A stretch of DNA of 64,000 nt from Photorhabdus heterorhabditis. Lineage in GTDB: Bacteria; Pseudomonadota; Gammaproteobacteria; Enterobacterales; Enterobacteriaceae. A program made the translations under genes and the position numbers. Numbering within the stretch: the first letter of the stretch is position 1; each line of letters opens with the position of its first letter. The stretch covers positions 225,787 to 289,786 of the forward strand of contig NZ_RCWA01000001.1 of the NCBI RefSeq assembly GCF_018448905.1, written 5' to 3'. Positions 1 through 64,000 of this stretch are shown here, in pieces. The notes under the pieces were generated by a model. It was given only the letters and a program-made list of their open reading frames with translations. It did no database searches and had not been told where the DNA came from.

Positions 1-660
1 TAAATCAACAAAATCCCGATCCATAGCATTGCCTCTGTTATCTGAGAGGGGAGAGAAAAATAATGGTGCGCGGTAACGGCCTTGTTGCAGGCTTTGGTCT
101 ACTTCGTTACTTATTGGTGTCTGACTCAGTGTGGTCAGATTTTCACTATCGAGAACCTTAAGTGGGTCGTGGTTTAAATCGTGGTTTATCGTTGGTGCCA
201 GAGAATGATGTTCTGTAAAAGCGTTATCCTGGACGGGAGTTTTTTCCATCATAGCGTCCAATGGATTGCTATAGCTGGAGACCAGTGATTCTGGTGACAC
301 CATCATTGGATCAATCCGATCTGCGTCGGAAAAACTGATATGGCTTTTAATCACCAGCTTACCGACGGTAATTTCATCCGCTTGTTGCAGTCGGATTAGG
401 CCGGCATTGGCGGTTAGAGGTGATTTATTCACAAACAGAGGGCCGGCGATCATTTGCAGGCAGAATGCGCCATCACGCCACTGAATAGTAAATTGTGACG
501 GATTGATATTGCCCTGCTGATCCTGAACTGACCACAGGTGGCTTTCGCTGCTACCGACAGTGCCGCCTTGAATGGAGAACAAGCAACTGGCAGATTTACC
601 GCTTTCCAGTTGATCGCTGTTGAGCACTCGTAATGAAAGGGTTGGTTGTTGTTTTTCCAT
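1..660 (-). CDS. tagH: Type VI secretion FHA-domain protein TagH, 3' end beyond the window
   Basis: The frame is open from an ATG at 660 to the window edge, giving 220 codons and no stop, so the C-terminus is missing. It lies directly upstream, in window coordinates, of tssG and continues the same transcript (tssB-C-E-F-G-tagH). Length and position suit the FHA-type accessory protein of type VI clusters, which in other systems binds a phosphothreonine partner. The N-terminal region (residues 1-80) has an FHA-like pattern around GGTVGSS (32-38), but the usual Gly-Arg is Gly-Ser, and I see no clear Ser-x-x-His motif. Residues 90-220 look low in structure and rich in polar residues. The assignment rests mainly on context plus the weak FHA pattern. 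Confidence 0.72.
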   Translation of the reverse strand, partial: MEKQQPTLSLRVLNSDQLESGKSASCLFSIQGGTVGSSESHLWSVQDQQGNINPSQFTIQWRDGAFCLQMIAGPLFVNKSPLTANAGLIRLQQADEITVGKLVIKSHISFSDADRIDPMMVSPESLVSSYSNPLDAMMEKTPVQDNAFTEHHSLAPTINHDLNHDPLKVLDSENLTTLSQTPISNEVDQSLQQGRYRAPLFFSPLSDNRGNAMDRDFVDL

Positions 661-666
661 AATTCT

Positions 667-1680
667 TTATCTGCCAACTGAAATTGTGATAAAGGGTTTC
701 TTTTCCGGTTTGCCGAGAAAACTGGTCCACCCCAGGTTATTGTTTTGCTTCGTGCCAAGTACCATGCCGTCAGCTTGGTTTTCGGCCAGTCCAAGGCGTA
801 GATCCCAGGCCAATTGATCGCGTAGGACAAAACAGATAAACATCACCAGTGGTAGAAAATTCTTGCCATCCGGGAGAAATGATAGAAAGTGTTCACGAGA
901 GAGGTTATTGATGCATAACAGGAATTTACCGTTGCAACCCTTCACCCATGAACCGAGACAAAAGTTTCCCCCCAGCACTGACTGTTGAATTTTTTTCTGA
1001 CCATTTATTTTCAGTATTCCACCCAAGCGGTTTTGTTGTGATGGAACGATAGCGACTTTCCTGATTTGCCAGCTATGTACCGTGACATCCGATAGATCAA
1101 AGCAGTGTGAGACTAGGCTGGATATCACTTCCGGCGATCGACCAGGGCTAGCTAACAGACCGGCATAGGCTAACATTTTGCTGTGATTAATCTGCAAGTG
1201 AGCGCGGTTCACATCACTGCCAAGCCCTACCAGCGCAAACATACGTTGAGAAAAATCATCCAGTCCGTTCTTGTCAAAACAGATGTAATAGCGATATTTC
1301 CGCCAGATTTGATGCAGAATGACGATTGAACGGTGGTTGAAAATATTCAAAAAGTCAGTCAGTCGGTTTTCGTCCTGAGCTTCTTCCCATGCCAACGAAT
1401 CAAGGTAGTAGCCAGGCATAGGAGACTGGCTGCCGTGTAATCCAAGAAAGGAGACTTTCACCTGAAAACGGCCTTGCTCGGTACGGTTCACAGAGACAAC
1501 GTCTCTGGTTGGAAAAGCCAGACTTGCACTGGACTTGAAACGAATTGATTCTCGGTCAGGGCGATTGGTTTGACCTGTTTTTTCCCACGCTACCGCCAAT
1601 TGGTTAAGTAACTCAACCAATTGGTAAAAGTTATATTTTGATAAATCTGGTGCCAGATTATCGGATGAGTTTTTATCCAT
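667..1680 (-). CDS. tssG: Type VI secretion baseplate subunit TssG
   Basis: A 337-residue protein of the TssG/ImpH/VasB family, a baseplate wedge component that works with TssE, TssF and TssK beneath the Hcp-sheath tail. The family's central region with a GLLASPGRSPEV-type motif followed by a conserved Cys-Phe segment is recognisable. The open frame extends to 1725, but the ATG at 1680 is preferred because it overlaps the tssF stop by one base (TAATG), the usual sign of translational coupling between these two genes. The next gene, tagH, starts 6 bases downstream. Length matches the family. Nothing odd was seen in the frame. Confidence 0.93.
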   Translation of the reverse strand: MDKNSSDNLAPDLSKYNFYQLVELLNQLAVAWEKTGQTNRPDRESIRFKSSASLAFPTRDVVSVNRTEQGRFQVKVSFLGLHGSQSPMPGYYLDSLAWEEAQDENRLTDFLNIFNHRSIVILHQIWRKYRYYICFDKNGLDDFSQRMFALVGLGSDVNRAHLQINHSKMLAYAGLLASPGRSPEVISSLVSHCFDLSDVTVHSWQIRKVAIVPSQQNRLGGILKINGQKKIQQSVLGGNFCLGSWVKGCNGKFLLCINNLSREHFLSFLPDGKNFLPLVMFICFVLRDQLAWDLRLGLAENQADGMVLGTKQNNNLGWTSFLGKPEKKPFITISVGR

Positions 1681-3509
1681 TACATCAACGCGTGTTGACC
1701 TATCTGTTCCGGCCATTGATAGCATTCCTGATTATCTAAATTGATCACCTTCAATATGTGGAAGGAGTTGATGCTGGCATATAATGCAAAGAAGCGTGAC
1801 AGTATGGTACTGAATAGATAGAGCTCACCTTCAGAGCTGAAAGCTTGTTGCCGGATATACAATGTTGATTCTAGTCCACGCACTGGAAGCCCTTTTAACA
1901 GGCGGTCTATTGGTTGAGTTTCAATCCGTTCAATCGCGTCTAGCCGTTTTTGTGATGACCGTGATGATTGTCGATTATGTCTGCTGGGGAGATCATAGGT
2001 CCTTAGTACCTGCTTTAGTGCATCTTTATCCAGCAATGTCATATAATTCAGCGACATATTGGAAAGAAGGGACCAGTGAAACTTGCCGCTCATTAATGGA
2101 TAAAGTGGAACTGATGGCCGGGTTATGTTGCGGAATGTTGCAAATGATGGACTGCCCAGTGACGGGAAATTAATGTCACCCACCCGTAGTTGCAGTGGCA
2201 ACTCACGGTTGGTACAGGTCAGTCTGACAGAGACATTTTCATTATTTAACAGAAGCTGGGACTCATCGCCACGGACAAAAGAGATATAGTGTTCAAGCCC
2301 TTTGCGGAAAGGGGATTCTTTGAGCCTGATACGGAAATAACGGGTATTGAGTTCACTTTCATGTTCGATTTGATGATGAAAACTTTCAAAGGGTACATAA
2401 CTCCGTTCACTACCTTTGGTGCGGTTGGGTGTGCCATCGGCATTGAGTAGCCAACTTTCCACTTTATCAACGGAGAAAATATCGTAACGATCAGGATGAC
2501 TATAGCTAGCCCTCAATGGGTATTCAGCTTGGCTGTTATCTAATCGAATCGCTTCGCTATCCATTGGGAACAGGTTGATTGCGGGAACACAATGCAGTCG
2601 AAAAGTATCTTGGCGGATTTTAATTTCTGGCGGGAGTGCCTCCGAGAAATAGAGATTCAGCGTGAAATCGCTGGCTTTAAGATCTGCGGGTAATTTAGGG
2701 AAACCGGTGACATCAAAAAACAGGAAACCTTCAGAAAAGCAGAAATACTCCTGCAAGATGCGATAACCCATGTAGGCGTTTTTGGGGTAAGGCAGCAGAG
2801 CATCTTCCCGATTAAAACCAACTGGAACGAAATCAAAATCTGGCAATGGAATGGTGATATCGCCTACGACGAGCTTTGCGTCTTCAAGGTAGTAACTGAG
2901 CCAGAAATAGAGTTGTGTACTGCTGTAGTTATCACCGCTCAGATAAAAACGTAACTTATCAAGTTGTAATTCCTGTAAGTTGAGTGCTGTCTTTGAGGTA
3001 AAATTCAAACCGATGACACCTTGTTCATTACTGTTATTGACAGAAATGTCTTGGATTGACACCGGGAACAGCCAGACATCACGGCATAAAGTAAAAGTAC
3101 AGCGGTTGTCTATCTCTGTTTTTTTCGGATCGGTGTTATTTGAGTAAATATCATCGTCATCATCTGCCAGCGGGTGGCTCTTGATTTGAACTCCGCGTTT
3201 AACTTGTGTGGCTTTTGTGACGACACTTTCATCGGGTGTGTACTGGATAATTGTCATGCTGGGTGTTGGCCGTAGATAATTTGGCCATAGCATGTGCAGT
3301 AATCCGTGGGTCAGCTCAGGGAACTGATCATCAATTTTTGCTCGTAAGTTACCGGCAAGAAATGCAAATCCTTCCAGCAGGCGCTCAACATCCGGGTCAG
3401 AGCCTTGTTCAGACAAAAATGAAGCGAGATGAGGATGTTCAACTGCGGCTTCCCGCCCCAGTTGCCTTAGGTAATCCAATTCTTCTCTGAAGTATTTTTC
3501 AAGTGACAT
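1680..3509 (-). CDS. tssF: Type VI secretion baseplate subunit TssF
   Basis: A 609-residue protein of the TssF/ImpG/VasA family, the large baseplate wedge subunit. The N-terminus beginning MSLEKYFREELDYLR and the following region ending in PELTHGLLHMLWPNYLRP are hallmark TssF sequence. The frame is open upstream to 3605, but the ATG at 3509 gives the typical family N-terminus. It sits one base after the tssE stop (3511-3513), while the upstream extension would lie wholly inside tssE. The stop overlaps the tssG start by one base. The gene is part of the minus-strand operon tssB-C-E-F-G-tagH. Confidence 0.95.
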   Translation of the reverse strand: MSLEKYFREELDYLRQLGREAAVEHPHLASFLSEQGSDPDVERLLEGFAFLAGNLRAKIDDQFPELTHGLLHMLWPNYLRPTPSMTIIQYTPDESVVTKATQVKRGVQIKSHPLADDDDDIYSNNTDPKKTEIDNRCTFTLCRDVWLFPVSIQDISVNNSNEQGVIGLNFTSKTALNLQELQLDKLRFYLSGDNYSSTQLYFWLSYYLEDAKLVVGDITIPLPDFDFVPVGFNREDALLPYPKNAYMGYRILQEYFCFSEGFLFFDVTGFPKLPADLKASDFTLNLYFSEALPPEIKIRQDTFRLHCVPAINLFPMDSEAIRLDNSQAEYPLRASYSHPDRYDIFSVDKVESWLLNADGTPNRTKGSERSYVPFESFHHQIEHESELNTRYFRIRLKESPFRKGLEHYISFVRGDESQLLLNNENVSVRLTCTNRELPLQLRVGDINFPSLGSPSFATFRNITRPSVPLYPLMSGKFHWSLLSNMSLNYMTLLDKDALKQVLRTYDLPSRHNRQSSRSSQKRLDAIERIETQPIDRLLKGLPVRGLESTLYIRQQAFSSEGELYLFSTILSRFFALYASINSFHILKVINLDNQECYQWPEQIGQHALM

Positions 3510-3510
3510 T

Positions 3511-3951
3511 TTATTGAGTCCGCTCCAGGCAATAGCGCCGGTTGTTATCCAATTGAATGTTAAATTCAACGACGTCATGAATATCATCCAGGGATACCTG
3601 GGCATTGATGTGAAAACTCAACAGCAATGGGTCACTGTCATCATGGATTGCGCTGACAGAAACTGACGATATTCTTGGTTCATAATTTATGATGCAGTGC
3701 TCTATTGCCTGCTCAATACTCTGTTTAAAGTCAGTTGCAGTGGTTGTGGCATCATTGAGATCAATAACGCCGAGATCAACCGCACTCTGACAAGCACCCG
3801 GATGGGTATTGAGAACATTATTCAGGTGCCGTCTTATGGAGTTGAGCAGCTCACGCATTCTTGACTGACGGGAAGAACCGGAGTTCTTCCCCTGAATACG
3901 CTCAAACAAGCTGGCAGAGCCCTCTCTATTCCAACTGTACAGCGCAGCCAT
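3511..3951 (-). CDS. tssE: Type VI secretion baseplate subunit TssE (gp25-like)
   Basis: A 146-residue protein of the TssE/gp25 lysozyme-like baseplate family. The N-terminal SLFERIQG motif and the NYEPRIS segment in the C-terminal half are characteristic; the Glu-Pro-Arg of that segment is the signature of the gp25 fold. TssE connects the baseplate wedges to the contractile sheath. Spacing is very tight: 6 bases after the tssC stop and 1 base before the tssF start, so it is translated as part of the same operon. Length is usual for the family. Confidence 0.93.
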   Translation of the reverse strand: MAALYSWNREGSASLFERIQGKNSGSSRQSRMRELLNSIRRHLNNVLNTHPGACQSAVDLGVIDLNDATTTATDFKQSIEQAIEHCIINYEPRISSVSVSAIHDDSDPLLLSFHINAQVSLDDIHDVVEFNIQLDNNRRYCLERTQ

Positions 3952-3957
3952 GACTGA

Positions 3958-5436
3958 TTATTCCTTATCCAAACGTCCTACCAGTGACAATTCAAAGCTA
4001 GCACCCATGTATTTGAAATGAGGGCGAACTTGCATTGCCACCTGATACCAACCTGGATCTCCTTCTACATCCAAAACCTGAATTTGGGCAGAACGTAGAG
4101 GACGACGGCTACGGACATCTGTTGGTGGGTTTTCTTGATCGGCGATGTACTGTTTCAGCCATGTATTTAGTTCACGTTCCAGATCCTGACGCTCCTTCCA
4201 GGAACCAATTTGCTCGCGCTGCAATACTTTGATGTAGTGTGCAAGGCGGTTGATAATGAACATATATGGTAGTTGAGTACCCAATTTGTAGTTGGTTTCA
4301 GCCATTTTCCCTTCGCGGGTATTAGGGAACACTTTTGGCTTCTGAACTGAGTTGGCAGAGAAGAAGGCCGCATTGTCACTACCCTTACGCATCGTCAGGG
4401 TGATAAAACCTTCTTCCGCCAATTCGAATTCACGGCGATCAGTAATTAAAACTTCTGTTGGGATCTTGGCCTGGATTTGCCCCATTGCTTCGAACAGGTG
4501 AACCGGTAGATCGCTGACAGTACCACCGCTTTGTGGGCCGATAATGTTTGGACACCAGCGATATTTGGCGAAGCTGTCAGTCAGGCAGGTTGCCAGTAGA
4601 TAAGCGGTATTGCCCCACAGGAAATGCTCGTGATCTTTGCTGACATCTTCTTGGTAGTTAAAGTTTTTAATTGGGTTTTCGATTGTTGAATATGGCAGAC
4701 GTAACAGGAAGCGCGGTGTTGTCAGACCGAGATAACGTGAATCTTCAGATTCGCGCAGTGCACGCCATTTGGTGTGTGCTGGGCCTTCGAAAACGGATTT
4801 CAGATCTTTGATCGCGGGTAGTTCTGTAAAGCTGCTGATGCCAAAGAAATCAGGTGCAACGGAAGAGAGGAATGGCGCGTGAGCCATTGCGCCAACCGCA
4901 CTGACGTATTGCATTAGTTTGATATCAGGTGAACTATTACCAAAGGCGTAGTTACCGATGACTGCGGCAACTGGCTCACCACCAAACTGACCATAACCTG
5001 TTGAGTAAACATGTTTATATAAGCCTGATTGGATGATTTCTGGAGAGAACTCAAAATCTTCCAGTAATTCTTCTTTGGTAGCATGGATGATATTGATCTT
5101 AATGTTTTCACGGAAATCCGTACGATCAACCAATAACTTCAGTGAACGCCATGATGATTCCAGTTCTTGGAATTCTTTGGCGTGCATGATTTCATCTACC
5201 TGAGTGCTGAGCGTTTTATCAAGCTCCACAATCATTCTGTCAACGACAAGCTTGTTGATAGGTTCTTCGTTAGTGCCTGTATCCAAAATGCTGCTGATAA
5301 AAGCGGCAACACCTTGTTTTGCAATATGGTAGCCGTCATTTTCTGGCGTCATTCTTGCTTGAGACATGATTTCGTCAAGCAAAGAGGTGGCGGCCCCTGG
5401 GGCTAATGTTGTACTGCTCTCTTCATGCAAGGACAT
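3958..5436 (-). CDS. tssC: Type VI secretion sheath large subunit TssC (VipB)
   Basis: A 492-residue protein of the TssC/VipB/EvpB family, which with TssB forms the contractile sheath around the Hcp tube. Family landmarks are the MHAKEFQELESSWRSLKLLV-like segment in the N-terminal third, the GEPVAAVIGNYAFG-like segment, and the C-terminal VEGDPGWYQVAMQVRPHFKYMGA-like segment. The gene follows tssB after 23 bases and has a strong AAGGAG ribosome binding site ahead of its ATG. It is complete and of normal length. Confidence 0.96.
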   Translation of the reverse strand: MSLHEESSTTLAPGAATSLLDEIMSQARMTPENDGYHIAKQGVAAFISSILDTGTNEEPINKLVVDRMIVELDKTLSTQVDEIMHAKEFQELESSWRSLKLLVDRTDFRENIKINIIHATKEELLEDFEFSPEIIQSGLYKHVYSTGYGQFGGEPVAAVIGNYAFGNSSPDIKLMQYVSAVGAMAHAPFLSSVAPDFFGISSFTELPAIKDLKSVFEGPAHTKWRALRESEDSRYLGLTTPRFLLRLPYSTIENPIKNFNYQEDVSKDHEHFLWGNTAYLLATCLTDSFAKYRWCPNIIGPQSGGTVSDLPVHLFEAMGQIQAKIPTEVLITDRREFELAEEGFITLTMRKGSDNAAFFSANSVQKPKVFPNTREGKMAETNYKLGTQLPYMFIINRLAHYIKVLQREQIGSWKERQDLERELNTWLKQYIADQENPPTDVRSRRPLRSAQIQVLDVEGDPGWYQVAMQVRPHFKYMGASFELSLVGRLDKE

Positions 5437-5459
5437 GTTAAAAACTCCTTTTTAGCCAA

Positions 5460-5957
5460 TTACTTTTGGTTGACGATTTCAAGTTCTTTTAGAAGTTGTT
5501 CCCGAACCTTTTCATCACCCAGTAATTCCTGTAAACGGGTGCGGAATGCCGGAATATTGCCCAGTGGCCCTTTTAAGGCGACAAGAGCTTCACGCAGTTC
5601 TAAAAGCTTATTTAATTCAGGAACTTTCTTCGCCACGTTATCGGGTGAGAAATCATTCAATGATTTTATTTCTAAGTTAACTGGCAGGTCATCCCCACTA
5701 TTATCATTGAGACGGTTAGGGACGCTGAATGTTAAGTTGATATTTGCTTCATTCATCACGGCATTAAAGTTATTTTTGTGTACAGAAACAGCTTGCCGCT
5801 CTTCAATTGGCGTGTCTTCTTTTGTTCCTTTCAGATCACCGACAATAAGTAGATTAAGTGGTAATTCAATTTCGGCGACTTGATCGCCAGTATTCGGAAC
5901 ATACTTGATATTAATCCTTTCCTTTGGCGCTACACTACCTGGGCTATTTTTACTCAT
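5460..5957 (-). CDS. tssB: Type VI secretion sheath small subunit TssB (VipA)
   Basis: A 165-residue protein of the TssB/VipA/ImpB family, partner of TssC in the contractile sheath. The N-terminus (MSKNSPGSVAPKERINIKY) and the ELPLNLLIVGDLKG segment are typical. The frame extends to 5981, but the ATG at 5957 gives the standard family start. It is the first gene of the minus-strand type VI operon in this window, so the promoter should lie in the AT-rich spacer at 5958-6880, shared divergently with hcp. Confidence 0.95.
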   Translation of the reverse strand: MSKNSPGSVAPKERINIKYVPNTGDQVAEIELPLNLLIVGDLKGTKEDTPIEERQAVSVHKNNFNAVMNEANINLTFSVPNRLNDNSGDDLPVNLEIKSLNDFSPDNVAKKVPELNKLLELREALVALKGPLGNIPAFRTRLQELLGDEKVREQLLKELEIVNQK

Positions 5958-6880
5958 ATTAAAATCCTTCGGGTAATACAATTAGGCAATTAGGAATTGT
6001 TTGATAACAATATTGATGAGAGAGTTGCCCCTGATACCTACCTATATGTGGCAGAGAACATAAAATTCCCCCCGGATAAAATAACGGGGGATTCACTGCA
6101 TTGAATTGGATAGTAAGTCGACTTTTATTAGCATATAGATAAAGACGAATTCAGAATATTCTTACTCATCGAGCAATAGCATCAATATAGACCGCTCTGC
6201 AAAGCAGAGTTTCGCATTTTGTTTTTTTATTGTAAAGCTAAAACATATGTAGATATACCTCTCTATTCAGACCTTTGATAATTTTATTAGATTTGGCAAT
6301 AATTTACGATTTGGTGTTTTTTTTGATCATTTATAAATCCCACTATATAGGTAAGGGACGTATCTATTTCTTTGTATTTATGGGAATTTAATGATTTTTT
6401 GTTTCATTGTGTAACAAAGTGTTTCTAAGTGTATTTTCATTTACATTTTGGAGTTAATTTCGCATTGTAAATATTATCTCCGTTATTAACTGAGTGATAA
6501 AGTTGAATTTTTTGATCTACTTATCATTTTCTAATTGACCAAAAAATATTTTTGGTTTTATTTGTTAAAATCATTGTATTTCATATAGATATGTGAATTT
6601 TCTGCCGAGTGCAATTATTTCTTTTAGTTAATTGTTCTTAATGTTTTGTTTTTTTAAATTTTTATGTTGTATTGGTGTTGATTTTAATATTTTTATTTGA
6701 TTGTGACAGGTGCACTATTTTGCAATTTAGATTTTATTTTGAAATGAGCTGATTGGTATTTATTATTCATTTCAGTGTTCAATGTATTTGTAAGTGATTT
6801 TTTCCAAGATGAAATAATCACTACTGAAAGTAATATGAACACTACGTTAATTTTGACACAATCTCTTAAAGGATATTTTC
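5958..6880. promoter_or_regulatory. AT-rich divergent spacer between tssB and hcp
   Basis: This 923-bp stretch has no convincing reading frame and becomes strikingly A/T-rich from about 6220 onward. It must carry the promoters for the minus-strand tss operon and for the plus-strand hcp. Two compact hairpins are visible: 6068-6090 (six-base C/G stem, 10-base loop) in the tssB leader, and 6195-6209 (CTCTGC-AAA-GCAGAG). The extreme A/T content would suit silencing by H-NS-like proteins, which is an inference. I could not assign -35/-10 boxes with confidence. Confidence 0.45.
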
Positions 6881-7399
6881 ATGCCAACTCCATGTTATAT
6901 TTCCATCGATGGAAAAACCCAGGGTAATATTACAGCTGGTTCATTCACTGCTGAATCAGTGGGTAATATTTTCGTTCAGGGGCACGAGGATGAAATGCTG
7001 GTTCAGGAATTTGATCACGTAGTTACTGTACCTACTGACCCTCAATCTGGTCAGCCTTCAGGTCAGCGTGCTCATAAACCATTCCGCTTTACCGTTGCAT
7101 TAAATAAATCTGTTCCATTGCTTTATAATGCATTGGCTTCTGGTGAAATGCTGACAAAAGTGGAATTGAAATGGTATCGCACTTCTGTTGAAGGTAAACA
7201 AGAGCATTTCTTTACGACTCAGTTGGAAGATGCCACTATTATCGACATTGATTGCAAAATGCCACATTGTCAGGACCCAACAAAATCTGAATTTACTCAA
7301 TTAGTTCGTGTTTCTCTGTCTTATCGTAAGATTACTTGGGAACATACAACTGCGGGTACTTCTGGTGCAGATGACTGGCGCGCACCTATTGTTGCCTGA
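6881..7399 (+). CDS. hcp: Type VI secretion tube protein Hcp
   Basis: A 172-residue Hcp-family protein, the hexameric ring that stacks into the inner tube of the type VI apparatus and is itself secreted. The N-terminus (MPTPCYISIDGKTQGNI) and the GHEDEM segment are typical of the family, as is the C-terminal segment ITWEHTTAGTSGADDWR. It is transcribed away from the tssB operon. An AAAGGA ribosome binding site precedes the ATG by a suitable distance. Two hairpins follow (7415-7447 and 7470-7506), so it is probably a strong single-gene transcript. It differs clearly from the second Hcp at 46597-47076. Confidence 0.95.
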   Translation: MPTPCYISIDGKTQGNITAGSFTAESVGNIFVQGHEDEMLVQEFDHVVTVPTDPQSGQPSGQRAHKPFRFTVALNKSVPLLYNALASGEMLTKVELKWYRTSVEGKQEHFFTTQLEDATIIDIDCKMPHCQDPTKSEFTQLVRVSLSYRKITWEHTTAGTSGADDWRAPIVA

Positions 7400-7469
7400 T
7401 AGGTAATATAATTATTCAGCCGATGGAGTGTTTCTCCATTGGCTGAAAATCTTAATTTTTATTTATTGA

Positions 7470-7506
7470 AATTGAAGATTGTTAATAACCTTCTTCAATT
7501 TTTTTT
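7470..7506 (+). terminator. Rho-independent terminator after hcp
   Basis: A nine-base perfect stem (AATTGAAGA with TCTTCAATT) with a 13-base loop is followed by a run of T. A further imperfect 14-base hairpin at 7415-7447, without a good T run, lies just before it. Confidence 0.8.
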
Positions 7507-8076
7507 CAGTTTATTTCTTTCTTTTCTTCTTTTTATTTTCTACTTTCTTTACATGTTTATTTAACGGGATTATTTAATGGAATTATTTAACTGTTTCGTT
7601 AATATTTAGTCATATTTTCTTTTCTCAACTGCTTTTTTGTTCTTTTTTAGCTATTTTTCTTGGTCATTAGTAGGTGCCAACGTTTTTCGGTGTTTGTTTC
7701 AGATTGACAACTTGCCGAGCATCATTCATAGAAATTTTCATATTTCAGTTGTTACTCAATACTTGTGTTTGATTGCACAACCTTTGGTTATTTATTTTTC
7801 ATAAGAATTACTTATGATTGTCGGTTGGAATGTAGGTAATATCATTTTTTTAGATGTCATATTTTTTCCGGGTTAAACTTTTAACTTATCCTAAATTATA
7901 ACTAATCTGACAGGTTTTTGTTTTCGGGGGTTCAGATTCAGAGTTCTGCCATTTTTGTGGTTAATAAGGCTATAATGACGCCTTACCATCTGTCTCATCT
8001 ACTGAGATGGGTTTTTAATTGTCAGATATTCCATCTGACAAGCAATCTCTATCTCTGCTCTGGGGTCTTAAACCTA
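7507..8076. other. Intergenic stretch between hcp and rlmJ
   Basis: About 570 bases of T-rich sequence with no frame that looks coding. The open frame upstream of the rlmJ start (7918-8076) has no recognisable family sequence and no ribosome binding site. The rlmJ promoter is expected here but was not pinned down. Confidence 0.4.
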
Positions 8077-8919
8077 ATGCTAAGTTATCGTCACAGTTTT
8101 CATGCCGGTAATCATGCCGATGTGCTGAAACATACTGTACAAAGCCTGATCATTGAATCGCTTAAAGAAAAGGAAAAACCTTTTCTCTATCTGGATACAC
8201 ATGCTGGTGCAGGTCGCTATCAACTCAGCGGTGAATATGCTGAACGTACCGGTGAGTATCTGGAAGGGGTTGCTCGCGTCTGGCAGCGTGAAGATTTACC
8301 GCAGGAATTGAAAGTTTATATGAGTGCAGTAGCTGCGCTGAATCCGAGTGGCAATTTACGTTACTATCCGGGATCGCCTTTCATTGCCCAACATTTGTTA
8401 CGGCAGAATGATAAGCTCAATCTGACTGAATTGCATCCGAGTGACTTTCCTTTATTACGTAATGAATTCTCCCGTGATAACCGTTCCAGGGTTGTGCGTG
8501 AAGATGGTTATCAGCAATTAAAATCACAATTGCCTCCACAGAACCGCCGCGGATTTATTCTTATTGATCCATCTTATGAACTGAAATCTGATTACCAGAT
8601 GGTTGTTAGGGGAATTCAGGAAGGTTATAAGCGTTTTGCAACGGGTGTTTATGCGTTGTGGTATCCGGTGGTATTACGCCAGCAGATTAAACGCTTGGTT
8701 AAAGATCTAGAAGCAACGGGCATTCGCCGTATTCTACAAATTGAGTTGGCTGTTCGTCCTGATAGCGATCAGCGGGGGATGACTGCTTCTGGCATGATCG
8801 TGATTAATCCCCCTTGGAAATTGGAACAGCAGATGAAATCGGTGTTGCCGTGGTTACATCAGGTGCTGGTTCCTGAAGGGACCGGTCACACTATGGTTAA
8901 ATGGATTGCACCAGAATAG
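8077..8919 (+). CDS. rlmJ: 23S rRNA (adenine-2030 N6) methyltransferase RlmJ
   Basis: A 280-residue protein, the same length as E. coli RlmJ (YhiR), which methylates A2030 of 23S rRNA using SAM. The N-terminus MLSYRHSFHAGNHADVLKH and the SAM-binding segment DTHAGAGRY (40-48) are highly characteristic. The ATG at 8077 is chosen because it gives the exact family N-terminus; the longer frame to 7918 adds an unrelated stretch. The catalytic motif, Asp-Pro-Pro-Tyr at 164-167 in the family as I recall it, reads Asp-Pro-Ser-Tyr here (gat cca tct tat). gor follows in the same direction, as in E. coli. Confidence 0.95.
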   Translation: MLSYRHSFHAGNHADVLKHTVQSLIIESLKEKEKPFLYLDTHAGAGRYQLSGEYAERTGEYLEGVARVWQREDLPQELKVYMSAVAALNPSGNLRYYPGSPFIAQHLLRQNDKLNLTELHPSDFPLLRNEFSRDNRSRVVREDGYQQLKSQLPPQNRRGFILIDPSYELKSDYQMVVRGIQEGYKRFATGVYALWYPVVLRQQIKRLVKDLEATGIRRILQIELAVRPDSDQRGMTASGMIVINPPWKLEQQMKSVLPWLHQVLVPEGTGHTMVKWIAPE

Positions 8920-9030
8920 CTTTTAACAATGGAAGAAAGAGCCAGAACCATCACGACTACTTGATATTTTTTGCCATAATAGGCTTTCGGGTATTAACCC
9001 CCCTAAACTGATTAGATGGAAACGATCCAG

Positions 9031-10383
9031 ATGAGCAAACATTACGACTATATAGCGATTGGTGGTGGCAGCGGTGGCATTGCATCAATTAACCGTGCGG
9101 CTATGTACGGACAAAAATGTGCCCTGATTGAAGCTAAGGCATTAGGTGGAACTTGCGTCAATGTGGGGTGTGTACCAAAGAAAGTGATGTGGCATGCAGC
9201 ACAAATTGCTGAGTCTATTCACCAGTACGGGCCAGATTACGGCTTTGATACCACAGTTAACCACTTTAACTGGAAGACACTGATTGCCAGTCGTACTGCT
9301 TATATTGATCGTATTCACCAGTCTTATGAACGTGGTTTGGGTAACAATAAAGTTGATGTGATCCAAGGTTTCGCTCGTTTTGTTGATGCACATACTGTTG
9401 AAGTGAATGGTGAAGAAATCACCGCAGATCATATTTTGATTGCGACGGGTGGTCGTCCTATACGCCCTGATGTACCAGGTGTGGAATATGGTATTGATTC
9501 TGATGGCTTCTTTGAACTGACAGAGATGCCAAAACGGGTTGCGGTTGTTGGTGCGGGTTATATTGCGGTGGAAATTGCCGGCGTATTGTATGCACTTGGT
9601 AGTGAAACTCATCTGTTTGTGCGTCAACATGCGCCATTGCGCTCTTTTGACCCGATGGTTGTTGAAACATTATTGGAAATTATTAATACAGAAGGGCCTA
9701 CTTTACATACTGAATCTGTGCCAAAAGCAGTGATTAAAAATGCAGATGGTAGTCTGACTTTGCAACTGCAAAATGGCAAAGAGCAGACAGTTGATACCCT
9801 GATCTGGGCTATTGGTCGTGAACCGGCAATAGATAATCTGAATCTGTCAGTAACGGGTATTGAATTGAATGGAAAAGGCTATATTAAGGTTGATAAATAT
9901 CAGAATACCAATGTGAAAGGCATTTATGCTGTAGGTGACAATACGGGAGCGGTGGAGCTAACGCCTGTTGCAGTGGCCGCCGGTCGTCGCTTGTCTGAAC
10001 GCTTGTTTAATAATAAGCCGGAAGAGCATTTGGATTACACTAATATTCCAACCGTCGTATTCAGTCATCCACCGATTGGGACTGTGGGGTTAACTGAGCC
10101 GCAGGCGAAAGAGCAATTTGGCGAAGATCAGGTGAAAACATATCAATCTTCTTTCACTGCGATGTATACCGCTGTCACTCAACATCGCCAACCATGCCGG
10201 ATGAAACTAGTGTGTGTCGGACCGGAAGAGAAGATTGTTGGCATTCATGGTATCGGTTTTGGGATGGATGAAATGTTGCAAGGTTTTGCTGTTGCATTGA
10301 AGATGGGGGCAACTAAGAAAGACTTTGACAACACTGTGGCAATTCATCCAACTGCGGCGGAAGAGTTTGTCACGATGCGATGA
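9031..10383 (+). CDS. gor: Glutathione reductase
   Basis: A 450-residue NADPH-dependent flavoprotein that reduces glutathione disulfide, the same length as E. coli Gor. The N-terminal FAD-binding glycine motif (IAIGGGSGG), the redox-active [13 protein letters not shown] disulfide motif, the NADPH-binding [13 protein letters not shown] segment and the C-terminal [12 protein letters not shown] with the active-site His are all present. The ATG at 9031 (MSKHYDY) is preferred over 9016 because it matches the family N-terminus. It lies downstream of rlmJ, as in other enterics. It is complete, and a hairpin follows at 10436-10458. Confidence 0.97.
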
Positions 10384-10435
10384 TGTTGCCGAAAACTTAC
10401 CTTTAATCCTTTTTCTTCCTCTGGAAAATATTTTC

Positions 10436-10458
10436 AAAGGCCGGGTTATCCGGTCTTT
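10436..10458 (+). terminator. Hairpin after gor
   Basis: A nine-pair stem (one G-T wobble) around a five-base loop, with CCGG in its core, ends in a short run of three T. It is plausible as the gor terminator, although the T tail is short. Confidence 0.5.
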
Positions 10459-10549
10459 AGATTATCAATCTCTCCTAAGGATAAGAGTGGAGGCTGCTTT
10501 TTTGCTTAATATTTCTTCAACATAAAAGAAAATATGCTACCATTCATCT

Positions 10550-11452
10550 ATGAAGAGAAAAAATACACCAACGCCACATGATGCTGTTTTTAAAAAATTT
10601 TTAAGTCATGTGGATACTGCCAGGGACTTTCTGGAGATACACTTGCCGGTAGGATTACGGGCAGTTTGTGATCTTGGTACACTCCGGTTGGAACCAGAGT
10701 CGTTTATTGAGGATGATCTACGTGCGCATTATTCCGATATCCTATATTCGCTGAAAACGGCGCAGGGTGACGGTTATGTGTACTGCGTGATCGAACACCA
10801 GAGTTCTCCAGACAAGATGATGGCATTCCGGCTGATGCGCTATAGTATTTCAGCAATGCAGCGACATCTGGAACGGGGACATGAAAAATTACCATTGGTT
10901 ATCCCGATATTATTCTATCATGGGAAAAAACGTCCGTATCCGTGGAGTACCAACTGGTTCGATTGCTTCAATGATCCGGTATTGGCAAAGGAAGTCTATT
11001 CCACAATGTTTCCCTTGGTGGATGTGACGGTGATCCCGGACGATGAAATCTTGACGCACAAACGGATTGCGTTGTTAGAGATGGTACAAAAGCATATCCG
11101 ACAGCGTGATATGGCAGAGCGGTTGCAAGAGCTGGTTGTGCTGCTAGCGTATGACTACTATACCGATGAGCAGTTGAAAAGCGTGTTAAACTACTTGTTA
11201 CAGGCGGGAGATACCGCCGACCCAGAGGGGTTTATCCGGCGACTGGCAGAACAGTCCCCGAAGTATGAGGAGGTGCTGATGACAATAGCGCAAAAACTGG
11301 AGCAGAAAGGACGTCAAGAAGGGCGTCAAGAAGGGCGTCAAGAGGCGACTCTAAAAATCGCTCATGCATTGCTGGGCAGCGGAGTCGATCGTGAAACAGT
11401 GATGAAAACCACTGGCCTGAGCGAGAATGAGCTTGAGCAAATACACCACTAA
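10550..11452 (+). CDS. Rpn family recombination-promoting nuclease / putative transposase
   Basis: A 300-residue protein of the Rpn family (PD-(D/E)XK fold, formerly called a transposase). The start TPHDAVFKKFLSHVDTARDFL, the Asp in YSDILY (D63) and the E82-x-Q84 of IEHQSS fit the nuclease core. Members in E. coli are DNA endonucleases that promote RecA-independent recombination and DNA damage when over-produced. The C-terminus carries three tandem GRQE units (about 256-267) before a helical tail ending ENELEQIHH. A second, decayed copy of its C-terminal half follows at 11601-11970. No partner gene suggests an operon. Confidence 0.88.
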   Translation: MKRKNTPTPHDAVFKKFLSHVDTARDFLEIHLPVGLRAVCDLGTLRLEPESFIEDDLRAHYSDILYSLKTAQGDGYVYCVIEHQSSPDKMMAFRLMRYSISAMQRHLERGHEKLPLVIPILFYHGKKRPYPWSTNWFDCFNDPVLAKEVYSTMFPLVDVTVIPDDEILTHKRIALLEMVQKHIRQRDMAERLQELVVLLAYDYYTDEQLKSVLNYLLQAGDTADPEGFIRRLAEQSPKYEEVLMTIAQKLEQKGRQEGRQEGRQEATLKIAHALLGSGVDRETVMKTTGLSENELEQIHH

Positions 11453-11600
11453 TTTCGTGCTAGAGAGTCCCCATTGGTGTAGAGATGCATGCGTAAATGC
11501 ATGCAATGCATAGAAATGGCATGTTATTTGGGTGAGTTCATGATCATAATTGTTCTGTCATTCGGCCCTTAAATAAAATTGAAGATTTGTTTGTTGTCAC

Positions 11601-11970
11601 TATCGACACGGATAATCAGCTAAAAAGCGTATATAACTACCTGTTATAGGTGGGAGATATCGCCTATCCAGAGGGTTTTATCCGGCGACTGGCATAGCCG
11701 TCCCCGGAGTATGAGGAGGTACTGGTGACAATAGCACAGAAACTGGAGCAGAAAGGGTTCCAAGAAGGGTTCCAAGAAGGATTCCAAGAAGGGTTCCGAG
11801 AAGGATTTCAAGAAGGACTCCTAGAAGGATTCCAAGAAGGACTCCTAGAAGAATGCCAAGAGGCGACTCTAAAAATCGCGCATGCATTACTGAGTAGCGG
11901 AGTCGATCGTGAAACAGTGATGAAAACCACTGGCCTGAGCCAAAACGAGCTTGAACAAATACACCGCTAA
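11601..11970 (+). pseudogene. Truncated second Rpn copy with expanded 12-bp repeats
   Basis: From about 11601 the sequence closely follows 11165-11452 of the preceding rpn gene but has lost its 5' part. It carries stop codons in the original frame: Leu-Gln has become Leu-TAG near 11645, and Ala-Glu-Gln has become Ala-TAG near 11695. An 81-codon frame (11725-11970) remains open and keeps the family C-terminus, ending in LSQNELEQIHR. Its central 12-base unit, coding mainly for Phe-Gln-Glu-Gly, is repeated about nine times with drift, compared with three in the intact gene. No good ribosome binding site precedes the ATG at 11725. I regard it as a remnant. Confidence 0.75.
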
Positions 11971-12391
11971 TTCTCACTGAAAGTCTTTATCAAAAGGCGT
12001 TGTGTATAAATGCGCATGGCATAGATCTAAGGGCTTGTTTGGTCAACTACGGTCGACATTAGAATGGACGGTTTTATCAACTCCTGTTACAAGCCGATGA
12101 AAATAATAATATGTTTGCTAGATTGTGCCAAAAGCAGTATTTGGCGAATTTCCACAAGACTCTGTTACAAACTCCATCCTCTGTATTTTTTTCTGTGAAA
12201 CCAGAATTAACGCTTCCTTATCCATATGGCTCATCGAGCTTTCCGTTGTTACACCGCAATTTTGTAAGAATGGGTTGTGATACTGTTGGAAACTTGTCTA
12301 TATATATGTTTTAAGTTCTGGGAAATATCCTTTCAAAACTCACAATTGCCTGGCATTTTTTGAGGCAATTTTTTTAAGTAAGGAATTGAAT
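11971..12391. other. Intergenic stretch between the Rpn remnant and the amidohydrolase gene
   Basis: About 420 bases with no recognised gene. A 67-codon frame at 12111-12314 has no family resemblance and no ribosome binding site. Near the end, an AAGGA at 12380-12384 serves the following gene. Confidence 0.35.
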
Positions 12392-13783
12392 GTGGAGAAA
12401 CTTCAACATCAAAGCCGCAGGGATTTTCTTGGTCAAACAGGTAAACTTACCACCGCTTGTGCGGTTATCTCTTTAACAGGAGGGATAGCGCAGGCGATGC
12501 CGCCAGCCGTTTTATCTAGCACATCACAGGTGCAGACTACCCTTACTGATTGCTATTACTATTTGAGTGATGTGCTGTTGGAGGAGGGATTTGAGTATGA
12601 GGGCGATACTGTGATTGGCACTCGTACTGCGCTTTATACGTTGGAAATTAAAGATGGTCGGATAGCTGCTATTCATGCTGCGGGTACGCTGTTTAACATG
12701 AACCTGCCGTGCTATCAGGCACAAGGGAAGTTGCTGTTGCCCGCCTTTCGCGATATGCACATTCATTTGGATAAGACTTTCTACGGTGGCCCGTGGCAGG
12801 CACCGCGACTGAACCAGGGTAAAACTATTATGGATATGATTACCCTGGAACAAACGTTGCTCCCCAAACTGCTACCCACTTCGCAGCAACGGGCAGAGGG
12901 CCTAATTGCTCTACTGCAATCTAAGGGTAGCACAGTGGCGCGCAGCCATTGCAATATCGATCCAGTTAGTGGTTTGAAAAGTCTAGAACATTTGCAGTAT
13001 GCGTTGGAGAACCATCGTGATGATTTCACTTGTGAGATCGTTGCTTTCCCGCAGCATGGTCTGTTGCATTCCAGAGTAGAAGAGTTAATGCGCGAGGCGA
13101 TGCAAATGGGTGTGCAATACGTTGGTGGATTGGACCCGACTAATGTGGATGCAGCGATGGAGAAATCACTGGATACCATGTTCCAGATCGCATTGGACAA
13201 TAATGCTGGTGTAGATATTCATTTGCATGAGATCAGCCCGGCAGGTGTTGCTGCCATTAATTACATGATTGATATAGTGGAAAAGACACCAAGTTTGCGT
13301 GGCAAGGTGACAATTAGTCATGCCTTCGCGTTGACTACTCTAGACGAAAGTCAGCTGATAGAAACTGCTGCTCGTTTGGCAGAGCAGCAAATCACTATTG
13401 CCTCTACAGTGCCGATCGGCAGCTTGATGATGCCATTGCCGCAACTCAGATCCAAAGGGGTATTTATTATGACCGGTACTGACAGTGTGATCGATCACTG
13501 GTCGCCATTCGGCACTGGTGACATGTTAGAAAAGGCTAATCTATACGCGCAGTTGTACCATGGTTCTGATGAATATCATCTTTCTCGTGCTATGGCTATT
13601 GCTACTGGTGGTGTGCTACCGCTTAACGATCGAGGCCAGCGTGTTTGGCCGCAGGCGGGTGATAAGGCTGAATTTGTTCTGGTAGCAGCCAGTTGTTCTG
13701 CTGAAGCGGTGGCGCGGTTACCAGCCCGTCAAGCAACATTCCATCAAGGACGTCTGGTGGCGGGTACGGTAGTCATGGCTTGA
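12392..13783 (+). CDS. Tat-exported amidohydrolase family protein
   Basis: A 463-residue member of the amidohydrolase superfamily, closest in look to cytosine-deaminase/N-isopropylammelide-type hydrolases. A twin-arginine signal is clear: SRRDFLG at 8-14 and a hydrophobic stretch to about residue 35, ending in an AQA-type cleavage site. The metal site is visible as H123-x-H125 (DMHIHLDKTF), a later SHAFAL His, and an Asp in TGTDSVIDHW. GTG at 12392 is preferred over TTG at 12386, because AAGGA at 12380-12384 lies 7 bases before the GTG but only 1 base before the TTG. The substrate is unknown. It stands alone. Confidence 0.75.
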   Translation: MEKLQHQSRRDFLGQTGKLTTACAVISLTGGIAQAMPPAVLSSTSQVQTTLTDCYYYLSDVLLEEGFEYEGDTVIGTRTALYTLEIKDGRIAAIHAAGTLFNMNLPCYQAQGKLLLPAFRDMHIHLDKTFYGGPWQAPRLNQGKTIMDMITLEQTLLPKLLPTSQQRAEGLIALLQSKGSTVARSHCNIDPVSGLKSLEHLQYALENHRDDFTCEIVAFPQHGLLHSRVEELMREAMQMGVQYVGGLDPTNVDAAMEKSLDTMFQIALDNNAGVDIHLHEISPAGVAAINYMIDIVEKTPSLRGKVTISHAFALTTLDESQLIETAARLAEQQITIASTVPIGSLMMPLPQLRSKGVFIMTGTDSVIDHWSPFGTGDMLEKANLYAQLYHGSDEYHLSRAMAIATGGVLPLNDRGQRVWPQAGDKAEFVLVAASCSAEAVARLPARQATFHQGRLVAGTVVMA

Positions 13784-13889
13784 GCTAGAGAGGATGAAGT
13801 AAGCTGATAATTACTCTGCAATGGTTGTTTTTGGTCTTCTGCCTGTGTTTTAGCGTGCTGTTATGTTCCTTATCACAGGCGGAAACCAT

Positions 13890-14999
13890 TTAATGTTCTA
13901 TATTCAGCCACTTCACAATAAAATCAGCTACCTGTTCAGGTTGATTGATATTCAGTTGTGGCAGGGTTGTCTCTAATTTTTCATCACTGGCAACCGCAAT
14001 CACATGTTGATCAAGAAGATCGCTTAATGGCCGGTTAATAATACGGCGGTATAGCGCGATCTTATTAATTGGCTCATCTTTGAAGCCTTCTACTAAGATC
14101 AGATCCAGAGAGTCTGAGTCAAAGCGGTTGGCAAGATAGCTCAGGTCCAATGCCTGCGAATCTGATATTTCTGTCATTAACGCCCAGCGTTGTTGGTTGG
14201 CGATCAGGGTTTGTTCAGCACCGGCTTTGCGTAGTTCATAACTGTCTTTGCCCGGTTTATCTACATCCATATCATGATGAGTGTGTTTTATCAGACCAAC
14301 TCGAATTTGCTGTTGACGTAATAATGGGATTACTTTCTTGAGAAGCGTGGTTTTTCCTGTACCGCTGTATGCTGTGATACCAAGTAGTGGAAGAGGTGGT
14401 TTTGTACTCATTTTTTTGATCTCCTGTATATGCTCCCAATTTTGGTATTCTTCTGGAGTATTCAGATTGGTAAAAGCAGCTGGATTATCAGCAAACTGAA
14501 CGGCTATTGCTCCTATTTTATACATAAATAACATTAGCTTACGATCACCATTAGCCAGATAATTTCCCAATTGGGATAACAAACTGCGGTGTAGTAAAGC
14601 GAGGGTAGGGTGAGGGCGGTTGCCATCATCTGCATAGGCTGCCAATGCGTGTTGCTTGCCTTGCCATAAGCGGGCGACTAAATCAGCCGGGAAATCCGGC
14701 ACATCACAAGGAACAAATACCACCCAATCATGACTGGCTGATTTCAATGTTGCTAACATTCCAGCTAATGGCCCAGAGAAATCTGGTGTTAGATCAGTGA
14801 CAACTTGGTAACGACTTTGGTGGTAAATTTCCAGATTCTGGTTAGCGTTGAGAATTAATTCATCTACCTGTGGGTGCAGCTTATTTGCAATATGTTGATA
14901 CAGAGGTAGTCCATTTAAAAGGATGAGTCCTTTATCATTCCCGCCCATACGAGTCGCTCGACCACCTGCGAGGATCACACCGCTTATTTTTGGTTGCAT
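13890..14999 (-). CDS. mobA-mobB: Fused molybdenum cofactor guanylyltransferase MobA and MGD biosynthesis adaptor MobB
   Basis: One 369-residue frame covers both enzymes. Residues 1-196 are MobA, which transfers GMP to molybdopterin: it has the nucleotide-binding LAGGRATRMGGNDKG near residues 9-23 and PCDVPDFP. From the Met at codon 197 the sequence is MobB, with a Walker A motif TAYSGTGKTTLL and a conserved KHTHHD. In E. coli these are two adjacent genes. The ATG at 14999 gives the MobA family start; the open frame reaches 15290 but only adds unrelated sequence overlapping yihD. An internal AGGAG precedes the MobB Met. It is transcribed divergently from yihD-srkA-dsbA, as in enterics. Confidence 0.92.
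   Translation of the reverse strand: MQPKISGVILAGGRATRMGGNDKGLILLNGLPLYQHIANKLHPQVDELILNANQNLEIYHQSRYQVVTDLTPDFSGPLAGMLATLKSASHDWVVFVPCDVPDFPADLVARLWQGKQHALAAYADDGNRPHPTLALLHRSLLSQLGNYLANGDRKLMLFMYKIGAIAVQFADNPAAFTNLNTPEEYQNWEHIQEIKKMSTKPPLPLLGITAYSGTGKTTLLKKVIPLLRQQQIRVGLIKHTHHDMDVDKPGKDSYELRKAGAEQTLIANQQRWALMTEISDSQALDLSYLANRFDSDSLDLILVEGFKDEPINKIALYRRIINRPLSDLLDQHVIAVASDEKLETTLPQLNINQPEQVADFIVKWLNIEH
14409..14425 (-). promoter_or_regulatory. Internal ribosome binding site and start codon for MobB
   Basis: Read on the minus strand, AGGAG at 14425-14421 is followed after 9 bases by an in-frame ATG (14411-14409), which begins the classical MobB N-terminus. This allows free MobB to be made from within the fused mobA-mobB frame. 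It looks like the ancestral mobB start retained after fusion. Confidence 0.6.
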
Positions 15000-15203
15000 A
15001 ATGTTTCTATCAACAACGCGCTTATTGCCACCAATATAACCTTTTTCGGATTGGTTATCTGAGTTTAACTTAGCGTTTTTAAAACGATCATTACCGTATA
15101 ACTTACTGATAAAAGAGTGACCTTTACGCTTATTGACAGAGCAATTCTTTCTCTGGGGAGCTATCCCTGCTAATTTGTATAGGTTGTTTATAAGAAATTT
15201 GAT

Positions 15204-15376
15204 ATGCAATCTCATCGGCTTAATGAAATCAATGAGCTTTGACTGATGATGTTTTGATTTATCACTTGAAAATGCGCGGCTTGGAGGCAACGGTAGAAAT
15301 TCCGGGGCTAAAAAAAGATGATGAAGTAGATTTTAAAACCGCGTTATTGCATGCTCGTGGCATTATGACAGATTAA
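15204..15376 (+). pseudogene. yihD: yihD with an internal deletion
   Basis: An ATG at 15204 opens a frame reading [12 protein letters not shown] and stops at TGA 15240-15242. In the -1 frame, from about 15236, the sequence continues as [14 protein letters not shown] and on to [14 protein letters not shown] with a TAA at 15374. From memory, these match the first 12 and roughly the last 45 residues of the 89-residue YihD, so about 30 central codons are missing and the frame is shifted. Position (upstream of srkA, divergent from mobA) is exactly that of yihD in E. coli. The ends are conserved enough to suggest a recent loss. Confidence 0.8.
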
Positions 15377-15391
15377 TCAAGAGAGTAGAGT

Positions 15392-16384
15392 GTGTTAACA
15401 AATCAGGCGGCTTTTAATTTCCGGGAATTAACACCGGATTTGATTATGGATGCATTGACGCAGACTGGATTATATATAGATTCCGGGCTGACAGAACTAA
15501 ACAGTTATGAGAACCGTGTTTATCAATTTACAGATGAAGAGCGTAAGCGTTATGTTGTGAAATTTTATCGGCCATTGCGCTGGGATCGGCAGCAGATTCA
15601 GGAAGAACATGATTTCTCCTTGGCACTACAACAGGCTGATTTACCGATTGCGGCGCCGTTGGTCTTTGATCAACAAACTGTACTGACTTTTAAAGATTTC
15701 TTTTTTGCTGTTTTTCCAAGCATCGGTGGCCGCCAGTATGAATCCGATAATCTCTTTCAGTTAGAAGATGTAGGGCGTTTGCTGGGTAGAATTCATCAGA
15801 TTGGTTACCAGCAAAAATTCACAACTCGCCCAACTATCGGGTTAAATGAGTATCTGTATCAGCCACGACATTTTTTGGCTGAATGTGAATTAGTTCCTTC
15901 GAAACAGAAAGTACAATTTTTAGCGATATTGGATGATCTGATAAACATCGTGGAATCAAATTGGCGTGAAGATTGGCAAATATTGAGGCTTCATGGTGAC
16001 TGCCATCCGGGTAATATCCTGTGGCGTGACGAAGCCTGGTTTGTTGATCTTGATGATGCGCGTAATGGCCCTGCAATGCAGGATTTATGGATGTTGTTTC
16101 ATGGTTCCCGTCAGGAACAGTTATTACAGTTAGATATTCTGCTGGAATCTTATAGTGAGTTTACGAATTTTGACCCAAAAGAGTTGTCATTAATAGAACC
16201 ATTGCGGGCTATGAGAATGGTCTATTATTTGGCATGGGTAGCTCGCCGTTGGCAGGACCCTGCTTTTCCCAAGGCATTTCCTTGGATGGCAGACACCGAT
16301 TTTTGGCTAAAACAGACGTCACTTTTTTCTGAACAGATTAAGTTGTTACAGGAGCCTCCTTTGCAGCTTAGCCCAATGTATTAA
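15392..16384 (+). CDS. srkA: Stress response kinase A (SrkA/YihE)
   Basis: A 330-residue protein kinase-like enzyme of the APH/choline-kinase fold; the E. coli protein is a Ser/Thr kinase protecting cells from stress-induced death. The catalytic loop [12 protein letters not shown] and the following metal-binding FVDLDDA are present. The start is GTG at 15392, 15 bases after the yihD remnant, with a weak purine-rich ribosome binding site. dsbA follows almost at once, the conserved arrangement yihD-srkA-dsbA. Length is as in E. coli (328). Confidence 0.94.
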
Positions 16385-16404
16385 TGTTTATTATGGAGAT
16401 AGTT

Positions 16405-17028
16405 ATGAAAAAATTTTGGTTATTTTTAGTAGGAATGGTGATGGCATTTAGTGCATCAGCGGTCAGTTTCACTGAAGGGACACAGTTTGTTGAATTAAAA
16501 TCGCCGGTGGCAGATCAACCACAGGTTCTGGAATTCTTTTCTTTCTATTGCCCTCATTGTTATCAATTTGAAGAAATTTTGAAAGTTCCTCAGACTGTGA
16601 AACAGAATTTGCCAGCAGGAACAAAACTTGTCCGTTATCATGTGGATTTTTTAGGGCCATTGGGTAAAGAATTGACGACAGCCTGGGCAGTTGCAATGGC
16701 AATGGGTGTTGAAGATAAAGTGACTCTGGCCCTATTTGAGGGCCTTCAGAAAACCCATGCTATTAAAACTCCGAACGATATTCGCAATGCTTTTATCAAC
16801 GTTGGGGTGACGGCTGAAGACTATGATGCGGCTATGAACAGTTTTGTTGTGAAATCCTTAGTTGTTAAGCAGCAAAAAGCTGCTCAGGATTTGCAACTGC
16901 GTGGTGTACCAGCAATGTTTGTTAACGGCAAATATATGGTGAGAAATAACGGTATCGATGCAACTTCTGATGATCATTATGCGAAATCATATTCGGACGT
17001 TGTTAACTTTTTGTTAAATAAGAAATAA
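16405..17028 (+). CDS. dsbA: Thiol:disulfide interchange protein DsbA
   Basis: A 207-residue periplasmic oxidoreductase that introduces disulfide bonds into exported proteins. It has a Sec signal peptide ([19 protein letters not shown], about 19 residues), the thioredoxin-fold active site CPHC within [12 protein letters not shown], and the cis-proline loop [10 protein letters not shown]. The ATG at 16405 gives the standard start; the open frame from 16384 only adds a few residues. It is co-directional with srkA, with 20 bases between them. It is complete and typical. Confidence 0.96.
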
Positions 17029-17406
17029 TGTTAACGACTGAAATAGAATAATATAGGTATGTGCCAAAGTGAAAAGCTTTGGCACAATGCAGGTTAGAAA
17101 GACTTTTTTATAAGACAAACTCTGGTTATATCCACAACTCTGTGATCTATAAGGTAATATGACAATTTAATGACTCAGGTTATAAGTCATTGATTTTTAC
17201 ACGCAGTTGATAAGTATTTTTTATCAACGATCAATATTAAAATAAAACCTATAATATCTATACACAAAGTTATCCACAGAATTTATAGCAAGATATGAAT
17301 ATCTGAATTTGTTCTCAGTAAAGAAAGTTCATACAAAATTCGTTTCCTGCTCCTTGCTGTGGCATCCTATTCTTTTACACCTGTAACAGATAAATGAAGA
17401 AGACTT
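17029..17406. promoter_or_regulatory. dsbA-polA intergenic region with hairpin and a DnaA-box match
   Basis: A perfect 10-base stem (TGTGCCAAAG with CTTTGGCACA, 17060-17086) lies 31 bases after dsbA but lacks a T run. Further on, TTATCCACA at 17270-17278 is an exact match to the consensus DnaA box. Near matches with one mismatch lie at about 17129 and 17259. The polA promoter should lie here; a ribosome binding site (GAAGA) precedes the ATG at 17407. Function of the DnaA-box match is unproven. Confidence 0.4.
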
Positions 17407-20196
17407 ATGGCTCAGATAGCAGACAATCCCCTGATTTTGGTTGATGGTTCCTCATACCTTTATCGTGCATATCATGCTTTCCCTCCACTAACCAATAGTG
17501 CAGGTGAACCTACCGGAGCTATGTATGGCGTATTGAATATGCTGCGTAGTATGGTCATGCAATATAAACCGAGCCATGTAGCGGTGGTATTCGATGCCAA
17601 AGGTAAAACTTTTCGTGATGAATTGTTTGCTGAGTATAAGTCCCATCGTCCTCCTATGCCGGATGATTTGCGTGCGCAGATAGAACCGTTGCATCAGATG
17701 GTAGAAGCTATGGGATTACCATTGCTGGTGGTTCCGGGAGTAGAAGCTGATGATGTTATTGGGACTTTGGCGTTACAGGCGGAAAAAGAGGGCCGTGCGG
17801 TGCTTATCAGCACGGGTGATAAAGATATGGCGCAATTGGTAACGCCGAATATCACTCTGATCAATACCATGAATAACACCATTCTGGGACCGGAAGAAGT
17901 GGCTGAGAAGTATGGTGTACCGCCAGAGTTGATTATCGATTTTTTAGCATTGATGGGAGACTCTTCAGATAATATTCCTGGTGTACCGGGTGTAGGGGAG
18001 AAAACGGCACTGGGATTATTGCAAGGGATTGGGGGTATGGATGATATCTTTGCCAATCTGGATAAAATTGCGGGGCTGAATTTCCGGGGAGCAAAAACGT
18101 TGGCGAATAAGATGGAACAGCATAAAGATGTGGCTTATCTCTCTTATAAATTGGCAACAATTAAAACCGATGTTGAATTGGATAAAACCTGTGTTGCTCT
18201 ATCAGTTGCAGAACCGGATACAGAGAAACTACATGAGCTGTTTTCCCGTTATGAATTCAAACGTTGGTTGAGTGATGTGGCAAATGGCGATTGGTTGGCA
18301 GCTAAAGGTAAAAAATCAGCATCTACTGGCAATGATGAATCATCTCCGACTGAGGATACATCTGTTTCGACCACACTCTCTACCGATAATTATCAAACTA
18401 TTCTCAATCAGAAAAGCTTTGATGAGTGGATTGAGAAGCTTAAAAGAGCGTCGGTTTTCGCTTTTGATACCGAAACTGACAGCTTGGATACTTTGACAGC
18501 GAATCTGGTGGGTATGTCATTTGCGATTACTGCCGGAGATGCGGCTTATCTGCCTCTGGGACATGACTATCTGGGTGCGCCAGAGCAGCTTGACAGAGAT
18601 GCGGTACTGGCAGCATTAAAACCGCTGCTTGAAGATAGCAACCTACTGAAAATCGGTCAAAATATTAAGTTCGATCGTGGCGTTCTGGTTCGCTATGGCA
18701 TTGAGTTGCAAGGTATTGCTTACGATACTATGTTGGAATCTTATGTGCTCAACAGCGTTGCAGGTATGGGGCGGCATGATATGGATAGTCTGGCTGAACG
18801 TCATCTAAATCATAAGACCACGACTTTTGAAGAGATTGCCGGTAAAGGTAAAAATCAGCTCACTTTTAATCAGGTTCCGGTGGAACAGGCTGCAATGTAT
18901 GCCGCCGAAGATGCAGATGTGACTTTGTTGCTCCATCAGGCTATGTGGCCGCAATTGCAGAAAGCACCGACGCTAGAAAAAGTATTCCTGAAAACAGAAA
19001 TGCCACTGGTAATGGTACTTTCCCGTATGGAACGTACAGGTGTACTGATTGATTCAAATATTCTGGCTGAGCATTCAAAAGAGATTACTATTCGTTTGGA
19101 TGAATTGGAAAAAGAAGCACATGAATTGGCTGGTGAGGTTTTCAATCTGGCTTCGCCAAAACAGTTACAAGCGATATTATTTGAAAAATTGCATTTACCG
19201 GTAGTGAAGAAAACGCCAGGTGGTGCACCATCTACTAATGAAGAGGTGCTAGAAGAGTTGGCGGATAACCATGCATTACCGAAAGTGATTTTAGAGCATC
19301 GTGGGTTGGCGAAACTGAAATCCACTTACACAGATAAATTGCCGCAGATGGTCCATCCGCTGACCAAACGAGTTCACACTTCCTATCACCAGGCAGTAAC
19401 AGCAACTGGGCGTCTCTCTTCGCGTGATCCTAATCTGCAAAATATTCCTGTCCGTAATGAAGAAGGTCGCCGCATTCGTCAGGCTTTTGTGGCTCCTGAA
19501 GGTTATCGGATTATGGCCGCTGACTATTCTCAGATTGAGTTGCGGATTATGGCTCATTTGTCTCAGGATCAAGGGCTGTTGAAGGCTTTTGCTGAAGGGC
19601 AAGATATTCACCGGGCGACGGCGGCAGAAGTTTTTGGTTTGCCACTGGAACAGGTAACCAGTGAGCAGCGCCGTAGTGCTAAGGCGATTAACTTTGGTTT
19701 GATCTACGGTATGAGTGCATTTGGCCTTTCCCGTCAGTTAGGTATTCCACGCGGTGAAGCCCAGCGTTATATGGAGCTCTATTTTGAGCGTTATCCGGGC
19801 GTATTGGCGTATATGGAGCGTACCCGCGAACAGGCGGAAGAACAGGGTTATATTGAAACGCTAGATGGTCGTCGTCTTTATTTGGCAGATATCAAATCTC
19901 GCAATGGTATGCGTCGTAAGGCAGCAGAGCGTGAAGCTATTAATGCGCCAATGCAGGGAACTGCGGCGGATATCATCAAAAAAGCAATGATTGCGGTGGA
20001 TAACTGGATTATTAGTGAAAAGCCAAAAGTTCGTATGATCATGCAGGTTCACGATGAGCTGGTATTTGAGGTTCATGAATCAGAACTTGAAAGTGCAGAA
20101 CAGAAAATTCGTGAATTGATGGAGAAGAGTTTGGGTCTTGATGTCCCTTTAAAAGTAGATGTGGGTATCGGTGACAATTGGGATCAAGCCCACTAA
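17407..20196 (+). CDS. polA: DNA polymerase I
   Basis: A 929-residue protein, one residue longer than E. coli Pol I. The N-terminal 5'-3' exonuclease (about 1-290) has the [13 protein letters not shown] and [12 protein letters not shown] motifs. The 3'-5' exonuclease (about 325-520) has the Asp-x-Glu of [11 protein letters not shown], and the YAAEDADVT motif. The polymerase domain has motif A ([14 protein letters not shown]), motif B around [13 protein letters not shown] and motif C (VHDELVFEV). It fills gaps after Okazaki primer removal and in repair. It is followed by a good terminator. Nothing is missing. Confidence 0.98.
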
Positions 20197-20217
20197 TATG
20201 CCATCTTAATAAGCGAT

Positions 20218-20251
20218 AGGCTGAACCGAGATATTTGGTTCAGCCTTTTTT
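20218..20251 (+). terminator. Rho-independent terminator after polA
   Basis: A 10-base perfect stem (AGGCTGAACC with GGTTCAGCCT) with a 9-base loop is followed by a run of T at 20246-20251, starting 22 bases after the polA stop. Confidence 0.88.
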
Positions 20252-20520
20252 AATTTCAACTAACTCATTGTATTCACCTCGTGGTTTATTCTCCCAGCCT
20301 CCCCACGCTACTCTCCGACCATCTGCCCGCCAAGCGGCGAATGTATTTCCGGTTCCAGTCAGGCTGACGATATCCTGTAATTGGGCAATTGCCGGTGGAA
20401 CCTGGCTGCGGCGGCTTCATTAGCGACGACAGTGTTATCTTTATTGTTGTAGATGTTGTATTCATTATTCCCTTCTGTGGGGCGGTTTCCGACATCCGTG
20501 TCCGCTGAGAAGTCGTTATG
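20240..20520 (-). pseudogene. Remnant of an RCC1-like repeat protein
   Basis: On the minus strand, from about 20380 down to a TGA at 20240, one frame reads VPPAIAQLQDIVSLTGTGN, then FAAWRADGRRVAWGGWEN, ending in VEIKKG. The (A)xxADGxxVAWGG pattern is that of RCC1/beta-propeller-like repeats found in large repetitive surface or hypothetical proteins. Upstream, another frame carries a second short piece with VVANEAAAA, separated by a frameshift. No intact start is present. The last codons run into the polA terminator hairpin. I take it as the decayed tail of a larger gene. Confidence 0.42.
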
Positions 20521-21082
20521 GTGATTTATGCTTTATAATGGGGATTTTTAACCGAAAAATAACTATATTATGTTATTTTTTGGATTTTATATTTTCACTA
20601 ATTAATATTAATAGGTAAATTTAAAAAGTGTAATAAAAGTCAGAAATTGAGTGGCCGGTTAGAGATGTGTTCTTGTCATCATTTTATTCCATTAATGGAA
20701 TATTTTTTATACATTATTCACTGTTTCATTGACAATGGTGAAAAATGGTTTCAGCTGTAGATGAAACAGGGTAATTTCCATTTTTTCATTAATTAATATT
20801 ACTCGTTAGATGTATGTATGGGTAATGCAAAGCAGTTATCAGATGGGATGAGCATAGGTGTTTCTGTAAACTAAATATAACTAATGTAATGATTTTTGTA
20901 CTCGTAAGATGTAGGCCATTGTGTTGTTCGATACATATTAGATCTAGATCGCATAAATATGTAATTAAACTACAGTTAATGGCGATAAAAGAATCAAAAT
21001 CCGCAGCTGAATCGAGATAATCATTGAAAATAAATTACAAAAAAGCTTTTTCTGAGAAATAAAATAAGGTAGAGTTGTCGGC
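20521..21082. other. AT-rich intergenic stretch upstream of Spot 42
   Basis: About 560 bases of A/T-rich sequence without a plausible gene. The Spot 42 promoter must lie at its right end; TAGAGT at 21070-21075 is a candidate -10 seven bases before the RNA start, but no clear -35 box is visible. Confidence 0.35.
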
Positions 21083-21189
21083 GTAGGGTACAGAGGTAAG
21101 ATGTTCTATCTTTCAGACCTTTTACTTCACGTAATCGGATTTAGCTGAATATTAGCTGCCCCAGTCAATTTTGACTGGGGCGTTTTTTT
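21083..21189 (+). ncRNA. spf: Spot 42 small regulatory RNA
   Basis: The stretch starts GTAGGGTACAGAGGTAAG and continues through the ACCTTTTACTTCACGTAATC segment, near-identical to E. coli Spot 42. It ends in the CCCCAGTCA / TGACTGGGG hairpin (21159-21180) and a run of seven T. It lies between polA and engB exactly as in E. coli. There it is an Hfq-dependent base-pairing RNA repressed by cAMP-CRP, acting on central and secondary carbon metabolism mRNAs such as galK. The crp gene is in the same window. The 3' hairpin is also the terminator. Confidence 0.96.
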
Positions 21190-21227
21190 ATCTGCATTTA
21201 ATTATATTAGGATAAGGAAAGGTTGGA

Positions 21228-21860
21228 TTAGATGTCACTTTCAATCTGAACAGCTGCTTGGTTGAACCATATGTCTAGTTTATGCTGTAACTTATCAATC
21301 CCGATCTTTTTCAAGGCAGAGAAGTATTCCACCTGAATATCCCCATTAAGATTTGCTAATTCTCCACGTATTTTAATCAATTGGCTCTTACGGGCGCTGG
21401 ATGTCAATTTATCGGCTTTAGTCAGCAGCACCATAATCGGTACATTCATGGCTACCGCCCATTGGATCATCTGTTGATCAAGATCTTTCAGTGGGTGACG
21501 AATATCCATCAACACGACGAGTCCAAGTAGACATTCGCGTTTTTGCAGGTATTCACCCAGTGCTTTTTGCCATTTACGCTTTATCTCTTCTGGTACTTCA
21601 GCATAACCATAACCTGGCAAATCAACCAAGCGAATGCCTTCTTCGACTTCAAATAAATTGATCAGTTGGGTACGGCCTGGTGTTTTACTGGTACGAGCGA
21701 GGCTTTTTTGTTTTGTCAGGGCATTCAGAGCGCTGGATTTACCTGCATTCGAGCGACCGGCAAACGCGACTTCAATGCCCACATCCTGAGGCAAATGGCG
21801 AATATCAGGTGCGCTCGTGATAAAACGGGTCATATGATAGTTGTAGTTTTTGATGGTCAA
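21228..21860 (-). CDS. engB: Ribosome biogenesis GTP-binding protein EngB (YihA)
   Basis: A 210-residue TRAFAC-class GTPase, the same length as E. coli YihA, needed for 50S subunit assembly and cell division. Visible motifs: G1 [10 protein letters not shown]3 DLPGYGYA, G4 LTKADK. The frame is open to 21974, but I choose the TTG at 21860. A GGGAG ribosome binding site stands about 9-10 bases before it, and it gives the family length and an N-terminus ending in [12 protein letters not shown]. It converges on Spot 42. Use of TTG would suggest modest expression. Confidence 0.94.
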
Positions 21861-22166
21861 AATGATTATCTCCCTGAGAAATGCACTGAATATATGGCAA
21901 AGAGGATTATACCGATAGCCGCTGCTTGTTGACAGAATTAAAAATAATGACATATTTCTGACGGACTGAGTCAAACCCGCTATTTTGCCGTCAGTGACTG
22001 CTCTATTTGGGAAATAAAATCTGACCTATTGTGAGAAGATTAATTCTTATCTAAAGCACCATCCGATTGATAGCGTAAATGTAAGTAAATATTGAGCACG
22101 ATGCTGAGGAGATTATTAGAATTGATTCAGCTTGTGTTGTTGACCTTAATAGTATAGGAACCCAGA
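21861..22166. other. Divergent spacer between engB and ppiA
   Basis: About 305 bases carrying the divergent promoters of engB and ppiA. No gene is seen. A TTGACA occurs at 21929-21934, but no well-placed -10 partner could be fixed. A CRP site known upstream of ppiA in E. coli was looked for and not found as a clear TGTGA-N6-TCACA. Confidence 0.35.
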
Positions 22167-22736
22167 ATGTTTAAACGTATTTTAGTGACGCTTGTAACTG
22201 CATGTTCTCTGAGCGCAATGGCACCTCTGGCTTTAGCTGCGGGTGAAACTCATGTAAAGCTGACGACAACAGAGGGTAATATTGAACTGGAATTAAATAG
22301 TCAGAAAGCACCGATTACAACCAAAAACTTTATTGAATACGTTAATGAGGGTTATTACAACAATACAATTTTCCATCGGGTGATCCCTGGATTTATGGTT
22401 CAGGGAGGCGGTTTTACCAAAGACTTGCAGCAGAAAGCGACGAAAGCGCCAATTAAAAATGAGGCAGATAATAAGCTGCGTAATTTACGTGGAACTATCT
22501 CTATGGCGCGTACCGCCGATAAAGACAGTGCCACTAGCCAATTCTTTATCAACGTAGCGGATAATGCTTTTCTTGATCATGGTCAGCGTGATTTTGGTTA
22601 TGCAGTATTTGGTAAGGTCGTAAAAGGTATGGATGTTGTAGATAAAATTTCTCAGGTGAAAACTGAAAATGTCGGTCCATACCAGAATGTACCAGTTAAA
22701 CCCGTGGTTATCCTATCTGCTGAAATTATCCCCTAA
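22167..22736 (+). CDS. ppiA: Periplasmic peptidyl-prolyl cis-trans isomerase A (cyclophilin)
   Basis: A 189-residue protein with a Sec signal peptide ending near AALALAA-type residues (about 1-25) and a cyclophilin domain. Recognisable cyclophilin segments are [13 protein letters not shown] with the catalytic Arg, and [15 protein letters not shown]. The family catalyses proline isomerisation during folding of periplasmic proteins. Length matches E. coli PpiA (190). In E. coli the next genes are yhfG, fic and pabA; here yhfG and fic are absent and a YcgJ-like gene on the opposite strand fills the gap. Confidence 0.94.
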
Positions 22737-22816
22737 TTTTTTTCTGAGACATGAACTATTACGGTGGTTGCGGCAGTTTTTAGTCTTTTGGTTAACTTAC
22801 ATCTGATTAAAAATGT

Positions 22817-22841
22817 GGCCTTCATTGAATGAATGAAGGCC
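22817..22841 (-). terminator. Terminator shared by ppiA and the convergent YcgJ-like gene
   Basis: A 10-base perfect stem (GGCCTTCATT with AATGAAGGCC) around a five-base loop. Read on the minus strand it is followed by ACATTTTTAA, giving a T run suited to the YcgJ-like transcript. Confidence 0.6.
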
Positions 22842-22851
22842 AGTTTCGCCA

Positions 22852-23202
22852 TTATTCATACATCTTTTGGGTAAATTCTTTATTCACTTCGGTTCGTGGA
22901 AAATATCTATCTTTGTAGCATTTCCTCTCTTTATTCTCGCAGTGTACACCATTACTTAAAGTGAATGACGAAAAGTCAATATCTTTACCATCACCAATCT
23001 CATTTTTCAGGTGTTCTGCTGCTTTTTTTCCTAAATGCTTTTCGGTTAATTTTACCGACACACCTTGTTGATCAGCGCAATATTTTCCTTTTTTATCGCA
23101 AATCACGCCTTTTACTGGGAAGAAAATATTGGCAGCCTTAGTTGTGGCTAGCGTGGGGAAGGACAGTAGAAAAAGAGATGCTATAATCAGTTTTGTCTTC
23201 AT
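22852..23202 (-). CDS. YcgJ-like small secreted protein
   Basis: A 116-residue protein with a Sec signal peptide (MKTKLIIASLFLLSFPTLA, about 1-22) and four Cys in the mature part (in VICDKKGKYCAD and HCENKERKCY), suggesting two disulfides. The segment VICDKKGKYCADQQGVSV followed by LTEKHLGKKAAE resembles the YcgJ / Fels-1 prophage protein-like family, whose function is unknown. It is probably periplasmic. It is monocistronic, convergent with ppiA and divergent from pabA, and its presence between these two genes is unlike the E. coli order. Confidence 0.7.
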   Translation of the reverse strand: MKTKLIIASLFLLSFPTLATTKAANIFFPVKGVICDKKGKYCADQQGVSVKLTEKHLGKKAAEHLKNEIGDGKDIDFSSFTLSNGVHCENKERKCYKDRYFPRTEVNKEFTQKMYE

Positions 23203-23444
23203 AACAATTACCTTTACTTATGGAATATCAAAATAGAGCATATGTTTTGTAGGTTTGAGGGTAAGTTGATTGAGTAAAAGATAGCCATTGATTTTGTTGT
23301 GCTATGCTACAAATGTTGATGTGCTATGATAGCCGCCCCGTTGTCGTTAGGCCGTTTTACCTGAAAGTCATGTTGTTCATGATAAATAAATTGCAGGAGT
23401 GGCAGGACAGCAAATACAGCGATAAATGAGTAGGATTGTTTCCT

Positions 23445-24020
23445 ATGTTATTAATAATAGATAACTACGATTCTTTTACATATAACTTATATCAATACTT
23501 TTGTGAATTGGGAATAGATGTTTTAGTTAAGCGCAATGATGAATTACTGCTTGAGGATATTGAGAGATTAGCTCCCACTCATCTTGTTATTTCCCCAGGC
23601 CCTTGTACGCCAAATGAAGCAGGCATTTCTCTGACTGCGATTTCGCATTTTGCGGGGCAGTTGCCGATTTTGGGTGTTTGCCTTGGACATCAGGCAATTG
23701 GACAGGCATTTGGTGCCAGTGTAGTAAAAGCTAGAGAAGTCATGCATGGGAAAACTTCTGCTATTCATCATAATCAGCAAGGTGTGTTTAAAGGTCTTAA
23801 TCGGCCATTAACGGTTACCCGTTACCATTCATTGGTGATTGCTGCGGAAACATTACCTGCTTCATTTGAGGTGACTGCATGGAGCCAGCATGACGGCAAT
23901 GTAGATGAAATCATGGGAATTCGTCACCGCACGTTGCCTCTGGAAGGTGTGCAGTTCCATCCAGAAAGTATTCTCAGCGAGCAAGGGCATCAGCTACTGA
24001 GAAACTTCCTTAGATATTAA
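23445..24020 (+). CDS. pabA: Aminodeoxychorismate synthase glutamine amidotransferase subunit
   Basis: A 191-residue class I glutamine amidotransferase. With PabB it makes 4-amino-4-deoxychorismate for folate synthesis. The triad is visible: nucleophile Cys in [14 protein letters not shown], and His and Glu in [14 protein letters not shown]. The ATG at 23445 ([15 protein letters not shown]) is chosen over TTG at 23436 because AGGA at 23432-23435 is correctly spaced and it gives the family N-terminus. argD follows in the same direction after 123 bases, as in E. coli. TrpG (anthranilate synthase) is the alternative, but context favours PabA. Confidence 0.94.
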
Positions 24021-24128
24021 CCAGATACCAATAATTTCTTCATTTATTCATCTTTTTCATTGGCCCATCTTTGATTTTTTATGCGTATTTTGTGATTATA
24101 TTTTCACTTTTAAATAATGTATATATAA

Positions 24129-25355
<1,227 letters not shown>

Positions 25356-25368
25356 CGAATACAAGAAA

Positions 25369-25395
25369 AATCAGCGCAAATATAATGCGCTGATT
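25369..25395. terminator. Bidirectional terminator between argD and crp
   Basis: A 10-base perfect stem (AATCAGCGCA with TGCGCTGATT) around a seven-base loop. The A-run before it (25366-25370) gives the T run for the minus-strand crp transcript. On the plus strand it can end argD, with a weaker tail. Confidence 0.78.
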
Positions 25396-25404
25396 CATCA
25401 GGTA

Positions 25405-26037
25405 TTAACGTGTACCGTAAACAACAATTGTTTTGCCGTGTGCGGAAATCAGGTTTTGATCTTCCAGCATTTTCAGGATACGACCAACCGTTTCACGGGA
25501 ACAGCCAACAATTTGGCCAATTTCCTGACGTGTGATTTTGATTTGCATCCCATCCGGGTGGGTCATAGCATCTGGTTGTTTTGCCAAATTCAGCAAGGTC
25601 TGAGCAATACGGCCGGTAACATCCAGAAAGGCTAGATTACCGACTTTCTCAGAAGTCGTTTGCAAACGGCTTGCCATTTGGGCAGATAAACGCATTAGAA
25701 TATCCGGGTTGACCTGAATCAGTTGGCGGAATTTTTTATAGGAAATTTCAGCCACTTCACAGGCACTTTTAGCCCGTACCCAGGCTGTACGCTCTTGCCC
25801 TTCTTCAAATAATCCAAGTTCGCCAATGAAATCTCCCTGATTTAAATAGGAGAGGATCATCTCTTTGCCTTCTTCATCTTTAATCAAAACTGCAACAGAG
25901 CCTTTTACGATATAGTAAAGCGTCTCTGCTTTTTCGCCTTGATGAATAAGCGTGCTTTTAGATGGATATTTATGAATATGGCAGTGTGACAAAAACCATT
26001 CAAGAGTGGGGTCTGTTTGTGGCTTGCCGAGAACCAT
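25405..26037 (-). CDS. crp: cAMP receptor protein Crp
   Basis: A 210-residue global regulator, nearly residue-for-residue identical to E. coli Crp as I recall it (start [20 protein letters not shown], end KTIVVYGTR). The N-terminal cyclic-nucleotide domain has [15 protein letters not shown], and the C-terminal helix-turn-helix has [13 protein letters not shown] few substitutions are visible, such as Thr for Ser next to the cAMP-binding Arg. The ATG at 26037 is the family start; the frame upstream adds only MKR. yhfA lies divergently, as in E. coli. It is likely to control spf and other genes here. Confidence 0.98.
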
Positions 26038-26358
26038 TCGCTTCATCCTCTGTTGTTATCGCTGCCTAAATAACATGAGAATCTAAAAGTTTCTCATCAG
26101 GCTGGCTTATAAAGACACTAGCTTAACATATTAGTTTGTCGAAAAACCGACAGGTGAAAGTTTTATATAGGTTATCTAAAATTTGAACCCTGAGTATTGA
26201 TCCTAACCTAATATATACCTGACCTGCTTCTGTTTGTAGCACAGGAAAAGGTTTCTGTCTTGTCTTGTATTGTTTCAGCATCATGAACTGCGCATTAGAT
26301 TGCCAGTTTAATACCGAAAGGGTAGGCTTTAATGCAAAAAATGGTTTAAGGGGGGATT
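26038..26358. promoter_or_regulatory. Divergent crp-yhfA regulatory spacer
   Basis: About 320 bases between divergent genes and therefore the promoter region of both. In E. coli this region carries CRP sites for autoregulation. No clean TGTGA-N6-TCACA was found by eye. A GGGGGA ribosome binding site precedes yhfA. Confidence 0.4.
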
Positions 26359-26766
26359 ATGCAAGCACGGGTAAAATGGGTTGAAGGGTTATCTCTTTTG
26401 GGGGAGTCGTCTTCGGGTCATCAGATAATGATGGATGGAAATGCCGGCGATAAGGCACCAAGCCCAATGGAAATGGTATTAATGGCAGCGGGTGGTTGCA
26501 GTACGATTGATGTTGTTTCTATTTTGCAGAAAGGTAGATATGACGTAATAGATTGTGAGGTAAAATTAACTTCCCGCCGTCGTGAAGAAGCGCCGCGCTT
26601 GTTTACTCATATAAATCTGCATTTCATTGTGACAGGCAAAGATTTAACAGATAAAGCGGTTGAACGTGCTGTTATACTTTCCGCAGAAAAATATTGCTCT
26701 GTTTCGTTGATGCTGGGAAAGTCAGTTGAAATCACCCACAGTTTTGAAATTAAAGATGCAGATTAA
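26359..26766 (+). CDS. yhfA: OsmC family protein YhfA
   Basis: A 135-residue OsmC-fold protein. OsmC/Ohr relatives reduce peroxides with two conserved Cys, and both are present here: one in AAGGCSTIDV and one in EKYCSVSLMLGK. The physiological substrate of YhfA is unknown. It is divergent from crp and convergent with prkB, the arrangement seen in E. coli. Length is as in E. coli (134). Confidence 0.92.
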   Translation: MQARVKWVEGLSLLGESSSGHQIMMDGNAGDKAPSPMEMVLMAAGGCSTIDVVSILQKGRYDVIDCEVKLTSRRREEAPRLFTHINLHFIVTGKDLTDKAVERAVILSAEKYCSVSLMLGKSVEITHSFEIKDAD

Positions 26767-26795
26767 GATATTATTTATTGATTAAAAAATAACGG

Positions 26796-26826
26796 CAGGT
26801 AACTAACATTTCAGTTACCTGTTTTA
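26796..26826. terminator. Terminator between yhfA and prkB
   Basis: A nine-base perfect stem (CAGGTAACT with AGTTACCTG) and eight-base loop, followed by TTTTATT on the plus strand. An A-rich stretch before it could also serve the minus strand. It lies 30 bases after yhfA. Confidence 0.75.
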
Positions 26827-26891
26827 TTAACTGAATAATGTAAAGATGTGAATTCAGAGACTGGATTTTTTACATTTATCCCAGGTTCTGA

Positions 26892-27761
26892 TCAGCAAAT
26901 CTTTTCCCCTTCCAGCAATCGTTGTACTAATGGCGTCATAATTAATTCCATTGCCAATCCCATTTTTCCGCCTGGAACCACAATGGTATTAATACTTGAA
27001 ACGAATGAGCCTTGTAGCATTGATAACAGGTACGGGAAATCAATCTGAGTCAGATCACGGAAACGGATGACAATGAAACTTTCATCCAATGATGGAATGG
27101 CTTTGGCTGAAAATGGGTTGGAGGTATCCACGGTAGGGACACGTTGAAAGTTGATATGTGTTCGCGAAAATTGTGGCGTAATGTAATTGATATAATCATC
27201 CATAGAACGAACAACAGAATCCATCACCGCTTCTTGTGAATGTCCTCGTTCCCCGGTATCACGGATAAGTTTCTGTATCCATTCAAGGTTGACAATCGGC
27301 ACTACTCCTACCAGCAGATCGACATGGCTGGCAACGTTATGTTGTGGTGTTACAACACCACCATGTAGACCTTCATAGAACAGCACATCGGTTTGCTTGG
27401 GTAAGGATGCCCATGGCGTAAATGTACCGGGTAGCTGGTTGTAAGGAACGGCATCGTCATAAGTATGAAGATATTTCCGACGACGGCCTTCACCCGTTTC
27501 ACCATAGTCAATCATGGTTTTTTCCAGCATGCCAAAATCATTGGCTTCTGGCCCAAAGTAACTGATATGTCTGCCTTGTTCTTTGGCTTTACGAATTGCT
27601 GCATCCATTTCAGGGCGGGTGTAACGGTGGAAACTGTCTCCTTCTATTTGTGCCGCACTGATGTTAAGTTGCTGGAAAATTTTACGGAAAGCTAAACTCG
27701 TTGTTGTTGTTCCGGCCCCACTGGAGCCGGTAATAGCGATAATCGGATGTCTGGCTGACAT
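26892..27761 (-). CDS. prkB: Phosphoribulokinase-like kinase PrkB (YhfV-region)
   Basis: A 289-residue P-loop kinase of the phosphoribulokinase family, with the nucleotide-binding motif ITGSSGAGTTTTS at 10-22 and family segments QIEGDSFHRYTRPEMD and FYEGLHGG. Enterics lack RuBisCO, so its true substrate in these bacteria is not established. It is transcribed in the same direction as yheT and yheU, with yheU ending 20 bases upstream, so yheT-yheU-prkB probably form one operon. Length is typical (E. coli 289). Confidence 0.93.
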   Translation of the reverse strand: MSARHPIIAITGSSGAGTTTTSLAFRKIFQQLNISAAQIEGDSFHRYTRPEMDAAIRKAKEQGRHISYFGPEANDFGMLEKTMIDYGETGEGRRRKYLHTYDDAVPYNQLPGTFTPWASLPKQTDVLFYEGLHGGVVTPQHNVASHVDLLVGVVPIVNLEWIQKLIRDTGERGHSQEAVMDSVVRSMDDYINYITPQFSRTHINFQRVPTVDTSNPFSAKAIPSLDESFIVIRFRDLTQIDFPYLLSMLQGSFVSSINTIVVPGGKMGLAMELIMTPLVQRLLEGEKIC

Positions 27762-27781
27762 AAACAGTAAACTCCATAATG

Positions 27782-28000
27782 TTAAGAATCGAACATTTCT
27801 TTCGGCATAATATTGATGCTTTCATGCAGTTCAGACCACACCAGCATAACATCTCCTCGTTCTAACTGACGGCGTATATCAGTGACTTTCTGCTCAAGCG
27901 ATTTTTCATGTTCGCCATAGTCAGTACCTTCCCGCAGGACAAAGCTCTCTATCAAATTTAGCAGAGTTTCTGGTTCCAGTTGTTGCCACGGAATAATCAT
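27782..28000 (-). CDS. yheU: YheU family protein
   Basis: A 72-residue protein of unknown function, the same length as E. coli YheU. It begins [30 protein letters not shown], which is the family signature. The frame reaches 28054, but the ATG at 28000 is chosen because it gives that N-terminus and overlaps the yheT stop by four bases (ATGA), implying coupled translation. It lies between yheT and prkB. Confidence 0.92.
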
Positions 28001-28977
28001 TGCGGTTGCTCCAGATAAGATGACAGCCAACCTGGAATACGTTGTTCCAGCCACATTTGTGGTTTCTTCAGTGAACCACTGACAAAGCCGACGTGTCCAC
28101 CATGTTCTGTCATTTGATATTCAATATTCTTAGGCAGAGTTTTGAGATCAGGGACAACTTCTGGCGACATAAAGGGATCGTCTTTGGCATGAATAATCAG
28201 CAGTGGCACAGTAATGTCAGGCAGACGTGGCAGTGCACTGCACTGGCGATAGTAGTCTACTGCATCTTTAAAATTGTGGAGCTTTGCGGTTACAATTTCA
28301 TCAAATTCCCGAATGCGTTTCAATCTTTTTACCTGAGACAGATTGATTGGCAGTGAATTTGGGTAGCGTAGCAATTTGCGAGTAATATTGCGTTTCAGGC
28401 TATTAAGCAGATAGCGCTCATAAACTTGAGAAAATCCTCTTTCTATCCGGTTGGAGCAGGCTTCCAGCATCAGAGGCGCGGAGACAACGACCGCAGCATT
28501 GACTTGGGCATTTGTTTTTTCTTCTGCCAGATAACAGGCCAGTACATTACCACCAATTGAATAACCCACAGCTGAGGTTGGTACATCACCGTAGGTCTGT
28601 TTCAGCCAGTTTAAAAAATAACGGGCATCGTTTGTTTCGCCTGAGTGATAGAGACGTTTCTGGCGGTTTGGTTCACCACTGCACCCACGAAAGTGCATGA
28701 CAACACCAAGCCAGCCTTTTTTCTGACAGATATGGAGCAAACCGTTGGCGTAAGGGCTATTGAAACTGCCCTCCAGCCCATGAAACAGGATCAACCGTGG
28801 CTTGTGGGCCGCAGTTGTCGGATCTTCACTCCATGCCAGGTCAACAAAATCGTTATCGGGCAGATTAAGTCGTTGCCAGTATGGTTGCAATGTAGGATAC
28901 CACCGCATCAAACGCGGAAGTAATGTTTGCAAATGTGGATTACTGACTCCGGTTAGAGGACGAAAGATATCAGACAT
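27997..28977 (-). CDS. yheT: Alpha/beta-fold hydrolase YheT
   Basis: A 326-residue alpha/beta hydrolase of the YheT/ABHD1-3 type. Visible features: [16 protein letters not shown] for the oxyanion region, the nucleophile elbow [15 protein letters not shown] with Ser, the Asp in [10 protein letters not shown], and the His in [12 protein letters not shown]. The substrate is unproven; family members are esterases or lipid hydrolases. It is first of the yheT-yheU-prkB group. Length is close to E. coli YheT (340). Confidence 0.93.
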
Positions 28978-29079
28978 AATGGTTCCGATTTAATGATTAG
29001 TTATATTGTATGATGAATAACATACTGATATTTTCTGTGAAAGGGAAACGCCATTATTCAGGATGAAAGGTAACTATTC

Positions 29080-29688
29080 ATGACAGCAAGCTTAATTTTT
29101 TCATTAACAACTTTTTTGTTTATTTCTTCTATTACGCCTGGTCCAAACAACATGTTGCTGACGTCATCGGGGGCTAATTTTGGTGTTATCCGCTCTTTGG
29201 GACTGATATTCGGCATTCTTCTGGGAATGCAGACGATTTTGTATTTGGCAGCATTCGGTATAGCTGCGTTACTATTGGTTTATCCAGCTATTCACACGAT
29301 AATGAAAATTGCGGGTAGCCTCTATTTGCTGTGGTTGGCATGGAAAACGGTAACCGCCAGTTACCGGCGTCTGGATACCAAAGGTAGTGCTGTTATAAAG
29401 CCGGTGCGGTGGTATCAGGGCTGGTTATTACAGTTTCTGAATCCGAAAGCTTGGTTAATGGGATTAGGATCGGTTGGCAGCTACAGTATTGCTGGTGAAC
29501 AGTATCTCTATTCCATCATCGTTATTAGTGGCGCAATGGTATTAATAAGTTTCCTGAGCAGTATCGTATGGGCGGGTTTTGGTTCGTTGATTGGAACATT
29601 ACTTCGTAGTCGTCATGCTTGGTTTATTTTCAATATCATGATGGGAATATTGACGGCAGCTTGTGTGCCATTGATTTGGATTGGGTAA
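29080..29688 (+). CDS. LysE/RhtB family amino-acid exporter
   Basis: A 202-residue, almost wholly hydrophobic protein with about five to six membrane segments. The signature SSITPGPNNMLLTSSGANFG, near residue 17, is diagnostic of the LysE/RhtB superfamily of amino-acid and homoserine-lactone exporters. A family motif also follows at LNPKAWLMGLG. The specific substrate cannot be told from sequence. An AAAGG ribosome binding site precedes the ATG. An IS1595-type element has inserted 41 bases after its stop. Confidence 0.88.
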   Translation: MTASLIFSLTTFLFISSITPGPNNMLLTSSGANFGVIRSLGLIFGILLGMQTILYLAAFGIAALLLVYPAIHTIMKIAGSLYLLWLAWKTVTASYRRLDTKGSAVIKPVRWYQGWLLQFLNPKAWLMGLGSVGSYSIAGEQYLYSIIVISGAMVLISFLSSIVWAGFGSLIGTLLRSRHAWFIFNIMMGILTAACVPLIWIG

Positions 29689-29729
29689 TTCAGGCAGTTA
29701 ATTGCGTTTTTAGTTATAGAAAATTATTT

Positions 29730-30446
29730 GGGGCTGTCCTAGATAGCGATTATGTTTTTCCCTTAACCATTTGTTTTATAAAATATAATTTGTCTTTTAC
29801 ATCCGGTGTATTAAATCTCCACTCACATTCCTTGAGAAAGAGCTCAAAATGTTCCTTTGGTATGCCATTAAATTTACGCATATGACGTTTGGCTTGGTTC
29901 CAAAAGTTCTCTATCCCATTGATAGGGTTTTGACCATTTTTAGCGTCTACAAACTCCGTGCTATGGTTAATTCGATAGTGTTTAAAATCGGACACGTCCA
30001 GCACATCATCGCTGGCAAAATTGTCTGTGTAGACCAGGCTGTCAGGCTTAATTTTCGCCGTGATAATCGGAATCAAGGTATCGGATTTAGCGTTAGGTAT
30101 TAGGCGGGTGTAGACCTTAGCACTTCGCTTGAGAAGCCCGAAAACAGGGACTTTTCCGGCTGAACCTCGCCCGCGTTTTCCCTTACGTTTACCCCCGAAA
30201 CAGCTTTCGTCTATCTCGACTTCACCTTCAAACATGGAGTGTTCATCGACATAATCAGCGATAAGGACTCTGAGGCGGTGAAAATAGTAAGCTGAAGTCG
30301 TTTTGTTGATCCCCACTAACTCAGCCGCAGTGCGAGCTGTAGCCCCTGCCACAAAGAGCTCCTGAAGACGTTTTTGCTTGTATTGGCTAATCCGACTTTT
30401 TCTCATTTGGATATCCTAGGTCAAATAACTTATCTAGGACAGTCCC
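29730..30446 (-). mobile_element. IS1595-family insertion sequence, intact
   Basis: A 717-bp element bounded by 16-base terminal inverted repeats with one mismatch: left GGGGCTGTCCTAGATA at 29730-29745; right, read inward, GGGACTGTCCTAGATA at 30446-30431. It carries one intact transposase gene. The flanking octamers (29722-29729 and 30447-30454) share their central six bases, ATTATT, which could be an 8-bp target duplication, the size usual for IS1595, with drifted ends. It separates a LysE-type exporter from a tauA pseudogene. Confidence 0.88.
29750..30406 (-). CDS. IS1595 family transposase (ISXO2-like)
   Basis: A 218-residue transposase. An N-terminal helix-turn-helix (residues 15-45, GATARTAAELVGINKTTSAYY) precedes an ISXO2-type DDE/DDN domain: D66 in VEIDESCFGGKRKGKRGRG, D128 in VYTDNF, and the INGIENFWNQAKRHMRKFNG segment with the last catalytic residue region. 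It fills the element almost end to end and looks functional. It is the only complete transposase gene in the window. Confidence 0.9.
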   Translation of the reverse strand: MRKSRISQYKQKRLQELFVAGATARTAAELVGINKTTSAYYFHRLRVLIADYVDEHSMFEGEVEIDESCFGGKRKGKRGRGSAGKVPVFGLLKRSAKVYTRLIPNAKSDTLIPIITAKIKPDSLVYTDNFASDDVLDVSDFKHYRINHSTEFVDAKNGQNPINGIENFWNQAKRHMRKFNGIPKEHFELFLKECEWRFNTPDVKDKLYFIKQMVKGKT

Positions 30447-30529
30447 TATTATTCTTTTTTACTTTAGCAAATATCTACAACACTTATTCTGATGTACCTC
30501 GTCTTTAATTTTGACATTGGAGTGTTTAA

Positions 30530-31234
30530 GTGGGTAGATCCGCCCTTGTGGTTTATCTTTTTTTTCTGGCGTTCTTGCTTTTGGTTCCCGTTGTTCAGGC
30601 GAACAGTCAGCAAGTCACGATTGCTTATCAAACTTCACCAGAGCCGGCAAAAGTTGCTCAGTATAACGGCGATTTTGCCCGGCGATCAGGTGCTGATGTT
30701 CAATGGCGGAAATTTGACAGCGGTTCTGCGAGCGTTAGCTTCTGGTGATGTGCAGATAGGCAATATGGGTTCTAGTCCATTAGCGGTTGCTGCCAGCCAG
30801 AAATTGCTGGTAAAAATTTTTCTAATTGCTTCCCAGTTAGGGCAATCGGAAGCACTGATTGTTAATCAAAAACTCACTGAACCTTCTCAGCTTATCGGCA
30901 AACGAATTGCCGTTCCTTTCATTTCTACCGCTCACTACAGCCTGTTGGCTGCATTGCATTACTGGCAGATAGATCCAAGCTGATCAAGATTATTAATTTA
31001 CAACCACCAGCGATTGTTGCTGCATGGAAGCGTGGTGATATTGATGGAGCTTTTGTCTGGTTACCTGTCGTGAATGAATTAGCTGCAACGGGCCGTGTAC
31101 TGACCGATGCAGCATAAATTGCTCAATGGGGAGCGCCAACGCTGGACGTATGGGTTGTCCGTAATGATTTTGCCGAGCAACACACTCTGAGCTGGTTTAA
31201 GATGTTCTTGAAAAGTGTATTGGGTGAAAACTGA
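30530..31234 (+). pseudogene. tauA: tauA, taurine ABC transporter substrate-binding protein, frameshifted and truncated
   Basis: GTG at 30530, preceded by GGAG, opens a signal peptide and VTIAYQTSPEPAKVAQ, clear TauA sequence, up to FDSGS near 30725. A frameshift moves to another frame with RALASGDVQIGNMGSSPLAVAAS and IGKRIAVPFIST, ending at TGA near 30981. A second shift continues in the third frame as INLQPPAIVAAWKRGDIDG, which meets an in-frame TAA near 31116, then WGAPTLDVWVVRNDFAEQ and a stop at 31232. The last third of TauA and tauBCD are missing. The gene is dead but still well preserved in sequence. Confidence 0.88.
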
Positions 31235-31540
31235 TGATATTTGATTTCTCCTTAAATGCGATAGGGACCTTTCCATTCAGATTTAAAAAAATGAGAGAGA
31301 GAGTATAAAGATATCTATCCTGCCAAAGGAAAAAAAGTATCGAAATTACGTTTATATACCAGAAAAATATTCTTCCAGTTACAATAAATATTAACGGAAT
31401 AAAGTTACCTCCTAAAGTAGGTAACTTTTACTTACTTCATAAGATTCACTTGACAGCAAATTAATAGATTGTTAGAAACATTATTACATTTATTTTATAA
31501 ATGAAAATTTATTAATTAAGCCAAACTAAAAGGAATAGAG
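31235..31540. promoter_or_regulatory. Upstream region of the polyamine-type biosynthetic operon
   Basis: This A/T-rich stretch has no gene. A perfect 10-base hairpin at 31401-31428 (AAAGTTACCT, 8-base loop, AGGTAACTTT) is followed by TTACTTACTT. It could end read-through from the left or lie in the operon leader. The operon's promoter must be here or within the next 110 bases. AAAAGGAATAGAG before 31541 provides the ribosome binding site. Confidence 0.45.
31401..31428 (+). terminator. Ten-base perfect hairpin 113 bases before the operon start
   Basis: The stem AAAGTTACCT/AGGTAACTTT encloses an eight-base loop and is followed by T-rich sequence. Either an insulating terminator or a leader structure would fit; sequence alone cannot decide. 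Confidence 0.5.
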
Positions 31541-31927
31541 ATGCTACGTTCTTCCAGTGTTGGTTTTGCTGAGTATTCTTTTCTTGGAACACATGTTTTT
31601 GCTGAGTTCTACGGTGTGGATAAGTATTTACTAAATAATGAAAATGAACTGATAACAATTATGCGTCAGGCAGTAGAAGCTTCTGGAGCTACAATATTAA
31701 ATGTTATTTCCCATAAATTCGATCCTGAAGGAATGACGGCATTACTTTTACTTTCTGAATCTCATGCGTCAATCCATACTTATCCAGATCGTTCTGCAGC
31801 ATTCATAGATATATTTACCTGTGGTAATTGTGATCCTGAGACGTCAGTTTCTGAGCTAAAAAAATTGATGAATCCAGATGGATTAACTTACAAATGTATT
31901 GTTAGAGGAAACAATGAGTATGCTTAA
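31541..31927 (+). CDS. S-adenosylmethionine decarboxylase proenzyme (short, SpeH type)
   Basis: A 128-residue pyruvoyl-dependent SAM decarboxylase of the small Bacillus/Thermotoga type, not the long E. coli SpeD type. It makes decarboxylated SAM, the aminopropyl donor. The self-cleavage site is intact: Glu73-Ser74 with H79 and C94, spaced exactly as Ser63, His68 and Cys83 of the Thermotoga enzyme. It is the first gene of the operon and overlaps the next gene by 14 bases. A short-type enzyme in an enteric suggests acquisition by transfer together with the cluster, as a dedicated pathway copy. Confidence 0.92.
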   Translation: MLRSSSVGFAEYSFLGTHVFAEFYGVDKYLLNNENELITIMRQAVEASGATILNVISHKFDPEGMTALLLLSESHASIHTYPDRSAAFIDIFTCGNCDPETSVSELKKLMNPDGLTYKCIVRGNNEYA

Positions 31928-32780
31928 TAAAATTTTTGAGCCAATTGGTAACGGTGTTCAACGAGTTTGGGATTTGGAAAAAGTAATTTATCACAAACAT
32001 ACACCTTTCCAAGAAATGATAATTGCTAAGACCGCTCAAGGCATAAGTCTTTTTTGCAATAATGAAAGGCAAAGTGTTGAGGAATCTCAAATTATTTATC
32101 ATGAAGGACAAATTATCCCAGCAGCCTTGTTTTGTGGAAAAATAGATAAAGTGCTAATTGTAGGATCCAGTGAAGGTGTTATCAGTCAAATGGCCGTTGA
32201 ATTGGGGGCGAAAAAAGTAGTACATGTTGATATTGACAAGGAGTGCGTTGCTGCCTGTGCCAAATATCTTCCTTATGGTTATAGTCCGAACGATGTAAAA
32301 ACAGCATTAGAAAAAGATGGTCCTATCGAACTAATTATTGGAGACGGTTACCAATATATAGATGATGCCATAGAAAAAAATGAGAAATACGATATTGTTG
32401 TGCTGGACTTGCCTGACGAACAATATGAAATGGCACAACAAAATCGACTATATAGTATTAAGTTTAACAAAAAGATTGCTAAAATACTAACGCCAGAAGG
32501 TGTATTTATTTCACAAGCAGGGTGCTCAACTTATTGGAGAAATGAAACTCTAAAAAAATCAGTTGAAAGATTCAACTCTAGCTTCAAAACTACTGTTTTC
32601 TTTGAAATGGAAGAACAAAATTGGGTATGGTTAATTGGTGCAAATTTTCCCTGTGATGACATATCAGGGAGAATGTCTAAAAAACTCGAAAAATTATCTT
32701 ATCAGCCCAAGTTTATTGATAAGATGTCGATACTGAAATCTACAATCATACCGGTTTCCCTACGTAATAGTCAGGAGTGA
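31914..32780 (+). CDS. Spermidine-synthase-like aminopropyltransferase
   Basis: A 288-residue protein with the spermidine synthase fold: an N-terminal beta segment (about 1-70) and a Rossmann domain with VLIVGSSEGVISQMAV (SAM-type binding), an acidic HVDIDKEC, and IGDGYQYI. The substrate-site motif reads DLPDE followed by RLYSIKF, close to the DLPDP-type variants rather than the DSTDP of E. coli SpeE, so the acceptor amine may not be putrescine. ATG at 31914 is preceded by AGAGGA and overlaps the SAM decarboxylase gene. It presumably uses the donor made by that enzyme. Confidence 0.85.
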   Translation: MSMLNKIFEPIGNGVQRVWDLEKVIYHKHTPFQEMIIAKTAQGISLFCNNERQSVEESQIIYHEGQIIPAALFCGKIDKVLIVGSSEGVISQMAVELGAKKVVHVDIDKECVAACAKYLPYGYSPNDVKTALEKDGPIELIIGDGYQYIDDAIEKNEKYDIVVLDLPDEQYEMAQQNRLYSIKFNKKIAKILTPEGVFISQAGCSTYWRNETLKKSVERFNSSFKTTVFFEMEEQNWVWLIGANFPCDDISGRMSKKLEKLSYQPKFIDKMSILKSTIIPVSLRNSQE

Positions 32781-32783
32781 AGT

Positions 32784-33884
32784 ATGCAATTTCAACAGGA
32801 AGAGCCTTGTTATTATTCTAATCAAAGCAGCCCAGTGGAAGTCTATACAGAATGGGATCCTTTAGAAGAAGTAATCGTAGGAATTATTGACGACATTCGT
32901 ATTCCTGAATGGGATCTTGGTTTAGATGCAGTGATTCCGAAAAAATCCAAAAGTTTTTTTAAGCAAAATGCTGGAAAGCGCTTTCCAAAAGAGTTACTTG
33001 CACTAGCTAAAAAAGAGGTAGATATACTTGCTGATATTCTACGAAGTGAGGGTGTACGGGTAAGGAGACCTAATAAAGTTAATCACCATCAAACAATCAT
33101 GACTCCTCATTTTACTACTGGTGGAGGGTTTTATTCAGCTATGCCAAGAGACTGCCTTTTTGCTATTGGGAAGAAAATTATTGAAGTTCCTATGGCATGG
33201 CGTAGTCGCTATTTTGAAACTTTTGCCTTTAGAGAAATACTTAATGACTATTTCAGTAAAGGAGCTGAGTGGTTTGCTGCGCCGAAGCCAATGCTTAAAG
33301 ATAGTCTGTGGCACCCTAACCATGACTGCGAACAAGAAGTTCGCTTTAAGTCTGTTATAAATGAGCTTGAACCAATATTTGATGCGGCTGACTTTATGAA
33401 AATAGGGCGTGATATCATAGGGCAGCGCAGTCACGTAACTAACAATAAAGGCATAGAATGGTTGAGAAGGTTATTGGGAAAAGATTACCGAATTCATATT
33501 TATGAGTTTGATGACTCCTCACCTATGCACATTGATACTACGATTTTACCTTTGGCCCCAGGCCGTGTACTGATTAATAAAGCATGGGTTTCAAAGGTTC
33601 CTGCTCTCTTCCGAGATTGGGAAATCCTGACACCTCCCCCCTCAACTCTTAATGATGCTCATCCACTCTTCATGACATCAAAATGGATACATACAAATGT
33701 TCTGATGCTGGATGAAAAGACAGTTATTGTTGAGCAGGATGAAGAATTTCTGAAGGCAGCATTCCACAAATGGGGGTTCAAAACCATCCTCTGCCCATTT
33801 AAACATTTCCAAACTTTTGGTGGCTCATTTCATTGTGCAACTCTGGATGTCAAACGTAGTGGGAGTTTGAAAAGTTATGTCTAA
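32784..33884 (+). CDS. Arginine:glycine-type amidinotransferase
   Basis: A 366-residue member of the amidinotransferase family (AGAT, StrB1 and AmtA types), which moves the amidino group from arginine to an amine. The catalytic set is visible: D210 in IGRDIIGQRSHVTN, H249 in SPMHIDTTILPL, and Cys351 in FGGSFHCATLDVKRSG. In a polyamine cluster the acceptor is more likely a primary amine of a diamine, polyamine or omega-amino acid than glycine; that is inference. It starts 3 bases after the aminopropyltransferase stop and overlaps the next gene by 8 bases. Confidence 0.9.
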   Translation: MQFQQEEPCYYSNQSSPVEVYTEWDPLEEVIVGIIDDIRIPEWDLGLDAVIPKKSKSFFKQNAGKRFPKELLALAKKEVDILADILRSEGVRVRRPNKVNHHQTIMTPHFTTGGGFYSAMPRDCLFAIGKKIIEVPMAWRSRYFETFAFREILNDYFSKGAEWFAAPKPMLKDSLWHPNHDCEQEVRFKSVINELEPIFDAADFMKIGRDIIGQRSHVTNNKGIEWLRRLLGKDYRIHIYEFDDSSPMHIDTTILPLAPGRVLINKAWVSKVPALFRDWEILTPPPSTLNDAHPLFMTSKWIHTNVLMLDEKTVIVEQDEEFLKAAFHKWGFKTILCPFKHFQTFGGSFHCATLDVKRSGSLKSYV

Positions 33885-35265
33885 TGTTTATGACGTGAAG
33901 CAAGCTCATTGTAACATCCAATCTATTATAAACTATTCTCAAGTTGAACCACTCGGTGTAGAAAGCATTGAGAGGCAAACTGGAATGAGAGTACTGTGGG
34001 AAAGAGAATATTCTATGTTTTCCCAGCGCTTGACCCTTGATCAGGGAATTTTGGAACAATGGAAGTTAAAAAAACTACGGTCTTTGGTTGACTGGGCTTT
34101 TATTACCTCACCTTATTATCGTGACAAATATCAAAAACATGGCTACGAACTTGGCGCTATTCGTTCTTTTAAGGATTTTGAACAGTTACCAGTGATAACC
34201 AAAGACGATGTAATTAATAATTTCCCGCTGGGTATGCCTTCTCAGCAGTATGATCCGGAAAAATGTCGCTGGATGAGCAGTTCTGGCTCGTCAGGAAAAC
34301 AGGTGCAAATCATCTTGCCGCAAAAGCGTGCGAATTTGGACATATTATTTAAGTATCGTATGTTTGAGTTTATGTCGGGTAAGAAAATAGATCCGGCTCG
34401 CTGGATTTATAATATTCATTATTGCATGTGGTGGCATAGCTCGGTTCTTGGCAAATACCGTGTTTTTACTTTAAGCCAAGACTGCCCGGAATTTTATGCC
34501 TTGAAGCATATAAAAGCTATGCGTCCTCAGATTATATCATCCATTGGCAGCTATCTTGGAAAATTGGCAGCGCTGGGTGAACGATTAGATATATATGGTG
34601 TAGAACTAATTTCGACAAATTCAGAAACAACTACTCAGGAAGAGCGCTATCGCTATGAGGCGATCTTCAAAGTACCAGTACGTGACGAGTATTCTTCCGA
34701 AGAGCTTGACATCATGGCGATGCAATGTGTGGATAAGCATTATCATCTTGTTGAGGACGATGTACACCTTGAGGTGATTAACCGCGATGCTCAAGGGGTT
34801 GGCGATATTATAGGTACCGATTTGTGGAACGATGCTATGCCGATGATCCGTTATCAGCAAGGTGACTTATGTGAGCTTGATGATAGTCGAGAAGTATGTT
34901 CATGCGGCAGTCATTTTAGGAAAATCAGAAAGCTACATGGCCGTGCTGATCAGGGGTTAACCACCTTACATGGGAATACAATATCTCCCGGAAGTATTCT
35001 GGACGCAGTAGAGCGTTTTTTCTGTCGGGATGAGGCTAACATTGCTGAGTTTCGCGTGGTACAACTAGCTCCAGATCGTATAAATGTACTTTATGTGATC
35101 AAAAACGATTCTGTACAGCATGATGCCGGAATTTTTGACGCATTTCAGCATCATTTGAGCAATTTATTTTCCCATAAAGTTTATGTTCATCCAATTCGAA
35201 TGGAGCAGATCCCTAGGGAAAAAAGTTATAAAAGAAGGACGGTTATCAACAAATGCAAGACGTAA
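33877..35265 (+). CDS. PaaK-like AMP-forming ligase (phenylacetate-CoA ligase family)
   Basis: A 462-residue adenylate-forming enzyme of the PaaK/CapK-like group. Visible: the phosphate-binding SSSGSSGK at 134-141, DEYSSEE in the acyl-adenylate region, and YQQGDLCELDDS with an Asp for the ribose. A CSCG pair follows. It would activate a carboxylic acid as acyl-AMP, possibly as CoA ester; the acid is unknown. The last residues include KSYKRRTVINK, resembling the family's C-terminal Lys region. It overlaps both neighbours (8 and 13 bases), pointing to coupled translation. Confidence 0.82.
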   Translation: MSNVYDVKQAHCNIQSIINYSQVEPLGVESIERQTGMRVLWEREYSMFSQRLTLDQGILEQWKLKKLRSLVDWAFITSPYYRDKYQKHGYELGAIRSFKDFEQLPVITKDDVINNFPLGMPSQQYDPEKCRWMSSSGSSGKQVQIILPQKRANLDILFKYRMFEFMSGKKIDPARWIYNIHYCMWWHSSVLGKYRVFTLSQDCPEFYALKHIKAMRPQIISSIGSYLGKLAALGERLDIYGVELISTNSETTTQEERYRYEAIFKVPVRDEYSSEELDIMAMQCVDKHYHLVEDDVHLEVINRDAQGVGDIIGTDLWNDAMPMIRYQQGDLCELDDSREVCSCGSHFRKIRKLHGRADQGLTTLHGNTISPGSILDAVERFFCRDEANIAEFRVVQLAPDRINVLYVIKNDSVQHDAGIFDAFQHHLSNLFSHKVYVHPIRMEQIPREKSYKRRTVINKCKT

Positions 35266-36488
35266 CATTAAATACAATCCTGATTGTTTCCTGTGAACCG
35301 GACATAATGGAAAAAACTACCGAGTTGGCAGCACAATTTGCGCTGTCAGATATCCGTTTTGTTTTTCTTATAGAGGATTTTACCCACACTACGCATAATT
35401 ATCGAAGTGAAGAACACTATATAGTGCGTGATTTTTCTGTACATTCTGATGTTATGGATGCTATTGATAAGATTATTATTCGTCATGAAGTATCAGCCGT
35501 AATTTCCAGCGATGAATTCTCTGTTTTCGTTGCCGCCAGTGCGAGGGAGAAGATGAAAATACCTGGAATGACATGCACTCAAGCCAGGAGATTTCGTGAT
35601 AAAAAAATGATGAAGCAAGTGGCTGAACAGGGAGGAATTGCTACTCCAAAGGAGTTTACTCTTGATAATATCAGGGATGACAGCACGATTTTCCCTATAG
35701 TGATAAAACCGCGCTCTCTGGCGGGGTCGGTTGGTGTTGAAATTATTGCTACTGCTGAATGCCTTGTCAACTTAACATCCCCTTGGAATGACAGCTACCA
35801 TGATATGGATGCGGGGCAGTTTATTATTGAGAAATACAACCCACAGGATATTTTCCATATTGACTGTATAGTTTTATCCGGCCGCATTAACTTCATTTCG
35901 GTAAGCGAATATCAAGGCAAACCTATTGACTTTCTACAAGGACAGCCACTAGGAAGCTTCTCGGTAGAAGAAAGTTACATAGAGAAATATTGGCACCCTT
36001 TTACAGAGAGAGTGCTTTCAGCATTTGTTGCTCCAGATGGAGTTTATCACATTGAGGCCTTTGGCAATTCAGGTAATGTCCCTGAATTGCTTGAAATAGC
36101 ATATAGGCCCGGAGGAGCGGGGATTGTTGACATTATTCAGAAAGTTTATGGATTGGATCTTCGTCTGATTCATTTAGCTGCTCAACTTGGGATTATTAAC
36201 GGGATAAATTACCAATCAAGAGCAGATGCGTTTGCATACCTTATTTTCCCTAAAGAACACACAGCTGTAGAGACTAAGTTTGTGACTGACCTCATTTTGC
36301 CCAACTTGGAAAGTTTACCGACTTTGATTAAATATATGATCCCCTCAGTGGGCGATGTTGCCACAGGAGAATTCTATTGCCACAAAGATTGCCTAGGTAT
36401 GTTCATTTTTAGTGGGAATCGGGAAATGGTCTATCAAGATTTTCAATGTGTGATTAATAATTACATAGTACAAACAGGATTTAAATGA
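35253..36488 (+). CDS. ATP-grasp carboxylate-amine ligase
   Basis: A 411-residue ATP-grasp protein of the type that joins amino acids or acids to amines (carnosine synthase / BtrJ-like). Residues 1-110 form a pre-ATP-grasp Rossmann-like part. K152 in VIKPRSLAGSVG and the E-x-x-x-R-x-G-G motif at 281-288 (EIAYRPGG) mark the ATP and Mg site. The acyl phosphate mechanism would form an amide or peptide bond in the product. It ends in TGA placed immediately before the ATG of the ABC ATPase gene. Substrates are unknown. Confidence 0.85.
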   Translation: MQDVTLNTILIVSCEPDIMEKTTELAAQFALSDIRFVFLIEDFTHTTHNYRSEEHYIVRDFSVHSDVMDAIDKIIIRHEVSAVISSDEFSVFVAASAREKMKIPGMTCTQARRFRDKKMMKQVAEQGGIATPKEFTLDNIRDDSTIFPIVIKPRSLAGSVGVEIIATAECLVNLTSPWNDSYHDMDAGQFIIEKYNPQDIFHIDCIVLSGRINFISVSEYQGKPIDFLQGQPLGSFSVEESYIEKYWHPFTERVLSAFVAPDGVYHIEAFGNSGNVPELLEIAYRPGGAGIVDIIQKVYGLDLRLIHLAAQLGIINGINYQSRADAFAYLIFPKEHTAVETKFVTDLILPNLESLPTLIKYMIPSVGDVATGEFYCHKDCLGMFIFSGNREMVYQDFQCVINNYIVQTGFK

Positions 36489-37508
36489 ATGAATAGCCCT
36501 CTTATCGAAGTTAATAACGTTTCGAAAATATATCGGTCAAAAGAAAGTGGCTATGGCGTAAAGGAGAAATTAATTGGGATTTTTAAACCAACTTTTAGTG
36601 ATTATCAAGCATTAAGCGACATTAGCTTTACCCTATTAGCGGGGAAATCGTTGGCTATACTTGGTCCAAATGGTGCTGGTAAATCAAGCTTGATAAAAAT
36701 TCTTGCCGGAGTGCAGGCTCCTGATCAAGGAAAAGTTAGCGTATTGGGAGTGGATCCTTATAAAGTAAAAGGAAAATTATTTAGGCAACTGGGTGTTGTC
36801 TTTGGTCATAAGAATTGTTTGTGGTGGGATTTACCATTAATAAATAGCTTAGATATGGTTAGTAAAATTTACCGTATTGAAAGTTATTCATTCAAAAAAG
36901 AACAAGCTAAGATTTTTGAGTTGCTAAACATCCACCATATTATTAATAAGCCTGTTCGTCTTTTAAGTTTGGGGGAAAGAGTTAAGGGAGAATTGGCTTT
37001 TAATCTGCTTTTTAAACCTCGTGTTCTCTTTCTTGATGAACCAACCATTGGGTTAGATATCAATGCTAAACATGAGATCCGCGAATTGTTGAGCACACTC
37101 AAAAGTGAAGATAATATAGGTTTTATTATCACTAGCCATGATATGGGAGATATTGAGGGATATGTGGATAACATCTCCTTGTTACACCGAGGAAAACAAA
37201 AATTTTACGGGGATCTTGCCTCACTTAAAACAATTTCTACTCCATTAATAAAAGTGAATATTAACTGTGATAGTAAAACACAGGCTAAGGCTCTGATTGA
37301 AAAAGTAACATCACTCTCTATAAGATCAGGAGTTTTAATTGAGCACATCCGATTCAATGAAGAAGCAGAAGATGTTGAGATCTCAGTTTCGCAAGATCAA
37401 TATACCATATTTATTAAAGCATTAGTTGTAGATGTTCAGTGTGCTTTTTCGGTTTCAACCCCATCATTGGAGGAGATACTACGTGCACGATTTAAAGAAT
37501 TTTCATAA
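36489..37508 (+). CDS. ABC transporter ATP-binding protein
   Basis: A 339-residue ABC ATPase of the drug/natural-product exporter type. Walker A GPNGAGKSS, a slightly divergent signature LSLGERVKGEL, Walker B VLFLDEPTIGLD and the switch His in TSHDM are all present. A C-terminal extension of about 100 residues follows, as in ATPases serving ABC-2 permease pairs. It overlaps the first permease gene by 26 bases. With the two permeases it forms the likely exporter of the cluster product. Confidence 0.93.
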   Translation: MNSPLIEVNNVSKIYRSKESGYGVKEKLIGIFKPTFSDYQALSDISFTLLAGKSLAILGPNGAGKSSLIKILAGVQAPDQGKVSVLGVDPYKVKGKLFRQLGVVFGHKNCLWWDLPLINSLDMVSKIYRIESYSFKKEQAKIFELLNIHHIINKPVRLLSLGERVKGELAFNLLFKPRVLFLDEPTIGLDINAKHEIRELLSTLKSEDNIGFIITSHDMGDIEGYVDNISLLHRGKQKFYGDLASLKTISTPLIKVNINCDSKTQAKALIEKVTSLSIRSGVLIEHIRFNEEAEDVEISVSQDQYTIFIKALVVDVQCAFSVSTPSLEEILRARFKEFS

Positions 37509-38316
37509 TTATCTTTTGGCGATGATCCTATTTTCTAAGAATGGTATGCTAACTATAATTAATGATAGATCGATGTTTTTTACTGATTTTGTAATGGGAA
37601 CTCTGTCGCCATTTATTATTCAATATCTTTTATGGAGTAATATTTTTTCGCAACAATCTGAAAGTATTAATGGGTTTACTTTAAACGACATGATGTATTA
37701 CTACGGTTTTGCGCTAGTTATTTCAAGGCTTAATAATGGATATGATTTAATCCAAACTTTTTCACGACATGTACAAAATGGTGAGCTTGAAGTATATATA
37801 ACAAAACCTTATAGCTATCTTTCACAAAGATTATTTACATTTTTCGGCGAGAGTATTTTATATCTTCTTCCATTGTTTATTGTTTTCTTAATTAAATTTA
37901 TAACAAATTACCCGGTTGAAAAAGGTCTGTCCGTATTTATTATATCTGTGTTGATGATCATATCAGTTATTGTTCTTTCTCAATTGCTATGTTTTTTTCT
38001 TTCATTCAGTATTGCAATTATGAGTTTTTGGGTTATTGAATATAATATCCTGCTTTCATTTATCATTCTTAGCTCATCATTGTTTGGAGGAGTTCTTTTA
38101 CCCCCCTCATTTTGGCCTGATTGGATACTACCACTTATGAAATATAATCCATTTCGCTTTATTATATCTGCCCCAGCAGAGTTTTTTGTGAAAATGAATT
38201 CTTCCCTTTTCAAAGAGATAATCATTGGTGGAATATGCTACCTTTTATTTTTTTATGCGTTTATTCATTCAATGTGGAAAAAGGGTATAAAGAATTATAA
38301 CGGAGCAGGAGGATAA
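37483..38316 (+). CDS. ABC-2 type permease, first subunit
   Basis: A 277-residue integral membrane protein with about six hydrophobic segments (clusters near residues 40-65, 95-120, 130-155, 160-190, 195-225 and 240-262). It resembles the ABC-2 permeases of the DUF990/ABC_membrane_6 group. GTG at 37483 is chosen because GGAGGAG lies just ahead of it; the longer open frame to 37432 runs inside the ATPase gene. It is paired with the next gene, 1 base away. Together they probably form a heterodimeric exporter. Confidence 0.83.
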   Translation: MHDLKNFHNYLLAMILFSKNGMLTIINDRSMFFTDFVMGTLSPFIIQYLLWSNIFSQQSESINGFTLNDMMYYYGFALVISRLNNGYDLIQTFSRHVQNGELEVYITKPYSYLSQRLFTFFGESILYLLPLFIVFLIKFITNYPVEKGLSVFIISVLMIISVIVLSQLLCFFLSFSIAIMSFWVIEYNILLSFIILSSSLFGGVLLPPSFWPDWILPLMKYNPFRFIISAPAEFFVKMNSSLFKEIIIGGICYLLFFYAFIHSMWKKGIKNYNGAGG

Positions 38317-38317
38317 T

Positions 38318-39088
38318 ATGAAAACTATTTCTCTTTTTATTAAAATGAATATCAATCGGCAACTTGCCTATAAAAAAAACCTTTTTGGAGAATTTATACT
38401 TTCATCGTCATATTACCTAATCCAATTCATATTTATTGATCAAATTTCCTCTCTATCTGAAGGTATTGGAGGCTATAAAAACGAAGATTTTCATCTCATA
38501 TTCTTGGTTTTTATCCTACTTGGAGTTGCGATAAGTATATTTACTCATTCTATTGAAGAATTTTTCAACAAGGTAGCTAGTGGAAGAATAGAACCTTATT
38601 TAGTTAAACCTATATCTATCTGGATATTGATATTATTTGGTTGGTCAAAACCCTTAAATATAATTATGTTTATTTTCTTGGCATTTTTTGCATTATTTTT
38701 CTCTTCCTTACCTATGGTAACAAAAGATGCTATTCAGTGGGCAGAGTTCATTGTCTCTATTATATGCATGTTCATCATTAACTTATCCTTTTTCATTATT
38801 TTTAATTTTTTTACATTCATAAATCATAGGAAAATGCCAGTGGATTACTTTCATGAGATGATATATGAACTTTCCATTGTTCCTGTCAATTTTTTTCCTC
38901 ATGGTTTAGTTAAATACCTCCTTTTTGCATTGCCGATGGCATTCTCTGCTTCATTGCCTGTGTCATTTTTCTTGGGAAGGAACGACTGGAATATAGGTTA
39001 TTTAATTATTAGTACAGTTTTTTTTATGTTGGGAACTTTGTTTTTTTATCGATGGGGAATTAGAAAGTTCAATGGCTTAGGAGGGTAA
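38318..39088 (+). CDS. ABC-2 type permease, second subunit
   Basis: A 256-residue integral membrane protein with about six hydrophobic segments, similar in layout to the preceding permease and ending in the same type of KFNGLGG tail (the first ends NYNGAGG). That shared ending marks the pair as ABC-2 permeases of one transporter. It lies 1 base after its partner and 1 base before the desaturase gene, with GGAGG upstream of each. Substrate is unknown, presumably the product of the operon. Confidence 0.83.
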   Translation: MKTISLFIKMNINRQLAYKKNLFGEFILSSSYYLIQFIFIDQISSLSEGIGGYKNEDFHLIFLVFILLGVAISIFTHSIEEFFNKVASGRIEPYLVKPISIWILILFGWSKPLNIIMFIFLAFFALFFSSLPMVTKDAIQWAEFIVSIICMFIINLSFFIIFNFFTFINHRKMPVDYFHEMIYELSIVPVNFFPHGLVKYLLFALPMAFSASLPVSFFLGRNDWNIGYLIISTVFFMLGTLFFYRWGIRKFNGLGG

Positions 39089-39089
39089 C

Positions 39090-39983
39090 ATGAACACTTA
39101 TTTGATCTCTAAAATCAAGGAAGAAAATAGTCGAAAGAGCCTTTTTAAGGCTTTATTGGTTTTTTTTAATAATATTATTTTTCCATGGATTCTAGTTTTT
39201 ATATTTAGTTGGTTAGTTTCCATTAGCATTTGGTTATTTATTGTTTTTCCCTTACTGTCTTTTTTTATCGGCACTAGGTTCAGAGCAGTGAATAATATGT
39301 CACATGAGTGCTTTCATTATTCATTTTGTCGTTCAAAAAAGATAAATGACATTTTTGGTGAGTTATTTTCCATAATTGAATTTTCAAAATTTAAATCAAT
39401 AAGGAGGGAACATCTTAGTCACCATAAATTTTTAGGTGATATGGATAAAGATCTTGATTTTATTGGCATAAGAAATTATGGATTGCATAAAAAACTTTGT
39501 CGCAAGAGATTAATTAGACACTTAAAACAAACATTCCTTTTGAAGCAACTTAAAAATACATTTTTCTTCGTAATATATGATAACGATGCACCTAAATGGG
39601 CTAATACCTTACGTATAATGTATATTTTTTTACTTGCAATCATTATTTTTTTATATCCGTTGTATACTTTTATGTTCTTGCTCTTACCTTACTGTTATTT
39701 TTATCAAATACAGAAACACATGACAGACGTTATAGATCATGGTGGCTTACTTAATAACATTGATCCAATGAGCAAAACGCGAAATTTTATCATTAAGAAT
39801 AAAATAATAAGTGCAATTCTGTTGCCTCGTTACGATGGTTATCACCTTGTACACCATCTATTTCCCTGGATATGTGTTGAAAACCATGAGCGGGCACATG
39901 AAATTATGATGGAAAACGAGATATATCGTCAAAAAAAACACGGGGCATGGGAACAGGTAAAGGAATGGTTAAAAGATGAATAA
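39090..39983 (+). CDS. Membrane fatty-acid-desaturase-type di-iron enzyme
   Basis: A 297-residue membrane protein with the three histidine clusters of the desaturase/hydroxylase superfamily: H72-x3-H76 (HECFH), H108-x2-HH112 (HLSHH) and H252-x2-HH256 (HLVHH). Two hydrophobic hairpins lie at about 22-60 and 173-205. Such enzymes desaturate or hydroxylate acyl chains, amines or alcohols using O2. Here it could modify an acyl group or a polyamine backbone; that is inference. It overlaps the next gene by 8 bases. Confidence 0.88.
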   Translation: MNTYLISKIKEENSRKSLFKALLVFFNNIIFPWILVFIFSWLVSISIWLFIVFPLLSFFIGTRFRAVNNMSHECFHYSFCRSKKINDIFGELFSIIEFSKFKSIRREHLSHHKFLGDMDKDLDFIGIRNYGLHKKLCRKRLIRHLKQTFLLKQLKNTFFFVIYDNDAPKWANTLRIMYIFLLAIIIFLYPLYTFMFLLLPYCYFYQIQKHMTDVIDHGGLLNNIDPMSKTRNFIIKNKIISAILLPRYDGYHLVHHLFPWICVENHERAHEIMMENEIYRQKKHGAWEQVKEWLKDE

Positions 39984-41265
39984 AAAATTTTATCATGTAC
40001 AGCCATTACACTTCGAGCCTATACATTTTTCTAGATACCGACAGAAGGCTGTTGCATTAGGTATAATCGATCCCTCTTGGGAGTGGTTGCTGACACCTCT
40101 TGAATACGACCCCAAAATATTGGCTGACTTGCAAGATCGCTTGGCACGTATAGAGACTCTCATGGAGAGTTTGTTCTTACATTACCGTCCGTCGATAAGA
40201 GAAATAATGCTCGAATTGGGGATTCCCAAATGGATGTATGATTTCATATTGCTTGATAACAGCGATGTACCGTTTCCCCTGCGCTGGGATGTGATTTGTA
40301 CTGGTGACACTTGGCAGATCATTGAGGTAAATACAGGCTACTGCTTAGGAGGATTGAATGGATATGCAATCAATTCTATTCGTTCCAATTTTTACGAGCT
40401 AACCTGTCCAGATAACCCGATAACGCCTATACAAAATCCGTTCAGAGAAATGAGGCGAAACTTATCTACGATTGTGAAAAAACATGAGATTGTCCCAATC
40501 ATTGAAACGCCTGAAGGTTATGGAAAATATGGTTTTTACTTGAAGAATTTTGTTAAGTTAATGAACCAAAAAGGCAACGTTCAGTTTGTTGCTGGTACCC
40601 TACGCGATTTTGATTTTACTGACTCGCAGGCAATGTTCAAAGGCCATTCAGTGAATGCCTTTATACCAATGTTCAATCTATACGAAGTTGCTGGAGATAT
40701 CTCATTGATGACGTCATACCGTCAGGCACTGCTTACTAAGAGAATTACTTCAGTATTAGGATTCCGTGAAGTACTGTATTCAAATAAAGGCTTCATTGCT
40801 TGGTTGGTTAAAAATATTGGATGCATGACACAACCGGAAGAAAGAGACTACTTAAAATCCCTTTTTCCAATAACAAACATATTGACGAGACAAAATTGCG
40901 AGGTTTTCTGGCAAGGGGATTATGTGTTGAAACCTGCGGAAGGTTATGGTGGGGCGGGTATAGTCTGTAGTTGGCTCTGCGAACCTTTGGTGTGGCACAG
41001 GTCACTGCAACGAGCATTAGATTCAGGCAAATGTTGGATCGTACAAAAGCGTGTGTATGGTGAGATGTTACCCATGCACTCCATTGATAGGAATGATCAG
41101 ATTAAGCAAGGGAATGCTTCTGTTGTACATGGCTTTATTACCTTAAGGGGCAAAATGATAGGTACATTAACACGTGCGGCTATAGGAATTTCCAATCCAG
41201 GAGTAATTAATGCTCATCAAGGGGCAGCTTTCGGATTGACTGGACTGGATGTACCTAATACTTAG
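39976..41265 (+). CDS. Glutathionylspermidine-synthase-like ATP-grasp ligase
   Basis: A 429-residue protein with a circularly permuted ATP-grasp look. The acidic segment WQIIEVNTGYCLGGLNG (113-129) resembles the FEFN/EVN motif of glutathionylspermidine-synthase and related amide ligases. YVLKPAEGYGGAGIV (K319) gives the nucleotide-binding Lys and Gly loop. It would join a carboxylate to an amine, plausibly a polyamine amine given its neighbours. It is a second, unrelated amide ligase in the same operon. The stop at 41263 merges with a strong AGGAGG for the next small gene. Family assignment is moderate. Confidence 0.7.
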   Translation: MNKKFYHVQPLHFEPIHFSRYRQKAVALGIIDPSWEWLLTPLEYDPKILADLQDRLARIETLMESLFLHYRPSIREIMLELGIPKWMYDFILLDNSDVPFPLRWDVICTGDTWQIIEVNTGYCLGGLNGYAINSIRSNFYELTCPDNPITPIQNPFREMRRNLSTIVKKHEIVPIIETPEGYGKYGFYLKNFVKLMNQKGNVQFVAGTLRDFDFTDSQAMFKGHSVNAFIPMFNLYEVAGDISLMTSYRQALLTKRITSVLGFREVLYSNKGFIAWLVKNIGCMTQPEERDYLKSLFPITNILTRQNCEVFWQGDYVLKPAEGYGGAGIVCSWLCEPLVWHRSLQRALDSGKCWIVQKRVYGEMLPMHSIDRNDQIKQGNASVVHGFITLRGKMIGTLTRAAIGISNPGVINAHQGAAFGLTGLDVPNT

Positions 41266-41276
41266 GAGGGCAAGTT

Positions 41277-41525
41277 ATGTATAGTAAGATCTGGCTATGT
41301 GATAAATGTGGTAAAACGTTGGGTTTCGGCAATTATCCTCCTGATGATGGTTCTGCATTTATTTGCGTGTATACCTAGGGCGGCAAGCACAAGCAGTTAA
41401 ACATATCGATCTGCAAAATGTGCTTTATTAGTGTATTTAGTAATTACGTTAACTCCAACATTGAAATGTTTTCACCAAAACAAGATACTCAGTTTCACCA
41501 TGTAATATTCAAAAGAAAAAGATAA
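41277..41525 (+). pseudogene. Small double-CxxC protein interrupted by an in-frame TAG
   Basis: ATG at 41277 stands 7 bases after a perfect AGGAGG (41264-41269). It reads a 33-residue peptide with CDKC (C8, C11) and stops at TAG 41376-41378. The same frame stays open for a further 48 codons with CKMC (C46, C49) and ends at a TAA that overlaps the next gene's ATG by one base (TAATG, 41523-41527). So the intended product is probably an 81-82 residue two-CxxC zinc-ribbon-like protein. Either TAG is a nonsense mutation, or the stop is read through, or only the short peptide is made. Confidence 0.62.
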
Positions 41526-42061
41526 TGAACGTATATAATAAAATAGTACCAGACGAATTTGATGTACCATTATTGGCATATGGCAATGGCTTTATTTTAC
41601 AGCCATTAAGCCCGAAATACGCCAATATAGACTATGAAGCCGTGATGGAGAGCCGACCGATTTTAAAAGATATCTTTTCTGACGACTGGCCAGATGATAT
41701 CAAAAGTTGGGAAGATAACTTGCGTTATATTGAAGAAGATTATAGCGATTTCCAACAACGAATTGGTTTCTCTTATATTATTCTTGATCCTTCGGAATCT
41801 CGTTGCCTTGGGTGTGTATATATATTCCCCTCACTTTTTGAGGGATATGATGTAGCTATTTACTACTGGTTACATATTAATATCCTGAATTCAGCACTAG
41901 CTTATGAAATAGAAACTTTCATTCGTAAGTGGGTGCAAGAACATTGGTGCATACCACACCCTGCTTATCCTGGGAGAGACATACCTTGGCTTGAGTGGCT
42001 GCAACGAAAAAGGAAGACTTTTGCTGGCACTATTGCAAATAGCACAGATGTCAGCAAATAG
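41525..42061 (+). CDS. GNAT-like N-acetyltransferase
   Basis: A 178-residue protein with a GNAT-like core. The segment FSYIILDPSESRCLGCVYIFPSLFEGYDVAIYYWL (split across residues 82-117) resembles beta4 of the acetyl-CoA fold, followed by helices. The classical R/Q-x-x-G-x-G/A loop is not obvious, so activity is uncertain. Its ATG overlaps the TAA of the preceding CxxC frame, making it the last gene of the operon. It might acetylate a product amine or give self-protection; both are inference. Confidence 0.6.
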   Translation: MNVYNKIVPDEFDVPLLAYGNGFILQPLSPKYANIDYEAVMESRPILKDIFSDDWPDDIKSWEDNLRYIEEDYSDFQQRIGFSYIILDPSESRCLGCVYIFPSLFEGYDVAIYYWLHINILNSALAYEIETFIRKWVQEHWCIPHPAYPGRDIPWLEWLQRKRKTFAGTIANSTDVSK

Positions 42062-42066
42062 TATAT

Positions 42067-42090
42067 TTAACCCCATCATCTTGGGGTTTC
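42067..42090 (+). terminator. Weak hairpin after the biosynthetic operon
   Basis: A short stem (AACCCC with GGGGTT) around an eight-base loop is followed by TTCTT, just after the last operon gene. The stem is short and the T tail broken, so it is only a candidate. Confidence 0.4.
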
Positions 42091-42130
42091 TTGGAGAAAC
42101 GAGCAATGTTGTATGCTAGCGAAACCCATA

Positions 42131-42329
42131 TCAACTAAACAACCACCTACTTAAAGTAGCAACTTCCTTTAATATCCTGATTTCAAAGGATTCGCATGTC
42201 TGCCGTACTAACTCACGTACTCAGCTCTCGACTTCTCCATGTCAGCACCTTGCATCTGTATTTCGTTACCCACACCAACAAATAGTATTCAATCTGAAAT
42301 ACCGTGTGGCTGTCATATCTATAATCCAT
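42131..42329 (-). pseudogene. Remnant of an IS200/IS605-type TnpA gene
   Basis: On the minus strand an ATG at 42329 reads MDYRYDSHTVFQIEYYLLVW, followed by VTKYRCKVL, the unmistakable N-terminus of IS200/IS605 Y1 transposases. The frame closes at TGA near 42214. In another frame it resumes as RELVRQTCESFEIRILKEVA and stops at 42131. The remaining C-terminal half with the catalytic Tyr is missing. It borders the right side of the biosynthetic operon and points to past mobile-element activity there. Confidence 0.78.
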
Positions 42330-42359
42330 GTTACACCTCCGGTACAACATAATACATCA

Positions 42360-43811
42360 TCAAGTTAAATTGACATTTTTACAGCCAAATAGCAGCGTCA
42401 GCACAAAACCACTGAGATAAGCCACCATCATCCCCGCTGCATAAATTGCCATGCCGACAAAAATTCCGTTGCTGGAGGTCATCAACGGCAGTGCGATCAA
42501 TCCAGATGGACCCAAAACCGTATTCAGTCCAATGGGTAAACCTAAATAAGCGACCAGACCGATAAAGAAACCACCGGCAGCGCCTCCCAGGCAAGCGGTA
42601 ATAAAGGGTTTAATTCGTGGCAGTGTTACCCCGTAAATCAACGGCTCACCGATACCGAGAAAGCCTGGAATAATGGCACCTTTTATCTGAGTACGTAGCA
42701 GAGAATCTTTTTTAGCTTTTATATATAGCGCCAGAGCAGCGCCAACTTGTCCGCCGCCTGCCATGGCAAGGATTGGAAACAGAGAGTTAAAACCTTGTGC
42801 ATCCATAAGCGCGAAATAGACCGGAACAAACCCCTGATGAACACCAAACATAACCGCGAGTAGGAATAGCCCTGCCAATATCGCTGTACCAAAAGGGTTA
42901 CCGTTGAGATGGAGAAACAACCATGACATGCCATTAAATAGATAACTTCCCAGCGGCATAATAACAGTAAAGGCAATGGCTCCCATGATCAGCAGGGTAA
43001 TAGCTGAAGTGAGGATCATATCCAGATTGTCTGGAATTACCTTACGAACCTGTCGTTCTACCCATGCTCCCAGAATAGCGGCGATCAGAACGCCGATAAT
43101 ATTACCGCGTGGATCGATACTGTAACCAAAGAAAGTGGAGATGCCAGAGTAAAAACCGCTGGTGGCATCCGGGTTATAGCCCAGCACAAACAGTGAGGCG
43201 ATAATCGCGCCGTTTATACCAGAGCCACCAAATGCTTTTTGCGCGTTATAGCCAATTAGAATACTGAGGAAACTGAACATTCCCTTACTGAATATTTTCA
43301 TATAGCCGATGATTTCAACCAATACCGTATTAGGGGATTTAACGCCTTGAATGGCGATTTGTTCAAGTAAGGTGGCAAATCCCAGCAGTAGGCCAACGGC
43401 AATAAAACCGGGGATGAGTGGGGTAAAAATAGTGGCGAATTTCGTCAGGAATTTATGTATAGCACTAACTTGTTTCTCTTTAAGCTGTTTTTTATTAGCG
43501 GAGGCAATATGGGTTAAATCAGCGCTATGCTGTTCCGATTGTTGAGGATGGTCAGAAGATTCCAGCAATTTGTTCATTATGTCAGCCGCAGCTTGCGCTT
43601 TTCCCGGTCCAAGTACGATTTGACACTGATTATCGCTTTCAATAATACCCAGCACACTGGCGATCTGTTTCAGCGCTGCTTTATCTACTTGAGTATGATC
43701 GCGTAGGGTTAGCCGCAGGCGAGTCATACAGTTGCCACATTGGATAACATTACCGGCATTGCCGATAGCTTTAAGGATCTGAACAACTATTGCCTGATTA
43801 ATCTTAGCCAT
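42360..43811 (-). CDS. murP: PTS N-acetylmuramic acid transporter subunit IIBC
   Basis: A 483-residue PTS permease. Residues 1-90 are an EIIB domain of the glucose/sucrose class, with the phosphorylated Cys28 in [10 protein letters not shown] linker leads to an EIIC domain from about 120, with some ten hydrophobic segments and the [13 protein letters not shown] motif. It follows murQ directly, which identifies its sugar as N-acetylmuramic acid (product MurNAc-6-phosphate). It uses the general EIIA-Glc of the crr system. Length is near E. coli MurP (474). The C-terminus ends in FGCKNVNLT, in place of a longer tail. Confidence 0.9.
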
Positions 43812-43841
43812 CTTATTTATTCCTTCACGGAAGAGAGTTTG

Positions 43842-44747
43842 TTACCGAACCGTTAAGATTGCCGGACGAATAACACCATGATTTTTATCCAGTAACGCCT
43901 TTGCTTGTTGAGCATCTATGCTTGCCAGAATCATCACAATGGCGGTTTTACAATGTCCATCACATTCAGCTAATGCTCGCTCAGCTTGTTCACGGTTGCA
44001 TTCTGTGGCGGCCATAACGATATTTTTCTGCCTTTCAACCAGTTTGGCATTTGTCGCTTCTACATCCACCATCAGGTTGCCGTAAACTTTACCTGTACGG
44101 ATCATGGCAACGGTGGTCAACATATTCAGGATCAGTTTCTGTGCAGTACCTGCTTTCATGCGTGATGAGCCGGTAACGATTTCCGGCCCAACGACGGGGG
44201 TGATAGCAATATCGGCGGCCTGTGTCATGGGACTATCAGGGTTACAACTGATACCGGCGACGGTGGCGTCAACCGATTTCGCATACTCCATTGCACCCAA
44301 CACATAAGGTGTACGACCACTTGCGGCAATACCAACCAGTACATCTTTTGAGTTAAAGTGTAGCGCCTTAAGATCGTTTGCGCCCAATTGCCAGTTATCT
44401 TCTGCATTTTCAACAGCCCTCAAGATGGCCTGATGCCCTCCGGCAATCAAGCCAACCACTTGTTCCGGTCTGGTGCCATAAGTGGGTGGACATTCACTGG
44501 CATCTAGAATCCCTAACCGGCCTGATGTACCCGCACCGATATAAATTAAACGGCCTCCCTGACGTAAAGCTTCGGCAATCTTGTCTACTGTTTCCGCGAC
44601 TTGTGGCAAAGTTTGCTCTACGGCCAGTGCGACTTTTTTATCTTCATCATTAATGAGTTTTAGCATCTCAAGGGTTGGCAAAGTATCAATGTTGGCGCTG
44701 GCTGGATTGCGGCTTTCGGTGACCATATTGTTGAGATTGATTTTCAT
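43842..44747 (-). CDS. murQ: N-acetylmuramic acid 6-phosphate etherase
   Basis: A 301-residue SIS-domain enzyme that removes lactate from MurNAc-6-phosphate to give GlcNAc-6-phosphate in cell-wall recycling. Visible: TESRNPAS near the N-terminus, [23 protein letters not shown] for sugar-phosphate binding, and the [12 protein letters not shown] segment. The ATG at 44747 ([14 protein letters not shown]) is preferred to 44759. murP follows after 30 bases on the same strand. No MurR-like regulator is adjacent. A degenerate copy of the murQ-murP junction lies 5 kb away at 49861-49934. Confidence 0.95.
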
Positions 44748-44828
44748 ATTGTTTTCCAAGGGGATATAAAAGGCAGATAGCGTGAAATGTACAAAGATTT
44801 AAAGGGCTTGATTATGGCGCTGATGCTC

Positions 44829-45899
44829 CTATGTCGATGGTTGTGATAGTTCAGCCTCTAGTTCCTCGATACTTGGCAGGCTGGATTTCAAGTCTTCTGG
44901 CAATGCGCGGGTTAATTCGTAATCTGAAATTCCAATTGGCTTTTGAATACCGCGCAAAGCATATTCGGCCAATATCTGGTCTTTGGTCTGGCACAAAATC
45001 AAGCCTATGGTAGGTTGATCAGTGGAATGCCGCAGCTTTTCATCGACTACCGAGCAATAGAAATTCATCTTACCGGCATGTTCAGGTTTAAATTCCCCTC
45101 GTTTCAGCTCGATCACAATGAAAGCCCTCAAAGTCAGATGATAAAAAAGTAGGTCAATGTAGTAATCTTGTTCGCTTACGGTAATACGATATTGGCGCCC
45201 GACAAAAGCGAAGCCCTCTCCGAGTTCGAGCAGGAATTTTTCAAGGTGTTTGAGCAGCCCCATTTCCAGCTCCCGTTCCTTGAAGGGTTCTGATAGGGTG
45301 AGAAAATCGAAAACATAGGGGTCTTTCAGGGTTTGCTGTACCAATTCAGACTGAGATACGGATAACCGGTTCTTGAAGTTACTGACAACTGAGCCTTGCC
45401 GGGCATAGGAATTGCCTTTGATCATCTGAATCAGGGAGTCACGACTCCACCCCTGTATCTGAATCTGTTCTGCATACCAGAATCGTTCAGTTTGATCTTT
45501 TATCCGCTCAATCAGCAGAATGTTGTGACCCCAAGGCAATTGTGCCACAGCTTGTGGCACAATTGCCGATACCGGCTTTCCGGAGGAATAGATGCTGCCT
45601 TGTTGTTTCATCTCCGGAGGAAAGGCGTACTCCCGGTAGAAACGCAGCATACGCTTCAAGTTCCGTTCTGAGAAGCCTTTGACCTCTGGTAATTCATTAG
45701 CAATATCTCGTGCTAGCTTCGGGATGATCCTTGCCCCCCACTTCTGTTGCCTCTGACGTTCATGGAGCATGTGACCAATGTCCCAGTACATCTGGATCAG
45801 TTCAGCATTGACGGACTGAACAGCTCTGAGCTGACCACTACGTATCCGTTCCTTTACATCGGCGAGTAACGAGGTGTAAATTTGTAGTTCTGATGTCAT
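44829..45899 (-). CDS. YhcG/DUF1016 family PD-(D/E)XK nuclease
   Basis: A 356-residue protein with an N-terminal DUF1016_N helical domain (about 10-165, with QSVNAELIQMYWDIG and GFSERNLKRMLRFY) and a C-terminal PD-(D/E)XK nuclease domain. The catalytic residues are visible as D249 in YYIDLLFYH and E264-x-K266 in FIVIELKRG. Such proteins are common in accessory islands and near restriction or toxin genes; the cellular role is not settled. Upstream lies a resolvase fragment. It is complete and of usual length. Confidence 0.9.
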   Translation of the reverse strand: MTSELQIYTSLLADVKERIRSGQLRAVQSVNAELIQMYWDIGHMLHERQRQQKWGARIIPKLARDIANELPEVKGFSERNLKRMLRFYREYAFPPEMKQQGSIYSSGKPVSAIVPQAVAQLPWGHNILLIERIKDQTERFWYAEQIQIQGWSRDSLIQMIKGNSYARQGSVVSNFKNRLSVSQSELVQQTLKDPYVFDFLTLSEPFKERELEMGLLKHLEKFLLELGEGFAFVGRQYRITVSEQDYYIDLLFYHLTLRAFIVIELKRGEFKPEHAGKMNFYCSVVDEKLRHSTDQPTIGLILCQTKDQILAEYALRGIQKPIGISDYELTRALPEDLKSSLPSIEELEAELSQPST

Positions 45900-45910
45900 G
45901 ATTATCTTGC

Positions 45911-45991
45911 TTATTTCAGTATGTTGTAGACGGTGCAGCGGCTGATACCCAGTTGCTGGACAATAGTAGAAATGCCAAAACCCTTACTCAG
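45911..45991 (-). pseudogene. C-terminal helix-turn-helix remnant of a serine recombinase
   Basis: On the minus strand 26 codons read LSKGFGISTIVQQLGISRCT, then VYNILK and a stop at 45911. This is the DNA-binding tail of Hin/resolvase-type invertases. The catalytic domain is absent, its place being taken by a dispersed palindromic repeat (46003-46129) beginning about 12 bases away. It lies just upstream of the DUF1016 nuclease gene. Confidence 0.65.
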
Positions 45992-46002
45992 TTAAATAAA
46001 TA

Positions 46003-46129
46003 TATACCTGTTATCTTTCAAGTTGCCTCTTTGTTGGCTGCACTCACTCACCCCAGTCACAGAGTTATCTATGCTCCTGGGGATTCGCTCCCTTGCCGTC
46101 GCGATGCATCTTGAAATCTATTGGGTATA
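46003..46129. repeat. Dispersed palindromic repeat, copy 1 (127 bp)
   Basis: A MITE-like element with ends TATACC...GGGTATA. The inner inverted arms (ATCTTTCAAGTTGC on the left; GCATCTTGAAATCTATTGGG on the right) allow a long hairpin. It shares a core with copy 3 at 57034-57170, which includes GTTATCTATGCTCCTGGGG. It is non-coding, and it abuts the resolvase remnant. Confidence 0.8.
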
Positions 46130-46154
46130 AGCTATTAATTTATAAATGGTTACA

Positions 46155-46394
46155 TTATGAATATGTATTTTGGGAACTTCTAGATAGAAGTTCGAAACCA
46201 GAATACATCAACATACGGGCTTCTGTTTGGTATTCTACATTATTTACAAAGGGATAAAATACCCATTGGCTAATATAAATCAGATTCTTTTTCTTTGATA
46301 CATAAATATCAACTCGTTCTTCTTGTTTTTGAATATCGCGTTCCAGTAAAATTGACAAATAAATGTAAAATATAAGTTTACAGATTATTGGCAA
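46155..46394 (-). CDS. Hypothetical small protein, doubtful
   Basis: A 79-codon frame downstream of the orphan hcp on the same strand but beyond its terminator. The product is basic with many Tyr and Ile and has no recognised family, and no clear ribosome binding site is present. The C-terminal half (VFYPFVNNVEYQTEARMLMY) reads like real protein, so it may be the tail of a lost gene. Confidence 0.28.
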   Translation of the reverse strand: MPIICKLIFYIYLSILLERDIQKQEERVDIYVSKKKNLIYISQWVFYPFVNNVEYQTEARMLMYSGFELLSRSSQNTYS

Positions 46395-46523
46395 AGTAGT
46401 GTTTTTCTATCTGATATATTGTTTCAATTAAGTTTCGTTCACCAGACGGAGATTGCCGCCATGTTAAAAATACCGCCTCTGTGGACGATCAAATTGTCCT
46501 AATGGGGAGAACATTTCCCATAA

Positions 46524-46560
46524 TAAAAAAACAAACCTCGCCCTTTTAAACAAGGTTTGT
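46524..46560 (-). terminator. Rho-independent terminator after the orphan hcp
   Basis: Read on the minus strand, an eight-base perfect stem (ACAAACCT with AGGTTTGT) around a 14-base loop is followed by seven T (46530-46524). It lies 37 bases past the hcp stop. Confidence 0.8.
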
Positions 46561-46596
46561 CAGCGGTTTGGATATTTATATACTATTAGCTTATTT

Positions 46597-47076
46597 TCAA
46601 TAAACTCTATCATCCCATATACTATAGGCAGATGTACCGGCGATTACGTGATTCCAGGAAATAGATTTGTATTTGAGAAAGACTTTCTCATACGGCATCA
46701 TGTCATTATCATTTATCGAATGTGGATAGGAACAAGAAAGGTCAATAATGCTTGCTTCTGTTAATTTGATTTCATAGAAAAGTTCTAATTTCCCGGCGGA
46801 GTTTATTCGATAAAAGACAAAAACCGCATGCAGTAGTTCGTTTGAAGAGATTGCGATTGATAATAATGGGGATGATTTATCTATTGGCTTGATGAACTGG
46901 ACTGGGTGATGATCGACATGTTGTTCTCGAGTTAGCGTGTGATTTAAACTCAAGACCTGTATTTGATCTTCGTGCCCTTTTTGGTATCGGTTTCCTATAG
47001 AATCTAGAGTTGAACAACCAGCAGAAATTAAACCTTGTTTCTTACCATCTAATGACAAGTAAATCATATAAGACAT
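46597..47076 (-). CDS. Orphan Hcp-family type VI tube protein
   Basis: A 159-residue Hcp-family protein with N-terminus YMIYLSLDGKKQGLISAGC, followed by GHEDQIQVLSLNHT, and the C-terminal ISWNHVIAGTSAYSIWDD. It belongs to a different Hcp group from the copy at 6881-7399. It lies 39 kb from the tss genes and diverges from a putative toxin with tandem candidate immunity genes. Orphan hcp genes with such cargo commonly deliver the adjacent effector through the main apparatus. It has no C-terminal toxin extension of its own. Confidence 0.92.
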   Translation of the reverse strand: MSYMIYLSLDGKKQGLISAGCSTLDSIGNRYQKGHEDQIQVLSLNHTLTREQHVDHHPVQFIKPIDKSSPLLSIAISSNELLHAVFVFYRINSAGKLELFYEIKLTEASIIDLSCSYPHSINDNDMMPYEKVFLKYKSISWNHVIAGTSAYSIWDDRVY

Positions 47077-47466
47077 AAATAATTACCATACAAGTGCTTT
47101 ATCTAAAGGACCTGAAGCTATTTGCTCAGGTTACGGAACTACAACCATAACATTAAAATATAAAAAACTAATAGTTCAATATCGAATTTATTTCCCAAAT
47201 CAAGAAGGCTTTACCCGGTTTACATATTTATTCTATGGCATGGGTTTTGCTATATCAGTTCTTATAAAACGAAATTTAAAATATTCCGATCGCTTTATAA
47301 TTATCATTTTCATACTTATTGGTCAGGTGTTATTTTTGTGTTATGCAACATCAACTGCGGATGCTCCGCATTTATTTAATGCTTTGCTATTATATAATAG
47401 ACATGGCTGTTTCTTATGTAATATAGTGTTATATACTAATTCTTAATGATTAATGAGTTTAACCGT
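47077..47466. promoter_or_regulatory. Divergent spacer between orphan hcp and the effector genes
   Basis: About 390 bases of A/T-rich sequence holding the promoters of both directions. A 68-codon hydrophobic frame at 47240-47446 has no ribosome binding site or family resemblance. Confidence 0.4.
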
Positions 47467-47667
47467 ATGGACGAGAGAGAACAGTTATTACAACAACTAG
47501 ATAATGCATTAGTGAATAGTCCAGTAGTTTCAGAGGAGAAATTGGCACTAATGATGATGCTATGTTTTCAATTGATGTCGTCAACTGAAACTCAGGCTCT
47601 CAATATGAGAGCTTCAGATGGTCGTGTTCTTTCTCTCAAATTGGAAACTCCGGCGGTTAAACACTGA
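47467..47667 (+). CDS. Small hypothetical protein upstream of the putative effector
   Basis: A 66-residue acidic, helical-looking protein beginning MDEREQLLQQLDNALV and ending LKLETPAVKH. An upstream in-frame ATG at 47446 would add seven residues, and neither start has a strong ribosome binding site. It precedes the putative type VI effector by 44 bases on the same strand. Position and size would suit a dedicated adaptor or chaperone for the effector, but I recognise no family. Confidence 0.5.
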   Translation: MDEREQLLQQLDNALVNSPVVSEEKLALMMMLCFQLMSSTETQALNMRASDGRVLSLKLETPAVKH

Positions 47668-47711
47668 TGTGATAATTTTTGGTTTTAAGACAATGTGAAA
47701 AGGGTTTTACG

Positions 47712-48581
47712 ATGACATATAAAAAATACAACCCCTCGCCGGAAGGCTATATGGGGGATTTCCTGAGAGGTCAGGTTGGGATTAACCAATTAAAACCTCA
47801 GCATGAATTCTTTGATGCCATTGGTCTCGAAAAGCAGTTAAGAGAGAATACAACCTATATTGCGTTGCTATCGTTAGATGAAGCGAAAGATGTGCTGGAA
47901 GATATTGATTCGCCAAAACCCAAAAGTCCATTTGTAAAGAAAATATTTGAGATTACCGATCCCATATCACCCTATGCAGGTAACATTCATGATTCTTTTG
48001 ATCTCTTTAATGTTATAGGGGAATTTAAAAGATTAGGGATTAAAGCAACAGAGTATGTGGGTAAGGATGGAAACAGATATATTAAAATATCAGGTTATGC
48101 AGGAGTTAGAAAGATCATTACTGCTTCAAGATATAAAGCTTCTAACATGAAGGTGGTATCTATGGGGATTGGGCAGCAAGGACTGAATAGTGGCATAGTT
48201 AAGGGAATGAAGTTCAGTATATTCTTTTCTGCGGCTTATCGAACGGTTGAGCTTATATTTAAGGACGAATACACTCTGGCTGATTTTCTAGGTAATATTG
48301 CTGTGGATCTGGCTAAGACGGCAGTAATAGCCTTTGCTTCTTGGGCTATAGGTATTGTTCTTTCATCTTTTTTGGCGGCAGGTGCTAGCATCATTGTCGT
48401 AGCTGGTATAATTTTTGGAGTTGGTCTGCTTGTTACTATTGGGCTAAATTATTTAGATGATAAATATGGTATAAGTAAGAAGGTTATTGATTTAATAAAA
48501 GAGGTTTATAATAGAGAAAGAACCCCTAAGGCTAATTTAAATAAGGTTCTTCATGATTTTGGAAGATATAGTCGTGGATAA
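47712..48581 (+). CDS. Putative type VI effector with a hydrophobic, possibly pore-forming segment
   Basis: A 289-residue protein of no family I can name. Residues 1-190 are soluble. A long hydrophobic stretch (about 194-246) can form two membrane-spanning helices around Ala/Gly-rich turns, with a basic C-terminal tail (250-289). This layout resembles colicin-like or pore-forming effectors. ATG at 47712 follows AAAGGG at a suitable distance; the frame upstream is rejected. It is divergent from an orphan hcp, and its last codons overlap the first of three related small membrane proteins, the usual toxin-immunity layout. Function is inferred from context. Confidence 0.6.
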   Translation: MTYKKYNPSPEGYMGDFLRGQVGINQLKPQHEFFDAIGLEKQLRENTTYIALLSLDEAKDVLEDIDSPKPKSPFVKKIFEITDPISPYAGNIHDSFDLFNVIGEFKRLGIKATEYVGKDGNRYIKISGYAGVRKIITASRYKASNMKVVSMGIGQQGLNSGIVKGMKFSIFFSAAYRTVELIFKDEYTLADFLGNIAVDLAKTAVIAFASWAIGIVLSSFLAAGASIIVVAGIIFGVGLLVTIGLNYLDDKYGISKKVIDLIKEVYNRERTPKANLNKVLHDFGRYSRG

Positions 48582-48975
48582 AAAAAGAAAAATAATTCAT
48601 ATTATCTTGGCGGTTTTTGTATTGTCTTTAGTATCTTTGGGTATGTTTGCTTCTGTTGATAGTCTATTTTCATTGATTACAATGGCTGAGGTAATCTCTT
48701 TTTCCAATGGGATAATAATTGCGTTTTTTTTCTTCCCGTTGGTTTTTTATTTCTTGATTTGTTCTATTTATTTAAATTTAACAACGCGTATACCAAGGTA
48801 TCATGATGCTTATATTAAATATCTAGGTGGAATAGCTATTGTTGCATTTTTTTTGAGTTTTCCTATATCTTTTTATGTGCATTATAAACTGAGGAGTGAG
48901 AATTACTTGATATGCCAAAAGATATCTTGGATGTCGCCGAATAAATATGTAAAAGATATTAAACTATGTGGCTAA
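48574..48975 (+). CDS. Small membrane protein, candidate immunity protein copy 1 (DUF1240-like)
   Basis: A 133-residue protein with about three to four hydrophobic segments (7-25, 42-65, 85-108) and a conserved tail KISWMSPNKYVKDIKLCG. GTG at 48574 gives MDKKRKIIHIILAV, in register with copies 2 and 3, and overlaps the effector stop by 8 bases. ATG at 48553 is the alternative. It resembles the DUF1240-type membrane proteins seen in Yersinia and Photorhabdus, a recollection not tested here. Inner-membrane location suits immunity to a pore-forming or periplasmic toxin. Confidence 0.68.
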   Translation: MDKKRKIIHIILAVFVLSLVSLGMFASVDSLFSLITMAEVISFSNGIIIAFFFFPLVFYFLICSIYLNLTTRIPRYHDAYIKYLGGIAIVAFFLSFPISFYVHYKLRSENYLICQKISWMSPNKYVKDIKLCG

Positions 48976-49012
48976 TATCTTTTTATTTAATTTCTTCATA
49001 GCTGGGGTTATT

Positions 49013-49408
49013 ATGGGGAAAAAGATTATATATATCATCGGCTCTCTTGCTATTTTTCTTTTATCTTTATTTGCTTTTTTTTCAACCGGAGAAAATTTGA
49101 TTTCTTTAGTTAGAATGAGTGAGAAAATAACATTCTCAGGTGGTGTTGTTATAATATTTTTTTCTTTTCCTTTGATCTCTTATGCTACATTTTTTATTGT
49201 TTTTGTTACTGTGACTGGACATTATCCAAAGCATCATGATAATTTTGTTAAATATTTTTGTTCGATAGCTATTGTTGTAATTGTTTTAAGTTTTCCTACA
49301 TCTTTGTATGTGAATTATAAGTTAAAAAATGATGGCTATTTAGTATGTCCAAGAATATCCTGGATGTCACCAAATACCTATGTAAAAGATATCAAACTAT
49401 GTTATTAA
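49013..49408 (+). CDS. Small membrane protein, candidate immunity protein copy 2
   Basis: A 131-residue paralogue of the preceding protein, aligning end to end (start MGKKIIYIIGSLAIFLLS, tail RISWMSPNTYVKDIKLCY). GGGG precedes the ATG at 49013; the frame upstream to 48968 is not conserved. The hydrophobic segments and a conserved YPKHHDNFVKY loop match copies 1 and 3. It lies 37 bases after copy 1. Duplication of immunity genes is common at polymorphic toxin loci and may cover variant toxins. Confidence 0.68.
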   Translation: MGKKIIYIIGSLAIFLLSLFAFFSTGENLISLVRMSEKITFSGGVVIIFFSFPLISYATFFIVFVTVTGHYPKHHDNFVKYFCSIAIVVIVLSFPTSLYVNYKLKNDGYLVCPRISWMSPNTYVKDIKLCY

Positions 49409-49455
49409 TATTATTGAATTTAATTTAAATTAATTTCTTCATAATTGGGGTCGTT

Positions 49456-49849
49456 ATGGAAAATAAAAGAAAGATTGTACGCATTATCGGTGCTCTTGCT
49501 ATTTTTATTTTAACGGTAGTATCTTTCTTCTTTTCAGGAAATGATTTGATCTCTTTAGTTAAAATGGATGATAAAATAACATTCTCGAGCAGTGTATTTA
49601 TTGTATTTTGTTCTTTTCCTTTAATTTCTTATGCTATATTTTTTATTGTTTTTGTTAATGTAACTGGTTATTATCCTAAATATCATGATGGTTTTGTGAA
49701 ATATTTAGGTTCGATATGGGTTTTTTTTTAGTTTTCCCACATCTTTATATGTGAATTATAAATTAAGAAGTGATAATTATTTGATGTGCCCAAAGATATC
49801 ATGGTCGTCACCGAGTAAATATGTAAAAGATATCAAGCTATGTAATTAA
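49456..49849 (+). pseudogene. Candidate immunity protein copy 3, frameshifted at a run of nine T
   Basis: ATG at 49456 opens MENKRKIVRIIGALAIF, matching copies 1 and 2, but the frame ends at TAG just after a homopolymer of nine T (49721-49729). The rest of the family sequence, SFPTSLYVNYKLRSDNYLMC, then KISWSSPSKYVKDIKLCN, follows in another frame to TAA at 49847-49849. With eight T the frame would be whole, so this is a one-base slip. It is either a decayed copy, a phase-variable gene or a sequencing error. About three residues are also lost next to the T run. Confidence 0.75.
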
Positions 49850-50250
49850 TATTATTGTTTGATTGATCTTAGCCATTTTATTTATTCCTTACCGGAAGAG
49901 GAATTGTTACTGAATTTTGGAAATTGATTTTCATCAGATGAATTTCGGACAAACTCATGTCACAGGAGGCATAATAATTTGGATATGAAAACACCTAAAA
50001 ATCGTAAAATTTATTATCCTCAATGTGTTTTATTTAAGTGGATGACTTACTCATTTATCTTAGAGAATAGAAGGATTTCTGGTAAAAAATGTAATGCTGT
50101 ATATGTCGCTAACGTTTTTATAATAAATTAATTGATCAACTTATAATTGTTGTTTAATCTCTATTTAATTGATTTTAGTTTAAATAAATTAGTTTGTTTA
50201 TGAAATTGTAACGTAAGAAAATATGCAAGATAAACCTGAACGGTGGAGAT
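49850..50250. other. Spacer between the immunity array and the LysR gene
   Basis: A/T-rich. It contains a degenerate copy of the murQ-murP junction (49861-49934) and a 48-codon frame at 49985-50131 without a properly spaced ribosome binding site. GGTGGAG precedes the LysR gene start. Confidence 0.4.
49861..49934 (-). pseudogene. Degenerate duplicate of the murQ-murP junction
   Basis: On the minus strand an ATG at 49934 reads MKIN, as in murQ, then soon runs into sequence that parallels 43797-43855: the murQ end, the intergenic spacer with its GGAATAAATAA stretch, and the murP start MAKINQ at 49876. It then stops within a dozen codons. The order is murQ start, deletion, murQ-murP spacer, murP start, deletion. 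It looks like the scar of a second murQP copy or of a recombination that left the hcp-effector island beside murQP. Confidence 0.6.
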
Positions 50251-51153
50251 ATGGATATACGTAATCTCAAAGCTTTTGTTGTGTTAGCTGAAACACTTAA
50301 TTATCATAAGGCTTCTCGAATATTACATATGTCACAACCTGCGCTGACCAAGAAAATTAATGCACTGGAAGCGGAGTTCGGCGCTCTTTTATTTTCCAGA
50401 GGACCAAATGGTACCAGGTTGACTGATTTTGGACAAAAAACTTTTGAGAATGCTCAGAAATTACTAGGTCATTTTGAGCAGTTTCAGATTCAGGTTAATC
50501 ATGATTTGCAAGACGATTCGCCATATTATCTTTATGTGAGCTCTTGTTTTCCTATTTATGATTCTGGAAAAATGAAAGAGCAGATCTTTTTAGGTAAACG
50601 GGAAAAAGTCGTGCTTGTACTCATTGCTGGTCTGACATTTGAGCAGCAAATGAGTCTGCTAAACTCTGGTTTATTACATATTGCGATCGTTCCTTTACCA
50701 TTAACTTCATCACTTATACCAAAGAAGGTTTTCACTGAAAAACTTGTTTATCTTTTTAAAAAAGGCAGTCATTGGACTCGGAATTTTGCAGAATTAAACA
50801 CGGAAATAGCATCGTTGTATCAGTTTATTGATTCGGATAAGAATGATATGTTAATTGATTTCACTGATGGTATTAACATATTTTCTATCTATGATAATAG
50901 TAATATGAACTTAATATTGAAAACCAATGATATTATGGTAATGACTGAATTGATAATTAAACATAATGGTTTTTCATTAATTCCGCAAAAGGTGATTAGT
51001 TCAATTCCATCACAATACTTGAATTTATTAGAAGTGTTAGAAACCGATATGGAGATTGATTTTGGTATCTTATGGAGTCCAGTTATCGATTGTGAATTAA
51101 TAAATGAAGCAGAGCTATTTTCTTCATTAATTGATAATATGAGAAAGATATAA
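50251..51153 (+). CDS. LysR-type transcriptional regulator
   Basis: A 300-residue LysR-family regulator. The N-terminal winged helix-turn-helix is clear (MDIRNLKAFVVLAETLNYHK, then ASRILHMSQPALTKKINALE). A periplasmic-binding-protein-like effector domain follows from about residue 90, less typical in sequence. GGTGGAG precedes the ATG. Target genes cannot be read from sequence; the next gene on either side is on the other strand or a remnant, so no operon is evident. A dispersed palindromic repeat lies 10 bases after its stop. Confidence 0.88.
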   Translation: MDIRNLKAFVVLAETLNYHKASRILHMSQPALTKKINALEAEFGALLFSRGPNGTRLTDFGQKTFENAQKLLGHFEQFQIQVNHDLQDDSPYYLYVSSCFPIYDSGKMKEQIFLGKREKVVLVLIAGLTFEQQMSLLNSGLLHIAIVPLPLTSSLIPKKVFTEKLVYLFKKGSHWTRNFAELNTEIASLYQFIDSDKNDMLIDFTDGINIFSIYDNSNMNLILKTNDIMVMTELIIKHNGFSLIPQKVISSIPSQYLNLLEVLETDMEIDFGILWSPVIDCELINEAELFSSLIDNMRKI

Positions 51154-51162
51154 TGTTATTTT

Positions 51163-51244
51163 TATACCCTTCATCCTTCAAGTTGCTGCTTTGTAGGCTG
51201 CTTTCACTTGCCGCCGCGCTGCAATTTGAAATCTATGGGGTATA
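51163..51244. repeat. Dispersed palindromic repeat, copy 2 (82 bp, short form)
   Basis: It has the same ends (TATACCC...GGGGTATA) and the same arms (CCTTCAAGTTGC / TTTGAAATCTATGGGG) as copies 1 and 3, but the central 45-55 bases are missing. It sits just past the LysR stop codon and can form a long hairpin, so it may act as a terminator. Confidence 0.75.
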
Positions 51245-51415
51245 ATATAGTGAAAAGAAGTGATGTTAATAATAATGGATATTTTGGTTTAATGAAATTT
51301 AATTATGAATTTTATATTTAGGAATAATATGGGAATATTAGGTGATGTATTGATGTTGTTGAAAAATAAAGCGGATTGATTTCTCCGCTTTATTAAATAT
51401 TATGGGCGAAAATAT

Positions 51416-53341
51416 TTATCCATTAAATTCATGCATCATTTGTTCTAGTTGTTCCTGAATTTCCATCCATTCTAATTCAGTTTCTTCCAGTTTTGATTTG
51501 GCTTGATTTTGTTTTTGTAGAAATTCAGTCAATTCAGTTTTACGGCTGTTATCGTAAATAGCGCTGTCTGAAAGTTGATTTTCTAATGCAACCAGTTCGT
51601 CACTCAGTTTCTCCATCTGTTTTTCCAGATGAGTCAACTGTTTGCGTAATGGCTGCGTTTGGTTGCGGAAGTCAGCTTGACGCCGTTTTTGATCTTTTCT
51701 CTCTTGAGCACTTTGGCTGGAAGGTTCCTTTTCCTTATTATTACCTTCACGCAATTGCTGATTTTGTTGGCGCTGTTGATCTGTCAGCCATTGCTGATAA
51801 TCGTCTAAATCACCATTAAAAGATTCTACCCGGCCATCGTGAACTAAATACAGCTCATCTGTTGTTGAACGTAGTAGATGCCTGTCATGGGAAACCACAA
51901 CCAGCGCACCATCAAAGTCGATCAACGCTTCTGTTAGTGCTTGACGCATATCCAGGTCGAGATGGTTGGTTGGTTCATCAAGCAACAGAAGATTAGGACG
52001 TTGCCAAACCATCAATGCTAAAACCAAACGTGCTTTTTCTCCCCCGGAAAAACGTCCGCTTGGATCAGTAACCTGATCGCCTTTAAAACCAAAGCCACCC
52101 AAATAATCCCTGAGTTGCTGTTCTGTTTCTTGTGGCGCAATACGTGCTATATGCTGTAAGGGGGATTCATCAGCTCGTAAATATTCCAATTGATGTTGGG
52201 CGAAATATCCCAGTTTGATGCCTTTGGCTAATTCTACTTCTCCATTCTGGGATTTCAGTTCATTAGCTAGCAGTTTAATCAAGGTGGATTTGCCGGCACC
52301 GTTACGTCCAAGCAGACCGATGCGCGAACCGGGAACCAAATTCAATTTGATTGAACTTAAAACTGTCCGCTCGCCGTAGCCAGCACTGACTTTTTCCATT
52401 TTCAGTAGTGGATTAGGCAGGCTTTCCGGTTTACGGAAACTGAAATGGAATGGATTATCAACATGGGCAGGGGCTATCAGCTCCATCCGTTCCAGCATCT
52501 TGATACGGCTCTGAGCTTGTTTGGCTTTACTAGCCTTGGCTCGGAAACGGTCAATATAGCTTTGCAGATGGGCAACTTTCTCCTGCTGGCTCTTATAGAG
52601 CGCCTGTTGTTGTGCCAGTTTGGTAGCACGTTGGCGTTCGAAAGAGGAGTAATTACCGCTGTATTCAAACAGAGATTGTTGCTCAATATGGAGGATCTTG
52701 TCGGCAACCGGGTCCAGGAAATCCCGATCATGGGAGATAAGGATTAATGTGCCGGGATAGCTTGTCAGCCATTTTTCCAACCAAATAACCGCATCCAGAT
52801 CAAGGTGGTTAGTGGGTTCGTCAAGCAATAATAAATCAGAGCGGCAGAGTAGTGCTTGGGCCAAATTGAGGCGCATACGCCATCCACCAGAGAACGCACG
52901 TACGGGTTGATCAAGCTGTTCTTGAGAGAAACCCAGACCGTGAAGCAGACTGGATGCTCTTGAACGGATAGTCCAGGCTTGAATCGTGTCCAATTGACTG
53001 TGTAGATGGGCGATGAGATTGCCATTATTTTTTTCATTGGCTAGCTGCAATTGCTGTTCTAATTGACGGAATTCTCGATCACCATCAATGACATATTCCA
53101 GCGCTGGCGTTTCTAGTGCGGGTGTTTCCTGATTCACCCAAGCCAATGCCCAGTTATTGGGAAAAGTAAATGTGCCTGCTTCAGCTTGAAGCTCATCTTT
53201 TAGTAATGCGAGTAAGGTAGATTTGCCACAGCCATTTTTCCCTACCAGACCAACTTTCTGTCCGGGATTGATAGTGGCGCTGGCATTGTCCAGCAAAACA
53301 CGAGTTCCGCGACGAATTTGTAATGAAGAGAAAACAATCAT
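51416..53341 (-). CDS. yheS: ABC-F protein YheS
   Basis: A 641-residue ABC-F family ATPase with two nucleotide-binding domains and no membrane segments. Domain 1 has GKNGCGKST and LLLLDEPTNHLDLD; domain 2 has GRNGAGKST, FSGGEKARLVLA and LLLLDEPTNHLDLD. The linker is rich in Gln and Lys, and a C-terminal coiled coil follows (about 540-635). ABC-F proteins act on the ribosome. ATG at 53341 (MIVFSSLQIRRGTRVLL) is chosen over 53386 because it gives the family start and length (E. coli 637). It is divergent from kefG, as in E. coli. Confidence 0.96.
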   Translation of the reverse strand: MIVFSSLQIRRGTRVLLDNASATINPGQKVGLVGKNGCGKSTLLALLKDELQAEAGTFTFPNNWALAWVNQETPALETPALEYVIDGDREFRQLEQQLQLANEKNNGNLIAHLHSQLDTIQAWTIRSRASSLLHGLGFSQEQLDQPVRAFSGGWRMRLNLAQALLCRSDLLLLDEPTNHLDLDAVIWLEKWLTSYPGTLILISHDRDFLDPVADKILHIEQQSLFEYSGNYSSFERQRATKLAQQQALYKSQQEKVAHLQSYIDRFRAKASKAKQAQSRIKMLERMELIAPAHVDNPFHFSFRKPESLPNPLLKMEKVSAGYGERTVLSSIKLNLVPGSRIGLLGRNGAGKSTLIKLLANELKSQNGEVELAKGIKLGYFAQHQLEYLRADESPLQHIARIAPQETEQQLRDYLGGFGFKGDQVTDPSGRFSGGEKARLVLALMVWQRPNLLLLDEPTNHLDLDMRQALTEALIDFDGALVVVSHDRHLLRSTTDELYLVHDGRVESFNGDLDDYQQWLTDQQRQQNQQLREGNNKEKEPSSQSAQERKDQKRRQADFRNQTQPLRKQLTHLEKQMEKLSDELVALENQLSDSAIYDNSRKTELTEFLQKQNQAKSKLEETELEWMEIQEQLEQMMHEFNG

Positions 53342-53459
53342 AAGTGTCGTTTGTATATAATATGTTAAATTAGGAATAACGGACAATAAGCGTCCGGTTT
53401 TATAACTTTGTGTGCATGGTAACGGAAAATACGTGTTCTGACACGTTCTTGAGGGGGTA

Positions 53460-54014
53460 ATGATGTTACAGCCGCCTAAAGTCCTGCTGCTGTATGCCCA
53501 TCCAGAGTCACAGGATTCAGTTGCAAACCGCGTTTTGTTACAACCTGTGCTGGATTTAGAGCATGTTACGGTTCACGACTTATACGGAGCTTATCCAGAT
53601 TTTTTTATTGATGTGCATTATGAACAACAACTGCTGCGTGAGCATCAGGTGATTGTTTTTCAACATCCACTATATACTTACAGTTGTCCTGCTTTATTAA
53701 AAGAGTGGATGGATCGTGTGCTGACTCGGGGATTTGCCAGTGGCATTACCGGGTTGGCGTTACAGGGGAAATACTGGCGTTCAGTGATCACAACCGGAGA
53801 GCCAGAAGGGGCTTTCCAGCCTGATGGTTATAACCTCTATCCGATGGAAGAGATTCTTCGCCCTTTTGAACAAACCGCATCTATGTGCCGTATGCATTGG
53901 CTACCGCCAATAGTGATTTATTGGGCACGTCGTCAAAAACCTGAACTTCTTGCCATCCATGCTAATGCTTATCGTGAGTGGCTCAAATCGCCATTGTCAT
54001 TCGGAGGGCTATAG
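53460..54014 (+). CDS. kefG: Glutathione-regulated potassium-efflux ancillary protein KefG
   Basis: A 184-residue flavodoxin-fold NAD(P)H:quinone oxidoreductase-like protein, the regulatory partner needed for full KefB activity. The segments [17 protein letters not shown] and [27 protein letters not shown] are typical of the KefF/KefG family. Two adjacent ATGs (53460, 53463) are possible, with GAGGGGG ahead. It lies 3 bases before kefB, the conserved arrangement, and is divergent from yheS. Length equals E. coli KefG (183-184). Confidence 0.95.
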
Positions 54015-54017
54015 CTT

Positions 54018-55823
54018 ATGGAGCATTCAGCGCAACTAAGCGCCAGTATATTATTTTTATTTGCTGCTGTAGTGGCAGTGCCAATCGCACAGAAATTCAG
54101 GATTGGTGCAGTATTAGGTTATTTATTGGCAGGGATCGTCCTGGGTCCATGGGGATTGAGCTTTATCAGAGATGTTGATGATATTCTTCATTTCTCTGAG
54201 CTTGGGATTGTTTTCCTAATGTTTATCATCGGTCTTGAGCTTAACCCTTCCAAACTCTGGCAGCTCAGGCGATCTATTTTTGGTGTCGGTGCGGCTCAGG
54301 TTATTCTGACCGCAGGAGTGTTGGCCGCACTTTTATATCTGACAAATTTTGCATGGCAGGCGGCGGTTATCGGTGGTATCGGTATGGCAATGTCCTCAAC
54401 GGCAATGGCTTTGCAACTGATGAAAGATAAGGGGATGAACCGCAATGAGGGCGGGCAGCTTGGTTTCTCAGTTTTGCTGTTTCAAGATATCGCGGTGATC
54501 CCGGCTTTAGCATTGATCCCACTTCTGGCCGGTGAAACCGCATCCAGTGACTGGTATCGGATCATGCTGAAAATTGCCGCTTTTGCTGGCATGTTGCTGG
54601 GTGGCCGTTATCTGTTACGCCCGCTGTTCCGTCTGGTTGTAAGATCCGGAGTACGTGAGGTATTTACTGCGGCAGCATTACTGGTTGTACTCAGCTCGGC
54701 GCTGTTTATGGAGGTGCTTGGTTTTTCCATGGCACTGGGGACCTTTATCGCCGGGGTATTATTAGCCGATAGTGAATATCGCCATGAACTGGAAATATCC
54801 ATTGAACCATTTAAGGGCTTGTTGTTAGGGCTGTTTTTTATTTCGGTAGGGATGTCCTTAAATTTGGGTGTGCTACTGATACATCTGACGGATGTGTTAC
54901 TTGGTGTGCTGGTTTTGGTCGTCGTAAAGGGTATCGTTCTTTATCTTATCGCGTTGATTTCTGGTTTACGGAATTCATCTCGCTTGCAATTTTCCGGCGT
55001 ACTTAGCCAGGGCGGAGAATTTGCCTTTGTGTTGTTTTCTGCGGCACTGAGTCAGAATGTTCTTAATAGCGGGCAGATGGCTTTGTTGTTGGTAGTGGTA
55101 ACACTATCAATGATGACAACGCCGCTGGTGATGCAATTGATAGATGCTATTCTGGCACGCCGTTATAATGCCCAGGATGAGATGGATGAACAGCCATTTG
55201 TGGAAGATAATGATCCGCAAGTGATTTTAGTGGGTTTTGGTCGGTTCGGGCAGGTCATCGGCCGTCTTCTGATGGTGAATAAAATCCGCATAACGGTGTT
55301 GGAACATGATGTCAGTGTTATCAGTACCATGCGACGTTATGGCTACAAGGTTTATTATGGTGATGCGGCTGAATTAGAATTGCTACGTGCAGCAGGTGCA
55401 GATAAAGCCAAGGCGATTGTGATCACTTGTAATGAGCCGGAAAATACCATGATGATTGTTCATTTATGTCAGAAACATTTCCCGAATCTGCATATTATGG
55501 CGCGGGCCAGAGGGCGCTTGGAAGCGCATGAACTGCTGCAAAGTGGGGTAGAAAATTTCACTCGTGAAACTTTCTCCAGTGCATTGGAATTGGGCCGTAA
55601 AACGCTGGTCGGGTTGGGAATGCATCCGCATAAGGCTTATCGTGCAAAACAACACTTTCAGCGATTAGATATGCGGATGTTGAGAGAACTGATGCCACAG
55701 CTACAGGGTGATGTGGCTCACATATCCCGTATAAAAGAGGCGCGGCGAGAATTAGAAGAGTTGTTTGAACGGGAAATGCTGAATGAGCGTCGCCAACCGG
55801 ATGGTTGGAATGAATATGAATAA
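54018..55823 (+). CDS. kefB: Glutathione-regulated potassium/proton antiporter KefB
   Basis: A 601-residue protein, same length as E. coli KefB. About twelve membrane segments of the monovalent cation:proton antiporter-2 type cover residues 1-385. A cytosolic RCK/TrkA-N domain with [17 protein letters not shown] (NAD-binding glycines) follows. It protects against electrophiles by acidifying the cytoplasm when glutathione adducts bind. kefG lies immediately upstream and yheV immediately downstream. Nothing unusual was seen. Confidence 0.97.
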
Positions 55824-55835
55824 GTGGAGCGAATC

Positions 55836-56039
55836 ATGTCAATAAGCCGAAAAAGATTTATTGCTGGTGCTGTCTGTCCGGAATGCCATTCTCAGGACAC
55901 ATTGGCAATGTGGCAGGAAGATCAGGTGGATGTGGTGGAATGCGTCCATTGTGGTCATCAGCAACGTCAGACTGATGATAAAGTAACCTCTCATATCAGA
56001 AAGCAAGAGCAGGTTATTGGTATTTTTACACCACAATAA
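55836..56039 (+). CDS. yheV: YheV family putative zinc ribbon protein
   Basis: A 67-residue protein with two CxxC pairs (CPEC at 15-18, CVHC-type pair near 38-41) forming a probable zinc ribbon, ending in KQEQVIGIFTPQ. ATG at 55836 is preceded by GTGGAG and gives the family N-terminus (SRKRFIAGAVCPEC); the open frame from 55824 begins at the kefB stop. It lies 12 bases after kefB, as in E. coli. Function is unknown. Confidence 0.92.
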   Translation: MSISRKRFIAGAVCPECHSQDTLAMWQEDQVDVVECVHCGHQQRQTDDKVTSHIRKQEQVIGIFTPQ

Positions 56040-56126
56040 TGGTGTGAATTTTAATGCCGGTGAGTACAGGGGCTTAGAATTCCGCTACAATCGGTAAAAT
56101 TTTTAGACCCACGGGTAGGAGATGTC

Positions 56127-56705
56127 ATGAAAGTAGCAAAAGACTTGGTAGTCAGCTTGGCTTATCAAGTAAGGACGGAAGAGGGTGTTTTAGTTGATGA
56201 GTCACCGGTGAGTGCACCGTTGGATTATCTGCATGGCCGTGGTTCGTTGATCAGTGGTTTGGAAAAAGCGCTGGAAGGTCGTGAGGCTGGTGAGAGTTTT
56301 GATGTCAGCGTGCAAGCTGATGATGCCTATGGTCAGTATGATGACAATCTGGTTCAACGTGTGCCAAAAGATGTCTTTGTCGGTGTTGATGAACTGGAAG
56401 TGGGCATGCGTTTCCTGGCTGATACCGATATGGGACCAGTACCCGTAGAAATCACTGCGGTTGAAGACGAGCATGTTGTGGTTGATGGTAACCATATGCT
56501 GGCGGGACAGAACCTGAAATTCAATGTTGAAATTATTGCTATCCGTGAAGCGACTGAAGAAGAACTGGCTCATGGTCATGTTCACGGTGCGCATGGTCAC
56601 GAGCATGGCGAAGGTGGTTGCTGTGGTGGTCATGACCATAACCATGACGATGGTCATCATCATAATGACGGACACGGATGCTGCGGTGGCGGCGGTTGCC
56701 ACTGA
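56127..56705 (+). CDS. slyD: FKBP-type peptidyl-prolyl isomerase SlyD
   Basis: A 192-residue cytosolic isomerase, chaperone and nickel-handling protein. The FKBP domain (1-70 and 130-150) flanks an inserted chaperone flap. The C-terminal tail (about 152-192) is very rich in His, Gly and Cys, with CCGG and HDHNHDD motifs that bind metal. In E. coli it delivers nickel for hydrogenase maturation and is the host factor for phage phiX174 lysis. GTAGGAG precedes the ATG. Length is close to E. coli SlyD (196). Confidence 0.97.
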   Translation: MKVAKDLVVSLAYQVRTEEGVLVDESPVSAPLDYLHGRGSLISGLEKALEGREAGESFDVSVQADDAYGQYDDNLVQRVPKDVFVGVDELEVGMRFLADTDMGPVPVEITAVEDEHVVVDGNHMLAGQNLKFNVEIIAIREATEEELAHGHVHGAHGHEHGEGGCCGGHDHNHDDGHHHNDGHGCCGGGGCH

Positions 56706-57033
56706 TAAGTGAAGATGGTGTGGTGTTAACGCCTTCATCATTAGCCGTCAATCATAATCGCAGGAAGATATGCATCAGCGATTACAGTAGATAAAGTTCT
56801 TACGGAATTCTTTACTGTCGTTGCGAGATTCTTTGCCCCGTACTACGAGTGGTGTGGGGCAATATTCGTGAGTTGGTCTTTCTTTCAAAGAAAGGGGAAC
56901 TGCAGATGAAAACCCCTTATTGCACCGTAGATGAATGAGGATTTCCAAAATTTACTGCTGTCGATGGTATTCGATATAAGCTCCTGCCGAATAACTGGAA
57001 ATATTTAACAGGAGAGGCTTATTTATGGGCGTA
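56706..57033. other. Spacer between slyD and slyX
   Basis: No gene is seen. Short inverted repeats occur, including TTGCCCC...GGGGCAA around 56831-56863 and CTTTCTTTCAAAGAAAG around 56878-56894; their role is unclear. A dispersed palindromic repeat begins at 57034. Confidence 0.35.
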
Positions 57034-57170
57034 TATACCCGTTATCTTTCAAGTCGCTTCTTTAATGGGCTGCATTCACTCACCCCGGTCACCCCGGTCA
57101 CATAGTTATCTATGCTCCTGGGGATTCGCTCCCTTGCCGTCGCGATCCATCTTGAAATCCATTGGGTATA
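57034..57170. repeat. Dispersed palindromic repeat, copy 3 (137 bp)
   Basis: Ends TATACCC...GGGTATA and arms match copies 1 and 2. It is 10 bases longer than copy 1, mainly because CACCCCGGTC is tandemly duplicated near 57083-57102. The core GTTATCTATGCTCCTGGGG is shared with copy 1. It lies between slyD and slyX. Confidence 0.8.
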
Positions 57171-57206
57171 GATACATCTGCTTGTTGGTAATTGGTGTTT
57201 ACAAAA

Positions 57207-57425
57207 TCAGTAATGAGGTGGAGGTGTTTCTTCTGACGGTGAAGCCACCATTGACGGCTGAGAGGCTTTCAATCGCTCTGTCATTAACCGCAAATGTTCT
57301 CTTAATTTAGCCATTTCCATCTGCTGCTCAGTGACTACCTGATTCAGCTCTTCAATGGTTATTTCCTGAAAGGCAACGCGACTTTCCAATTGTTCAAGTC
57401 GTTGTTCAAACTCTGATAGATCCAT
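57207..57425 (-). CDS. slyX: SlyX family protein
   Basis: A 72-residue protein, the same length as E. coli SlyX. It is a predicted coiled coil over most of its length (heptad-like Leu/Ile spacing in residues 1-55) with a Pro-rich tail (PPPH near the C-terminus, as in the family). Function is unknown. It lies between slyD and fkpA on the opposite strand, the conserved enteric arrangement. Confidence 0.94.
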
Positions 57426-57675
57426 GATTTTCTCCCATTTCAGGCTGTGTATTATCCGTGTTAGGCTATTTATATTAATTAAGAGTAACTCATTATGCCC
57501 AGAATATTCTGTGGAATACGGTTGTTATGAAACCTCTTTTCATTAATGTTGTCTCAATGGTTTTGGGGCACTAGAAGCGGCAAATATTGTGTTGTGCTGC
57601 TGTAGGCAGTTATAGTGACTCGATTGCATAATTTTTGCTGATGGTAAATATCCCCCAAAGTTATTGGAGAAACAG

Positions 57676-58437
57676 ATGAAATCATTGTTTAAAGTTACTC
57701 TGCTTGCCACTACGCTGGCAGTGGTTTTCAGTGCTCCCCAGGTACTGGCTGCCAAAGCAGATGGTCAAAGTATAGAACTGAATAGCGCATTTAAAACGGA
57801 AGATCAGCAAAATGCTTATGCTCTGGGAGCATCTCTAGGGCGTTATATGGAAAACACCTTGAAAGAGCAGAAATCTCTGGGTATTCCATTGGATAAAGAT
57901 CAGTTGTTGGCGGGGGTGCAAGATGCTTTTAAGGACAAAAGCAAACTGACTGATAGCGAAATTGAAAATACTCTGCGTGCATTTGAAGGCAAAGTGAAGT
58001 CTGCGGCTGAAGCTAAAATGGAAAAAGAAGCCAGCGATAATGAAGCTAAGGGTGCTAAATATCGTGAAGAATTCGCTAAGGAAAAAGGGGTCGTCAAGAG
58101 CCAAACCGGTCTTTTATATAAAATAGAGAAGGACGGTAGTGGTAAAAAACCTGCGGCAAGTGACACAGTAGTCGTAAACTACAAGGGTTCATTGATTGAC
58201 GGTAAAGAATTTGATAGCTCATATAAACGTAATGAGCCACTTTCTATTCGTCTGGACGGTGTTATCCCAGGTTGGACAGAAGGTTTGCAGAATGTGAAAA
58301 AAGGTGGAAAAATTAAACTGGTTATTCCACCAGAGCTTGCTTATGGTAAAGCTGGTGTCCCAGGTATTCCTGCAAACTCTACATTAGTATTTGATATTGA
58401 GTTACTGGATGTGAAAGCGGATACTAAGGCTAAGTAA
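57676..58437 (+). CDS. fkpA: FKBP-type periplasmic peptidyl-prolyl isomerase FkpA
   Basis: A 253-residue periplasmic folding catalyst and chaperone. A Sec signal peptide (1-25, ending VLAA) is followed by the helical dimerisation domain (about 30-140) and an FKBP domain (about 145-245) with VVVNYKGSLIDGKEFDSSY and IPPELAYG. ATG at 57676 has TTGGAGA ahead and gives the family start; the frame begins at 57664 upstream. A terminator follows at 58475-58508. The E. coli homologue is 270 residues, with a longer tail. Confidence 0.95.
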   Translation: MKSLFKVTLLATTLAVVFSAPQVLAAKADGQSIELNSAFKTEDQQNAYALGASLGRYMENTLKEQKSLGIPLDKDQLLAGVQDAFKDKSKLTDSEIENTLRAFEGKVKSAAEAKMEKEASDNEAKGAKYREEFAKEKGVVKSQTGLLYKIEKDGSGKKPAASDTVVVNYKGSLIDGKEFDSSYKRNEPLSIRLDGVIPGWTEGLQNVKKGGKIKLVIPPELAYGKAGVPGIPANSTLVFDIELLDVKADTKAK

Positions 58438-58474
58438 TCTTTTAGCTAAATATTTTTGATGAATTGTGTAGATG

Positions 58475-58508
58475 AAACCGTTGGTAGAGATTCTGTCAAC
58501 GGTTTTTT
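58475..58508 (+). terminator. Rho-independent terminator after fkpA
   Basis: A nine-base stem (AAACCGTTG with CAACGGTTT) around a 13-base loop, followed by six T. It lies 37 bases after the fkpA stop. Confidence 0.82.
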
Positions 58509-58725
58509 GTTACTGAAAGCTGTGATAGAGGCCAAATGTCTGAGTGGCAATGGCTTGACGATGATGTCATGTGGTTTTAACGTCAATATCTAATGTAAGT
58601 GCAAAGATCTTTGACTGAGATCTCTGTTAAGTTGCAACAGTTGAATTTTCACAAGAAATTTTTATAAGTTTATCACGTTGTGTTTTTAGCAAGACGTTGT
58701 CTGCGTTTGAAGGATGGTGTATTTA

Positions 58726-59448
58726 ATGTCTAACCCGTTATTATCTGGTGATATCAGTGATATCGACTTACTGGAAAACCAACCGTTTACTGAAACGGAT
58801 CGCGAAATTTTAAAATCTTATGAAGCCGCAGTTGATGGCTTGGCTATGCTGATTGGTGGGCATTGCGAGATTGTCTTACATTCACTGGAAGATCTTAAAT
58901 GTTCAGCGGTCAGAATAGCTAATGGAGAACATACCGGCCGTAAAATAGGTTCACCTATCACTGACCTTGCTCTGCGTATGTTGCACGATATTACAGATGA
59001 AGATTGTAGTGTATCCAAAGCCTATTTCACCCGGGCGAAAAGTGGTTCATTGATGAAGTCAGTCACGATTGCGATTCGCAACCGGAATCGCAGAGTAATC
59101 GGCCTTCTGTGTATTAATATGAACCTTGATGTCCCTTTCTCTGAAATTATTCAAACATTTATTCCAGAGGAAACCCATGATGTCGCTCCAAATGTAAACT
59201 TTGCATCATCAGTGGATGATTTGGTTGCACAAACGCTGGAATACACGATCGAAGAAGTTAATATTGATCGCAATGTATCCAATAATGCTAAAAATAGGCA
59301 GGTGGTTCTGAATCTCTATGAGAAAGGCATCTTTGATATTAAAGACGCGATTAATCAGGTTGCTGAGCGTCTAAATATTTCTAAACATACGGTTTATCTC
59401 TATATTCGCCAGTTTAAAAATGGTGAATGCTTAGGGCCTGAGCGGTAA
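58726..59448 (+). CDS. yheO: YheO family transcriptional regulator
   Basis: A 240-residue protein, the same length as E. coli YheO. An N-terminal PAS-like YheO domain (about 15-130) is followed by a C-terminal helix-turn-helix (about 205-235, [20 protein letters not shown]). ATG at 58726 gives the family length; an ATG at 58714 has its purine tract too close. Its TAA overlaps the tusD ATG by one base, so yheO-tusDCB are coupled, as in other enterics. Target genes are not known. Confidence 0.93.
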
Positions 59449-59843
59449 TGTCGTCTCTGTCTTATTGTCTGCTGGTAACGGGGCCTGCATATGGTACCCA
59501 ACAAGCCAGCAGTGCTTACCAGTTCGCACAAACTTTGATTGAGATGGGACACAAACTCAATACCGTATTTTTTTATCGGGAAGGGGTTTATAACGGCAAT
59601 CAATTGACTGCACCTGCCAGTGATGAATTCAATTTGGTGAGTGCATGGCAGATGATGGCAACAGAGCATCAGTTTGGCATGCACATTTGTATTGCCGCTG
59701 CCCTTCGCCGTGGTGTCCTTGATGCTCAGCAGGCTAATGAATTGAATTTACCCGTAGCAAACTTGGCTGAAGGGTTTGAATTAAGTGGATTGGGAACGCT
59801 GGCTGAAGCCATGCTGACCTGCGACCGAGTGGTGCAATTCTGA
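59448..59843 (+). CDS. tusD: Sulfurtransferase subunit TusD
   Basis: A 131-residue DsrE-fold protein. In the TusBCD heterohexamer it takes sulfur from TusA and passes it to TusE for 2-thiouridine formation at tRNA wobble positions by MnmA. The catalytic Cys is in [13 protein letters not shown] (about residue 79). It starts within the yheO stop and is followed by tusC after 9 bases. Length is as in E. coli (128). Confidence 0.95.
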
Positions 59844-59852
59844 GAGGCAAAA

Positions 59853-60212
59853 ATGAAAAAAATTGCTTTTGTCTTCACTCAAGCACCTCATGGTAATGCG
59901 GGTGGCAGAGAAGGGTTAGATGCATTACTGGCGACTTCGGCATTAACTGAACATATCGGTGTATTTTTTATTTCTGACGGTGTATTCCAACTGTTACCGG
60001 ATCAGCGACCTGACAGAGTACTTGCCAGAAACTATATCGCTACTTTTAAGGTTTTGCCTTTGTACGATATTGAAGCATGTTATTTGAGCCAGGAGGACCT
60101 GATCACGCGTGGATTAAGCTCGGCTAACCGTTTTATTCTGGATGTGGAAGTGATACCAGCAGAAACAGTTCGCGAGAAACTGGTTGGCTATGATGTTGTG
60201 CTGACATTTTAA
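59853..60212 (+). CDS. tusC: Sulfurtransferase complex subunit TusC
   Basis: A 119-residue DsrF-like subunit of TusBCD. The segments [24 protein letters not shown] and [18 protein letters not shown] are typical of the family. GAGAGG precedes the ATG. It lies between tusD (9 bases) and tusB (20 bases). Length matches E. coli TusC (119). Confidence 0.95.
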
Positions 60213-60232
60213 GCTATTGGAAGGACAATGAT

Positions 60233-61598
<1,366 letters not shown>

Positions 61599-61678
61599 TC
61601 CTATCGTAGTGATGATGCCCTGGGCGGCTATTCTGCCGCCCAGATTTAAATTGAACGTCCTAGGAATAGAGGAATCAA

Positions 61679-64000
<2,322 letters not shown>

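What the first reader, a model, noticed from the sequence alone, without database searches (positions are those of the whole stretch)
31541..42061. Unrecognised polyamine-guanidine-amide biosynthesis and export operon
About twelve plus-strand genes, nearly all overlapping or within 11 bases of each other, combine SAM decarboxylase, an aminopropyltransferase, an amidinotransferase, an AMP-forming ligase, an ATP-grasp ligase, an ABC exporter of three genes, a membrane di-iron desaturase, a glutathionylspermidine-synthase-like ligase, a CxxC protein and a GNAT-like enzyme. Families are read from motifs. The inference is a dedicated polyamine or aminopropylated amine, guanidinylated, joined to one or two acids and exported. 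I do not recognise this set as a known pathway, and no NRPS or PKS is needed. Products of this kind (guanidino-polyamine amides) can be antibacterial or immunosuppressive.
Basis: partly seen in the sequence, partly recalled or inferred. Interest (0 to 1): 0.92.

Follow-up and report, generated by a model that had tools for sequence, protein, structure and literature searches.

The report
Phevamine-like polyamine operon in Photorhabdus
An insect-pathogenic Photorhabdus carries a compact, horizontally moving twelve-gene operon that probably makes and exports a guanidine-capped polyamine amide, built around relatives of the enzymes that plant pathogens use to make the immune suppressor phevamine A, but with several extra steps and an unknown product.

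Summary
The operon is real: twelve co-directional genes (31541-42061), spaced within 13 bases or overlapping, except a 146-base gap left because a small CxxC gene is cut short here. The amidinotransferase is HsvA-like (PDB 5wpi, E=6.4e-200; 74% to the Pantoea hsv copy), and the ATP-grasp gene is 50%/46% identical to the two Pantoea hsv ligases. HsvABC makes phevamine A, a suppressor of plant immunity. Here only one such ligase exists in the genome. The operon adds a second SAM decarboxylase and a divergent aminopropyltransferase, a PaaK-like ligase, a remote permuted ATP-grasp-like ligase, a di-iron desaturase/hydroxylase, an ABC-2 exporter and an acetyltransferase-like gene. It occurs in 3 of 13 Photorhabdus genomes, each time beside murP/murQ sequence, and is 98-100% identical to one relative where flanks are about 85-97%: a recently exchanged block. 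I read it as an expanded branch of the hsv family that probably makes and exports a guanidino-polyamine amide. The product is unknown; I found no mention of it in the papers searchable here.

The parts
31252..42139 (+). Transferable unit: upstream region, twelve genes and hairpin; the stretch shared with the G002 copy
   Evidence: blastn to G002 contig C182 begins and ends here, apart from short murP/murQ pieces
31541..31927 (+). S-adenosylmethionine decarboxylase, small (B. subtilis) type; makes the aminopropyl donor
   Evidence: TIGR03330 106.5 bits over cut-off 75.65; PF02675 109.9 bits. The genome's other speD, beside speE, is the E. coli type (478 bits)
31914..32780 (+). Divergent aminopropyltransferase
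   Evidence: PF01564 62.3 bits; SpeE equivalog 81 vs 249.55 bits; best solved relatives 7xif, 3anx/1uir and thermospermine synthase; 26% to the genome's canonical SpeE
32784..33884 (+). HsvA-type polyamine amidinotransferase
   Evidence: PDB 5wpi HsvA, full length, E=6.4e-200; 74.3% to the Pantoea stewartii plasmid copy; motifs FDAADF, MHID, FHC present
33877..35265 (+). PaaK/F390-synthetase-like adenylate-forming ligase
   Evidence: NCBIfam relatives, all below cut-offs; PDB 4r1l E=3.2e-17; 33% to a Bartonella plasmid ligase next to an ATP-grasp gene
35253..36488 (+). HsvB/HsvC-type ATP-grasp amino-acid ligase
   Evidence: 50% and 46% to the two Pantoea hsv ATP-grasp proteins over nearly full length; L-amino acid ligases are the closest solved structures; PF13535 25.7 bits, just under cut-off 27
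36489..37508 (+). ABC exporter ATPase (DrrA-like)
   Evidence: PF00005 83.4 bits; TIGR01188 160.5 bits, below its cut-off 312.45
37522..38316 (+). ABC-2 permease 1 (start inferred; the mechanical ORF starts at 37432)
   Evidence: PF06182 69.5 bits
38318..39088 (+). ABC-2 permease 2
   Evidence: PF06182 78.2 bits
39090..39983 (+). Membrane di-iron desaturase/hydroxylase; nearest NCBIfam model is the arginine hydroxylase GntB, well below its cut-off
   Evidence: PF00487 99.4 bits; GntB model 98.6 bits vs cut-off 380; His boxes HECFH, HLSHH, HLVHH
39976..41265 (+). Remote circularly permuted ATP-grasp (glutathionylspermidine-synthase-like) ligase
   Evidence: No Pfam hit itself; a profile with three distant homologues (19-24%) aligns to two GSP_synth proteins, hhalign probability 91.5; D105, E117, N119, K319, Q357 invariant
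41277..41378 (+). Small CxxC protein, cut short by a premature stop in this genome
   Evidence: 33 aa here, 80 aa in L011 and L012
41525..42061 (+). GNAT-like acyltransferase, last gene
   Evidence: 15 plasmid homologues, 28-40% identical; 5 annotated N-acetyltransferase, 1 twin-arginine signal protein, 2 hypothetical, 7 without annotation; no Pfam or NCBIfam match
42069..42088 (+). Hairpin after the last gene, possible terminator (unproven)
   Evidence: -10.9 kcal/mol stem, z -1.09, 27 of 200 shuffles fold as well; not listed by the consensus terminator scan

Best explanation
This is a self-contained, horizontally exchanged biosynthesis-and-export operon, an expanded relative of the hsv (phevamine A) pathway. 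Proposed order: SpeD makes decarboxylated SAM. The divergent aminopropyltransferase builds a dedicated polyamine, probably not plain spermidine, since the genome has a canonical speED elsewhere. The HsvA-type enzyme moves an amidino group from arginine to one end. The HsvB/C-type ATP-grasp ligase couples an amino acid to the other end. The PaaK-like ligase activates a second, perhaps aryl or branched, acid, which is joined directly or through the GNAT-like enzyme, while the permuted ATP-grasp-like ligase adds a further amide. The di-iron enzyme desaturates or hydroxylates the scaffold, and the ABC-2 transporter exports the product. Shown here: the gene set, its homologies, conservation and exchange. 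Inferred: every reaction, the order, and the target (a host-directed immune or signalling modulator, by analogy with phevamine A).
For: Amidinotransferase is HsvA-like over its full length (5wpi; 74.3% to the Pantoea stewartii copy beside a type III secretion cluster; a passage of PMC3879358 places the hsv operon in that strain, linked to its T3SS). The neighbouring ATP-grasp is 50%/46% to the two Pantoea ligases. hsvABC makes phevamine A (passages of PMC13123061, and PMC8303149); spermidine is required for it (passage of PMC9120772). Polyamine supply genes lie in the operon although canonical speE and E. coli-type speD, both over their cut-offs, are elsewhere in the genome. Exporter genes. 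Ten of 11 genes have dN/dS 0.06-0.28 against L012. The block is shared and exchanged as a unit.
Against: Only one HsvB/C-type ligase is found in the genome at E<=1e-20, so it cannot be the phevamine A pathway as known. The second-ligase and GNAT assignments are remote, and AlphaFold models of both were useless (pLDDT 30 and 42). In this genome the CxxC gene is cut short, and in the G012 (P. australis) copy the amidinotransferase is split in two, so the pathway may be decaying in some strains. The first permease has dN/dS 0.66 against L012; against L011 both permeases and the desaturase are 0.69-1.31, on dS of only about 0.006. Close relatives of the full set were not found outside Photorhabdus, in sampled searches. 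No product is known.
Confidence: 0.7

Rival explanations
1. It makes phevamine A itself or a trivial congener; the extra genes only supply spermidine and export the product.
For: HsvA-like and HsvB/C-like proteins are present; SpeD and aminopropyltransferase could raise spermidine.
Against: Phevamine operons carry two HsvB/C ligases; here there is one in the whole genome at E<=1e-20. Two further ligase-type genes and a di-iron enzyme are not needed for phevamine A. The aminopropyltransferase is only 26% identical to the genome's canonical SpeE.
Confidence: 0.1
2. A spergualin- or edeine-like guanidino-polyamine antibiotic directed at competing microbes rather than at a host.
For: Same chemical logic (guanidine, polyamine, amide), with no NRPS in the operon. 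The di-iron enzyme and extra ligases would fit a hydroxylated guanidino acid (structures recalled, no call).
Against: The closest enzymes are those of host-directed phevamine. The one search for spergualin with 'biosynthetic gene cluster' listed seven papers, none titled as describing such a cluster; I did not open them. I recognised no self-resistance gene other than the exporter.
Confidence: 0.15
3. A degenerating or non-functional cluster kept by chance on a mobile block.
For: CxxC gene cut short here; amidinotransferase split in G012; present in only 3 of 13 genomes; three genes with dN/dS 0.69-1.31 against L011 on very few changes; an IS1595-family transposase gene lies just upstream.
Against: Eleven of 12 genes are open in the window, and 10 of 11 measured are at dN/dS 0.06-0.28 against L012; the breaks differ between strains and are few; draft assemblies can hold errors.
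Confidence: 0.12

Closest known systems
hsvABC / phevamine A pathway (Erwinia, Pantoea stewartii, Pseudomonas syringae)
   Same: HsvA-type amidinotransferase (74% to the Pantoea copy) next but one to an HsvB/C-type ATP-grasp ligase (50%/46%); polyamine-based chemistry
   Different: One HsvB/C ligase instead of two; own SpeD and aminopropyltransferase, PaaK-like ligase, permuted ATP-grasp-like ligase, di-iron enzyme, exporter and GNAT-like gene; insect-pathogen genus; beside murPQ, whereas the Pantoea operon lies beside a type III secretion cluster
GntB (guanitoxin arginine hydroxylase) and related membrane di-iron enzymes
   Same: Same superfamily and three His boxes; GntB is the best NCBIfam model for gene 9
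Glutathionylspermidine synthase / YgiC-type circularly permuted ATP-grasp
   Same: Remote profile similarity over 284 columns and conserved acidic, Lys and Gln positions of the ATP-grasp kind
   Different: No significant Pfam match; the genome's two GSP_synth-domain proteins lie elsewhere
Spergualin and edeine (guanidino-polyamine amides; recalled)
   Same: Predicted chemical type

Membership tests
hsv / phevamine A pathway | HsvA polyamine amidinotransferase | tested here: met
   5wpi HsvA E=6.4e-200, full length; homology only, activity not assayed
hsv / phevamine A pathway | Two HsvB/HsvC ATP-grasp ligases | tested here: not met
   One match in the whole genome at E<=1e-20
hsv / phevamine A pathway | Control by HrpL / linkage to a type III secretion cluster | not tested
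   No HrpL-box search and no T3SS search made; the flanking genes identified are LysE-type, IS1595 transposase, a tauA remnant, murP and murQ
hsv / phevamine A pathway | Product phevamine A | not testable with these tools
   Needs LC-MS
SAM decarboxylase, B. subtilis type (TIGR03330) | Score over curated cut-off | tested here: met
   106.5 vs 75.65 bits
Spermidine synthase SpeE (TIGR00417) | Score over curated cut-off | tested here: not met
   81 vs 249.55 bits, against 376 bits for the genome's canonical SpeE; so a divergent aminopropyltransferase
GntB arginine hydroxylase (NF041365) | Score over curated cut-off | tested here: not met
   98.6 vs 380 bits
Phenylacetate-CoA ligase PaaK (TIGR02155) | Score over curated cut-off | tested here: not met
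   71 vs 646.3 bits
Glutathionylspermidine synthase (PF03738) | Pfam match over cut-off | tested here: not met
   None for gene 10; only remote profile similarity
GNAT N-acyltransferase | Pfam or NCBIfam GNAT match | tested here: not met
   No match; 5 of 15 plasmid homologues are annotated N-acetyltransferase
Spergualin / edeine biosynthesis | Homologous gene cluster | not testable with these tools
   No reference cluster sequence at hand; one text search listing only

The most novel reading that the evidence does not exclude
Photorhabdus has turned the plant-immune-suppressor chemistry of phevamine A into an animal-directed compound: an aryl- or acyl-capped, oxidised guanidino-polyamine resembling the acylpolyamines of wasp and spider venoms (a recalled analogy), that blunts insect immunity or neural signalling, made by a transferable operon with an amide-forming permuted ATP-grasp enzyme of a new family.
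Probability: 0.18. Interest if true: 0.88.

Novelty: new variant of a known kind. Interest (0 to 1): 0.64.

Why it matters
It would link a plant-pathogen immune suppressor to an insect-pathogenic symbiont of nematodes, give a genetically compact route (no NRPS or PKS) to guanidino-polyamine amides, and add uncharacterised enzymes (a permuted ATP-grasp-like ligase, a GntB-like oxygenase, a divergent aminopropyltransferase). It also predicts a product that a single gene deletion and LC-MS could reveal.

Tried and rejected
Considered and rejected: plain phevamine A (one ligase missing); a guanitoxin cluster (GntB model far below cut-off); chance clustering of unrelated genes (kept as a block in three genomes).

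Led nowhere: AlphaFold of gene 10 (pLDDT 30) and gene 12 (pLDDT 42), so no fold search was made. Direct PDB and Pfam searches of gene 10. The promoter scan found 42 sites against 43.9 expected; the terminator scan found 12 against 7.2 (sd 2.4) but not the hairpin after the last gene. Megablast of the operon against plasmids: no match.

Searches of other genomes, misses included: gene 10 in 3 of 59 relatives, own included, all three of the same genus, and in 4 of 398 phylum genomes, own included, the other three weak (E 2e-6 to 4e-4); gene 5 in 3 of 394 order genomes, own included, the other two 31-32% and partial; gene 3 in 1 of 369 class genomes at 1e-100, own only; gene 4 in 1 of 345 order genomes at 1e-40, own only; gene 9 in 2 of 384 order genomes at 1e-15, own included, the second 27%. 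These are samples, so other carriers may exist. The genome-contig scan with gene 10 works from short exact peptide patterns: 13 stretches matched, 2 encoded a relative, both Photorhabdus. Plasmid tblastn: gene 3, 45 records; gene 10, 1 record at 23.8%; gene 5, 102 records, best three Pantoea; gene 9, 22 records, best 30-31%; gene 4, 29 records, best 33% Bartonella; aminopropyltransferase, 25 records, 21-28% in the 20 listed; gene 12, 15 records.

dN/dS: one search skipped gapped pairs (AMT and ATP-grasp against L011, PaaK-like and desaturase against L012); three of these were then done by codon alignment, the split amidinotransferase of L011 was left out, and the CxxC gene was not measured. 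The first permease was measured from the mechanical start 37432.

Papers: O'Neill 2018 and Shanker 2017 are not held. What I cite comes from passages found in PMC13123061, PMC8303149, PMC9120772, PMC10017717, PMC3879358, PMC13317450, PMC12833800, PMC2922099 and PMC12283262; in PMC13185094 the only match was a reference. I read no paper whole.
Full report
What is there. The window lies on contig C1 of a 5.05-Mb genome of the same genus as G002 and G012. These two appear to be Photorhabdus sp. CRCIA-P01 and P. australis DSM 17609, since their contigs have the same lengths as those of L012 and L011 (12439 and 25492 bases). Twelve genes on the plus strand from 31541 to 42061 are spaced -14, 3, -8, -13, 0, 13, 1, 1, -8 and 11 bases, then 146 bases before the last gene, because the CxxC gene ends early here. 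In the two relatives that gene is 80 codons long and overlaps the last gene by one base.

Families. SpeD is over its curated cut-off (106.5 vs 75.65 bits). The aminopropyltransferase passes Pfam but not the SpeE equivalog (81 vs 249.55). The ABC ATPase, both ABC-2 permeases and the FA_desaturase pass Pfam; the ATP-grasp gene is just under (25.7 vs 27). The desaturase has three His boxes. Its best NCBIfam model is GntB, an arginine hydroxylase, but at 98.6 bits against a cut-off of 380, so it is a relative and not GntB. The PaaK-like gene has no Pfam match and is below every equivalog cut-off. Its closest plasmid relative, on a Bartonella kosoyi plasmid, is 33% identical and also sits beside an ATP-grasp gene, itself 26% identical over 219 positions.

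The known core. The amidinotransferase has no Pfam match at E<=0.001 but matches the solved structure of HsvA (5wpi) over all 366 residues at E=6.4e-200, against about 1e-99 to 1e-98 for arginine:glycine amidinotransferase (1jdx) and SxtG. It is 74.3% identical to a Pantoea stewartii plasmid protein that is followed by two ATP-grasp-type genes beside a type III secretion cluster. A passage of PMC3879358 says the hsv operon is present in P. stewartii DC283 and linked there to its type III secretion genes. The window's ATP-grasp protein is 50% and 46% identical to those two. Passages of PMC13123061 and PMC8303149 name the set hsvABC and its product phevamine A, which suppresses the polyamine-linked oxidative burst of plants; PMC9120772 says spermidine is required for it. 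The title of Shanker 2017, seen in a reference list, calls HsvA a polyamine amidinotransferase. That phevamine A joins phenylalanine, valine and a modified spermidine is recalled from the 2018 abstract, which I could not open.

What differs. The genome has one HsvB/C-type ligase at E<=1e-20, not two. The operon has in addition a PaaK-like ligase and gene 10. Gene 10 has no Pfam hit. Aligned with the L012 copy and three distant homologues (19-24% identical), it keeps D105, E117, N119, K319 and Q357. That profile of five sequences matches a two-sequence profile of the genome's GSP_synth-domain proteins with hhalign probability 91.5, E=8.8e-7. One homologue itself shows a weak GSP_synth hit (E=7e-4) and another weak circularly permuted ATP-grasp hits; the third shows only other ATP-grasp families, weakly. 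This supports a permuted ATP-grasp ligase but does not prove it. Structure prediction failed.

Dedicated polyamine. The genome has a canonical speE (376 bits on TIGR00417) beside an E. coli-type speD (478 bits on TIGR03331) on another contig, so the operon's pair is an addition. The operon aminopropyltransferase is 26% identical to that SpeE. Its best solved relatives are 7xif, 3anx/1uir and thermospermine synthase. At the loop where the canonical SpeE reads DCTDPIGPGEGLF it reads DLPDEQYEMAQQNRLY, closer to the DL-D...LY pattern of 7xif and 3anx. I infer a substrate or product other than plain spermidine; the activities of those relatives are recalled, not tested.

Selection. Against L012, dN/dS is 0.06-0.28 for 10 of 11 genes and 0.66 for the first permease, where dS is only 0.011. 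Against L011, whose measured genes are 98.8% or more identical in DNA, 7 of 10 genes are at 0-0.25, and the two permeases and the desaturase at 0.69-1.31, on dS of about 0.006, too few changes to read. The CxxC gene was not measured. The G012 copy has its amidinotransferase split into two frames. Both breaks may be real or assembly errors.

Mobility. The operon marker (gene 5) is in 3 of 13 genomes of the genus. In 5 of the 10 genomes without it the LysE-type gene lies next to murP with no operon between: 24-45 bases apart in L027, L029, L032 and L035, and 210 bases in L034. The other 5 (L025, L028, L030, L031, L033) show no lysE match in the 1.5 kb at hand and stay undetermined. In G002 that junction is also empty (L036, 55 bases), while its operon lies on another contig between pieces of murQ and murP. 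The match to that contig covers window 31252-42139, that is, the operon with its leader and end. Against G012, 500-base blocks from 30500 to 42000 are 98-100% identical; left flank blocks are 90.0-96.8% and those over murPQ and beyond 84.6-95.3%, with 97.2% in the block that spans the right edge. This is a recently exchanged block. A 0.7-kb segment with an IS1595-family transposase gene (29750-30406) is present in the window but not in G012. G+C falls to 0.295-0.318 over the permease and desaturase genes, against 0.39-0.47 between 24 and 31 kb and between 42 and 46 kb.

How it most likely works. See Best explanation. Shown: genes, homologies, selection, exchange. Inferred: each chemical step, their order and the biological target. 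Confidence in 'guanidino-polyamine amide, made and exported' is 0.7; in a host-directed role about 0.5.

Novelty. The core is known (hsv). I found no description of this combination in the papers I could search: searches gave no paper, and one search gave two, whose matching passages do not describe it. The library holds only open-licence papers, so a published report elsewhere is possible. I file it as a new variant of a known kind.

Noticed in passing
L037 (own genome C1:1-18000) 4059-5192, 7927-8883, 8894-9799: A second amidinotransferase, 53% identical to the operon's, about 2.7 kb from a FA_desaturase-family protein (not close to the operon's) and a WelO5/isoleucine-dioxygenase-like oxygenase, with a serine-hydrolase-type gene between and others after. 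Each of the 13 Photorhabdus genomes searched has a copy 52-53% identical to the operon's enzyme. It may be a separate guanidine-metabolite locus of the genus.
   Followed up: partly
window 29750-30406: IS1595-family transposase gene between the LysE-type gene and the operon, absent at this site from the close relative G012.
   Followed up: partly
window 30492-31230: Remnant of a taurine-type ABC substrate-binding protein gene (partial NCBIfam match), disrupted here; it shares the high identity of the operon block in G012 (from 30449) but is not in the G002 match.
   Followed up: partly
L012 / G002 contig C182 ends and G002 contig C154 end: Pieces of murQ and murP flank the operon while another murP copy with its lysE neighbour lies on C154; both matches stop at the same murP position (window 43425), suggesting a partial murPQ duplication around the operon.
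   Followed up: partly
G004:C4:15836-16246 (L058): A fragment 57% identical to residues 230-366 of the operon's amidinotransferase in a genome without the operon marker: perhaps a relic of another hsvA-like gene.
   Followed up: no
L018 10664-14318 (Bartonella kosoyi plasmid pTLV-1): ATP-grasp, PaaK-like ligase and enolase-family genes, with an aminotransferase, oxidoreductases and a MATE exporter on the opposite strand: apparently another small ligase-based metabolite cluster on a plasmid.
   Followed up: no
L007 4333-9464 (Pantoea sp. JZ29 plasmid): Upstream of the hsv genes lies another compact set: tRNA-ligase-related protein, TauD-type oxygenase, ATP-grasp, MFS transporter and Asp/Glu racemase.
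   Followed up: no
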